A stretch of 38,441 nt of DNA from a virus. The notes under the pieces were generated by a model. That model did not search any database. It saw only the letters and a list, made by a program, of their open reading frames with translations, and was not told the origin of the DNA. The stretch's first letter is position 1; each line of letters begins with the position of its first letter. The translations under genes and the position numbers were made by a program. This document shows, in pieces, positions 1-38,441 of the stretch. The DNA lies in IMG/VR virus record IMGVR_UViG_3300028823_000279, positions 1 through 38,441 of that record; one strand, given 5' to 3'.

Positions 1-135
1 AGCTGCTGTTACAAACGGTTTGTGTTCTGATAATCCGCTATTGCTGTCTGAACCATATTTTGCAAGGAAATATGTCTGAACCGCATCATAAGATTTTGCA
101 AGATTAAATGTTTGCTTGTGTCTAATAAATCCCAT
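1..135 (-). CDS. Partial duplicate: N-terminus of fibre/spike protein
   Basis: This is the first 45 codons (start ATG at 133-135, beginning MGFIRHKQTF) of the gene that is complete at 36738-38432. It appears here only because the circle was opened inside the gene, so it is not a separate locus. On the circle the gene at 146-349 lies just upstream of this start, and the transcription unit continues through the junction. Confidence 0.9.
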   Translation of the reverse strand, partial: MGFIRHKQTFNLAKSYDAVQTYFLAKYGSDSNSGLSEHKPFVTAA

Positions 136-144
136 TTTATTACC
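1..144. repeat. Terminal direct repeat (copy 1), circle junction
   Basis: Bases 1-144 are identical to bases 38298-38441. Such an overlap at the two ends is expected when a circular or circularly permuted genome is assembled as a linear contig. It cuts through the start of the fibre gene at 36738-38432, which is intact only at the right end. A true short terminal repeat of packaged DNA is possible, but P22-like headful phages have longer redundancies that are not fixed in place, so an assembly overlap is more likely. Confidence 0.95.
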
Positions 145-145
145 T

Positions 146-349
146 CTAAACTAAATATGGCAGAACAATTTTATCGAGTATTTCTTTTTGCTGTTCTTCC
201 AGTGTTTTATCAACTGCCACATAAAATTCTGGTCGTGCAGGATAAAGATTAAATTTTCGCATTGTAATAGCTGTTTTTATTTTCTTTTCCATAGAAATAA
301 TATCAACATCTTGATTTTCTTTTTCTTGTTTATAGTTGTAAACAGTCAT
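146..349 (-). CDS. Small fibre-associated protein, 67 aa
   Basis: Begins MTVYNYKQEK after a GAGGTGAAAA ribosome binding site. No known domain is recognised. It resembles the neighbouring 74-aa product at 360-584: both start MT-Y-Y, have a central K-I--A segment, a hydrophobic strand, and a C-terminus with E--K--LD--I. The two look like diverged tandem duplicates. Position between fibre genes suggests a fibre assembly chaperone or a small structural tail accessory protein, which is inference from context only. Confidence 0.75.
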   Translation of the reverse strand: MTVYNYKQEKENQDVDIISMEKKIKTAITMRKFNLYPARPEFYVAVDKTLEEQQKEILDKIVLPYLV

Positions 350-359
350 TTTTCACCTC

Positions 360-584
360 TTATAAACTTTTATGGTATGCGATTGTATTATCTAAGGTGG
401 TTTTTTCTTCGCCGCTTAATTCAGTTTCCATTACGACTTTACAATTTACGGGATCGCAAAATACTTTAAAATTCTTGCCGGGCAAAGCTTCCTCTATTTG
501 CTTTGCTAAATAAATATGGTTTTCTTCACCGTCTTTACTGTTCGGATTTTCAATATTTCCGCGTTCATAAATATAATCTGTCAT
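360..584 (-). CDS. Small fibre-associated protein, 74 aa (paralogue of the 67-aa neighbour)
   Basis: Acidic 74-aa protein beginning MTDYIYERGN with a GGTGATAAA site before the start. It shares the layout of the 67-aa product downstream (146-349): a polar N-terminus, a K-I-EAL helix, an F-V strand and a final EEKTTLD helix. It lies 10 bp after the fibre gene at 595-1659 in the same direction. Function unknown; a role in fibre assembly is guessed from position. Confidence 0.75.
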   Translation of the reverse strand: MTDYIYERGNIENPNSKDGEENHIYLAKQIEEALPGKNFKVFCDPVNCKVVMETELSGEEKTTLDNTIAYHKSL

Positions 585-594
585 TTTATCACCA

Positions 595-1659
595 TTAAGT
601 GTAAGTAATTACCATGCACATAGTATGTATAGTTCCGCCGATTGCATTTGTATCAACCAATATGCCGCCATCAGTTCCAGCAGCAAGATTAACGAGAAGC
701 GGACTGACGTCCAAATGATATCTAGTATCTACAGTACCCAAGTTATATACTGTGGTAGTATCTGAGGAAGTATATTGTACATTTGACTGACCCACTGAAT
801 TAGTATGTTCCTCATGCAAATCAATATCTTTTCCACTGCCAGCAGCACCGCTTGTTGGATATAAAACAATATAGGCAGCGGTAAGTGTATTAAAATCATA
901 TGGAATAAAATAATTATATCTGTAAGTCCCAGCACCTGCTACGTCTCTAGGACGTCTGTTTGAGTAGTTTGCATTCCCTGAATCTGCATAAATCACAATT
1001 GTTTTTGTTACACTGATTGCAGCATTTAATGTATTGAGCGCGGCTGCGACCGTAGTCCCTGCTACTCCGCTATCGTTATTAACTTCTGAAGCGTCATAAT
1101 CGTTTAATTGTGCCGTCACCGCTCCGCTTCTTCCAAAGACAGAAGTTACCCCCGACTGACTATCTAATGTATCCAAAGCGTCTTTTACGGTTGCGCCAGT
1201 AACTCCGCTATCATTATCAACCTGCGAGGCATCATAATCGCTTACAGCAGCGACAATATTTCCTATACGTCCAAATACTGAAGTAACTGGCGGAGCGCAA
1301 CCTGTTACATCGTTATATTTTATTATTATTTCTTCTCCAGCGACAAAAGTATATGGGAGATCAAGCCAAGTTACCGTTGTTCCAACTACGGTATAATCTG
1401 TCGGTGGGCGCAATTGTCCTGCATGATAAAATGAAACGCCTGCAACACTTGCTGGTGTGCTGCTTAATGTAAATACCGTTTGTCCTACTGTTGTAGTAAA
1501 GACATCTACGGATGCGTTAGGAACACGCCCATCGATTTCATCAAAAATCTGCTGCATGTTTATCTTGTTAGCAGTTGCGCCGCTAATATCGGTTTCTAAC
1601 TGCATATTTGCCGTTAAAGAAGCCGCCAATGCCAAATCATTAATTTTTTTCTTTGTCAT
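595..1659 (-). CDS. Tail fibre protein with two internal repeats, 354 aa
   Basis: Contains two tandem copies of a typical tail-fibre unit: V-TSVFGR-G---A---DYDAS-V-NDSGV-G-TV--AL-TL, at roughly residues 125-165 and 168-212. Such units are common in trimeric phage fibres and form a shaft. The N-terminus (MTKKKINDLALAASLTANMQ) resembles fibre attachment regions, and the C-terminal part of about 135 residues is Ser/Thr/Gly-rich beta structure, probably the receptor-contacting head. It sits in a run of fibre genes after the ejection proteins. Host target unknown. Confidence 0.8.
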   Translation of the reverse strand: MTKKKINDLALAASLTANMQLETDISGATANKINMQQIFDEIDGRVPNASVDVFTTTVGQTVFTLSSTPASVAGVSFYHAGQLRPPTDYTVVGTTVTWLDLPYTFVAGEEIIIKYNDVTGCAPPVTSVFGRIGNIVAAVSDYDASQVDNDSGVTGATVKDALDTLDSQSGVTSVFGRSGAVTAQLNDYDASEVNNDSGVAGTTVAAALNTLNAAISVTKTIVIYADSGNANYSNRRPRDVAGAGTYRYNYFIPYDFNTLTAAYIVLYPTSGAAGSGKDIDLHEEHTNSVGQSNVQYTSSDTTTVYNLGTVDTRYHLDVSPLLVNLAAGTDGGILVDTNAIGGTIHTMCMVITYT

Positions 1660-1661
1660 AA

Positions 1662-1820
1662 TTAATACTCCGAATCCGCAGTAATACGCTGGTCGTCTTC
1701 AGCGGTAATACGATAAAAGCCATCTGCTGTAATTCGCTCAATAACATCCAAAATAATGTCTTTTGTCGAATTCATTATCATAAACCAAAATTTTTTGGCT
1801 GCTTGATAAGTTTGTTTCAT
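1662..1820 (-). CDS. Small protein between fibre genes, 52 aa
   Basis: Start at 1818-1820 (ATG AAA CAA ACT) is preceded by AGGTTAAAG. The protein begins MKQTYQAAKKFWFMIMNS and ends with two near copies of a short unit, ERITADGFYRITAEDD and DQRITADSEY. It ends 3 bp before the start of the 354-aa fibre gene, so the two may be translationally coupled. The I-TAD repeat resembles short beta-strand repeats in phage fibre-associated proteins. Function unknown. Confidence 0.6.
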   Translation of the reverse strand: MKQTYQAAKKFWFMIMNSTKDIILDVIERITADGFYRITAEDDQRITADSEY

Positions 1821-1829
1821 CTTTAACCT

Positions 1830-2135
1830 TTAATGATAATCATTGTCGATATAATTTCCAGTTACAGCCCAATATAATCCAGTAGCCGTTGTGTTAGTCG
1901 CCATAACTTGATCGTATATAATAGCTACTGTTTCACCTGCTTCTATTGGCCATATATTAATTTCACCAGTTATTGAATTTTTGACAGCTATATCTCCTGC
2001 GACTGTTTTGCATTTAATTAACGTGCAAAGATGTCCTATTGGAACAGTATCGCTAGGAGTAATAGCGCCTGTTTTTGTAATAAAAATTCCTATATCACCA
2101 TTTGCCGTCTTTGGGTCTATTTTATAAGCCGTCAT
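1830..2135 (-). CDS. Hypothetical virion/tail protein, 101 aa
   Basis: Begins MTAYKIDPKT after a GAGGTGAGAA site, between two fibre genes. It is rich in beta-forming residues (IWPIEAGETVAIIYDQV) with little charge, compatible with a small beta-sandwich virion decoration or fibre adaptor. No family is recognised. It lies 8 bp after the 917-aa fibre gene and 9 bp before the 52-aa gene, so it belongs to the same transcription unit. Confidence 0.75.
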   Translation of the reverse strand: MTAYKIDPKTANGDIGIFITKTGAITPSDTVPIGHLCTLIKCKTVAGDIAVKNSITGEINIWPIEAGETVAIIYDQVMATNTTATGLYWAVTGNYIDNDYH

Positions 2136-2143
2136 TTCTCACC

Positions 2144-4897
2144 TCAAAATTTAACACAATATAATAAACTTTTATTTCTTGGTCTTGCTTCGCCGCCTTC
2201 TCCCGAAACAAAAGGAACTTGTGAAATGGATAACTCATAATATTGGTACCAGCCAATACTTCTTCCAGCTATTGAACTAGAAGTAGATAATCCATCTGTA
2301 CTTTGACTACCCCAGAGCGCACTTGGCAATAAATGATGATGTGCTTTATTTGTATCTATTTGGCTTGTCCCTATCTCATTTCCGCCAATTCCGCTTTCTG
2401 TTGGGTTTCTTATATCAAATCCTTCATCGACATCAGAATTAACAGCCTGTGCTCTCAAAAAATATCCTCTATAATCAGGAACCTTATAATAATATTTTGA
2501 AATCGCTTTAGCGGTTTTTGTTGCAACATCGTTTGCGCTATCTGTGCTTAATAATTCTATCTTTATTCCAGTTTTCAATGGTATTTGTGGGTCTGTTCCA
2601 ACACTATCTACAGTATACCATACATAAAAATTTATAGATGAATTATTAGCAAGAAAATATTCGCTGCCACTGAGTGTTGACGCCGCATTGCAAACAATTT
2701 TATTCGCCTGTTTTCCTTCTAAGGCATTTTTTATCTTCCATAGAACGGCTAATTGATTATCAGACGCATTTAAATCTACAACAATTCCAGTACGCCCACC
2801 TATTGCAGGATCGGTACCTAACCCATCTACCCTAAACCAAACATAATAATTTCCAATAGTTGATGATATTAAAAAATGATATCCTGCTATAGTTCCACTA
2901 GAATAACTTGCTCTTGGCGAAACGTACGAATAATAAGCTTGTACAGACGGCGAACCAACATGGGTTCTCACAAATCTACCAAGAGAATTAGCTGGGTCTG
3001 GTGCTGTAACAGCGCCATCATTTTTGTTTCTAAAAATCAAACGATAAAGAAAATCGCAAGAGAAGCCACCTGTTGCTTCAAGCGCCGATTTAATTTTTCT
3101 CATAATTGATACATTTGATTCATTGTAAGTTATTTTTATTTGTATTCCTGTTCTTCCACCGATAGCAGGATCATTCCCAACTTCAGAAATACCAAACCAA
3201 ACATAATAATCAGTTGTTGTGCTACTTATTAAAAAATAATGACCGGGTTCAATTGCCGAAATCTGATTAAAATAAATAAATAATTCTTGTGGCTGCGTCG
3301 GACTAGGTGGAATTATTGTTTCAACCACAACAGATTCTGGTTTCAAGTTTCCGCTTGTGGCAGCCGAAACAGTTCCGGGTGAAGTATTTACAACAGACAA
3401 TGTCATTTTTGGTTCAGTAGCTTGTTCTAATTTGTTTATTGAATCATCTACTGTAATTGCAAACTCAGAAAATCCTTTATCGCCACCAACTCTTTCCGTT
3501 GAAAAAGAAAAACCAGTATTATTATCAGCCCAAGCAGTAATTGCTGTTTCCTTTTTCTCATTTGTGATAATGATGTTATTAGTATATATCAGCGGGAAAA
3601 ATCCATCATCACCATATCCAAAAATATTTCCGTTTCCAAATTCTGTTTCCCATTGGTTATAAAGACGCTCATAGGTAATTGGAACATCATATGAATTATA
3701 TTTTGCATCCACTTTATCTGTAGTCACATAAGTCGTTCCATCAAGAGGAAGATAACCGTCGGGAATATTTTTTCGAAGCATTTTTTTTACAAAACCAGTG
3801 TCATTATAAAACGCTTTTTTATTTCCTATTGAAATTTCTGTATAATAAGCATTTTCAACACTCGCCACTTCAGATTCATAAGCATTTCTTTCTAGTCTGT
3901 CTTGATAAAACGATTTTTTATCAAAATTTCTAAGAATTTCTCCTAAATTAAGCTGAAAATTAGTAAAACCAATATTGAATGCTTCATTTAACGGCATTCT
4001 GAAAATCAGACTAGTTTTATCGTTGTTATCTGTGCCCTTGCTTTTACCAGATACTGAAGGAATTTCGAAATTAATTGATTTTTCAGAAAAAGTACCATCT
4101 GCGCTGATTGTACCAACACCTGTAACAACTTCTGAACTTGGAGAGCCGCCTGTCCCAAAGTTTTGCTTAACTAAAACAGTAATTAAAGAACTTGTATTTG
4201 AAATAATAGACAAACCCAAAGACATCGTTTGCTCAGAAAAATCTTGCGTATTTCCTAGCGCATATTGAACGTCTAACTCTGTTTGACCACCTGCACCAGA
4301 AGAAGTTTCATATACATTCATGTAATAGGTAGGCGTATTATCAACATCGCTTTGTCCCATGCTGAATTGCTTAAATTCAATAATAATGTTTCCTTCTTCA
4401 TTGTTTCTTCTAAATGTCCATCCTTCATCAGCTATAACCACATCCTCATTTGGAGGTAAATCGCTGCTTGCACCCTCTAATTTTTTATTGTCAAAAAACC
4501 GAAATTGAGAATTTAAAATATGATTTCTATCGGTTTCCTCGAAAGTTGGCTTAATTTCTTGTTGTATCAAAAAATTGACAGGAGCATTGAAATTATCTTC
4601 ATCGTAATATGGTGAATCATCCTCTTTTTTAACAACAAGATAATAATTTTCATCACTTGCCCAATAAATAGGTTGAATAACTCCGCTGGTTGGGTCTACA
4701 GGATGACCGCCTGAATCAAGAATTATTGGTTGAACCCAAACAGTTGTTCCTTCTCTGTCTTTATAGACAGCTTTTTCTGTAGAATGTTCAGTTGCCTTAA
4801 AACAAAATACTTTACCATTAGCAAGCGGATTTCCTTCACTATCTGAAAAATACCATACTGGATTAGGTGATAAATTGTATTGTGTTTCTATAGTCAT
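2144..4897 (-). CDS. Large tail fibre/receptor-binding protein, 917 aa
   Basis: Start chosen at the ATG at 4895-4897 (MTIETQYNLSPNPVWYF), preceded by AGAGGTTAAA; an upstream in-frame ATG at 4930 lies within the ejection gene. The first 100 or so residues look like a virion-binding fibre domain. About residues 540-800 hold three copies of a unit with the pattern YFL-SS----YYVWF-V---G-DP-IGGRTGI. The C-terminus (GNEIGTSQIDTNKAHHH ... GGEARPRNKSLLYCV) matches tail-collar/T4 gp12-like fibre tips, where clustered histidines bind metal and EARPRN leads the last strand. Probably the main adhesin. Confidence 0.85.
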   Translation of the reverse strand: MTIETQYNLSPNPVWYFSDSEGNPLANGKVFCFKATEHSTEKAVYKDREGTTVWVQPIILDSGGHPVDPTSGVIQPIYWASDENYYLVVKKEDDSPYYDEDNFNAPVNFLIQQEIKPTFEETDRNHILNSQFRFFDNKKLEGASSDLPPNEDVVIADEGWTFRRNNEEGNIIIEFKQFSMGQSDVDNTPTYYMNVYETSSGAGGQTELDVQYALGNTQDFSEQTMSLGLSIISNTSSLITVLVKQNFGTGGSPSSEVVTGVGTISADGTFSEKSINFEIPSVSGKSKGTDNNDKTSLIFRMPLNEAFNIGFTNFQLNLGEILRNFDKKSFYQDRLERNAYESEVASVENAYYTEISIGNKKAFYNDTGFVKKMLRKNIPDGYLPLDGTTYVTTDKVDAKYNSYDVPITYERLYNQWETEFGNGNIFGYGDDGFFPLIYTNNIIITNEKKETAITAWADNNTGFSFSTERVGGDKGFSEFAITVDDSINKLEQATEPKMTLSVVNTSPGTVSAATSGNLKPESVVVETIIPPSPTQPQELFIYFNQISAIEPGHYFLISSTTTDYYVWFGISEVGNDPAIGGRTGIQIKITYNESNVSIMRKIKSALEATGGFSCDFLYRLIFRNKNDGAVTAPDPANSLGRFVRTHVGSPSVQAYYSYVSPRASYSSGTIAGYHFLISSTIGNYYVWFRVDGLGTDPAIGGRTGIVVDLNASDNQLAVLWKIKNALEGKQANKIVCNAASTLSGSEYFLANNSSINFYVWYTVDSVGTDPQIPLKTGIKIELLSTDSANDVATKTAKAISKYYYKVPDYRGYFLRAQAVNSDVDEGFDIRNPTESGIGGNEIGTSQIDTNKAHHHLLPSALWGSQSTDGLSTSSSIAGRSIGWYQYYELSISQVPFVSGEGGEARPRNKSLLYCVKF

Positions 4898-4898
4898 T

Positions 4899-6995
4899 TT
4901 AACCTCTTTCTCGTGATGGTCGTCCTGCAATTATAGGAACACCTCGAAGCGAACCAGCAGCGACATTTAATCTTCGTAAAATATTTGCAACAATCGGGGT
5001 TAACCTTTCAGCAGGGACACGGCCTTGCAATGCTCGAGCAATAAGAGAGGATAACCCCAAACTTGCTCCTAATGCTGGGTGGAAAAATGTTGTTGGAACG
5101 CCAATTGTTTGAGCTATATCTGCCAATTTTCTTAAAAATTCTCTTCCTGTCGGCGCATTCAATCGACCAGTCTTTAAACGAGTATTTTCCATTCTCGAAA
5201 ATTGGTCGATTGAATTGAATATATTTTCTGAATTTTTATCGTGACTAAATAATGCGTTTCTAACACTAGGATCAATTTTATCCACAAGTCGCGTGAATTG
5301 TTTTGTATCTAATTCATTATTGCCGTCTAATGCACCCTTCAAATGATTAAATAAAATTAAATTCTTTTCTGGCGCAGATAATCTTTCTATTTTTTGAGCA
5401 TTCCCGCTTTTTGACAATCCTTTTGATAAATTTTCAATTTTATCATTTACTCCGATTAATTGATTTTTTTGCATGTTTGATAAATCGTTCAAACCTTCAT
5501 CGCCAACTGCGGATTCAATAAATGGTTTATTTTGACCAGAATATTGTTTATCAAAAATATTTAATAACTTTGATGGATTAGCTTCACGTCTTTCTGTTGT
5601 AGGATTAAACTCAACGCTATCTTTGAATGCCTGAAAAGCTAATGCTTTTTTACCATTTTCGTTTAATTGGTTTAAAACTGAAGGAAGTGCGGTATTATCA
5701 AAATTAAGCAATTCTTTATGAAGATTTCCGATTTCAGCAGCTCCTTTAACAGCATTTTGTATGCCTTCTGTGCGAAGCGGCAACGCATTGGTTTTCCAAT
5801 AATTGTTTGCTTCTTTCCATTTGGAAATGGCATCTGTATTTTCAAGCGCATTTCCCAAATCATCTTCTACATTATTTGCAAGCGAACCAAGCATGCTCGA
5901 AACCGTTCTATTTTTCTCAAAATTATATTTTTGAGCAAGCTCTCGCAAACGCTTCATGGTTTCTGTTCCACTTTCAAATGTCTGCCTTTTTGCCCGAATA
6001 ATTTCTCCTTGCGCGTTTCTTAATTCACCTCCCCTAACTAAACCAGCCAAAATATTATTAATTTTGTCTACATCTACTTGAGGAACTCCTCTGTTTAATA
6101 ATTCAGTTTCTTTTTCAAGCAATTCTTTCGCGTTTTTAGATGCTGTGGGGAATACCATTCCAAAATTACCGCCTTCTCTTGCCGAATCGTAAGCATCATT
6201 GTATTTTTCTGCTGCCTTAGCGCTTATATTTTTATCTAAATCTGTTACGGCGCTTCTAAGACGTTCTGGTTGAGCAGATTCTGGCAAACCACCTGATAAA
6301 TTATTCATGAAACTATTGGCTTGGTCTCGTTGGCTTGCTATTTTTTGAAGTTCTTGATTTGCTTCTATTGGGGACAAATCTGAACGAAGCCTTTGCATAT
6401 ATTCATTAAAAACATTTCCAACACCTCTAGCAAATTTGCTCTTTCCAGCAGCGGCAGCAAGTTTTCCAGCAAATGGTTCTACAACCTTGCTCGCGGCTCC
6501 CAATCCTGTGCCTAAAGTCATTCCACCCAATGCTTGCGCTTGAGTCGGAGCTTGCTGCTGTCCTAACGCACCTGTTAACCCCAATGCCGCGCCTCCAGCA
6601 AGGCGCCCGATTCCAAGTTCTGGTATTGCAAGACTTCCTAAAAATTCGCCTAATCCTTCTCCGAACGTACCGACAAAAGGCTCTGTAATTTTTTGTATTG
6701 GGTCTGCTGGCTTAACACCCATTTTTGCAAGTCCTTCTGCAATCTTGAATGGAAGAGATAAAAACGGAATATTGGCTTGAGCTCCTGCACGTTCAAATGC
6801 GCGTCCGATAACTTCTGGTGTTCGTAAAAGACCAGCGCCAAATTGTTTGTAGAATGGAGCTTGTTGCGCTTTCATAGATTTAGCGACATCTTCTAAAGTT
6901 TGCTCACTCAACACAGGAGGGGTTGATACAGCAGGTTGTTGCTGCATTTGAGATGCCACATCATTTAATGATTGTTGTGTAATAGATTCATTCAT
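4899..6995 (-). CDS. P22 gp16-like DNA ejection protein, 698 aa
   Basis: Third of three ejection-type proteins in the P22 order (gp7, gp20, gp16), reading 8838 to 4899. Residues about 95-190 are Gly/Ala-rich and hydrophobic (LAGGAALGLTGALGQQQAP), suited to membrane insertion. The remainder is long, Asn/Lys/Glu-rich and helical, followed by a second hydrophobic patch near residues 630-660. In P22, gp16 leaves the virion with the DNA and helps form the conduit across the envelope. Start overlaps the stop of the preceding gene by one base (TAATG). Identification rests on position and composition. Confidence 0.7.
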   Translation of the reverse strand: MNESITQQSLNDVASQMQQQPAVSTPPVLSEQTLEDVAKSMKAQQAPFYKQFGAGLLRTPEVIGRAFERAGAQANIPFLSLPFKIAEGLAKMGVKPADPIQKITEPFVGTFGEGLGEFLGSLAIPELGIGRLAGGAALGLTGALGQQQAPTQAQALGGMTLGTGLGAASKVVEPFAGKLAAAAGKSKFARGVGNVFNEYMQRLRSDLSPIEANQELQKIASQRDQANSFMNNLSGGLPESAQPERLRSAVTDLDKNISAKAAEKYNDAYDSAREGGNFGMVFPTASKNAKELLEKETELLNRGVPQVDVDKINNILAGLVRGGELRNAQGEIIRAKRQTFESGTETMKRLRELAQKYNFEKNRTVSSMLGSLANNVEDDLGNALENTDAISKWKEANNYWKTNALPLRTEGIQNAVKGAAEIGNLHKELLNFDNTALPSVLNQLNENGKKALAFQAFKDSVEFNPTTERREANPSKLLNIFDKQYSGQNKPFIESAVGDEGLNDLSNMQKNQLIGVNDKIENLSKGLSKSGNAQKIERLSAPEKNLILFNHLKGALDGNNELDTKQFTRLVDKIDPSVRNALFSHDKNSENIFNSIDQFSRMENTRLKTGRLNAPTGREFLRKLADIAQTIGVPTTFFHPALGASLGLSSLIARALQGRVPAERLTPIVANILRRLNVAAGSLRGVPIIAGRPSRERG

Positions 6996-8059
6996 TATTT
7001 TATTAAACCCCTTCTTCGTAATTCATTTTTGTATTCATCTACATCAAGACCATGTTTTTTAGCAGTTTGTTCAATCATTTGCTCTATTTGATTTTGTTTA
7101 GTAGTCAATAATGGAGTTTTTGAAATTGATGGCGCAATCTTTTGAATGCCATGAATAGATGGAATAGTTTGAGGATTTTCTCCTAATGACAAAACGTATT
7201 GCCCATTATTTAATTTTTGAATTGCCTCTGGTGTTGAAAATTGTTCGGCTTTTCCAACATTATTTTGTAAAATTTCACCAGTTTGCGGGTCAACAAGCGG
7301 ATAATGAGAAATATACTCATTCCAACCACGACTGGCAGCACCAAAACCTGATATTCCTTTACCTGCAACATCACTAAAATATTTGCTCTTATTTATTACT
7401 CTTTTTGCTGATGCGGAAAGTGAATTTATTCCCTCATTAAAAGCTCCTTCGCCAAAATTTCGACCCACTTTTGATTGAAGAATTAATTTTCTTAATGAAT
7501 CGGTACTCCTTATATTTTTCATTTGTCCTGTAAGATTTATTACTAAATCTTTTAATGCTCGGTCAAATGCTTGGGCTGCATTTGTTACGGCTGGCGTATG
7601 TCCAAATAAAACTCCTTTTTCACCATAACCAAGATTCGCATAATTTTTTTTCATTTCATTTAAATCTGCAAGTACGCGTTCTGAAATATCAGAACCAGCA
7701 GACATATCTGGAAGTGCTGAACCCAATGCTTTTGCATCAGCTTTTTGAAGAGCTTCTTGTCCGGGTGTTGGCGCGTTTGCTTGTTGGCGCAATTTTTGAA
7801 GCATTATTTCTGTTCTTAATTCATTTAATCCTAAATTTGCCTTTCTTTGTTCCGCTAGACCTTGGGCGTTAATTTGGGCTAATCTAATTTGAGATTCAAT
7901 CTGCTGTGGAAGTAATTGTGTACGCGTTTGAGCTAATCCAGTTTGAGCTTGTTGCAATGCTCTAGCCACTTGCGCATTTCTAAGCGCTTCAGCGGTACTC
8001 ATCGCTGTTTGAACGGGACTAAATTGACCGATTTGTGATATTATGTTTTCTACTGCCAT
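6995..8059 (-). CDS. P22 gp20-like DNA ejection protein, 354 aa
   Basis: The N-terminal 110 residues are strongly helical and rich in Gln/Ala (ALQQAQTGLAQTRTQ), predicting coiled coil, as in injection proteins that pack around the portal. A more globular Lys/Asn-rich C-terminal half follows. It overlaps both neighbours by a single base, indicating translational coupling of the three ejection genes. Function is assigned from its place in the P22-like order and composition, not from a specific motif. Confidence 0.65.
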   Translation of the reverse strand: MAVENIISQIGQFSPVQTAMSTAEALRNAQVARALQQAQTGLAQTRTQLLPQQIESQIRLAQINAQGLAEQRKANLGLNELRTEIMLQKLRQQANAPTPGQEALQKADAKALGSALPDMSAGSDISERVLADLNEMKKNYANLGYGEKGVLFGHTPAVTNAAQAFDRALKDLVINLTGQMKNIRSTDSLRKLILQSKVGRNFGEGAFNEGINSLSASAKRVINKSKYFSDVAGKGISGFGAASRGWNEYISHYPLVDPQTGEILQNNVGKAEQFSTPEAIQKLNNGQYVLSLGENPQTIPSIHGIQKIAPSISKTPLLTTKQNQIEQMIEQTAKKHGLDVDEYKNELRRRGLIK

Positions 8060-8838
8060 TAAAAGAATCCCCCTGATAAACCGCCGCCGCCAAATTGCTG
8101 AAATTGATTAACCAAAGAACTGACGCTTGGTTCTATTGGTGCAGATAAAGCAGAAGAGCCAAATAAATTGCCAAAACCGCCACCGCCAAAACCGCCACCG
8201 CCAAGAGCACCACCTATTAAACCACCTATTCCGCCAAATAAACTGCTAATGTCTCGTTGTCTTCCAAGAGCGCTTGCAGCTTGTGCTGCGCCAATGTTAC
8301 CTAAATCTCCAGCAATTCCAGCACCTGTTTGTAACGCACCGCCAGCAAGCGCTTGACCAGCCCCAAGACCACCCCCGAAAAGAGATTCTAATGCCTGCTG
8401 CTGACTTGAACGCACTCCTAACGCTTGGTTTATGAATTGATTCAAATTTTGAGATGCAAGACCTGATACAGTTTGCGCCAAACTTGCACGTTCCGCACCT
8501 GTATCAAGAAGGCCTGCGCGTTCTGCTTGATTCTGCAATGCGCGTGTTGCTTGCTGCTGAATAAATTGCTGCCCTGGTGATGTCTGGAACTGCTGCGTTA
8601 ATCTATTAATTACCGCTGCTGGATCGCCGCCAGTTAACGCCTCAAGTCCGGGAATCGCAAATTGTCCAGCGCCCATAAACGGACTTAAAAATTGCTGTGC
8701 TTTTTCAAATTCTGCGCGGCGTTCTGCAATTGCCTGCTGTTCTGCTTCTTCTATATCAGAAGAAGCATCCCCACCTCCGCCAAATAAACCGCCTAATGCG
8801 CCGCCAATTACACTTCCGATACCATCAAATAATCCCAT
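8059..8838 (-). CDS. P22 gp7-like DNA ejection protein, 259 aa
   Basis: Glycine-rich hydrophobic ends (MGLFDGIGSVIGGALGGLFG at the start; GGIGGLIGGALGGGGFGG near residue 200) flank a helical Gln/Ala-rich centre (QQFLSPFMGAGQFAIPGLEAL, FQTSPGQQFIQQQATRALQN). The SPGYQF-like motif and glycine-zipper ends are typical of the small ejection/DNA-transfer proteins of P22-like phages. It would be released with the genome and probably inserts in the host envelope. First gene of the three-gene ejection set. Confidence 0.8.
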   Translation of the reverse strand: MGLFDGIGSVIGGALGGLFGGGGDASSDIEEAEQQAIAERRAEFEKAQQFLSPFMGAGQFAIPGLEALTGGDPAAVINRLTQQFQTSPGQQFIQQQATRALQNQAERAGLLDTGAERASLAQTVSGLASQNLNQFINQALGVRSSQQQALESLFGGGLGAGQALAGGALQTGAGIAGDLGNIGAAQAASALGRQRDISSLFGGIGGLIGGALGGGGFGGGGFGNLFGSSALSAPIEPSVSSLVNQFQQFGGGGLSGGFF

Positions 8839-8846
8839 AACATCAC

Positions 8847-9272
8847 CTATGCTCTTCTATAATGCTCAATCCAAAGATTTTTAGACTTCGAATAATGAAG
8901 TCTAATAATCGAATTATTTTTTAACGTGAAATTGGCTGTTAACGACAAACCGTTTCCGTTTACTAATTCCACTGTATTTGTATCAGACATCCCTTCGATA
9001 TCTATAATTTTCCCATCAAACCATGCATATATTTGTGGGTTCGATGTTAAAGTTATAGCGCCGCCCGTACTTTCTATACGTATATTTTCTGATAATGGCG
9101 ATATAATGTCTGAAACACTTAATTGCTGAATATCTGAAACTCTATTTTTACCAAGCGATTGATCGCGAAGCGAATTAAACCAAGAATGCCATTTTTCAGT
9201 TACCTTAGAATTATCTCCCGAGATTTCATCTAATTTTGGCACTGGCGGAATATTTTCAGTCGTCGTTGTCAT
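8847..9272 (-). CDS. Small virion/neck protein, 141 aa
   Basis: Lies between the gp10-like and gp7-like genes, where P22 carries gp26/gp14. Residues 20-50 are helical (KVTEKWHSWFNSLRDQSLG) and the remainder is predicted beta strands with IEHYR at the end. It overlaps the upstream gene by 4 bp (9269-9272). Comparable small proteins at this place in podoviruses are tail-associated, but no motif proves a role. It is too short and lacks the long coiled coil of a gp26 tail needle. Confidence 0.7.
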   Translation of the reverse strand: MTTTTENIPPVPKLDEISGDNSKVTEKWHSWFNSLRDQSLGKNRVSDIQQLSVSDIISPLSENIRIESTGGAITLTSNPQIYAWFDGKIIDIEGMSDTNTVELVNGNGLSLTANFTLKNNSIIRLHYSKSKNLWIEHYRRA

Positions 9273-10741
9273 GCGTCACCTAAAACTATTCCAATAAATG
9301 CATCAAAAATTCCAAATTTCGTTTTATTCCAATAATCAATCTTGAATGTAATTTGATTTCCATATCCTAAATTATAAAATTTCACCTCTTTTAGATAATC
9401 GCCAATTTTTCCTATATCGGCCAAAATCGTTTTTCCATACGTCAATCCTCCATCATGCGATACACGAAGATAGATAAACGGCTTCGTATCTCCATGAAAA
9501 GCATCAGTTTCCTTAAAACCATCTAAAGATTCGCCGACATTAATTCTTAACTTTAGAAAAGAACAAATAAAATTATCGTTATTCGGCAATCTAAATGTAG
9601 GTGTTGTAATATTTCTATTAATTTCAATTCCATCTGCGCTATAATAATTTATTGAACGTTCATATAGAGCATTATCAGAATAATCGATGACATAATGTTT
9701 GCCATTATAATAGGTGTGTTTTTCTGCCAAATCCCGTTCATTTGCTTTATAGGTCAATCGAACCCATCTATCCCTATACGGCAGTTCGCTATTAATTCTA
9801 AATTGCCAACTTTTATTTTCTGTTGGAAAATTTATTTGATAAAAAATATGCCCGAGCGAATTTTTATAAATGAACCCTGTCGCATCATCCACTTTTGAAT
9901 AATTTTCAAATTCACGTTCTATAGCAGGACTGCTGACCAAATTAATCTTTCCGCCGTCTGTTATAGCGACTGAATTAACGCCTTGTTTGCTCTGTGTAAG
10001 CCATCCAATAAATCCAAGTCCTGTATCTTTTGCAAGACTTCTTGGTGCAACACATCCAAAAGGAATGTCGGTCAACTCTTTTCTAAAAGGAAGTGGTGGC
10101 GGAGCTCCAGCGTCGTACCATATTTGAGTAATATATTTTCCAAAAACATAAAGTTTGCTTTGACCTAAAATAGTAGCAAGCCCTATTACTTTTTCCCCAA
10201 ATGGCAATTTAAATTCAGCATCGCCATACCAAAGCAGCCCATTATTAATCTCCGAATAATTAATTTCGTTTGTTTCACCATAACCTGCTACAAATCTATC
10301 TGAAAAAAAGACGGTCGATCGCGGCAATTTTGGAAATGCTGGTTGAGTCTGCAATCGAAAAACACCTGTTTCTCTGTTATAAAGCCATCCATTAGCGCCA
10401 TCGACAATAAGCATTTCTTTATCGCTACTCGATATGTCAACTAAGCCAGAATCAGTGTTAATTGTTCCCAAATCATTTTCAGATAGAACTTCATCAATAA
10501 GATAAATTTCAGCTCCGCAAACAGCCACTAATTTATCAGCAAATTGGTGAAGTGCTCGCCCTCGACCGCTTTTACTAAATCTATGCGCAAGAACCAAACC
10601 ATCTGTTGGGTAATAAGCAATCTTATTTTGCTGGGCCTTTTCTGTTTCCACATACAAATTTACAGTTTCTTGGGTATCGAATTGCGGAAACAATCCTTTT
10701 CCATAACCGCCAAAAATATTAAACGAAAGGTTTTTTGACAT
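9269..10741 (-). CDS. P22 gp10-like packaged-DNA stabilisation protein, 490 aa
   Basis: Start chosen at the ATG at 10739-10741 (MSKNLSFNIFGGYGKGLFPQ) because AGAGG lies 8 bases upstream; an in-frame ATG at 10783 is inside the adaptor gene. The N-terminus with NLYVE (residues about 30-34) and a long beta-propeller-like body with repeated FSDRFVAGYGETNEINYSE-type blades are typical of gp10-family tail hub proteins, which plug the portal-adaptor channel after packaging. P22 gp10 is 472 aa. It overlaps the gp4-like gene by 23 bp. Confidence 0.8.
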   Translation of the reverse strand: MSKNLSFNIFGGYGKGLFPQFDTQETVNLYVETEKAQQNKIAYYPTDGLVLAHRFSKSGRGRALHQFADKLVAVCGAEIYLIDEVLSENDLGTINTDSGLVDISSSDKEMLIVDGANGWLYNRETGVFRLQTQPAFPKLPRSTVFFSDRFVAGYGETNEINYSEINNGLLWYGDAEFKLPFGEKVIGLATILGQSKLYVFGKYITQIWYDAGAPPPLPFRKELTDIPFGCVAPRSLAKDTGLGFIGWLTQSKQGVNSVAITDGGKINLVSSPAIEREFENYSKVDDATGFIYKNSLGHIFYQINFPTENKSWQFRINSELPYRDRWVRLTYKANERDLAEKHTYYNGKHYVIDYSDNALYERSINYYSADGIEINRNITTPTFRLPNNDNFICSFLKLRINVGESLDGFKETDAFHGDTKPFIYLRVSHDGGLTYGKTILADIGKIGDYLKEVKFYNLGYGNQITFKIDYWNKTKFGIFDAFIGIVLGDA

Positions 10742-11441
10742 AATCATAACCTCTCGCATCGAATGAATCGGATAATCTTCCATCTACAATTGGATATAAA
10801 TTACATTCACTTGCCGATTGAATTTCATTTGATAATTCTTGATATCTGTTTTCTTTTCCACCATCCCAAACTGCTGATGGATAAATATCCCTAAGCGCTC
10901 TTGCTAAATCATAAATTACAAATTCATCCCATCCAGCAGGAACGATAATATCCAAATCATCTGAAATAATAAGCGGATAAACTTCAAATTTACCAACCAA
11001 TAGAATTTCATATATTCTTTCCGGCGTTGGCAAAAATGTTATTTTCGAATTGTCTAATTCTTGATTGAAATAATAGAAGCAGGGACGACCATATGAATTT
11101 AAATTACGATCATTATTGTAAAATGATTCTTTATCCAATACATCTAGGCAATATTGATATGAATTTTCACTTAATTTCACATATTCCAGCGAAACAAGTT
11201 TCTTCGTGTCAACATCTTTTCCAATTCCAATTGTATAGGAATCTTGGTTTGCTATTGTGTTAAAAGTTACCTCTTTTGTATAAGGAACTTTCGCCGAATC
11301 ATTGGCATAATTTTGTAAACGAAAATTTAAAGTTTTTAAACCTTCTGTTTTCCTGTAAGCTGGTAAATCTTCATTTGACCCTTTTACACCAATAAGAGTA
11401 TAAGCCCTTTCAATTGCAGAGATAACGGATGTTCTTGCCAT
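10719..11441 (-). CDS. P22 gp4-like head-to-tail adaptor, 240 aa
   Basis: Begins MARTSVISAIERAYTLIGVK, the helical start of gp4-like adaptors, then TLNFRLQNYAND and YTKEVTFNTIANQDSYTIG, a pattern shared by podoviral adaptor/gp4 proteins (length ladder, then a beta region starting T--DQ--Y-LP). In P22, gp4 binds the portal ring after packaging and opens the way for gp10. It lies directly after coat and before gp10, the P22 order. Confidence 0.8.
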   Translation of the reverse strand: MARTSVISAIERAYTLIGVKGSNEDLPAYRKTEGLKTLNFRLQNYANDSAKVPYTKEVTFNTIANQDSYTIGIGKDVDTKKLVSLEYVKLSENSYQYCLDVLDKESFYNNDRNLNSYGRPCFYYFNQELDNSKITFLPTPERIYEILLVGKFEVYPLIISDDLDIIVPAGWDEFVIYDLARALRDIYPSAVWDGGKENRYQELSNEIQSASECNLYPIVDGRLSDSFDARGYDYVKKPFV

Positions 11442-11494
11442 TTAAACCCCCGCTATAAGCGCGGCAAATTAATTCACCGCGCTTTCATATTAGA
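11442..11494 (-). promoter_or_regulatory. GC-rich hairpin between coat and adaptor genes
   Basis: In the coat-to-adaptor direction the gap carries GCGCGG and CCGCGC (about 11464-11482) separated by an AT-rich loop, and a second possible GC pairing further on. No U-tract follows, so it is not a standard rho-independent terminator. A hairpin after the coat gene would plausibly stabilise or partially terminate the abundant coat message. Confidence 0.5.
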
Positions 11495-12832
11495 TTAACC
11501 AAGTAATAAAGCAGACCTATCAGGATTTACTTTATTCACCCATTGCAGATTCCAGCGATAAAGCTGAGTCGGTTTTAAAGTCGTAATATCTTTGTCTTGA
11601 AAAACCGTCATACCTAACTGTAACTGAGGCAAAAATGTCACAATATCATTAGGGTCTGCTTTTGGAAGAGGAGGCGCTGCTATCATTAACGCACTCGTAT
11701 TAAACCCAACATTTGCCTCATAAGGTATTTTTGTCGTTGAGCCAACGCCAGTATTAGCAGTAACTAAATATACAGCCATACCAGCAGTAATTTGACCGCT
11801 AATGTTTCGATATGGGTCTGTCGGGTCATAATAAAGCGCTTCGCTAAATGTAACCACTAAATCTCCGCTTCCATCGCTTGCATAACTATAGCGAATTTCT
11901 TGTGGAGCAGTTGGCCACGGCAATGGCGTTGGATTACTTCCATCAACAACACTTATACTTAATGGATATTTTGTAGAATTTCGAAATACAGGGTTTAAAT
12001 AATTGAGTGATGGAATAACTAATTTATCGCCAGTTCTCAAAACATCCGATACGGTTGCGCCTAACGTAGTTAATGTTAACTGATTCGCTCCATTTGCAAC
12101 GTTTGTTTTAACTGTACCGCAAGCAACTAATCCAGCAGTAGGAGTTGCTGAATTTAAACCAACGCCTGCAACATGTCTTACAACAGCAGAACTTTTTAGA
12201 ACTTGATCAAAATTTGTCGTTCCATTAGGAATTACCACATTTCTACTAAAATTTCTGCTTAATGGAACATCATTAATTGGAAATGCAGAAAATCCTATTG
12301 AGGAAGCTGTTGAATAACTCAAAGCTAAAAACCGTTCCCCAAGATTAATAATTCCCATATCTCCCATTAAGGCATCTAAGTCGCTTAAAGCCTTAAAAGT
12401 AGTCGGTGTAACACCAGCAGTTCCTGTAAACAAATAGGTATTTTTGAATAACTGCCAAGAAGAATCTAACTCAATATCAGACGCCAATGCTTCATGAATT
12501 GCGTCATCAATTCGCACTTCTTTCTGATGTTTAATATTGAATTGTCTTTCTCGAACGGTGGGCGCCCATTTAGCATTCGTTGACATATTTATTGTCATCA
12601 ATGCCGTTCGTTCAGTAATATCACCGCTAGCAGCTGCATATCCTGCATCAGAAACGGTATTTACTTTATTTGGAAGTTGATATTTTACGCCTTCGCCTTG
12701 ATCGACTGAGCCATCATTATTGAAATTTGCTTCATATCGAGTATCTGATGCTTTAACAAATACAAACCTTGCTTGAAGTCTATCTAAAACCCTCTCCGCA
12801 ACCACTTGGTCTACGGTATATGTACTAACCAT
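11495..12832 (-). CDS. Major coat protein (P22 gp5-like), 445 aa
   Basis: Directly downstream of the scaffold gene and of coat length (P22 gp5 is 430 aa). The first 150 residues (VVAERVLDRLQARFVFVKASD, VNTVSDAGYAAASG, LMTINMSTNAKWAPTVRERQF) follow the layout of gp5-type HK97-fold coat proteins, with an insertion-domain-like region rich in Thr/Asn after residue 220. It would form the procapsid shell with the portal and scaffold. Preceded by AGAGGTACC-type SD. Confidence 0.85.
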   Translation of the reverse strand: MVSTYTVDQVVAERVLDRLQARFVFVKASDTRYEANFNNDGSVDQGEGVKYQLPNKVNTVSDAGYAAASGDITERTALMTINMSTNAKWAPTVRERQFNIKHQKEVRIDDAIHEALASDIELDSSWQLFKNTYLFTGTAGVTPTTFKALSDLDALMGDMGIINLGERFLALSYSTASSIGFSAFPINDVPLSRNFSRNVVIPNGTTNFDQVLKSSAVVRHVAGVGLNSATPTAGLVACGTVKTNVANGANQLTLTTLGATVSDVLRTGDKLVIPSLNYLNPVFRNSTKYPLSISVVDGSNPTPLPWPTAPQEIRYSYASDGSGDLVVTFSEALYYDPTDPYRNISGQITAGMAVYLVTANTGVGSTTKIPYEANVGFNTSALMIAAPPLPKADPNDIVTFLPQLQLGMTVFQDKDITTLKPTQLYRWNLQWVNKVNPDRSALLLG

Positions 12833-12857
12833 CTGTAGGTACCTCTAAATTATTTTG

Positions 12858-13775
12858 TTAATAATCTACAGGCTCCCCTCTACGTCTCTTTTCATAGGCT
12901 TCAGCAGCAGTAAACGCGCCTTTTGCAAATGAACCATTTTCTTTTAAAGGCGTTGGCTGTTTAGTGCTGTTGCTATGTAATTTCGATTGTTTTCGGGCAG
13001 CCATGTCACTCATAAGTTTTGTCATGGCAGCAATCCGCTTTGCTGGATTGTCTTTTCTTGCAATCTCATCTAATTTTTCTTGCCCGCTTCTGGTTCGTCC
13101 AATTTCATAAAGAAAATCGATTCCATTTTCGCCAAACTCACTCGCTATTTGCGCAGCAGCTTCGGTTAAATGTGTGTCTAACAAACCCATGTCAAACAAT
13201 TCGACAAGTGTAGTCTGAACATCAATCCCATTTCTTTTAACAGAATCCAAAGCTTGCGCTTTAGTATCTTGACTCCATTCTATGTTAGATGTCGATGTAT
13301 CTTGTTTTTTTGTTTCAACTGGTTTTTGCTGCCCTTGAAATTGATTTTGAGAATTAGAACCAAGTCGCTCCAATTCTTCAAAAGTCATGTTCAGCGGTAA
13401 CTGTTTACCAGTGACTGGGTCATACAAAACTGCAAAATTTTGAGGCTGCTGTTGATTTTGCTGAGAAAAATTCGGTTGATAAGAACTTTCTTTAGTAAAA
13501 GAATCTAACTTTGATTTATATTCAGCAAGTTGATCCTCTAACTCTTTTTGTTTTCGCTTCGCAGCTGTTGATTCTTTTCTTAATCGTTTCCACGCTGCAT
13601 CCGCTATTTGCCGCTTTTTCTCTTCGCTTTCTTCCTCTTGTTTCGCTAATTCTTTTGTTTCGGCACTTTCGCCGTTAGGATTTTCTTCAGTTTTAGACTC
13701 CGAAACGTCATCCGTAGTATTTTGTTCAGCTTCTACGTTAGCTTCTGATTGAGATTCCAAGTTTTCTTCTGCCAT
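12858..13775 (-). CDS. Scaffolding protein (P22 gp8-like), 305 aa
   Basis: Highly charged, helical protein. The first 60 residues are Glu/Asn-rich and acidic, residues 60-95 are a Lys/Glu coiled coil (RKESTAAKRKQKELEDQL), the middle is Gln/Asn-rich, and the C-terminus is basic (KRRRGEPVDY), the usual coat-binding end of gp8-type scaffolds. P22 gp8 is 303 aa. The GEPVDY ending is common in scaffolds of this group. It is the first gene leftward of the regulatory region at 13.8 kb. Confidence 0.85.
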   Translation of the reverse strand: MAEENLESQSEANVEAEQNTTDDVSESKTEENPNGESAETKELAKQEEESEEKKRQIADAAWKRLRKESTAAKRKQKELEDQLAEYKSKLDSFTKESSYQPNFSQQNQQQPQNFAVLYDPVTGKQLPLNMTFEELERLGSNSQNQFQGQQKPVETKKQDTSTSNIEWSQDTKAQALDSVKRNGIDVQTTLVELFDMGLLDTHLTEAAAQIASEFGENGIDFLYEIGRTRSGQEKLDEIARKDNPAKRIAAMTKLMSDMAARKQSKLHSNSTKQPTPLKENGSFAKGAFTAAEAYEKRRRGEPVDY

Positions 13776-13817
13776 TTTTACCTCAATTGGTAACAGTAGT
13801 ACGGCTACTTCCGACTA

Positions 13818-13839
13818 GAATGTTCCACGTGAAACATTC
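13818..13839. promoter_or_regulatory. parS: parS site (ParB/Spo0J binding sequence)
   Basis: Bases 13821-13836 read TGTTCCACGTGAAACA, a perfect match to the bacterial chromosomal parS consensus TGTTNCACGTGAAACA. The symmetry extends to 22 bp with one mismatched pair. ParB CTPases load at such sites and spread along DNA. No parA or parB gene is visible in the genome, so it would depend on host ParB. It lies about 43 bp upstream of the scaffold start and just downstream of a predicted promoter, so it could also act as an operator. Confidence 0.85.
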
Positions 13840-13849
13840 CATTTGGGTA

Positions 13850-13878
13850 AATTTAATACAGTAAATTTTATTTGTCAA
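13850..13878 (-). promoter_or_regulatory. Predicted sigma70-type promoter for scaffold-coat genes
   Basis: On the minus strand, TTGACA (complement of 13873-13878) is followed after 17 bp by TAAATT (complement of 13850-13855), a perfect -35 and a 4/6 -10. Transcription would start near 13842, reading into the scaffold gene. The DnaA boxes end 4 bp upstream of the -35 and parS sits over or just after the start site. Host DnaA and ParB are therefore placed to influence this promoter. Confidence 0.6.
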
Positions 13879-13881
13879 GAG

Positions 13882-13901
13882 TTATCCACAGGTTATCCAC
13901 A
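13882..13901 (+). promoter_or_regulatory. Pair of perfect DnaA boxes (first cluster)
   Basis: TTATCCACA occurs at 13882-13890 and again at 13893-13901, both identical to the strongest E. coli-type DnaA box, in the same orientation 11 bp apart. Such pairs are found at origins and at DnaA-regulated promoters. Here they border the predicted scaffold promoter and parS. A second pair lies at 25873-25893. Confidence 0.8.
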
Positions 13902-13974
13902 GATTTTTACGCACACGATCTAACTCCAGCATATATATTGATTCGAGAGCTATATAGATTGAAATTTTTCCCGC

Positions 13975-13993
13975 GTTTTCCCGTCGGGAAAAC
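13975..13993. repeat. Perfect 9-bp inverted repeat
   Basis: GTTTTCCCG and CGGGAAAAC are separated by one base, within a wider zone of repeated CCCG and CGGG tracts (13969-13999). On the plus strand an A/T run follows (AAAATTTTTTTATG from 14009). It could be an operator or a hairpin that limits leftward or rightward transcription between the divergent genes. Confidence 0.6.
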
Positions 13994-14088
13994 GGGAAAC
14001 AATCAGGAAAATTTTTTTATGTTTTTTCATTCTTGAAGCAGTCAAAGATGAGCTCACGCGCTTGCTCTGATGAGTACTGTAAATTTCG

Positions 14089-14138
14089 TGTCATTTTGTC
14101 ACCTCAGAGGTGTCATTTTGTCACCTCAGAGGTGTCAT
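14089..14138 (+). repeat. 22-bp tandem repeats (iteron-like)
   Basis: Two exact head-to-tail copies of a 22-bp unit (14089-14110 and 14111-14132) beginning TGTCATTTTG and containing the palindrome CACCTCAGAGGTG across the junction. A third partial copy starts at 14133 (TGTCATTTG). Tandem direct repeats upstream of a small DNA-binding-protein candidate recall iterons or the centromere-like repeats of single-protein partition systems such as StbA, but this is analogy only. Confidence 0.75.
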
Positions 14139-14140
14139 TT

Positions 14141-14163
14141 GTCATTGAACGTCGTTCAATGAC
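14141..14163. promoter_or_regulatory. Perfect 10-bp palindrome, likely operator
   Basis: GTCATTGAAC and GTTCAATGAC flank a 3-bp spacer, immediately after the 22-bp tandem repeats, and ATGACAATGACA follows. It lies about 87 bp upstream of the plus-strand gene at 14250, so autoregulation by that gene product is an obvious possibility. The GTCAT core also occurs in each 22-bp repeat. Confidence 0.65.
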
Positions 14164-14249
14164 AATGACAAATATATTGCACAGATATTTGCATTATTTC
14201 TCTCGATTAGTTAAAATAGCCACAATTTATATATACTAAGAGGTATTTT

Positions 14250-14711
14250 ATGGGTCGTCCGCCATCAAAAGTACAGCCAGCAACTCAAAATGATGTAAAT
14301 ATCGATTTTAAATTTCCAACATTAACCCAAGAACAATTAGAGAAGATTCAAAGGAAACTAACAAAAGAACAATTTTCTTATTTTGTCACTCAATTGCACG
14401 AATCCGAACGAGTATTGGAAGAAGAAAAAAAACAGAAATCATCCTGTCATGCTGGGCAAACTATTAGGAATTTGAAAACCAATGAACATTATGTAATTGT
14501 GTGGACAGGAAAAGGACAGGTTAAAAACCATAATCTTGAAGTCAAAATTGTGAATCTCGATAATGTCGATGAAGAGGAAATTTTTAATACTGGCGAAGTA
14601 AAAGATACCTCATTAATATCTATGGACGAAATGGCAAAATTGATGAAAGTAGAAAATGCCAAAGAATTTTCACAAAATTTTGCTACAAACAGAGGAAGAT
14701 TCGAGGTTTAA
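14250..14711 (+). CDS. Cassette protein, 153 aa, function unknown (candidate DNA-binding)
   Basis: Plus-strand gene inserted between portal and scaffold genes, with a good AAGAGGT site before ATG. Begins MGRPPSKVQP, where GRP within a basic stretch resembles an AT-hook core. Residues 28-65 are helical and charged (LTQEQLEKIQRKLTKEQF, HESERVLEEEKKQ), and residues 75-125 look like a small beta domain (HYVIVWTGKGQVKNHNLEVKIVN). Its promoter region holds tandem repeats and palindromes, suggesting it binds them. Its stop overlaps the portal stop (shared TTAA). No ParA, ParM or TubZ partner is present. Confidence 0.7.
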   Translation: MGRPPSKVQPATQNDVNIDFKFPTLTQEQLEKIQRKLTKEQFSYFVTQLHESERVLEEEKKQKSSCHAGQTIRNLKTNEHYVIVWTGKGQVKNHNLEVKIVNLDNVDEEEIFNTGEVKDTSLISMDEMAKLMKVENAKEFSQNFATNRGRFEV

Positions 14712-16858
14712 AATTGTGGTTGTCTTCCGCCGAACAATTCACCTAGCGAACGTTTAGCTGTCTCAAATGCCGTTTTTTGCAATTCCATGTCAGTTCGTGC
14801 TTGTTCAACTCGTAATTTATCGCTTTCTATAGACCCTTTCATTAGGACATTTAACCTTTCTGTTTGAGAATCTTGCAATTTTGAAGTCGTATTACCGATT
14901 GCATTTATTTGGTCTGCATGAGCTCTAACCGTATCATTTTGAACTTTAATCTGCTCATTTTGCAATCTCTGTTGCGCCATCTGAAGCATCATTTGCTGCT
15001 GCTGATTTTGAGATTGAATATTCTGCTTAGCAAGAGCCAATTCCTTCGGATTTTTAGATTCCTGAAGAATAATCTGTGGGTTGACTATGCCGCTATTTCT
15101 CACTCGTTCTACAAGCTGCGGTGTATTCGGTAAATCGGCATTTTCGAGTAACAAATCTATAGTAACTGGTATTAATTGTGGATATGAACTTGTTAACTGC
15201 TGCAAAAACATTAGATTTTGCATTTTTTGCAATTCATAATTATTTCCGACAGAAACCTTTACATTGAATTTTCCAATCGATAAATCGGTCATTTCATCCA
15301 TCGGGTCATTTACTTTGAAAAAGTCGCTGTTTTCATTTTTATCAGGCAAATTTATATCTCTAGTATCATCAATAACATTCTGTGATAAATCCAATATGCC
15401 ATTTAAAACAATCTCATAAGCTTTCCTAAAATTTTCAAAAATGATTTTTGTGGTAATGTTGCCACCTAACTGCCTCTGAGCTATCGCAACACCAGTTAAC
15501 TCATTACTTGGTGCACCCATATTTGCGTCAAACCTGCCAATAACCGATTGAATTGCTGCCATAGATTGCTGCTGCTGAACAAAAAGACTTTGCGGGATTT
15601 CCTGCGGTTGCTGTTTTATCGGGGCTAATATCGAGTTTCCAAGCTGATGCGGCGTGTAAACTAATGCGGTTTTCGGCTGCGAAGTATTTCGCCACATTTG
15701 TTCATTTCCTTTTAACATTTCTCGAGTAACAAGATAGGGTTCATACCGAGTCAGTTTGAATCGTTCAGCGATTTCATTGATTATAAAATTGTGAAATCGC
15801 TGCATATCTTTTGCATAATAAATTAGAGAAATTGTTTTTTCTTTATCAAAGACCCATTTATTTTTGCATGGAAAATAAAATAATGGTAAATAAGAGCTGT
15901 CCCATATTGTGTGCTCTAATAACTGTCCGCAAGCTATTCTATAATAATGAATTTTATACGCATTTTTATTAATCTTTTGATCGATTACATAAAATCTTCT
16001 GCCATTTCTTAAAAAACTCGGCGGTTTTGAAATATTTCCATTTACTGTTTCTTTAATATCAGATTCGTTTAACTCCTTTTGTTCTTCATCAGTTAAATTG
16101 ATTACATCAGTGGTATTACCAACAATTACTCTAGCAACCATTTGTTTTATTGGCTCTTTATGCCAGTGGTCTATAACCCACACGCCATCATCCGTTATCC
16201 ATTCAGTACGATTTCCTAAATCCTGCTGTTTTGACGGGATTTTTGCGTCTGGATATAGATTTTTAAATTCATCTTTGCTTAAAAGAGTGTGTAATCCGCA
16301 ATATCTTCCATCCTGCTTATATTTTTCTTCATCTCTGGCATTCGGGTCAAAATAACAAAGTGGCGGAGAATGGACACCAACCATTTTTACAGTTTGCCTA
16401 AAAATATCTGTTTCGTCTTCTTCTACGGCAAGTCTAATAACTCCATAACCTCCACTTGTCATATTTTCAAAAGCCATTGTGCGAGGCGTGTCACCTGAAA
16501 TATGCTCAATATGAGATAATAAATCATCACGTATATCAATAGCTTTCTGAATGCCTACTATATTTTGTGATGATTTTGTCGCCGCACGTACTTTATGACT
16601 AAAAACATTTGACGCAAATTCTCCGTGAAGCTGGTCAACAACTTTTACCAAAAGATTGGCTTGCAAAGCAGGTCGGTTATCTGCTTTATAAGCATTTAAC
16701 TCCTTATCATCAAATTGGCACGAATATAAAAAATTAACATCATCAATATAGTTTTGGTTGTTATCATTGTAATAAGTCTGCCAATCTCGACGAGCTTTTA
16801 AAACTTTCTCAATAATTTTTTTTTCCTTTTCTGTGCTTAATTTTCTTAGTTTATTCAT
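14708..16858 (-). CDS. Portal protein (P22 gp1-like), 716 aa
   Basis: Length and layout match P22 gp1 (725 aa). It begins with a charged helix (KLSTEKEKKIIEKVLKARRDWQ), has the conserved early DNRPALQANLLVKVVDQLHGE block near residue 60-80, a large middle with W-FD-EK--S-IYYAKDMQRFHN-I-NEI typical of gp1-type portals, and a long Gln-rich C-terminal coiled coil (residues about 610-690) equivalent to the barrel. The 12-subunit ring is the DNA entry and exit channel. Follows terL by 8 bp. Confidence 0.9.
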   Translation of the reverse strand: MNKLRKLSTEKEKKIIEKVLKARRDWQTYYNDNNQNYIDDVNFLYSCQFDDKELNAYKADNRPALQANLLVKVVDQLHGEFASNVFSHKVRAATKSSQNIVGIQKAIDIRDDLLSHIEHISGDTPRTMAFENMTSGGYGVIRLAVEEDETDIFRQTVKMVGVHSPPLCYFDPNARDEEKYKQDGRYCGLHTLLSKDEFKNLYPDAKIPSKQQDLGNRTEWITDDGVWVIDHWHKEPIKQMVARVIVGNTTDVINLTDEEQKELNESDIKETVNGNISKPPSFLRNGRRFYVIDQKINKNAYKIHYYRIACGQLLEHTIWDSSYLPLFYFPCKNKWVFDKEKTISLIYYAKDMQRFHNFIINEIAERFKLTRYEPYLVTREMLKGNEQMWRNTSQPKTALVYTPHQLGNSILAPIKQQPQEIPQSLFVQQQQSMAAIQSVIGRFDANMGAPSNELTGVAIAQRQLGGNITTKIIFENFRKAYEIVLNGILDLSQNVIDDTRDINLPDKNENSDFFKVNDPMDEMTDLSIGKFNVKVSVGNNYELQKMQNLMFLQQLTSSYPQLIPVTIDLLLENADLPNTPQLVERVRNSGIVNPQIILQESKNPKELALAKQNIQSQNQQQQMMLQMAQQRLQNEQIKVQNDTVRAHADQINAIGNTTSKLQDSQTERLNVLMKGSIESDKLRVEQARTDMELQKTAFETAKRSLGELFGGRQPQF

Positions 16859-16866
16859 CTTGCACC

Positions 16867-18426
16867 CTATAAAACTGAAGCAGATTGCGACATATACTGA
16901 TTATAGTCAGTTTTTTGCAGAGTGTCGATGTTTCTGTCAGCCACACGCAACGCGTGATACTGTATCCCATCGTGCAAGTCAGAAACTGGATGGTCTTTTT
17001 TCGGATTGTCTTTATATACAATTCCTTGACCTGTTTTTAATTCTTCATATTTATAATCCCTCATAAAACCAGCTCTTGCTTTTGGGCAACCTTTCCTCGA
17101 TAAGCAAAAACACATTTGCCCTGATGCATTAATTGTTGTTAGCAATGTTACAACCGCGCTTATTCTTCTATCTATTCTATTTGTTGGTGCGTCAATAACT
17201 CTCAGTCCGCATTCTTCCAAATCTTTATTTCCGCCATATGTTTTTGCGGGATCGCCAACAACAATTAAATCTTCTGGTTTAAAATTTTCTGCATTTTGTA
17301 TTAACCAGGGCGACGCTTCTAATTGATATAATTCTTTCATGGTCAAGAACATTCCCCAAAATTCTTTGATTATTCTAAGTTGACCATAAACATACTGCCC
17401 TACCACTAAAGCAGGACAAACAGTGCCATAATCTGCTGTCATAACGATAGGAAAGTCATTGTCTATTTTTATGTCTTCGACAGAATGCAGGTCATCATTG
17501 TATTGTGGAAAAACTACTTGTCCACTTCTCAATACACCATATTTTCCTTCTATAAATACCTTTATAAATTCCTTACTTTGTCCAAGCGACGCATCAAAAT
17601 AATAACCATAACCATCTTTTAGATTTTCTATATTTTCTGCTGCAGGATTTTCAACTAATTTATTTTCTTTCCACAACAAAGCGGGCGGCTGTTTATAAAT
17701 GGAATGCTTATCTGGCTTTTGAACTTCAAAAATGTCATAAATCCAGTGAGATTCATCTGGTGGATTTGTAGGCAAAATAATCTTTTTATCAAATTTTTCT
17801 GTGCATATTTGTTCAGATGGCCATCGACCAATACGCGCCTTAGCATGATTAAACACTTCTCTATCCAGTTCAGACGCTTCTTCCAAAATCGCAAAAGTCG
17901 ATTCAAAAGATTTGAGTTTCTGGATGTCGGACGGACGATTAAGAGCTAGAAACAAAACATGTAATTCTATCTCGCCATTTTTATCATTAAAATTATGAAT
18001 AAATGTAATGGGGGCTTTCATTCGCTTTTTTATGTCTCCCATATCAGCAAACCAGTTATTCCACGTCGGGATGGTTGTACTTTCGAGTTCTGGGAATGTG
18101 TTGCGAACGACAAGCACTCTCGCTCGTCTAACACCATCTAAACACGGCGGCATTAAAATTGTGTTTATGACTGCATCTATCAAACAACCAGTCGTTTTCC
18201 CTGAACCATAACAACCTACTATGATTCGAGCAAAATTTTTGTCTGCATGGAATTTTTTGAAAGTTGGCGATGGATTATATATTCTTTTATTTTCTTCATT
18301 TTCTGCATCTGGATTGATTATAAGTGTATAGTCGTCTTGCAGTTCGACATCAATCCTATTTTCTCTAGCAGCAGAAGCTTCTAAAGCACATAATCGAGTC
18401 TCAACTGATTGTGGTAATCTAAACAT
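16867..18426 (-). CDS. terL: Terminase large subunit, 519 aa
   Basis: ATPase and nuclease motor for packaging. Walker A is GCYGSGKTT at residues 71-79, Walker B is FAILEEASELD with the catalytic Glu, and the coupling segment (LPTNPPDESHWIYDIF) follows. The RNase H-like nuclease has acidic residues in VMTADYGTV, IVVGDPAKTYGG and SDLHDGIQYHAL. The length is typical of P22/Sf6-type terminases, implying headful packaging from a pac site. It works with the small subunit encoded upstream and docks on the portal. Confidence 0.95.
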   Translation of the reverse strand: MFRLPQSVETRLCALEASAARENRIDVELQDDYTLIINPDAENEENKRIYNPSPTFKKFHADKNFARIIVGCYGSGKTTGCLIDAVINTILMPPCLDGVRRARVLVVRNTFPELESTTIPTWNNWFADMGDIKKRMKAPITFIHNFNDKNGEIELHVLFLALNRPSDIQKLKSFESTFAILEEASELDREVFNHAKARIGRWPSEQICTEKFDKKIILPTNPPDESHWIYDIFEVQKPDKHSIYKQPPALLWKENKLVENPAAENIENLKDGYGYYFDASLGQSKEFIKVFIEGKYGVLRSGQVVFPQYNDDLHSVEDIKIDNDFPIVMTADYGTVCPALVVGQYVYGQLRIIKEFWGMFLTMKELYQLEASPWLIQNAENFKPEDLIVVGDPAKTYGGNKDLEECGLRVIDAPTNRIDRRISAVVTLLTTINASGQMCFCLSRKGCPKARAGFMRDYKYEELKTGQGIVYKDNPKKDHPVSDLHDGIQYHALRVADRNIDTLQKTDYNQYMSQSASVL

Positions 18427-18474
18427 TGATTTTTTTACAAGTCATGATATCATTGATTCAAACATATTCACCTT

Positions 18475-18497
18475 AGCCGCTTAGCGCGGCTTTTTTT
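18475..18497 (+). terminator. Rho-independent terminator (plus strand)
   Basis: AGCCGC and GCGGCT pair around a 5-base loop and are followed by seven T residues on the plus strand. It would stop rightward transcription coming out of the terminase region, i.e. antisense transcripts. It lies immediately before the plus-strand open frame at 18498. Confidence 0.65.
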
Positions 18498-18665
18498 ATG
18501 ACGCAAGAAAAAGAAAAAGAACAGAAAAAAGAAAAGCCTGTGACGTGCATATTTTATAAACCCGCGCACATAGAACAGCACATCTATATTACAAAGCAGC
18601 AGCTCGGTAAAACCGTCCGCAAAAAAGCTGGTGAAGTCAAAACGTTTGTGCGATCAAAACTATAG
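18498..18665 (+). CDS. Possible small basic protein, 55 aa, antisense to the late operon
   Basis: The 233-bp gap between terL and the next late gene has no leftward open frame, but rightward a 55-aa frame fills it: MTQEKEKEQKKEKP, then a more ordered part ending KAGEVKTFVRSKL. Codon content looks protein-like, but there is no ribosome binding site, and a terminator hairpin abuts the start codon. It could be a residual gene, a leaderless message or chance. Confidence 0.3.
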   Translation: MTQEKEKEQKKEKPVTCIFYKPAHIEQHIYITKQQLGKTVRKKAGEVKTFVRSKL

Positions 18666-19124
18666 ACTATTTCTGTGCCTGCGATACATCTTTTCTTCCA
18701 ACTTCTCTCTCAATTTTTCCTCGCGCGTCGGCTTAAAATATGCGCTAAATGAATACCTGCGCTTTTTCCTGAAAAAATTAACAAGGGAATCTAACTTTTT
18801 GAAAAGCCAACGCAAAGCCTTTTTGTGCTGGGGCGGCTCAAGAACAGAGCGCGACACATTGCAGTATCTGCTGACAAACTGCCGTCTTTTTGCCGATTGA
18901 GTCAAATGCGGATGGTCTATAATACCGAGTAAAACATTAGTTTCTTCTAAAACTTCATTGCCTGCTTTTTTGCGATTGCTCTGTGTGCGATACAAAAAAT
19001 CGTAGTTTTTCAGCATTAATCGCCATTCTGCTAAAATCGGGTCTTCAATAACCTTTTTTTTGCGTTTTTTCTGCACGCCAAATATAAATCGCACATCTTT
19101 GAAATTGATTTTTTCTTCCAACAT
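18660..19124 (-). CDS. Hypothetical basic protein next to terminase, 154 aa
   Basis: Start chosen at the ATG at 19122-19124 (MLEEKINFKDVRF) because it follows GAGGTGAGAA; an upstream frame to 19175 lies in the small-subunit gene. The product is very Lys/Arg-rich with helical segments (EEKLREKLEEKMYRRHRNSL at the end). It sits between the presumed small and large terminase genes and starts 5 bp after the former, so it is co-translated. A nucleic-acid-binding packaging role is possible; no family is recognised. Confidence 0.7.
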   Translation of the reverse strand: MLEEKINFKDVRFIFGVQKKRKKKVIEDPILAEWRLMLKNYDFLYRTQSNRKKAGNEVLEETNVLLGIIDHPHLTQSAKRRQFVSRYCNVSRSVLEPPQHKKALRWLFKKLDSLVNFFRKKRRYSFSAYFKPTREEKLREKLEEKMYRRHRNSL

Positions 19125-19128
19125 ATTC

Positions 19129-19491
19129 TCACCTCTTTTTTCTGTGATTTTTTTCGAGAGTGTCAAGTCGTTCATTGACTTTTCTCAAAATTTCCACGCC
19201 CATCGCCTCGCCGAGTAACTTATTATACACAAAAGCCTGCTCTTCTGTAATCTTCCTTTTTGCGTAAAGCTTCATCAGTTCTATGTGCTGCTCAGTCGCG
19301 GGGAGTTTAGTGATAGCCTCAAATTCATCGTTAACGTACGGGTCAAGATTAAGATATTTTGATATTTCTTTGATTGCCCACGGGACACCTTTCATCGCCT
19401 TTTTTATGAGCTGCAAAGATACCGCGCGGCTAACATGCTCTTTGTCCGGCAGTTTTTGCATTTTGTCTGTTGTATGCTTTTTCTTTTGCAT
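19129..19491 (-). CDS. Probable terminase small subunit, 120 aa
   Basis: Compact basic protein with helical N-terminal region (HVSRAVSLQLIKKAMKGVPWAIKEISKYLNLD) that looks like a DNA-binding fold, then a helical oligomerisation part (YAKRKITEEQAFVYNKLLGEAMGVEIL) and a basic C-tail (LDTLEKNHRKKR). It precedes terL in the late operon, as small subunits do, and has AGGTGATGAA before its ATG. Assignment rests on position, size and charge. The 154-aa neighbour is the alternative candidate. Confidence 0.55.
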   Translation of the reverse strand: MQKKKHTTDKMQKLPDKEHVSRAVSLQLIKKAMKGVPWAIKEISKYLNLDPYVNDEFEAITKLPATEQHIELMKLYAKRKITEEQAFVYNKLLGEAMGVEILRKVNERLDTLEKNHRKKR

Positions 19492-19501
19492 TTCATCACC
19501 T

Positions 19502-19518
19502 GTTCGGAAATCCCGAAC
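19502..19518 (-). promoter_or_regulatory. Short hairpin before the terminase genes
   Basis: GTTCGG and CCGAAC pair around a 5-base loop in the 30-bp gap after the 55-aa gene. The terminase small-subunit ribosome binding site follows directly in the leftward direction. With no U-tract it is unlikely to be a terminator, but it may protect the RNA or modulate translation. Confidence 0.4.
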
Positions 19519-19521
19519 GAC

Positions 19522-19689
19522 TTATTTTTTCTTCCGTTTACGCTTTTTTTGAACGCCCGCAGTCCTCAAAGCTATTGCCACTGCCTGCTTTTGAGGTTTT
19601 CCTGCCGCGATTTCTGTTCGGATATTTTGACTGATGTCTTTTTGACGCTGCTTTTTGCTCGCGCCTTTGCGTGTCTTTTTTAGTGGCAT
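19522..19689 (-). CDS. Conserved small phage protein with KPQKQAVAIA motif, 55 aa
   Basis: Starts at ATG 19687-19689 after GAGGTAACACAAA. The sequence is MPLKKTRKGASKKQRQKD, then IAAGKPQKQAVAIALR near residues 29-44 and a Lys/Arg-rich tail. The M-LK--(K)SK---S-NI--E---GKPQKQAVAIA pattern is a recurrent small basic protein in many proteobacterial phages, usually near terminase or structural genes. Its function is not established. The high positive charge suggests a DNA or RNA partner. Confidence 0.75.
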   Translation of the reverse strand: MPLKKTRKGASKKQRQKDISQNIRTEIAAGKPQKQAVAIALRTAGVQKKRKRKKK

Positions 19690-19732
19690 TTTGTGTTACC
19701 TCTTTTGTGAATTTTGCAACTTTTAATTTTTT

Positions 19733-19906
19733 TCATAAGTCTTCGATTTTTTTGCTCGGCGGCTCTATCTCAAGCTCTGTGTACCCGCACCGCGCGCACT
19801 CGCGATACCTGTAAGCGCACCCGTCGCCCTGCCAGTACGAAAAGACGTGCTGCTTGCACTTTTTGAAGCGTTCTTTGTATGCTTCGATTCTTTCTTCATA
19901 ACTCAT
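19733..19906 (-). CDS. Small zinc-ribbon-like protein, 57 aa
   Basis: Start at 19904-19906 (MSYEERIEAYKERFKKCKQH) after GAGGTAAAAA. It contains C17, C30, C37 and C40 (ECARCGYTELEIEPP), fitting a small zinc-binding ribbon with a C-x2-C knuckle. It lies between the 167-aa and 55-aa late genes and begins 4 bp after the upstream stop. Possibly a transcription or nucleic-acid accessory factor; no direct evidence for function. Confidence 0.65.
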   Translation of the reverse strand: MSYEERIEAYKERFKKCKQHVFSYWQGDGCAYRYRECARCGYTELEIEPPSKKIEDL

Positions 19907-19909
19907 TTT

Positions 19910-20413
19910 TTACCTCAAACGCTCATAGAAATCACAAATTTTTACCTGTGCTTTATCGATTTGTTTGATTGTTGCCTCAAGACTTTCCAGCGAGCGTGCG
20001 CAGATATCATGAATTTCATCGCGCAAGTTATAAAAATTTTGTCGCTCTTCTTCGCTGTGTATCACTGCCAGTCCGTAAAGACCTTTTTCCGCCTTGAGCT
20101 TTTCGACTGCATCTGATGACCTGTAAACTTCTGTCCAGCGTCCGCCAAAAGCACCGTCATCATCCGCAGAAAAGATTTTATATGCCCTCGTTTTAGAGAG
20201 AATGTCGGAGCGGAGTTGCGTTTTCTCCATATACAAAATGAAATCATTGCGAGATGGTATAGATACAGCATCACTGAGCAAGTCAGCATAGTGCTTTCTT
20301 GAGTCAGGTTCATCATCGACAAGAGCGTCCACGATCATTTTTTTGTCAGCCGCTATAGATGCAGTATCATTAAAGTCATAGCAAAACATGTACCAGTATT
20401 TTGTACCCATCAT
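19910..20413 (-). CDS. Hypothetical protein, 167 aa
   Basis: Begins MMGTKYWYMFCYDFND after GGGGAGTAAAAA, with 4-bp overlap (ATGA) with the preceding gene. The N-terminus (YWYMFCYDF) resembles that of other small early proteins here that start with a short beta strand (compare MITYTYTLYCYD at 21183). The C-terminal 60 residues are helical (NLRDEIHDICARSLESLEA). No recognised family. Second gene of the leftward late block. Confidence 0.75.
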   Translation of the reverse strand: MMGTKYWYMFCYDFNDTASIAADKKMIVDALVDDEPDSRKHYADLLSDAVSIPSRNDFILYMEKTQLRSDILSKTRAYKIFSADDDGAFGGRWTEVYRSSDAVEKLKAEKGLYGLAVIHSEEERQNFYNLRDEIHDICARSLESLEATIKQIDKAQVKICDFYERLR

Positions 20414-20694
20414 TTTTTACTCCCCGCTTTTAAAGATTTGCCGACTTTCGAAGCTACATCTCTTGCCGTGTCTGTATCTGCGACTTTTATCTTTATGCCA
20501 CGCTTCTTCGGCATCAGCACTTTTTTGAGTCTCGGGTTCGCTCGCTTTGCTTTTGCTGATGCGCGTCTCGTCGATGCCGCTAAGATTGCGCCCGCTCTTT
20601 CTTTTGCGCTTTCGTCTGAGACGCGTTGCGACTTAAGCCTTCTCGCGATTTTGGATTGCACTGTTTTAAATCCCTGATGTTTTTTCGATTTCAT
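20410..20694 (-). CDS. Conserved basic phage protein (FKTVQSKIA ... GAILAASTR family), 94 aa
   Basis: Start at the ATG at 20692-20694 (MKSKKHQGFKTVQSKIAR), with GCGAGG 8 bases upstream; an in-frame extension to 20790 needs a TTG start. The F--VQ-KIA---G-S---AGAILA-STR-AS--A--ANPRLK-V pattern recurs in small proteins of many proteobacterial phages, often near structural genes. Function unknown; it is strongly basic. It appears to open the leftward late operon. Confidence 0.7.
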   Translation of the reverse strand: MKSKKHQGFKTVQSKIARRLKSQRVSDESAKERAGAILAASTRRASAKAKRANPRLKKVLMPKKRGIKIKVADTDTARDVASKVGKSLKAGSKK

Positions 20695-20856
20695 TTTTTT
20701 GACCTCGCTGAAATTTATATCTGGATATTGTAGCACATAGTCGCATGCTCTATCTACTATGCACCACAGATCGCCGAGCTGGGCGAACAATTCATTTTGA
20801 TTTCCCCACTTTTGTTGATATTAAAGAGTTTTCAGAGAGTAATTTTATTTCGCTGT

Positions 20857-21045
20857 TTATTCCTGTTTTTTGCGCGATGAGATTGCTTTTGCGCCAAGCC
20901 TTTTGAAGCATTCTTTTGCGCTAACGTTTTTAATTTGCCGAAAATGCCTTGGCTGCATACATTTTGGGCAAATTTGTTGATAAAGGTGGTTATTTTTTTG
21001 GTATTGTAGCGAGAAAGTGCGTTTTTTACACAAAAACCTGCACAA
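20857..21045 (-). CDS. Possible zinc-knuckle small protein, up to 62 aa
   Basis: The frame contains ICPKCMQPRHFRQIKNVSAK and a basic tail ending SSRKKQE, a plausible C-P-K-C zinc element followed by helix. The start is uncertain: no clear ribosome binding site precedes any ATG, and overlapping frames (20832-21074) are also open. If real it is the first leftward gene. Low confidence. Confidence 0.3.
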   Translation of the reverse strand: MCRFLCKKRTFSLQYQKNNHLYQQICPKCMQPRHFRQIKNVSAKECFKRLGAKAISSRKKQE

Positions 21046-21099
21046 AAAAAGCGCAACCCGTCAAAACCAGCCAATGGCTTATGATTTTAGCCTTGACTG

Positions 21100-21120
21100 T
21101 GTTGATGTTTCATGTCAACA
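21100..21120. promoter_or_regulatory. Imperfect palindrome, candidate operator
   Basis: TGTTGA and TCAACA flank TGTTTCATG, 2 bp after a TTGACT hexamer. Its place upstream of the rightward operon makes it a candidate site for one of the two XRE regulators encoded at the far end of that operon. No clear -10 hexamer lies at the right distance, so the promoter itself is uncertain. Confidence 0.4.
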
Positions 21121-21129
21121 TGCCCACGT

Positions 21130-21151
21130 AGCTTGATACACAAGCTTTTTT
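21130..21151 (+). terminator. Rho-independent terminator in the early leader
   Basis: AGCTTG and CAAGCT pair around a 5-base loop and are followed by TTTTTT on the plus strand, 32 bp before the first early gene. A terminator between promoter and first gene suggests attenuation or antitermination control of the rightward operon, or a short leader RNA. Confidence 0.6.
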
Positions 21152-21182
21152 AGTAATAAAATTTTTAAAAGAGGACTACATC

Positions 21183-21587
21183 ATGATCACTTATACTTAT
21201 ACTTTATATTGCTATGATATCGTCAACGGCTCGCAGAAGCTACAGACAGCGGACACAGAAGCCGACGCACGCCAGATGCTCGCAGACCTAAGAAAAGAGC
21301 TGGTGCAGCTTGACGGCGACTATTATGAGCAGCAGCACTTAGACTACGCAGCAGAGTATCAAGACGACGATGAGATAGATAGTACAGCAAAGCCCATCTA
21401 CATCAGCGATAAGATATGCACCAGCAAAGCTGAGCTAGACGATGAGCTTATGCCTGACAGCGACTATAGTGATCAATACGGGATACTACGAGAAATCGAA
21501 AAAAAGGAGAGCCCTTGGTGCGTCAAAACTGCATTTATAGTCGGCTCGCAAGACTATGACCGCATGCAAAAGTCATCTAGTAAGTAA
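21183..21587 (+). CDS. Early hypothetical acidic protein, 134 aa
   Basis: Begins MITYTYTLYCYDIVNGSQKL after AGAGGACTACATC. Very acidic, with many Asp/Glu (YQDDDEIDSTAKP, ELDDELMPDSD), which would suit a DNA-mimic or host-takeover protein, but no family is recognised. First gene of the rightward operon. Its end (SSSK, stop, then the hairpin module) is duplicated after the next gene, which ends TSSE. Confidence 0.75.
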   Translation: MITYTYTLYCYDIVNGSQKLQTADTEADARQMLADLRKELVQLDGDYYEQQHLDYAAEYQDDDEIDSTAKPIYISDKICTSKAELDDELMPDSDYSDQYGILREIEKKESPWCVKTAFIVGSQDYDRMQKSSSK

Positions 21588-21592
21588 ACATC

Positions 21593-21660
21593 ATCTTTCC
21601 CCACACTCGTGTGGGGGTGTATTTTATTTTTTATTAAGAGGGACAACATCATGGAAAATT
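21593..21660 (+). repeat. Leader module copy 1 (hairpin, T-run, RBS, start codon)
   Basis: This about 66-bp segment recurs almost unchanged at 22264-22329: a CCCCACACTCGTG hairpin, a T-rich run, AAGAGGGACAACATC, and the first codons ATGGAAAATT. The first half also occurs at 21888-21926. Copy 1 has two extra bases in the stem. The module carries everything needed to translate whatever follows it. Confidence 0.8.
21599..21616 (+). terminator. Hairpin 1 (terminator/attenuator)
   Basis: CCCCACAC and GTGTGGGG form a near-perfect stem, followed by GTG and then ATTTTATTTTTTATT. This is terminator-like, but sits just ahead of the ribosome binding site of the next gene. It may cause partial termination, giving stepwise expression along the operon. 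Confidence 0.55.
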
Positions 21661-21896
21661 CATATTTTGTAAATTTTGGCACAGGCGCTGGCAATGAGTG
21701 GCGCGACACACTCGAGCAAGCAAAAGCATATGCGGAGGCACATCTAGCATATACACAGACTAGCATACACATCGAGCACGACGACGAGGTAGTCGCTACG
21801 CTGCCGTGGTACGGTGTGCGCGCTGGTGATGACGACGTAGTGATAGCAGACTACGCCGACTTTGGTTTTTACGGCGAGTGGACATCTAGTGAGTAA
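21651..21896 (+). CDS. Early hypothetical acidic protein, 81 aa
   Basis: Start at the ATG at 21651 (MENSYFVNFGTGAGNEW), preceded by AGAGGGACAACATC; the longer frame to 21609 runs through the hairpin and is not used. The product is acidic (HIEHDDEVV, AGDDDVVIADYADF) with an N-terminal segment GTGAGNEWRDTLEQAKAYAE, a beta-helix layout typical of tiny phage proteins. Not recognised. Very acidic proteins in early phage operons are often inhibitors of host enzymes; that is speculation here. Confidence 0.75.
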   Translation: MENSYFVNFGTGAGNEWRDTLEQAKAYAEAHLAYTQTSIHIEHDDEVVATLPWYGVRAGDDDVVIADYADFGFYGEWTSSE

Positions 21897-21907
21897 ACAT
21901 CATCTTT

Positions 21908-21923
21908 CCCCACACTCGTGGGG
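21908..21923 (+). terminator. Hairpin 2 (partial copy of the leader module)
   Basis: CCCCAC and GTGGGG around ACTC, preceded by the same GTAAACATCATCTTT seen before hairpin 1. After it the sequence diverges (GCTTGTGGGAAATGC), and a T-run appears only at 21960-21977, so terminator activity is less likely than for the other copies. Confidence 0.45.
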
Positions 21924-22003
21924 GTGCTTGTGGGAAATGCAGCGATAAAACAAGAGAGGCTTTTTTTACTTTTTTATTAATTAATTTTTAGAGGGACTGA
22001 CTT

Positions 22004-22243
22004 ATGAAACTTAAGATGAAAGAAAAAGCATATCACAGAAACGGAATCGGAGGCGAAGGTTTCCATGTAGTGAAATTTGTTTACATTGATGAATGCGATG
22101 CAGAATATCCAATGACAGCGACTATTTTCAAAAAAAAAGGGCAATGCGCTGTGCTGCAAGACAATACCAATGTCGATAACGCTTGGCGCGGGGACGAGTT
22201 TGAAAAAGAACTCAGAGAATATATAAAAGCAAAATGGCTATAA
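22004..22243 (+). CDS. Early hypothetical protein, 79 aa
   Basis: Begins MKLKMKEKAYHRNGIGGEGF after AGAGGGACTGACTT. Contains FHVVKFVYIDECDAEYPMTATIF, a beta-rich stretch, then a short helical tail (FEKELREYIKAKWL). No family is recognised; similarly laid out proteins of this length are common in phage early regions. Followed by hairpin 3. Confidence 0.75.
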   Translation: MKLKMKEKAYHRNGIGGEGFHVVKFVYIDECDAEYPMTATIFKKKGQCAVLQDNTNVDNAWRGDEFEKELREYIKAKWL

Positions 22244-22263
22244 AACTTTAACCCAAAAGATAA

Positions 22264-22329
22264 ATCTTTCCCCACACTCGTGGGGGTGTATTTTATTTTT
22301 TATTAAGAGGGACAACATCATGGAAAATT
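22264..22329 (+). repeat. Leader module copy 2
   Basis: Matches 21593-21660 except for a 2-bp shorter stem. Both copies end in the same ribosome binding site and first codons (ATGGAAAATT), although the proteins that follow (81 and 160 aa) are unrelated after the first three residues. This indicates duplication of a control segment with its start codon. Confidence 0.8.
22270..22285 (+). terminator. Hairpin 3 (terminator/attenuator)
   Basis: CCCCAC and GTGGGG flank ACTC, followed by GGTGTATTTTATTTTTTATT. Same structure and setting as hairpin 1, directly before the next gene's ribosome binding site. Confidence 0.5.
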
Positions 22330-22802
22330 TAAAATGTAACGAAACTACAGATAATTGGAAATTCCCGACGGTGCGCTTCAACGACACCATAATTTTTGAA
22401 GAACCGGGCCGCGTGATAGGGAACGTCTGCTACAGGGCTTTTTACTTTAGACTAGTTGAAAAACGCTTTGGTTGTATGTTTTTGCTAGTAAAACATGGCG
22501 GCGGAGAAGAAAGTATCTGTTTGGATTTTTTACACGATGACAAAGAAATAAGCGCGTTAAAAAAATTAACGAGCACAGAAAGATACTTGATGTTTTTCAC
22601 GATTTTTAAAGCGTACCGCAATACAAAAATGCTTTTAGAAAAGCAAACAATAGCAAAAATATTCGAAAAAAGAAAATCGAGAAAAGCACAAAAAGAACTT
22701 ATGTACATAAAATCAACAATAAAAAGAAACACATACTATGGGGGACAACACAATGACTACACAAAAACCGACGAGGCACACTGCCAAATCTTTAACTATT
22801 GA
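22320..22802 (+). CDS. Early hypothetical protein, 160 aa
   Basis: Begins MENLKCNETTDNWKFPTVRF. The first 90 residues are mixed beta (GRVIGNVCYRAFYFRLVEKR, FLLVKHGGGEESICLDFL); the C-terminal half is basic and helical (KIFEKRKSRKAQKELMYIKS). Not recognised. Its start codon and ribosome binding site belong to leader module copy 2. The next gene starts 8 bp after its stop. Confidence 0.7.
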   Translation: MENLKCNETTDNWKFPTVRFNDTIIFEEPGRVIGNVCYRAFYFRLVEKRFGCMFLLVKHGGGEESICLDFLHDDKEISALKKLTSTERYLMFFTIFKAYRNTKMLLEKQTIAKIFEKRKSRKAQKELMYIKSTIKRNTYYGGQHNDYTKTDEAHCQIFNY

Positions 22803-22810
22803 GGTGCATT

Positions 22811-23029
22811 ATGAAAAACAGCGAAAACTTTACAGTTGAAAGAATAGATTTTGAGGAACGCAACGCAAACTTACAGACAGCGGATTTAAGCACTGCAAAC
22901 TTACAGACAGCGGATTTAAGCACTACAAACTTAGATGGTCTTGATCTTACACGACCGGAAAATCGCTTAAAAATTGCAGAGATGCTTTTCGGAATCGTTG
23001 AAAAAATAAAATCTCGAAAACCGCTATAA
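22811..23029 (+). CDS. Small pentapeptide-repeat protein, 72 aa
   Basis: Start at 22811 (MKNSENFTVERIDFEERNAN) after GAGGTGCATT. Residues 19-42 form five or so pentapeptide units (ANLQT ADLST ANLQT ADLST TNLDG LDL), with leucine or equivalent at the centre of each, followed by a helical C-terminus. A 30-bp piece is perfectly duplicated in tandem within the gene, so the repeat has recently grown. It is much smaller than a functional QnrB/MfpA-type helix. It is a relative in kind of the array at 29.7-33.9 kb. Confidence 0.75.
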   Translation: MKNSENFTVERIDFEERNANLQTADLSTANLQTADLSTTNLDGLDLTRPENRLKIAEMLFGIVEKIKSRKPL

Positions 23030-23044
23030 ATTGAGGATAAACTA

Positions 23045-23209
23045 ATGGTCAAATATTACATTGAAATAACGGAAGACGAGTATCAAAATAAAATTTGCGA
23101 CGCAAATTACATCTTGCACGACTCCGCGATGCCGCTAAAAGAAAGGCATTTTTTACTAACAAACAGAACAAACGAAGAGGAAAACAAAGATGGACAAGAA
23201 AGAGATTGA
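23045..23209 (+). CDS. Early hypothetical protein, 54 aa
   Basis: Start at 23045 (MVKYYIEITEDEYQNKICDA) after TTGAGGATAAACTA. Acidic, with a short beta start then a helical part. It overlaps the following gene by 20 bp and begins 15 bp after the preceding stop. No family is recognised. The spacing and ribosome binding site support it as a real gene. Confidence 0.6.
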   Translation: MVKYYIEITEDEYQNKICDANYILHDSAMPLKERHFLLTNRTNEEENKDGQERD

Positions 23210-23438
23210 TTATACGGGCAAATTCATCGTTGAAAAATACAAAGAACTTCAGAAACTTGTAAAAAAACACGTTGAATCTAACCCGACCACTAAAGACGAC
23301 AAGATAAAATGCGCGCTCGAAGTACATTTTTTCTTAAATGAAATTTTTATGGCAGGGCGCAAATATCAAATCAAACAATTTTTAAATGGAGTATACAGTA
23401 ATGAAAATGACTTACAAATCTCACCGCTCTTTAATTAG
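23190..23438 (+). CDS. Early hypothetical helical protein, 82 aa
   Basis: Begins MDKKEIDYTGKFIVEKYKEL after GAGGAAAACAAAG. Predicted mostly helical (EKYKELQKLVKKHVE, KIKCALEVHFFLNEIF, GRKYQIKQFLNG). Overlaps the previous gene and the next by 20 and 38 bp, typical of a dense early phage operon. Function unknown. Confidence 0.65.
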   Translation: MDKKEIDYTGKFIVEKYKELQKLVKKHVESNPTTKDDKIKCALEVHFFLNEIFMAGRKYQIKQFLNGVYSNENDLQISPLFN

Positions 23439-23511
23439 CTTCACAAGCGGCTTCACGTGGGGATTTTCTCTCTGCGTGATCATGGTCGCTATCTATGTAC
23501 TCTTAACATGA
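23401..23511 (+). CDS. Small membrane protein, 36 aa
   Basis: ATG at 23401 is preceded by AATGGAGTATACAGTA. The product begins MKMTYKSHRSLISFTSGF and has one transmembrane segment (TWGFSLCVIMVAIYVLL, residues about 19-35), predicted inner-membrane. Single-TM micro-proteins in early operons may act in superinfection exclusion or membrane-associated takeover; no direct evidence. Its stop TGA overlaps the next ribosome binding site. Confidence 0.55.
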   Translation: MKMTYKSHRSLISFTSGFTWGFSLCVIMVAIYVLLT

Positions 23512-23527
23512 GGTGACGGGTGACGAA

Positions 23528-23740
23528 ATGATGAAATTTTTTGCGGTGAGTTACACAAAACCAACATACATTAACTACGAGTCGCTAAAGTATTTTACCG
23601 ACGAGCAAGGGCACGTAAAGACTTTTGCAACCAAAAGATACGCCGACCTTTTCTCAGAAAAAAACGGGGGTCATACAGTGCAACTTTGCTGCCGCGAATT
23701 TGAGGACAACGGTGACGGTACTTTAACTTGGGTTATATAA
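23528..23740 (+). CDS. Early hypothetical protein, 70 aa
   Basis: Start taken at ATG 23528 (MMKFFAVSYTKPTYINYESL) with GGGTGACGAA upstream; a GTG at 23513 in the same frame is an alternative. Pattern FAVSYTKPTYI, then ATKRYADLFSEKNGGHTVQLC, then DNGDGTLTWVI, compatible with a small alpha/beta domain. Not recognised. The GTG alternative start would overlap the preceding stop. Confidence 0.65.
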   Translation: MMKFFAVSYTKPTYINYESLKYFTDEQGHVKTFATKRYADLFSEKNGGHTVQLCCREFEDNGDGTLTWVI

Positions 23741-23755
23741 ATATAGAGGTGAACG

Positions 23756-23926
23756 ATGAAAAAAACATTTGAAGAGACAAAAGAGAACCACGAAAGAATT
23801 TTCGGAAAAATTGAACTACACGACGCGCACTTATATACAGCAGACCTGCACGATGCAAAGTTTATTGGTCACTCGTGGGAAATAATTGACGCAAATTTTA
23901 AATATAGCGAGGTGAAAGATGAGTAA
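23756..23926 (+). CDS. Mini pentapeptide protein sharing the array N-terminus, 56 aa
   Basis: ATG at 23756 after AGAGGTGAACG. It begins MKKTFEETKENHERIFGKIE, closely matching the N-terminal cap MKTFEETKEILTKILGHEPK of the large pentapeptide proteins at 29.7-33.9 kb. About three units follow (HDAHLYTADLHDAKF) and a short tail. It appears to be an outlying, shrunken member of that family on the opposite strand. Overlaps the next gene by 8 bp. Confidence 0.65.
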   Translation: MKKTFEETKENHERIFGKIELHDAHLYTADLHDAKFIGHSWEIIDANFKYSEVKDE

Positions 23927-24074
23927 CACAAAAGAAATAGAAGCCCAGCAAACTGCGTGGGAAGCGGGCTATGAAGCGGGCTGCGAAGAAGGACAAAAAG
24001 CATATATAGAAATGAACAAATTTTATGAGGAAAAAGAAAATGAAACATACAAAATCGAAAGAGGTGAACAATGA
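23919..24074 (+). CDS. Early hypothetical acidic protein, 51 aa
   Basis: ATG at 23919 after GCGAGGTGAAAG. Sequence begins MSNTKEIEAQQTAWEAGYEA with AGYEAGCEEGQKAY repeats, helical and strongly acidic, ending IERGEQ. Overlaps the following gene by ATGA (24071-24074), indicating coupling. The AGYEAG-type helices are common in small phage proteins. No function assigned. Confidence 0.6.
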   Translation: MSNTKEIEAQQTAWEAGYEAGCEEGQKAYIEMNKFYEEKENETYKIERGEQ

Positions 24075-24511
24075 AGAACGAAACTGAAATCAAAGAACTT
24101 TTTGCCGCGTTATTAGCGGAAGATGAGCACATAAAAGGACTGCAAAAATTGCCGTTCTCCAATCATATAGGGACGCACGAAGAATGTCTGAAGCATTTCT
24201 CGGCTTTGTGCTGTCAAATTTTTTGCTTGGTTAGAATGGCCGGTATTGCAACCCTTAACACAAACCTCACGCCAGAAGAAGCAATGAAAGATATTAACGC
24301 CGTCTATCATAAATTTGGAACTTTCTTTATTTCGTGCTTCGTTCAAGAATGTCCTTTTACGTGGGATGGTGACGCCAGTGAAACTATTAAGTTAGCACAT
24401 GATATTTTGAATGACAATAAGCCTCTCTTAGAAAAGATACAACTTGAACGAATGAAATATCAGATTGAACAACTTGACAAGACTGGAGGGAAAAATGAAA
24501 ACCGAACATGA
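24071..24511 (+). CDS. Early hypothetical protein, 146 aa
   Basis: Begins MKNETEIKELFAALLAEDEH after GAGGTGAACA. Helical, cysteine-containing (ALCCQIFCLVRMAGIA, FISCFVQECPFTWDGD), with a helical tail (KIQLERMKYQIEQLDK). No family is recognised. Four-base overlap with the preceding gene and 17-bp overlap with the next. Confidence 0.65.
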   Translation: MKNETEIKELFAALLAEDEHIKGLQKLPFSNHIGTHEECLKHFSALCCQIFCLVRMAGIATLNTNLTPEEAMKDINAVYHKFGTFFISCFVQECPFTWDGDASETIKLAHDILNDNKPLLEKIQLERMKYQIEQLDKTGGKNENRT

Positions 24512-24908
24512 TTTTTTTGAAGAATTTATTGACTACGCAGTAAGCGAAAGCGATATCGAAAAAATCAACAAACTGTATAACTTGCTTTATGAGTATATCA
24601 ATGAAAAGGAACGTGAGGCATTATTCAAAAATTATTTTTTGTGTGATTTACCTTTTTGGAAATGCGGGACTTACCAGCTGCTAAAGTTTTTAAAAATACT
24701 AATACGTGAAAAAATAATTGAACGCTTAACAGTCGCCGTCCTCTCCGATGATCGTTTTACGCCGCAAGAGGTACGCGATAAAATATGGGAGTTTAAGCAG
24801 GAGTACAAAGATAAAAAGCTTGACCCCGCAGAAATCGGTGGCGATCTTGACGAATATGCGCAAAAAATAGTTAACGAGCTGTATCTCGGTCTTAGAAATT
24901 ATGAATAA
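24495..24908 (+). CDS. Early hypothetical protein, 137 aa
   Basis: Start at ATG 24495 (MKTEHDFFEEFIDYAVSESD), preceded by TGGAGGGAAAA, which decides against an earlier frame start at 24465. Mostly helical and acidic (IEKINKLYNLLYEYINEKER), with a DDRFTPQEVRDKIWEFKQEY stretch. Not recognised. It overlaps the start of the XRE regulator by 8 bp. Confidence 0.7.
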   Translation: MKTEHDFFEEFIDYAVSESDIEKINKLYNLLYEYINEKEREALFKNYFLCDLPFWKCGTYQLLKFLKILIREKIIERLTVAVLSDDRFTPQEVRDKIWEFKQEYKDKKLDPAEIGGDLDEYAQKIVNELYLGLRNYE

Positions 24909-25191
24909 TTTAAAAATTGACCAAGAGACTCTATTTAAGCGAAAAACGATGATTGGTCATCGAATAAAAGACTTGCGGAGGATGTATAAAATAACACAAC
25001 GTGAGCTTGGCGAAGTTGTGGGGATGACCCGTTTTTCCTTATGCCGAATTGAGCGTGGGCGTGCTGCTATGCACATGTCCCACTTAATACGGACAGCGCA
25101 ATTTTTTGAGTTGCCGCTATCCTTTTTTTTTATGTCAGACGAGGAGCTACAAAATGCAAAATCCATCGAACAGAAAATCAAGTCCCTATAA
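24901..25191 (+). CDS. XRE/Cro-type HTH regulator, 96 aa
   Basis: Residues about 18-72 form a lambda-repressor-like HTH: IGHRIKDLRRMYKITQRELGEVVGMTRFSLCRIERGR, with the usual Q-ELG---GM-R---CRIE pattern of the recognition helices. A short C-terminal helix follows and no peptidase domain, so it is a Cro- or small-repressor-like protein. It ends the early operon and overlaps the next HTH gene by 38 bp. It could control the 21.1 kb or 25.5 kb palindromes. Confidence 0.85.
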   Translation: MNNLKIDQETLFKRKTMIGHRIKDLRRMYKITQRELGEVVGMTRFSLCRIERGRAAMHMSHLIRTAQFFELPLSFFFMSDEELQNAKSIEQKIKSL

Positions 25192-25450
25192 GCCGACGCA
25201 CAAAGCTAAGCATAAAATTACATTAAAGCGTAAAAAAGAAATATTAGAAGCCACCGACACAGAATTACCTCGTTTTTTGTCGATATTAAAAAGAAAGCGT
25301 ACAGAATTAGGGTACAGCCAAGACGAAGTAGCGGATTTTTTGGATATTTCTTGGGATGCATATAAAAAAATAGAATATGGGAAATCGAATAATTTCCGTG
25401 TAATTGATCTAATAAAGCTGCTAATGCTATTTGAGATTGATTATGTTTAA
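25154..25450 (+). CDS. Second XRE-type HTH regulator, 98 aa
   Basis: Start at ATG 25154 after GACGAGGAGCTAC, inside the 3' end of the preceding gene, in another frame. The first 40 residues are basic (MQNPSNRKSSPYKPTHKAKH), then the HTH LKRKRTELGYSQDEVADFLD with WDAYKKIEYGKSNN follows. Two overlapping XRE genes may form a switch pair or heterodimer. Its 3' end converges on a short leftward frame at 25447-25494. Confidence 0.8.
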   Translation: MQNPSNRKSSPYKPTHKAKHKITLKRKKEILEATDTELPRFLSILKRKRTELGYSQDEVADFLDISWDAYKKIEYGKSNNFRVIDLIKLLMLFEIDYV

Positions 25451-25494
25451 TGCTTAACTGCCGCAAATTTTCCGCATTTGATTTCTTCAGACAT
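25447..25494 (-). CDS. Micro-ORF with strong Shine-Dalgarno, 15 aa
   Basis: On the minus strand, GGAGGACAAAACT precedes ATG at 25494 and encodes MSEEIKCGKFAAVKH. It lies 25 bp downstream (leftward) of the perfect palindrome at 25519-25548 and its end overlaps the stop of the second XRE gene. The SD is among the best in the genome, which is odd for random sequence. It could be a real micropeptide or the start of an antisense transcript to the regulator genes. Confidence 0.35.
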   Translation of the reverse strand: MSEEIKCGKFAAVKH

Positions 25495-25518
25495 AGTTTT
25501 GTCCTCCTGCCTAATTAT

Positions 25519-25548
25519 CGTTGTCATAAACCACCGTTTATGACAACG
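25519..25548. promoter_or_regulatory. Perfect 13-bp palindrome, likely operator
   Basis: CGTTGTCATAAAC and GTTTATGACAACG flank a 4-bp spacer. It is the longest perfect palindrome seen outside terminators, and lies between the XRE regulators and the replicon region. It may be a regulator operator, or a hairpin that terminates both converging transcripts, though no T-run follows. Confidence 0.65.
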
Positions 25549-25872
25549 CAAATATGCTCAAGATTTTAAGCAACGATTAAACATCCATTTTATCAAGCAT
25601 TTGTAATTATTGTGATGTTTACAACAGCGACGTTTGCACGACTCCCATTACATTTCTATAAATTCAAGTCATTTCTAAAGCTTAGCGGAACGCTCATTAT
25701 TTCCTCAAATATGCAAAATTTATGCACTATTCCCACCGCGCCACCCTCTTTAAAAAATAAAAGCAAAAAAATACATTAGAGTATTAATAGAGAGGGGCTG
25801 CTCCCTACTTATTTGATTTCCTATTCGCACTTATTTTTGAATGCAGGCCTATTTTTGTCTATTTTTTGAAAG

Positions 25873-25893
25873 TTATCCACAGAGTTATCCACA
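25873..25893 (+). promoter_or_regulatory. Pair of perfect DnaA boxes (second cluster)
   Basis: TTATCCACA at 25873-25881 and 25885-25893, same orientation. They are placed downstream of repA, as in IncFII oriR. The spacing (12 bp) is close to one helical turn, so both face one side of the DNA. Confidence 0.8.
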
Positions 25894-26016
25894 GGCTAAG
25901 AAAAATTGACTTGCTGTGGGTCGCAATACAGGCGGACTTTCATTTTTTGTGCACAAAATTTGTTCAGCGGGTATTTTTAGGCAGGATTGTTCTAGGATTT
26001 CTATATTTTCTTGTTT

Positions 26017-26844
26017 TCACGTCTTTCCAAAGACTTTTTCTTTTGGTAGGTCGGGATGGTAAATGCCGCGTTCATACAATATTCTATTGATATCACCAAT
26101 CGACATTTTTCCAGCCTTAATTTGTGGTTCTAGGTTCAAGAAAAGTTCTCTGCTGCACTTGCAAAAATATTTACGTTGTTTTTCTTTTTCTGCTTCCTCT
26201 TTTTGCTCAAGTGTTTTTATTGGTTTACAAAGAGCTTCTTTAAGACTTTTCATGGCTTTTTTTAACTGTGGATTATTTTGGATGGCTGTTTCGCCGCGTT
26301 TCATTTCTAGTGATTTATGCTTCTTTCCTCTGCATAGATGTACACGCAGAGCAGATATTCCTAAATGATGTAATAATGTAAGGCTAACTCGCTTCAGCGC
26401 GATTTCCTTAATTTGTGCTTGTTTACTAGTTACATAAGACGCATTTTGAAGCACCATTAGCGCACGCCAACATCTATCGTAATTAATTCCAGCTTTTTCG
26501 GCAATGTCGTAAATTGACATATTTTTTGGTGTTCCTTGTTTATATCGAACGATGTTCATGGTATCGAGGTCTAAGTGGTCTAAAATCACGCCCGTAACGG
26601 CAGCCACAGCCTCTCTCGACTCCGTTCTTTGTTGACCCATGCTATGACCCTTATCAACATCAAAACGGCTTTCCTCGATGTTTTTTAGCCAGTTTTTTGG
26701 GTCTGAATAATATTCTGCTAGATTTTTTTGCGCGTCCGTTAAAATATCGTATGTTTTCTTTTTAAATGCTGGCCTTACGTATAGTCGCGGGCTGTTTGGC
26801 ACATGCCCACACCTATTGCCATAATTGTAACTAGCTTGCTCCAT
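26017..26844 (-). CDS. RepA-like plasmid replication initiator, 275 aa
   Basis: Residues about 76-150 look like the winged-helix domain of IncFII-type RepA: ESREAVAAVTGVILDHLDLD, then NMSIYDIAEKAGINYDRCWR and ALMVLQNASYVTSKQ, comparable with RepA's stretch of layout A-DALLQGL-FHYDP---...SI--LA-ECGL...TRAL-FL-ELGLI. A basic region (LCRGKKHKS) and a helical C-terminus with EKEKQRKY and INRILYERG follow, like RepA's EAVKREVERR tail. Length is close to R1 RepA (285 aa). The start has GGTGG upstream. Assignment is by pattern, supported by DnaA boxes downstream and an antisense promoter upstream. Confidence 0.6.
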   Translation of the reverse strand: MEQASYNYGNRCGHVPNSPRLYVRPAFKKKTYDILTDAQKNLAEYYSDPKNWLKNIEESRFDVDKGHSMGQQRTESREAVAAVTGVILDHLDLDTMNIVRYKQGTPKNMSIYDIAEKAGINYDRCWRALMVLQNASYVTSKQAQIKEIALKRVSLTLLHHLGISALRVHLCRGKKHKSLEMKRGETAIQNNPQLKKAMKSLKEALCKPIKTLEQKEEAEKEKQRKYFCKCSRELFLNLEPQIKAGKMSIGDINRILYERGIYHPDLPKEKVFGKT

Positions 26845-26857
26845 ATTCCACCAGCAT
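26831..26857 (-). CDS. Tiny overlapping frame at the repA start, 8 aa
   Basis: ATG at 26855-26857 encodes MLVEYGAS and stops at 26831, five codons inside repA in another frame. IncFII plasmids couple repA translation to a short leader frame (tap/repL), and this could do the same. It has no clear ribosome binding site of its own, so it may be chance. Confidence 0.25.
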   Translation of the reverse strand: MLVEYGAS

Positions 26858-26886
26858 TTAGCTTATAAAATATTTAAAAAAAAGTA

Positions 26887-26914
26887 TTGACACCCTTATA
26901 TTATCTGTTAAACT
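26887..26914 (+). promoter_or_regulatory. Promoter for the antisense RNA
   Basis: Perfect TTGACA at 26887-26892, a 16-bp spacer, and TAAACT at 26909-26914 (4/6 to TATAAT), directed rightward, away from repA, into the repA leader. A terminator follows at 26942-26981. This is the configuration of a short constitutive antisense RNA. Confidence 0.65.
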
Positions 26915-26920
26915 GCAAGG

Positions 26921-26981
26921 GTTTTAGTATCTAAGTAAAGTATAAGTCTTGACGTCGCCCGATGTCAAGGCTTATTTTTTT
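26921..26981 (+). ncRNA. Predicted antisense RNA (CopA-like) to the repA leader
   Basis: Between the predicted start (about 26921) and the T-run lies a 61-nt transcript whose 3' half is a 12-bp stem-loop ending in seven U residues. It is fully complementary to the repA mRNA leader, which runs leftward. In IncFII-type plasmids such an RNA (CopA/RNA I) binds the leader (CopT), blocks the leader peptide and so limits RepA. Role inferred from position and signals only. Confidence 0.55.
26942..26981 (+). terminator. Strong rho-independent terminator
   Basis: ATAAGTCTTGAC and GTCAAGGCTTAT form 12 pairs (one G-T) around GTCGCCCGAT, followed by TTTTTTT. It terminates rightward RNA from the 26887 promoter. 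The complementary structure in the leftward repA leader would fold as well and contains the stop of the candidate leader frame. Confidence 0.8.
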
Positions 26982-27024
26982 CACAAACACATATAAATAA
27001 CATTTCCCTAAGCTCGTCAATCAA
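26965..27024 (-). CDS. Candidate repA leader peptide, 19 aa
   Basis: A TTG start at 27022-27024 with AGAGAAAGAG upstream encodes LIDELREMLFICVCEKNKP (an internal ATG gives MLFICVCEKNKP). It stops at 26965 inside the stem that is complementary to the antisense RNA. IncFII tap peptides are also short, with a hydrophobic Cys/Leu core (MLRK...FLC--LLLC type). Ribosomes finishing here could open the repA leader fold. Suggestive, not proven; the start codon is non-standard. Confidence 0.3.
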   Translation of the reverse strand: MIDELREMLFICVCEKNKP

Positions 27025-27110
27025 CTCTTTCTCTGCTTTTAAATTGGTATAACTAGACCTAAATTGTATCTATTTTGTACATAAACCAAGTTTTTTCAAA
27101 AAAATTTAAG

Positions 27111-27187
27111 TGCCGCCGTCAGGAATTAAACCTGAATCTCACGCAAGAAGGGCTAATCCTCGCGCGCTTTTCTTAAGCTACGGCGGC
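27111..27187 (-). tRNA. tRNA-like gene 1 with long anticodon stem
   Basis: Acceptor stem GCCGCCG/CGGCGGC is a perfect 7 bp with discriminator A; T-arm TCAGG-TTTAATT-CCTGA is perfect; D-arm GCTT-AAGAA-AAGC is short and lacks GG. The anticodon arm is an 8-bp helix (CGCGAGGA/TTCTTGCG) with loop TTAGCCC instead of the normal 5 bp. Canonical loop numbering would give anticodon AGC, yet the Ala G3:U70 pair is absent. CCA is not encoded. Decoding identity is not assigned. Confidence 0.6.
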
Positions 27188-27220
27188 ATAGTATTTTTTT
27201 GAAAATAGTTTATAATAAAC

Positions 27221-27277
27221 CAATAGAGGGGAGTTTTTTCATGCTCAACGATTTTAGGAATAGATCGCCCTCTATTA
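27221..27277. repeat. Inverted repeat between the two tRNA genes
   Basis: AATAGAGGG (27222-27230) and CCCTCTATT (27268-27276) can pair around a 37-bp loop. It may act as a processing hairpin between the tRNA units. A 25-aa rightward frame with a good SD at 27241 runs through it into the antisense of tRNA 2 and was not accepted as a gene. Confidence 0.45.
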
Positions 27278-27283
27278 AATTAG

Positions 27284-27368
27284 TGACGCCAGCTGGATTC
27301 GAACCAGAATCTTGCTAGAAAAATTTTTAAGGAAAAACTAGCATGTTTTACCATTAAACTATAGCGTC
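27284..27368 (-). tRNA. tRNA-like gene 2 with enlarged anticodon arm (Gly-like body)
   Basis: Acceptor GACGCTA/TGGCGTC (7 bp, one G-U) with discriminator A; D-arm TAGTTTAATGGTAAAAC resembles tRNA-Gly; T-loop TTCGAAT is canonical. The anticodon arm is 31 nt: stem TGCTAG/CTAGCA around a 19-nt loop that includes TTTTTCCTTAAAAA. Standard arms are 17 nt. If the centre reads TTTCCTT the anticodon would be TCC (Gly), but this is uncertain. No CCA. Its 5' end overlaps the stop of the preceding gene. Confidence 0.6.
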
Positions 27369-27586
27369 TTAATATTTGTAAAATTTCTAGGTTCTTTCCA
27401 TGAAGGACATTTCTTGATAATTTTTTTAGCTTTTTTATCTGAAACTATATAATTCGATTGCTTTTCAAAATCTCTCATCATTTTTTTCTTTCTAGTAAAA
27501 CTTACTATAAATTCTGTTATTAATACTATGCAATACGCTAAAAAAACGCTTCCAAAAAGGATTGAAAGATATAAAAATGTAATCAT
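27359..27586 (-). CDS. Small membrane protein, 75 aa
   Basis: Begins MITFLYLSILFGSVFLAYCI, one transmembrane segment at residues 2-29, then a basic cytoplasmic tail (FTRKKKMMRDF, KKAKKIIKKC). Its last codons and TAG stop lie inside the 5' acceptor strand of tRNA-like gene 2 (10-bp overlap). Function unknown. It lies between RecT and the tRNA genes in the leftward replication block. Confidence 0.65.
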   Translation of the reverse strand: MITFLYLSILFGSVFLAYCIVLITEFIVSFTRKKKMMRDFEKQSNYIVSDKKAKKIIKKCPSWKEPRNFTNIKTL

Positions 27587-27604
27587 AATTTATTTACCAC
27601 TCTA

Positions 27605-28588
27605 TTAAGTAAAAGTTTGTTTGTTTCTGCTTTCGCCATAATTGCAGCATATCTCGATTTGATGTAAGTCTGAATTGATCGTTGATGCTTCTTCTTTTTC
27701 AAGTTGCTCTTCCTCGCTGATGGTTGTCGGTATTTCTACTTCATCTTTTTTCTTGCTTTTTGCTTTAACAGGTTCTTTTTCTTTTGCGTCAAAAGCCGCG
27801 TTTAACTGATCGGTTGGGTTTATTTGCTGTTCTATCATTGCAGGAGCTTGAACCGTTTTTCCTTCGATTACTTCTGCATTGTCAAAAGTAGTATCTTCGT
27901 GCCACATATCTTGATTTGATGTAAGTCTGAATTGATCGTTGATGCTTCTATCTAGGCGTTTAGTTAGTCTTCGCAAGACTGTTTTCTTCGCCATTTCTCC
28001 CCAACTATTTGTCCATGCTGTGCCGTTCTTTTGTTGTGAGTAGCGATTTCTAATATCATTTATCTCATCTACAGACATCGGATCAACATAAACTTGCTCT
28101 ATCCCTCTTGCGTCTAACTCTTTGCCGACGGCGTACACCCCAATTATTTCTCCTCGATTAAAAGCGGATTTTCCTGAAATTTTATGATACGGTTCTTCTC
28201 CAAAACGTAACCAAAATTCGTCGTTTTCATGAACAAGCTGAACATCAATTTTTGTTACGCGTTTAGAACGTTTCGCAAGAGTCAATTTGCCCTTATAATC
28301 CATCATACATTTACACACATTACCGTAAGCCACAAGATGAAAATCGTACCCTAATTCTAGTTTATTCCTAACCCCTTCCATTGCAGCCAAATAAATTGAA
28401 TCTGGCGACGCTTTTAAAACTTCTGGATTTATTTGAAGCTGATTTATTAATACGCGGCTTAAGTTCTTACAGCGTGCTTCTTTTTCTTCTAAAGATAATT
28501 TGCGCCCGTCGTAATCTGTTTCTAGCAACGAAATCATTGCTTTTCTGTTAGCCTTTAACGTGTTTGTCACTTCTGTAATATTTGTCAT
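27605..28588 (-). CDS. recT: RecT-family single-strand annealing protein, 327 aa
   Basis: RecT/Redbeta-type recombinase. Recognisable blocks: LSRVLINQLQINPEVLKASP, YLAAMEGVRNKLELGYDFHL, GNVCKCMMDYKGKLTLAKRS (the usual Y-G---LA-RS), and WGEMAKKTVLRRLTKRLD near residues 195-212, a signature of RecT. It anneals complementary strands after resection by the YqaJ exonuclease encoded 3 bp upstream. The C-terminal 50 residues are a Glu/Ser-rich tail that includes part of a duplicated DNA segment read in another frame. Confidence 0.9.
   Translation of the reverse strand: MTNITEVTNTLKANRKAMISLLETDYDGRKLSLEEKEARCKNLSRVLINQLQINPEVLKASPDSIYLAAMEGVRNKLELGYDFHLVAYGNVCKCMMDYKGKLTLAKRSKRVTKIDVQLVHENDEFWLRFGEEPYHKISGKSAFNRGEIIGVYAVGKELDARGIEQVYVDPMSVDEINDIRNRYSQQKNGTAWTNSWGEMAKKTVLRRLTKRLDRSINDQFRLTSNQDMWHEDTTFDNAEVIEGKTVQAPAMIEQQINPTDQLNAAFDAKEKEPVKAKSKKKDEVEIPTTISEEEQLEKEEASTINSDLHQIEICCNYGESRNKQTFT
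27649..27692 (+). repeat. 44-bp direct repeat in recT, copy 1
   Basis: Matches 27906-27949 in 43 of 44 positions, the two copies 257 bp apart. Copy 1 encodes part of the RecT tail (TINSDLHQIEI) in a different frame from copy 2. It therefore looks like a template-switch duplication that created the present C-terminus. Confidence 0.85.
27906..27949 (+). repeat. 44-bp direct repeat in recT, copy 2
   Basis: Second copy, in the conserved RecT domain, where it encodes SINDQFRLTSNQD in the normal frame. This is the likely source copy, because it lies in the conserved body of the protein. Recombination between copies would delete the Glu/Ser tail. Confidence 0.85.
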
Positions 28589-28591
28589 GAT

Positions 28592-29587
28592 TTATGTCCT
28601 CTTGGTTGGAGTAAAGATGGTGATTTGTGTAGGAGTTGCAAAAAGACTGTTGTAGTCTTCTTCTGAAATTAGAGTCTTTAGTTTTTCTTTGTCTAGCTTT
28701 GGCGGATTATTCTTATTGTAGCATACGCCTAGCTTTTGACCTTCGTTGTCTTGCAAGGTATATGCGTCGCCCATGTAATTTTTTATAAGTAGCGATTGCT
28801 CGTCTTTTTCTTTTTTATATTTTTCGATTGCCGCTGCTAAAAAGCTATATTTTTTTACAGCCTCGTCAATTTCTGCCGTTGCGATGATTGCTTTTTTCTT
28901 GTTGTGCGAGACGTGCAGTAAATTGTAATCAGCATTATTCATCGGTGGCGGTGGTATCTTTTTTAGTACGTGCTTTTCCCAAAAGCGTTCTTCGATGTCG
29001 ATTATTCTTTTTTCAAGTTTCTTATCGCGCTCATACCGATAAATTTTAAAATATTCATCGTCGCCCGATAGCCCCTCAAATCCTATCATGCCAGCGATGT
29101 CAACGAATGGTGCATCGCAAACAATAGCATAGTGAATGCATTGCAGCCAATATTCAAGCGGGGCTTTGGTTTTCCACCGGTCGGCTTTTGAGGGATGAAC
29201 TGTTTTGCATTCTAAAATATGCCAACCTAATAATGGATTAAAAGTCTCTAATGGCGGAGTAAAGCTCCCAATTATCTTATCTGGATGCGCAAGCATAAAA
29301 TCACGTGTTCTAAGTAGCGGTGAATGGTCAACAATACAATAAGTTTCATTTTTAGTAGCATTTTTACTTAAATAAAGCTCTGTTACCAAGTACTCTGCAT
29401 TAATCCCACGCCTCTGGTCAATCGTCGGTTCTGTATCTTCTGGCTCAAGCACCTTTGAATAATAAACCTCAAGCGGTGTTTTAAATGGTGTAAGCTCAAG
29501 TTCTGGCAATTCAGCAGCCACAAGGCTTGCTACATCTGAACCGCCAATGCCCGAGCGGCGTTCTTCGAGAAATTTAGTTCTGTCCAT
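28592..29587 (-). CDS. YqaJ-type exonuclease (RecE/lambda Exo superfamily), 331 aa
   Basis: Residues 10-20 RRSGIGGSDVA are the YqaJ start motif. The catalytic set of the PD-(D/E)XK fold is visible: E65 in NAEYLV, D103 in AHPDKIIG, E126 and K128 in HILECKTV, and Q149 in YWLQCIHYA. It resects double-stranded ends for RecT, with which it forms the usual phage two-gene recombination pair (RecT start 3 bp away). It probably rescues replication forks or circularises terminally redundant packaged DNA. Confidence 0.9.
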   Translation of the reverse strand: MDRTKFLEERRSGIGGSDVASLVAAELPELELTPFKTPLEVYYSKVLEPEDTEPTIDQRRGINAEYLVTELYLSKNATKNETYCIVDHSPLLRTRDFMLAHPDKIIGSFTPPLETFNPLLGWHILECKTVHPSKADRWKTKAPLEYWLQCIHYAIVCDAPFVDIAGMIGFEGLSGDDEYFKIYRYERDKKLEKRIIDIEERFWEKHVLKKIPPPPMNNADYNLLHVSHNKKKAIIATAEIDEAVKKYSFLAAAIEKYKKEKDEQSLLIKNYMGDAYTLQDNEGQKLGVCYNKNNPPKLDKEKLKTLISEEDYNSLFATPTQITIFTPTKRT

Positions 29588-29708
29588 TGTCTTTGTCCTC
29601 TTTGATTAATGCATTGATTGATATACCTCTACCGAAGATATTAGATTTATCACCTACTATTTTTCCGTCATTCACTACTTTATTTATGCGTGTCAGCGCT
29701 TGTTTCAT
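29574..29708 (-). CDS. Small protein between pentapeptide array and exonuclease, 44 aa
   Basis: ATG at 29706-29708 follows GAGGTGAATC and encodes MKQALTRINKVVNDGKIVGD through IKEDKDNGQN. The ribosome binding site is the same GAGGTG that is encoded by the DEV codons at the end of the last pentapeptide gene, so it reuses the array junction. Overlaps both neighbours (29 bp and 14 bp). Function unknown. Confidence 0.65.
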   Translation of the reverse strand: MKQALTRINKVVNDGKIVGDKSNIFGRGISINALIKEDKDNGQN

Positions 29709-30240
29709 GATTCACCTCGTCGTTGATAATTGGAAGCCCGATTGCTTCTTCAAAATGCTTTTTGTCGAGTTTTGTTCCGCGTAGGTATGCGCCGCGTAGG
29801 TATGCGCCGTTTAGGTATGCGCCGCTTAGGTTTGCGCCGCGTAGGTCTGCGTAGATTAGGTCTGCGCCGCTTAGGCTTGCGTTGCTTAGGTCTGCACCAC
29901 GTAGGTCTGTATAGTTTAGGTGTGCGCCGAATAGGTTTGCGTTGCTTAGGTTTGCGCCGTTTAGGTCTGCGTCGCGTAGGTCTGCGCGGAGTAGGTTTGC
30001 GCCGAGTAGGTCTGCGTTGCGTAGGTCTGCGCCGTTTAGGTCTGCACCGTGTAGGTCTGCGTTGCGTAGGTTTGCGTGGCTTAGGTTTGCGCAGTATAGG
30101 TCTGCACCGCGTAGGTTTGCGCTTCGTAGGTCTGCACCGCGTAGGTTTGCTCCGCATAGGTAAAATTTCCCATCTACAATCCTAGGAGCATGCCCTAATA
30201 TTTTGGTTAAGATTTCTTGCGTCTCTTCAAAGGTTTTCAT
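29680..30240 (-). CDS. Pentapeptide-repeat protein 8 of the array, 186 aa
   Basis: Last gene of the array. Cap MKTFEETQEILTKILGHAPR, then about 26 pentapeptide units of A(D/N)LRG type from residue 31, then the tail RGTKLDKKHFEEAIGLPIIN. Instead of ending DEVKK it continues NHETSADTHK, because the junction to the next gene has changed. The repeats predict a right-handed quadrilateral beta helix as in Qnr and MfpA, which mimic DNA and bind gyrase; that role here is only a hypothesis. Overlaps gene 7 by ATGA. Confidence 0.9.
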   Translation of the reverse strand: MKTFEETQEILTKILGHAPRIVDGKFYLCGANLRGADLRSANLRGADLYCANLSHANLRNADLHGADLNGADLRNADLLGANLLRADLRDADLNGANLSNANLFGAHLNYTDLRGADLSNASLSGADLIYADLRGANLSGAYLNGAYLRGAYLRGTKLDKKHFEEAIGLPIINDEVNHETSADTHK

Positions 30241-30908
30241 TTTTTCACCTCGTCGTTGATTATTGGAAGCCCGATTGCTTCTTCAAAATGCTTTTTGTCG
30301 AGTTTTGTTCCGCGTAGGTATGCGTAGCTTAGGTTTGCGTTGCTTAGGTGTGCGCCGCATAGGTCTGCCTCGCTTAGGTTTGCGTGTTTTAGGTTTGCGC
30401 CACATAGATTTGCATCGATTAGGTCTGCGTTGCGTAGGTTTGCGTTACTTAGGTATGCCTCGCTTAGGTCTGCTTCGCGTAGGTTTGCTTCGCGTAGTTC
30501 TGCGTCGCTTAGGTCTGCAACGCGTAGGTCTGCTCCGCGTAGGTCTGCGCCGCGTAGGTCTGCGCCGAATAGGTCTGCGCGACGTAGGTCTGCGCCGCTT
30601 ATGTTTGCGCCGCTTAGGTTTGCGCCTCGTATGTCTGCACCGACTATGCATGCACCGACTAGGCATGCACCGCGTAGGTCTGCGTTGCTTAGGTATGCGC
30701 GGCTTAGGTTTGCGTGGCTTAGGTATATACCGCATAGGTTTGCGTTACTTAGGTCTGCGTCTCGTAGGTCTGCGCCTCGTAGGTCTGTGTAGATTAGGGA
30801 TGCACCGCGTAGGTCTGCGTTGCTTAGGTAAAATTTCCCATCTACAATTTTTGGCTCATGCCCTAATATTTTGGTTAAGATTTCTTTCGTCTCTTCAAAC
30901 GTTTTCAT
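30237..30908 (-). CDS. Pentapeptide-repeat protein 7 of the array, 223 aa
   Basis: Cap MKTFEETKEILTKILGHEPK, about 33 pentapeptide units, and tail LDKKHFEEAIGLPIINDEVKK shortened here to the common form. The middle is the most regular run of the array (ADLRGADLRGADLRVADLSD), with acidic residues on one face. Start overlaps the stop of gene 6 (ATGA) and its ribosome binding site is encoded in that gene's last codons. Confidence 0.9.
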   Translation of the reverse strand: MKTFEETKEILTKILGHEPKIVDGKFYLSNADLRGASLIYTDLRGADLRDADLSNANLCGIYLSHANLSRAYLSNADLRGACLVGACIVGADIRGANLSGANISGADLRRADLFGADLRGADLRGADLRVADLSDAELREANLREADLSEAYLSNANLRNADLIDANLCGANLKHANLSEADLCGAHLSNANLSYAYLRGTKLDKKHFEEAIGLPIINDEVKK

Positions 30909-31516
30909 TTTTTCACCTCGTCATTGATTATTGGAAGCCCGTTTGCTTCTTTAAAATGTTTTTTGTCGAGTTTTGTTCTGCTTAGGTTTGCGCCGAGTAG
31001 GTTTGCATTGCGTAGGTCTGCTCGGCGTAGGTCTATGCCACTTAGGTATGCACCTCGTAGGTCTGCGCCTCGTAGGTTTGTGTAGATTAGGGATGCACCG
31101 CGTAGGGCTGCGTTGCTTAGGTTTGAGTCGCTTAGGTCTGCACCGAATAGGTCTGCGTTGCTTAGGTTTGCGCCGCGTAGATCTATAACGCATAGGCATG
31201 CCTCGCTTAGGTCTGCAACGCTTAGGTCTGCTCCGCGTAGGTCTGCTCCGAATAGGTCTGCGCGACGTAGGTATGCGTAGCTTAGGTCTTCGCCGATTAG
31301 GTTTGCGCCGATTAGGTTTGCGCCGATTAGGTTTGCACCGCTTAGGTTTGCGTGGCTTAGGTTTGCGCCGCGTATGTCTGCACCGCGTAGGTTTGCGCTT
31401 CGTAGGTCTGCACCGCGTAGGTTTGCTCCGCATAAGTAAAATTTCCCATCTACAATTTTTGGCTCATGCCCTAATATTTTGGTTAAGATTTCTTTCGTCT
31501 CTTCAAACGTTTTCAT
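30905..31516 (-). CDS. Pentapeptide-repeat protein 6 of the array, 203 aa
   Basis: Same cap and tail, about 30 units. It shares the block SGIDLRRADLRNANLLGAN and the tail variant KEANGLPIIND with genes 2 and 4, while its front (LIGANLIGANLIGEDL) is its own. It also begins with the same units as gene 8 (LCGANLRGADLRSANLRGAD). The mixed relationships point to block exchange among array members. Confidence 0.9.
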   Translation of the reverse strand: MKTFEETKEILTKILGHEPKIVDGKFYLCGANLRGADLRSANLRGADIRGANLSHANLSGANLIGANLIGANLIGEDLSYAYLRRADLFGADLRGADLSVADLSEACLCVIDLRGANLSNADLFGADLSDSNLSNAALRGASLIYTNLRGADLRGAYLSGIDLRRADLRNANLLGANLSRTKLDKKHFKEANGLPIINDEVKK

Positions 31517-31989
31517 TTTTTCACCTTGTCATTGATTATTGGAAGCCCGATTGCTTCTTTAAAATGCTTTTTGTCGAGTTTTGTTCCGCGTAGGTATGCG
31601 TTGCTTAGGTCTGCGTCTCGTAGGTTTGCACCGCGTAAGTCTGCACCGCGTAGGTCTGCACCGTGTAGGTATGCACCACGTAGGTTTGCGTCGCGTAGGT
31701 ATGCGCCGAGTAGGTATGCGCCGTGTAGGTATGCGCCGATTAGGTTTGCACCGCGTAGGTCTGCGTAGATTAGGTCTGCGCGGCTTAGGCTTGCGTTGCT
31801 TAGGTCTGCACCACGTAGGTCTGTATAGTTTAGGTGTGCGCCGAATAGGTTTGCGCCGTGTAGGTATGCGCCGCTTAGGTCTGCACCGTGTAGGTTTGCG
31901 CCGAGTAGGTCAAATTTCCCATCTACAATCCTAGGAGCATGCCCTAATATTTTGGTTAAGATTTCTTGCGTCTCTTCAAACGTTTTCAT
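31513..31989 (-). CDS. Pentapeptide-repeat protein 5 of the array, 158 aa
   Basis: Cap MKTFEETQEILTKILGHAPR, about 21 units, tail FKEAIGLPIINDKVKK. The segment LFGAHLNYTDLRGADLSNAS is shared with genes 3 and 8 and is followed by the same LIYADLRGANLIGAYL in gene 3. The KVKK ending shows that the junction ribosome binding site is AAGGTG here rather than GAGGTG. Confidence 0.9.
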   Translation of the reverse strand: MKTFEETQEILTKILGHAPRIVDGKFDLLGANLHGADLSGAYLHGANLFGAHLNYTDLRGADLSNASLSRADLIYADLRGANLIGAYLHGAYLLGAYLRDANLRGAYLHGADLRGADLRGANLRDADLSNAYLRGTKLDKKHFKEAIGLPIINDKVKK

Positions 31990-32507
31990 TTTTTCACCTC
32001 GTCGTTGATTATTGGAAGCCCGTTTGCTTCTTCAAAATGCTTTTTGTCGAGTTTTGTTCTGCTTAGGTCTGCGCCTCTTAGGTTTGCATTGCGTAGGTCT
32101 GCTCGGCTTAGGTCTATGCCGCTTAGGTATGCGCCGCGTAGGTCTGCGCCTTGTAGGTTTGTGTAGATTAGGTATGCACCACGTAGGTCTGCGGCTCGTA
32201 GGTTTGTGTAGATTAGGGATGCACCGCGTAGGTCTGCGCCTCTTAGGTTTGCGTAGATTAGGTTTGCACCGCTTAGGTTTGCGTGGCTTAGGTCTGCTTC
32301 GCGTAGTTCTGCACCGCCTAGGTCTGCGTTGCGTAGGTTTGCGTGGCTTAGGTTTGCGCCGAGTAGGTCTGCACCGCATAGGTTTGCTCCGCGTAGGTTT
32401 GCTCCGCGTAGGTTTGCTCCGCGTAGGTAAAATTTCCAATCTACAATCCTAGGCTCATGTCCTAGTATTTTGGTTAAGATTTCTTGCGTCTCTTCAAACG
32501 TTTCCAT
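31986..32507 (-). CDS. Pentapeptide-repeat protein 4 of the array, 173 aa
   Basis: Begins METFEETQEIL rather than MKTFEETQEIL because of one base change at 32504, which also removes the stop of gene 3. About 23 units; shares LLGANLSHANLRNADL and the SGIDLSRADLRNANL end with gene 2. The two genes are identical at DNA level over about 90 bp at the tail end (32042 and 33063 regions). Confidence 0.9.
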   Translation of the reverse strand: METFEETQEILTKILGHEPRIVDWKFYLRGANLRGANLRGANLCGADLLGANLSHANLRNADLGGAELREADLSHANLSGANLIYANLRGADLRGASLIYTNLRAADLRGAYLIYTNLQGADLRGAYLSGIDLSRADLRNANLRGADLSRTKLDKKHFEEANGLPIINDEVKK

Positions 32508-33010
32508 TTTTTCACCTTGTCATTGATTATTGGAAGCCCGATTGCTTCTTTAAAATGCTTTTTGTCGAGTTTTGTTACGCTTATTTTTGCGCCGAATAGG
32601 TCTGCGTTGCGTAGGTTTGCACCGCGTAAGTCTGCACCGCGTAGGTCTGCACCGTGTAGGTATGCACCACGTAGGTTTGCGTCGCGTAGGTATGCTCCGC
32701 ATAGGTCTGCGCCGTGTAGGTATGCGCCGATTAGGTTTGCACCGCGTAAGTCTGCGTAGATTAGGTCTGCGCCGCTTAGGCTTGCGTTGCTTAGGTCTGC
32801 ACCACGTATGTCTGTATAGTTTAGGTGTGCGCCGAATAGGTTTGCGCCGATTAGGTTTGCGCGGCTTAGGTTTGCGCCGTGTAGGTTTGTGTAGATTAGG
32901 GATGCACCGCGTAGGTCTGCGTAGCTTAGGTAAAATTTCCCATCTACAATCATAGGAGCATGCCCTAATATTTTGGTTAAGATTTCTTTCGTCTCTTCAA
33001 ACGTTTTCAT
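32474..33010 (-). CDS. Pentapeptide-repeat protein 3 of the array with read-through tail, 178 aa
   Basis: Cap MKTFEETKEILTKILGHAPM, about 22 units, normal end INDKVKK. The stop codon TGA at the expected place is TGG, so translation continues for 11 extra residues (WKRLKRRKKS) into gene 4 in another frame. The extra tail is strongly basic. A single substitution both extends this gene and alters codon 2 of the next. Overlap with gene 4 is 34 bp instead of 4. Confidence 0.9.
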   Translation of the reverse strand: MKTFEETKEILTKILGHAPMIVDGKFYLSYADLRGASLIYTNLHGANLSRANLIGANLFGAHLNYTDIRGADLSNASLSGADLIYADLRGANLIGAYLHGADLCGAYLRDANLRGAYLHGADLRGADLRGANLRNADLFGAKISVTKLDKKHFKEAIGLPIINDKVKKWKRLKRRKKS

Positions 33011-33708
33011 TTTTTCACCTTGTCATTGATTATTGGAAGCCCGTTTGCTTCTTCAAAATGCTTTTTGTCGAGTTTTGTTCTGCTTAGGTCTGCGCCTCTT
33101 AGGTTTGCATTGCGTAGGTCTGCTCGGCTTAGGTCTATGCCGCTTAGGTATGCGCCGCCTAGGTTTGCGTCGCGTAGGTCTGCGCTTCGTAGGTCTGCGT
33201 AGGTTAGGTCTGCGTCGCTTAGGTTTGCACCGCGTAGGTCTGCGTTGCTTAGGTCTGCTTCGCGTAGTTCTGCACCGCGTAGGTCTGCGTTGCGTAGGTT
33301 TGCGTGGCTTAGGTTTGCGCCGAGTAGGTCTGCACCGCGTAGGTTTGCTCCGCGTAGGTTTGCGTCGCGTAGGTCTGCGCTTCGTAGGCCTGCGTAGCTT
33401 AGGTCTGCGCCTCGTAGGTCTGCACCGACTAGGCATGCACCGCGTAGGCCTGTGTAGCTTAGGTCTGCGCCGTGTAGGTTTGCGCCGCTTAGGTTTGCGC
33501 CGCTTAGGTTTGCACCGCGTAAGTCTGCGCCTCGTATGTCTGCACCGCGTAGGTATGCACCACGTAGGTCTGCGTAGCTTAGGTTTGCGCCGCTTAGGTT
33601 TGCACCGCGTAGGTCTGACTCGCTTAGGCAAAACTCTCCATCTACAATCCTAGGCTCATGCCCTAATATTTTGGTTAAGATTTCTTGCGTCTCTTCAAAC
33701 GTTTTCAT
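33007..33708 (-). CDS. Pentapeptide-repeat protein 2 of the array, 233 aa
   Basis: Longest member: cap MKTFEETQEILTKILGHEPR, about 36 units, tail SRTKLDKKHFEEANGLPIIN. Includes several exact or near repeats of 40-60 bp within the gene. Sizes from 73 to 233 aa across the array show that unit number changes freely. With about 36 units a helix roughly 9 coils long is expected, similar to or longer than that of MfpA or Qnr. Confidence 0.9.
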   Translation of the reverse strand: MKTFEETQEILTKILGHEPRIVDGEFCLSESDLRGANLSGANLSYADLRGAYLRGADIRGADLRGANLSGANLSGANLHGADLSYTGLRGACLVGADLRGADLSYAGLRSADLRDANLRGANLRGADLLGANLSHANLRNADLRGAELREADLSNADLRGANLSDADLTYADLRSADLRDANLGGAYLSGIDLSRADLRNANLRGADLSRTKLDKKHFEEANGLPIINDKVKK

Positions 33709-33926
33709 TTTTTCACCTCGTCATTGATAATTGGGAGTCCGATTGCTTCTTTAAAATGTTTTTTGTCGAGTTTTGTTCCGCTTATGTTTGCGCCGCGTAG
33801 GTTTGCGTTGCGTAGGTTTGCGCCGCGTAGGTTTGCGCCGAATAATTCAAATCTTTTACCAACAATTTTTGGCTCATACCCAAGAATCTTAGTTAGGATT
33901 TCCTCTGTTTCTTCAAATGTTTTCAT
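33705..33926 (-). CDS. Pentapeptide-repeat protein 1 of the array (short), 73 aa
   Basis: First member and the most diverged: cap MKTFEETEEILTKILGYEPK, only about 5 units (FGANLRGANLRNANLRGANI), tail TKLDKKHFKEAIGLPIINDE. It looks like a minimal core from which the others could have expanded, or a contracted copy. Starts by ATGA overlap with the RusA-like gene. Confidence 0.85.
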   Translation of the reverse strand: MKTFEETEEILTKILGYEPKIVGKRFELFGANLRGANLRNANLRGANISGTKLDKKHFKEAIGLPIINDEVKK

Positions 33927-34474
33927 CGTTCAACTCTTTCAAAGATTAAAAACGAAATGTTTGGGTCAATTTTATCGGGTTCGTCTGCTATGATTATTTT
34001 CGATCGTCTAAATAACTTATCATCTTCAACTATTTTGGCGTACTGAAGCGCATCGTTTACGACTTTTAACAAATTTTCCATGTCACGCCTTCGCCTATCT
34101 GGCATGACAATAAGAATGCATGCGCCAGCGGTTTTGCTTATCGTTCCGCGTTTACTGACAAGATTCGCCAAATAATATTTTGCATATTGACGATAATCTC
34201 TTATGCAGTCTTTCAATACATGAATTGCTTTGTATGGTTTTTGTTTTTTCCTTGAATAATTAGGGCAGTTTTTGTAACCAATAGCAACAGACTTATTTTT
34301 GTATGCGAAATTTGAACCATTAAAATTATTTAGACGAAGATTGGTATAATATTGATTGTTTCCTGTGGTAGGCGGAAAGGGAAGCGAAAAATAGTATTTT
34401 AGTTTCCAACCTTCAGAAACTGGAAAGGTAGGTTTATTATATGTATATAATAAAAATTCAATTCTTGACTTCAT
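33923..34474 (-). CDS. RusA-family Holliday-junction resolvase-like protein, 183 aa
   Basis: The RusA layout is clear: the start of the fold FSLPFPPTTGNN (residues 29-40) and the catalytic segment MPDRRRRDMENLLKVVNDAL (124-143) with IVEDDKL. D131, K137 and D151/D152 correspond to RusA D70, K76 and D91, while RusA D72 is E133 here. A 60-residue Asn/Lys-rich insertion separates the two parts. It probably resolves branched replication or recombination DNA before packaging. First gene after the 34.5 kb promoter. Confidence 0.8.
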   Translation of the reverse strand: MKSRIEFLLYTYNKPTFPVSEGWKLKYYFSLPFPPTTGNNQYYTNLRLNNFNGSNFAYKNKSVAIGYKNCPNYSRKKQKPYKAIHVLKDCIRDYRQYAKYYLANLVSKRGTISKTAGACILIVMPDRRRRDMENLLKVVNDALQYAKIVEDDKLFRRSKIIIADEPDKIDPNISFLIFERVER

Positions 34475-34504
34475 GTCATTTGCCCTTCTTATGAATATAA
34501 TGGC

Positions 34505-34532
34505 ATTATAATATCGGATTTTATTTTGTCAA
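34505..34532 (-). promoter_or_regulatory. Consensus promoter of the recombination/pentapeptide/replication operon
   Basis: On the minus strand, perfect TTGACA (complement of 34527-34532), 16-bp spacer, perfect TATAAT (complement of 34505-34510). Start of transcription is expected near 34498, about 24 bases before the RusA gene. The operon it feeds runs through eight pentapeptide genes, YqaJ, RecT, the tRNA-like genes and perhaps repA. No operator palindrome is evident on top of it, so it may be constitutive. Confidence 0.8.
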
Positions 34533-34558
34533 TAATGTTTTTCTAAGCAATTCGCTGG

Positions 34559-34621
34559 TTATTTTCTTTTTTGAATCAGCATGACTGTCGCCATAACAAC
34601 CGCTAATATTAATAATTCCAT
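34559..34621 (-). CDS. Membrane micro-protein, 20 aa
   Basis: ATG at 34619-34621 after GAGGTATTT, whose GAGG overlaps the stop of the preceding gene. Encodes MELLILAVVMATVMLIQKRK: one hydrophobic helix with a basic end. Position in the lysis cassette suggests a small holin or antiholin partner, or a lysis-timing peptide. Very short, so caution. Confidence 0.45.
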   Translation of the reverse strand: MELLILAVVMATVMLIQKRK

Positions 34622-34628
34622 AAATACC

Positions 34629-34928
34629 TCATTTTCTCAAACGCCAATATTCCCAAGCGATTCCAGCAACTGCTGTTATAATTGTTGCAATCAGACCCAT
34701 TACCCATTTTTTAAATCTTTTTGGGGGTGATAAAAAATTATCTTCTTCGTTCTCATTATTATTTCTCTTGTCATCATTTTTTCTGCGAACCATTCCTGTG
34801 TCGCCGTTTACAGTCTTGTTAAATACACCCCTTCTGTCAACTTTTTCAAAAACAGGTTTGAAATTCTCTATCCACACATTTATGTTGAATATTGTTCGTG
34901 CTCTCTTGTAGCGGTATTTTGATTTCAT
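34629..34928 (-). CDS. Probable holin or lysis membrane protein, 99 aa
   Basis: Start at ATG 34926-34928 (MKSKYRYKRARTIFNINVWI) with AGGGAAAATTG upstream; it overlaps the 3' end of the papain-like gene. Charged, Asn-rich first 70 residues, then a single transmembrane helix near the C-terminus (WVMGLIATIITAVAGIAWEY). A single-TM protein adjacent to a lysozyme is a candidate holin or spanin-like factor. There is no lipobox, so it is not an o-spanin. Confidence 0.55.
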   Translation of the reverse strand: MKSKYRYKRARTIFNINVWIENFKPVFEKVDRRGVFNKTVNGDTGMVRRKNDDKRNNNENEEDNFLSPPKRFKKWVMGLIATIITAVAGIAWEYWRLRK

Positions 34929-35505
34929 CAATTAATTTTCCCTCAAAAATTGTTTTCCAGCGATTATGATTCTGTAAACGCTTGTCGTCAAAGTCATCTG
35001 GAACGACACCAGCCCATTTTTCAAAATCTTCATTGAAAATTTGAGCAACCCACTCTGAACATACAGGGCGATCAAAATTAATCATTTTGGCTATTTTTGC
35101 TCTTGATTTTAAGTTTAAATTTCGCAGAATCCAATTTGCGCAGCCATCTATTAAGTGGAAAAAAAGACGATGATAAGGATATATTTGACCTAAATTATTT
35201 TCTATTTCAAAAAGCCTCGTTTTGAATTTCAGCAAATTCATGTCAACATTTCTTATCACACAGACGTCATATCCAATATACTGTTTCAGTTCATGTAGGT
35301 TTAAATCTTTGTAGGCTTCGTAAATATAACCGTTGTTAATAGTATCTTTCAATCCGAATAAGGCAATATGAGTATATTTCGCTGGATCGCCAGCGAGCTG
35401 CTGTGACCAACGAATTAGGCGGCTTAGGAGTGTTGTGCCAGATGTCATTAAAACATCACCGGGCTGCACGATTTTGATTAGTTCTGATATAGTGATTTCA
35501 TTCAC
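34846..35505 (-). CDS. Permuted papain-like (YiiX/NlpC-P60-type) protein, 219 aa
   Basis: Start taken at GTG 35503-35505, preceded by GGGGAG; a longer in-frame extension runs into the lysozyme gene. Motifs of circularly permuted papain-fold enzymes occur in order: IVQPGDVLMTSG, then H46 in YTHIALFG, then C149 in FDRPVCSEWVA, with E63 between them. Such proteins act as peptidases, amidases or lipid acyl enzymes. In a lysis cassette a cell-wall amidase or envelope lipid role is plausible. No signal peptide. Overlaps the lysozyme stop by 8 bp. Confidence 0.7.
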   Translation of the reverse strand: MNEITISELIKIVQPGDVLMTSGTTLLSRLIRWSQQLAGDPAKYTHIALFGLKDTINNGYIYEAYKDLNLHELKQYIGYDVCVIRNVDMNLLKFKTRLFEIENNLGQIYPYHRLFFHLIDGCANWILRNLNLKSRAKIAKMINFDRPVCSEWVAQIFNEDFEKWAGVVPDDFDDKRLQNHNRWKTIFEGKLIDEIKIPLQESTNNIQHKCVDREFQTCF

Positions 35506-35992
35506 CTTTAAACTCCCCTGTATCGATTTCGTATAAAATACGCTGCGCTCGTTTTCTAACTTGATCAAACCATTTGGAGTCGCGCATTTCCGCAGCAACA
35601 AAATGCCAATCGTTTGGATTATCGTTAATAATTAATTTTATAGTTTTTTTGAATTCTTTAAATGTTGGAAGTCCAAGATTAAAAATCATATCGCACAATG
35701 CTTCGCGGCGAACTTCGTTAATCTCAAACGGGCATTTTTCCTCGAGCCAACCATATTCTTTTATTGTTTGTTTTAAAACCTTTTCAAGTTCTCGCTCTGC
35801 CTCTAATGGAGAGATACGATCGTCCATTTTTTTTGCTTTTGTCCCATAGCCAATGCTTATACGACCCTTTTTATATTGATCGTCTTTGTAAGCAAATAAC
35901 TTTAGGCTTTCTTCAGCCATAATTCTTTTTTTTAATCTGACGAACTGTTTATCGGAAAATTTTGACTTTCGTTTAAAAAGCATTATAATCAT
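35498..35992 (-). CDS. Endolysin, GH24 (T4-type) lysozyme, 164 aa
   Basis: GH24 muramidase. The catalytic region is EESLKLFAYKDDQYKKGRIS and IGYGTKA, with E28, D37/D38 and T51 as the E-D-T triad, then CDMIFNLGLPTFKEFKKT and a C-terminal KRAQRILYEIDTG. It cleaves the glycan strands. No signal peptide, so it needs a holin. ATG at 35992 has a poor site, and ATG at 35983 (MLFKRK) is an alternative start. Leads the lysis cassette. Confidence 0.85.
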   Translation of the reverse strand: MIIMLFKRKSKFSDKQFVRLKKRIMAEESLKLFAYKDDQYKKGRISIGYGTKAKKMDDRISPLEAERELEKVLKQTIKEYGWLEEKCPFEINEVRREALCDMIFNLGLPTFKEFKKTIKLIINDNPNDWHFVAAEMRDSKWFDQVRKRAQRILYEIDTGEFKGE

Positions 35993-36031
35993 CTCGTTGG
36001 TGCAATGCCGACATTATAACATAATAATTAA

Positions 36032-36037
36032 TATAAT
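36032..36037 (+). promoter_or_regulatory. Possible promoter -10 for the secreted-protein gene
   Basis: TATAAT lies 21 bp before the 36058 start, in very AT-rich DNA, with CCGACA (36008-36013) 18 bp upstream as a weak -35. Divergent from the lysis genes. This would give the lone plus-strand gene its own transcription, as expected of a moron. Confidence 0.4.
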
Positions 36038-36057
36038 ATAAAAAGAGGCATCCTATA

Positions 36058-36741
36058 ATGAATATTAAGCAAATTCTTAAGACAATTGTAAAAGCAGCAA
36101 TTGCCATTCTATCAATAAAATCCGTTTATGCTAATGATGAATATACTAAGGAATTTATTTGCCCAACACCAAATGAATATGATTGCACTAAGTCAATATC
36201 GGGTTTTTATTTTACAGAGAAAGGATTATTACGAGAAAATAATTCTGCCGTTATAGAGGGCGTTACTTGGAAAATGCAGGATGTTTTTGCAAATAGCGCG
36301 CCTATTATATCAAATGAAATTGATTATTATCTTGCGCATAATTCTTTTTACAAATTTGAACCATCCACTAAATGCTGCCCAACTAATATGAAAATTTGCA
36401 GTTTTTATCTACCGCGAATGAAAATATTAAATGGGCTTGATGAAGAAATAATCACTCCTGCAAAAGAAGAATCTTCTGTTATATGTGGATATGAAACTGC
36501 TCCAACACAAAGAAATAAATATGGAATTTTGCGTTTTCAACTTGCTGCAAAAGGGAAAGGATTATATAAAAAAATTACATCAAATTATGGAAAAACTTTT
36601 ATTAAAGATTCTGATGATCAAGATGAATGTTTTAGGTGCATTGACAAAAATCCATCTAATTGCAAAGTTGCTGCAACATTTTTCAAAGATTCAAAGCAGG
36701 AAAACAGAACTGTAAGTTCATCTATGTGTCTTGTGCTTTAA
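36058..36741 (+). CDS. Secreted cysteine-rich protein (moron), 227 aa
   Basis: Has a Sec signal peptide: basic start, hydrophobic KAAIAILSIKSVYA and probable cleavage after residue 25. The mature part holds ten cysteines (ICP, YDC, KCC, KIC, VIC, ECFRC, NC, MC), suggesting disulfides in the periplasm or outside. It is the only rightward gene in the lysis-fibre region, has its own ribosome binding site (AGAGGCATCC), and shares its TTAA stop with the fibre gene. Candidate for superinfection exclusion or lysogenic conversion; no family is recognised. Confidence 0.75.
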   Translation: MNIKQILKTIVKAAIAILSIKSVYANDEYTKEFICPTPNEYDCTKSISGFYFTEKGLLRENNSAVIEGVTWKMQDVFANSAPIISNEIDYYLAHNSFYKFEPSTKCCPTNMKICSFYLPRMKILNGLDEEIITPAKEESSVICGYETAPTQRNKYGILRFQLAAKGKGLYKKITSNYGKTFIKDSDDQDECFRCIDKNPSNCKVAATFFKDSKQENRTVSSSMCLVL

Positions 36742-38432
36742 GCAGGGACTTCTTCTATAGTAAAACTTGAATAATTAATAAATAAGCTCGTATCGCTTCC
36801 ATCGCCATTTAATCTTAGATTGCATGTTGCATCCGGGCCTATGCGGGCTGTATAAGTTCTTGATGGCGTCGTTGGTGGTTGATAGAAAAAAGTCCACTCA
36901 ATCGACTTTAAATTATTAGTAGAATCAGTGCCTTTAATTTTTTTCGACCGTTTGCCGATACAGCTTGAGCCAAAGCTTTCAAAAACAGCGACAGTTACAG
37001 CCACGTCGGCATCTACCCATACAACGACAGATAAACTAATTTTTAGCATTTTAGACAAACTGCTTAGTGTAAATGGGATTGTAAAAGTAACAGGAGTTGG
37101 AGCGCCGTCACTAATCAACGTTCCTTCTGAAATAAGAGGCGGAGTATTATCGCGTGGAATTACTGGAGCGGACGATATTAAATTTTCTATTCCGAATTGT
37201 ATAGAAACTGGTTTTGGAACAAATCCTAATACTTTGCTCCCGTTAGTTTGTAATAGCTGGCCAAGTACGCCGTCTGCCGTCGGTAATGAAAATCCTGCAA
37301 CAGCAAATGGAACTCCGTATTCTCCAGTTCCGCCGCCTGTTTTTGCGGCATAACTGAAAGCAGTATGGTTGATCACTGAGCCGCCGGACTGAACATCATT
37401 TACGGTAATTACATATTTCCCGTCTTCAATATCACCTGCTTGTGTAGTAGGTAATAGTTCTACGTATGGGTATTGTCCTGAAAGCGAACCGTCTTGCCTT
37501 TCACCATAAGCGATATGAGCACCTAAATCAGCGGTCGGCAAAATTGTTGTTGGCGATGATGGACTTCCTTCGGCAAACGAAGTTTCAATACGCGCTGCTT
37601 GCGTGCTGGCGTAGCCTTTTGCGCTAATAAGAGGTCTTTTGCCGCGAATTAAAATTCCATGTTCTGTGGAAATAATATTGTGATTATGATCGTTTACATT
37701 AATTGGTGTATCTGCCTCGTTTTTACCATGAATGATTATGTCTGCCGTCGCGCCTGCTGCAACTTTTATTCCTGTTGTCCCAGTAAATGAGCCAGTTTTT
37801 AAAGTTTGTCCGACGATAATGGTTGCGTGTCCTTGATCAACATTTATTCCGCCTACATTGTTAGCTCCAAGCAATAAAGTATCAATCTTAATTATATTTT
37901 TAATTGAGCTTGCATTATCAACGAGCACGCCATATGGTGTCCCTGTGGCGACTTCCATTTCTAGTGTTCCGATTGAAATATTAGCCGATGCGGCACTAAG
38001 AATACGCAGAGTATTTATTGGTGAAAATTTGCCATTTACATATCTTGCAGTATAGTATGCAATATCTGAAGCTGTTGCCCCAACAAAGTCAAAAAATCCT
38101 TCTCCTTGTTCAGCGCATATTATTTTTGATTTTCCTTCGATATCAATAAAATTGCCGATTAATTTTGCATTTGGCGCATAAAAAACAACATAATCGTTTA
38201 TTGATTTTGACTGGATGCTGTATGTTCCATTGTCTAAACATAAAATAGTAACAGGAGTGCTTACGCTTGCTGCTGCATTGGCAACATCTAAAGCTTTAGC
38301 TGCTGTTACAAACGGTTTGTGTTCTGATAATCCGCTATTGCTGTCTGAACCATATTTTGCAAGGAAATATGTCTGAACCGCATCATAAGATTTTGCAAGA
38401 TTAAATGTTTGCTTGTGTCTAATAAATCCCAT
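36738..38432 (-). CDS. Tail fibre/spike protein with beta-helix, 564 aa
   Basis: The N-terminus MGFIRHKQTFNLAKSYDAVQTYFL is followed by a parallel beta-helix-like region (residues about 60-270) with repeating strands such as ANISIGTLEMEVATGTPYGV and IIVGQTLKTGSFTGTTGIKVAAGATADI, as in tailspikes. A fibre motif, ADGVLGQLLQTNGSKVLGFV, lies around residue 385-405, and the last 130 residues form a beta-rich C-terminal head. Probably recognises a surface glycan or protein. It begins at the circle junction and belongs to the leftward fibre operon. Confidence 0.85.
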   Translation of the reverse strand: MGFIRHKQTFNLAKSYDAVQTYFLAKYGSDSNSGLSEHKPFVTAAKALDVANAAASVSTPVTILCLDNGTYSIQSKSINDYVVFYAPNAKLIGNFIDIEGKSKIICAEQGEGFFDFVGATASDIAYYTARYVNGKFSPINTLRILSAASANISIGTLEMEVATGTPYGVLVDNASSIKNIIKIDTLLLGANNVGGINVDQGHATIIVGQTLKTGSFTGTTGIKVAAGATADIIIHGKNEADTPINVNDHNHNIISTEHGILIRGKRPLISAKGYASTQAARIETSFAEGSPSSPTTILPTADLGAHIAYGERQDGSLSGQYPYVELLPTTQAGDIEDGKYVITVNDVQSGGSVINHTAFSYAAKTGGGTGEYGVPFAVAGFSLPTADGVLGQLLQTNGSKVLGFVPKPVSIQFGIENLISSAPVIPRDNTPPLISEGTLISDGAPTPVTFTIPFTLSSLSKMLKISLSVVVWVDADVAVTVAVFESFGSSCIGKRSKKIKGTDSTNNLKSIEWTFFYQPPTTPSRTYTARIGPDATCNLRLNGDGSDTSLFINYSSFTIEEVPA

Positions 38433-38441
38433 TTTATTACC
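38298..38441. repeat. Terminal direct repeat (copy 2)
   Basis: Identical to bases 1-144. Includes the start of the fibre gene and 9 bp upstream of it. Removing one copy gives a 38,297-bp circle. Confidence 0.95.

Follow-up and report, generated by a model that had tools for sequence, protein, structure and literature searches.

In the IncFII replicon of plasmids R1 and R100, the initiator gene repA is followed by a spacer and then by the origin oriR with its DnaA box, and it is accompanied by the antisense RNA CopA and a tap leader. Phage genes and a plasmid initiator, the combination considered here, are joined in the phage-plasmids P1, N15 and SSU5 and in the RepA mycobacteriophages Miko, Rachaly and Jeeves. 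Prophages of mycobacteriophages can be extrachromosomal and RepA-dependent, repA being both necessary and sufficient (PMC7157519), and among podoviruses F116 has been reported to persist as a plasmid in its prophage state (PMC5217972).

We analysed a window of 38,441 nucleotides, which comprises the whole of the IMG/VR virus record IMGVR_UViG_3300028823_000279 and in which an earlier note, made from the sequence alone, had proposed an IncFII-like plasmid replicon carried by a P22-like phage. We consider it probable, with a likelihood of roughly three in four, that this locus is a functional theta-type, IncFII-like plasmid replicon with antisense copy control, and that the lysogen harbours the phage as a low-copy circular plasmid. 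The phage-plasmids would thereby come to include a podovirus that is P22-like and carries an IncFII-like replicon; from the other phage-plasmids it would differ in this virion type, in its IncFII-like control, in the lack of a par operon and in the possession of a parS site of chromosomal type. As the replicon claim concerns some 1.5 kb of DNA that form a self-contained fragment, it is directly testable.

The phage genome

The record carries an exact 144-bp terminal repeat (1-144 = 38298-38441), and three further IMG/VR contigs of the same virus, which have other start points, span the junction, so that the map is a circle of 38,297 bp. These three contigs are 100% identical to the window in almost all compared stretches and are probably not independent samples; one of them differs from the window inside the repeat array. 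Seven overlapping or abutting pentapeptide-repeat ORFs, mutually about 80% identical at the DNA level, occupy positions 29680-33708; other assemblies of the virus break within this array, and another rep-bearing virus (L044) encodes a protein resembling these ORFs. Close relatives of rep and of the portal gene in IMG/VR belong to this same virus only. A circular map fits a plasmid prophage and equally headful packaging, and is not diagnostic for either.

The relationship to P22 proposed earlier is well founded: P22-type portal, coat and neck genes stand in P22 order, with matches for portal (phrog_156, E 2e-80), coat (phrog_283), Hc3 (phrog_578) and ejection (phrog_598), and annotated P22-like portals are among the best portal matches. 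Further virion and lysis genes recognised with PHROGs include TerL and an endolysin. Judged by its gene content, the phage is a short-tailed, P22-like podovirus. PHROG or profile matches also identified a RecT-like single-stranded DNA annealing protein (27605-28588), a RecE/YqaJ-like exonuclease (28592-29587) and a RusA-like Holliday junction resolvase (33923-34474), all on the minus strand. The earlier note had seen neither an integrase nor a phage polymerase, and in this respect too the searches agree with it: Phage_integrase (PF00589), which was found in 14/14 control genomes, is absent from the window, and no integrase, polymerase or helicase was recognised among the window ORFs scanned with PHROGs.

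The Rep family

The rep gene (26017-26844, minus strand) encodes a protein of 275 aa with the motifs GNRCGHxPxSPR and QQRTESREA and a winged helix. Its predicted function as an initiator of plasmid type is based on profile, tblastn and structural evidence. A profile of 43 relatives, built without the window Rep, scored the latter with 133.6 bits (E 1e-40), and tblastn with the window Rep retrieved proteins of about 30% identity from 126 plasmid and 10 phage records. Carriers of the family comprise plasmids (Legionella, Pseudomonas IncP-11, Aeromonas) as well as phages; rather than pointing to an unrelated family, the plasmid homologues include proteins annotated as replication initiators, namely repP-11A of the IncP-11 plasmid RP1-1 and RepA of Drgb7, and further the Rep of Legionella antarctica pTUM19329-1. 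In an alignment of 44 sequences, ten residues are invariant (G9, N10, C12, H14, R73, E75, R77, E78, R124 and R127). The AlphaFold2 model (mean pLDDT 83.7) shows a winged helix of the order helix-strand-strand-helix-helix-strand-strand at residues 74-153, in support of the winged helix that had been proposed from the sequence.

The affiliation with IncFII needs to be qualified. Searched alone, the window Rep matches no Pfam or NCBIfam Rep model, and its sole PHROG match is phrog_20951, the function of which is unknown in PHROGs. The Pfam family IncFII_repA (PF02387) was found neither in the window Rep nor in any of 11 members, nor, with a limit of E≤10, in any of 16 complete records. The NCBIfam model for initiators of the IncFII/IncL-M type, RepA_IncFII_LM (NF040977), matches 25 of the 44 relatives (best 7e-10), the window Rep not being among them. 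Against 193 ORFs, the top non-member retrieved by the family profile was the R1-type RepA, with 14.9-17.2 bits versus at most 4.4 for decoys (E 1.6e-4 with the window Rep left out, 3e-5 with it included); hhalign aligned the family with R1 RepA at E 3e-4 and a probability of 40%, and its alignment with RepA of the IncL/M plasmid pEL60 alone was not significant. Searches of the PDB with the single protein or with the family profile gave no usable family call, and the fold search in BFVD returned one confident viral relative. On the basis of these comparisons, made with the R1-type RepA, the pEL60 RepA and the NCBIfam model, the matches to RepA_IncFII_LM and the rank of the R1-type RepA, together with the lack of PF02387 matches in the members tested, argue for a separate sister family, distantly related to the IncFII and IncL/M RepA proteins and IncFII-like, but not IncFII proper. 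The term chosen in the earlier note therefore fits the family relationship, the layout and the gene content, but not membership in IncFII_repA.

The plasmid relatives RP1-1 (repP-11A) and pTUM19329-1 share about 30% identity with the window Rep over 57-70% of the protein and, unlike the window phage, are plasmids, the latter with a MipZ/ParA gene adjoining rep. On the phage side, Rep proteins of this family are encoded by Pseudomonas phage PARCL1pr and by the Aeromonas phages Ahp2, AhyVDH1 and 32, where they are annotated only as hypothetical; none of these has a P22-like virion type, the three Aeromonas phages having tail-sheath, P2-like gene sets, and PARCL1pr, unlike the window phage, carries ParA and integrase genes. 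In Ahp2 (L011), the annotation replaces the Rep frame at 9869-10891 by two hypothetical ORFs, one of them on the opposite strand. Another 37-kb virus (L054) encodes a Rep of the same family at 4797-5651; DnaA boxes with one mismatch follow the gene, and homologues of RecE/RecT are encoded close by (7678-9915), which suggests a rep-recombination module.

Phage and plasmid copies are interspersed in the Rep tree, where supported branches require the phage label to change six times or more, and rep therefore seems to be exchanged between phages and plasmids. The Rep family identified here goes under the label 'hypothetical' in the majority of phage records, and for this reason phage-plasmids are probably being missed.

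Candidate origin and antisense unit

Two perfect DnaA boxes (TTATCCACA), which the earlier note had located about 125 bp beyond the rep stop, lie 123 bp (25885-25893) and 135 bp (25873-25881) downstream of it, both on the plus strand, as measured in contigs with an identical locus. The whole window contains five exact TTATCCACA boxes, that is two tandem pairs and a single one, as compared to 0.34 on average in sequences shuffled by a Markov model, and a pair within 20 bp occurred in 0/301 shuffles. Across 26 dissimilar loci of the family, one of them the window virus, 10 exact boxes were counted in 8.4 kb (up to 350 bp downstream of rep) versus 1 in 233 kb elsewhere; a second set, consisting of genome contigs, gave 23 boxes in 19.9 kb downstream versus 20 in 427 kb elsewhere, some of the latter being located in loci with broken rep copies. 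In an R1-type control, the box follows rep at a distance of 175 bp. This clustering, along with the R1-type control, places the origin of the family downstream of rep. The spacing varies between the relatives: PARCL1pr, Ahp2, AhyVDH1 and 32 have a box at 81-187 bp (with one mismatch in phage 32), the Legionella relatives have paired boxes at about 280-305 bp, and the IncL/M plasmid pEL60 has one-mismatch boxes at 128-165 bp; exact boxes are absent from many members of the family. An origin of the iteron type was rejected, as no iterons were found near rep.

At the window locus, we infer origin activity for an oriR-like candidate region at 25700-26016, which contains the DnaA boxes and an AT-rich flank; its position is conserved in the family, and its limits are approximate. 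The AT-rich stretch noted earlier beyond the boxes is present but modest, reaching at most 76% AT per 50 bp near 25750 versus 61% genome-wide.

The leader of rep contains an oppositely oriented promoter-terminator unit, in keeping with the earlier description. A promoter-like sequence, TTGACA-16-TAAACT with TG before the -10 element (26887-26914, plus strand), precedes a candidate CopA-like antisense RNA (26920-26981, plus strand), which is proposed from its fold and its family-conserved position and consists of one hairpin with a 15-bp stem, serving at the same time as intrinsic terminator (the stem-loop spans 26942-26975, and the T run behind it reaches to about 26981). The predicted fold has -21 kcal/mol (z = -5.2), which was equalled by 0/200 shuffles. 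In 24/52 loci, some of which are closely related so that the effective number is smaller, the antisense strand bears an intrinsic terminator 80-170 nt upstream of the rep start; for the two 90-nt bins that adjoin further upstream, the counts are five and four loci. The distances before the start are 130 nt in the window, 117-130 in a Legionella relative (L074), 123-128 in PARCL1pr and 166 in the R1-type control; many members of the family lack the terminator.

The locus thus resembles R1/R100 in gene order, in the downstream DnaA box and in the short opposite-strand RNA with terminator in the leader, and the similarity of the RepA proteins is weak but specific. Unlike R1/R100, it is phage-borne, possesses two tandem boxes, has no PF02387 match, and its antisense RNA would be a single hairpin of about 60 nt. 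A repressor gene of the CopB/RepB type was not found upstream of rep, where tRNA genes and a 75-aa ORF without PHROG match are located instead. Antisense control of rep is probable, and its mode may differ from that of CopA. A promoter-like sequence directed towards rep, TTGACA-18-TATACT (26939-26968, minus strand), lies within the antisense hairpin; if this drives rep, antisense RNA and mRNA would overlap by only about 11 nt, and control would be exerted via transcription interference or via pairing with longer read-through transcripts. An 8-codon, tap-like leader ORF (MLVEYGAS; 26831-26857, minus strand) overlaps the rep start and may be due to chance. Just upstream of rep are two tRNA genes (27110-27187 and 27283-27368, minus strand); ARAGORN assigns one of them to Ala with AGC as its anticodon, uncommon in bacteria, and the other to Lys (TTT).

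Proposed mode of replication and alternative readings

According to the mechanism we propose, Rep, made from the minus strand, would bind the origin just downstream of its gene and, together with host DnaA at the two boxes, would open it and load the host helicase; remaining replication would be left to host enzymes, since neither a helicase nor a polymerase is recognisable among the genes of the phage. The short plus-strand antisense RNA in the rep leader would limit the synthesis of Rep and thereby the copy number. Rather than integrating, the circular genome of 38.3 kb would persist in the lysogen as a plasmid of low copy number. Upon induction, the same origin and RecT/RecE recombination would probably feed concatemers for headful packaging, lytic use of the rep origin being likely as no other replication gene is visible.

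This very dependence could also mean that Rep and its origin serve as a lytic origin only, a captured plasmid initiator without a stable plasmid prophage, a reading which we regard as unlikely. Rep is the sole recognisable replication gene of the phage genome, so that lytic growth needs either Rep or recombination, and Ahp2, which encodes a relative of it, is described as a lytic phage that does not lysogenise (PMC8001559). A par operon is lacking as well: ParA (PF13614; found in 14/14 controls) and ParB (PF02195; found in 11/14 controls) are both absent from the window. However, two small HTH repressor-like genes recognised by PHROG or profile matches, one a HTH_3 regulator and possible immunity repressor (24901-25191, plus strand), the other a second HTH_3 regulator with uncertain start (25106-25450, plus strand), suggest a temperate life; an antisense unit for copy control is better suited to maintenance at low copy number than to a lytic burst, and the relatives include plasmids as well as PARCL1pr, in which a ParA-like gene adjoins rep.

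The long branch of the window Rep (2.34 changes per column), the exact placement of which is unsure, might be taken as a sign of decay, with the locus being the remnant of a plasmid-phage fusion that has lost replication; this is improbable, as the reading frame is intact, all ten invariant residues are kept, the tandem boxes and the antisense unit are intact and the phage possesses no alternative replication genes. That Rep is a winged-helix transcription regulator without any role in replication, the DnaA boxes being incidental, is highly improbable, for even though the PDB matches retrieved by Foldseek were generic winged helices throughout, MarR-like regulators being the best (E 0.014), and no Pfam Rep model matches, the boxes cluster just downstream of rep across the family, relatives match RepA_IncFII_LM and bear plasmid replication annotations, and the 44-sequence alignment shows a conserved N-terminal block that lies apart from the winged helix.

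A candidate parS site beside tandem DnaA boxes

The more surprising part of this genome is not the replicon but a parS-DnaA-box element in the intergenic region 13776-14249, which has the scaffold gene on one side and an ORF adjoining the portal gene on the other. It comprises a candidate host ParB site, TGTTCCACGTGAAACA (13821-13836), which perfectly matches the chromosomal parS consensus, TGTTNCACGTGNAACA; even with two mismatches permitted, no other site of the window matches (0.18 expected), and this one has none. The second tandem pair of perfect DnaA boxes (13882-13890 and 13893-13901, both on the plus strand and exact matches) is found 45 bp from it.

Scanning IMG/VR for parS followed by a DnaA box within 20-50 bp yielded 20 contigs, and the reverse order, box to parS within 10-40 bp, also yielded 20, partly overlapping the first; scrambled controls (CACGTG to CAGCTG) returned 0 and 0 contigs for the two patterns. 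In 33 parS loci (L188-L220), 115 DnaA boxes lie within 300 bp of parS versus 3 in 262 kb elsewhere, 33 of the 115 being due to selection as each locus was chosen for at least one box. These loci fall into 12 groups at the DNA level, one of which is the window virus, and several are near a T7-type primase-helicase, DNA polymerase, TerL or portal gene. An integrase was present in 0/12 of the contigs tested and a Rep of the window family in 0/33 loci. A T7-type RNA polymerase was matched neither in the parS phages nor in the controls, so that this negative carries no information. Given these other gene contexts and the lack of window-type Rep, the element is not confined to plasmid-like phages. 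Besides partitioning a plasmid prophage, it may accordingly serve to titrate DnaA and ParB, or have a role linked to an origin. We found no published description of a parS-DnaA-box element in phages.

As neither ParA nor ParB was found in the phage, the host chromosomal ParB might be recruited by the parS at 13821 to partition the plasmid, which is more speculative than the replicon itself. Our tentative proposal, which may well prove wrong, is that a plasmid prophage without par genes hitchhikes on the host ParABS system via parS and that, more broadly, parS within a DnaA-box cluster represents a recurrent, hitherto undescribed element, by which unrelated phages mimic the origin-proximal region of the host to recruit or titrate ParB and DnaA. 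If ParB binds this element, it would constitute a shared phage route to the host chromosome machinery. The same intergenic region contains, at 14088-14173, a tandem repeat of 22 bp together with an inverted repeat of 13 bp that is perfect, both upstream of a moron-like ORF of 153 aa (14250-14711, plus strand) between the portal and scaffold genes.
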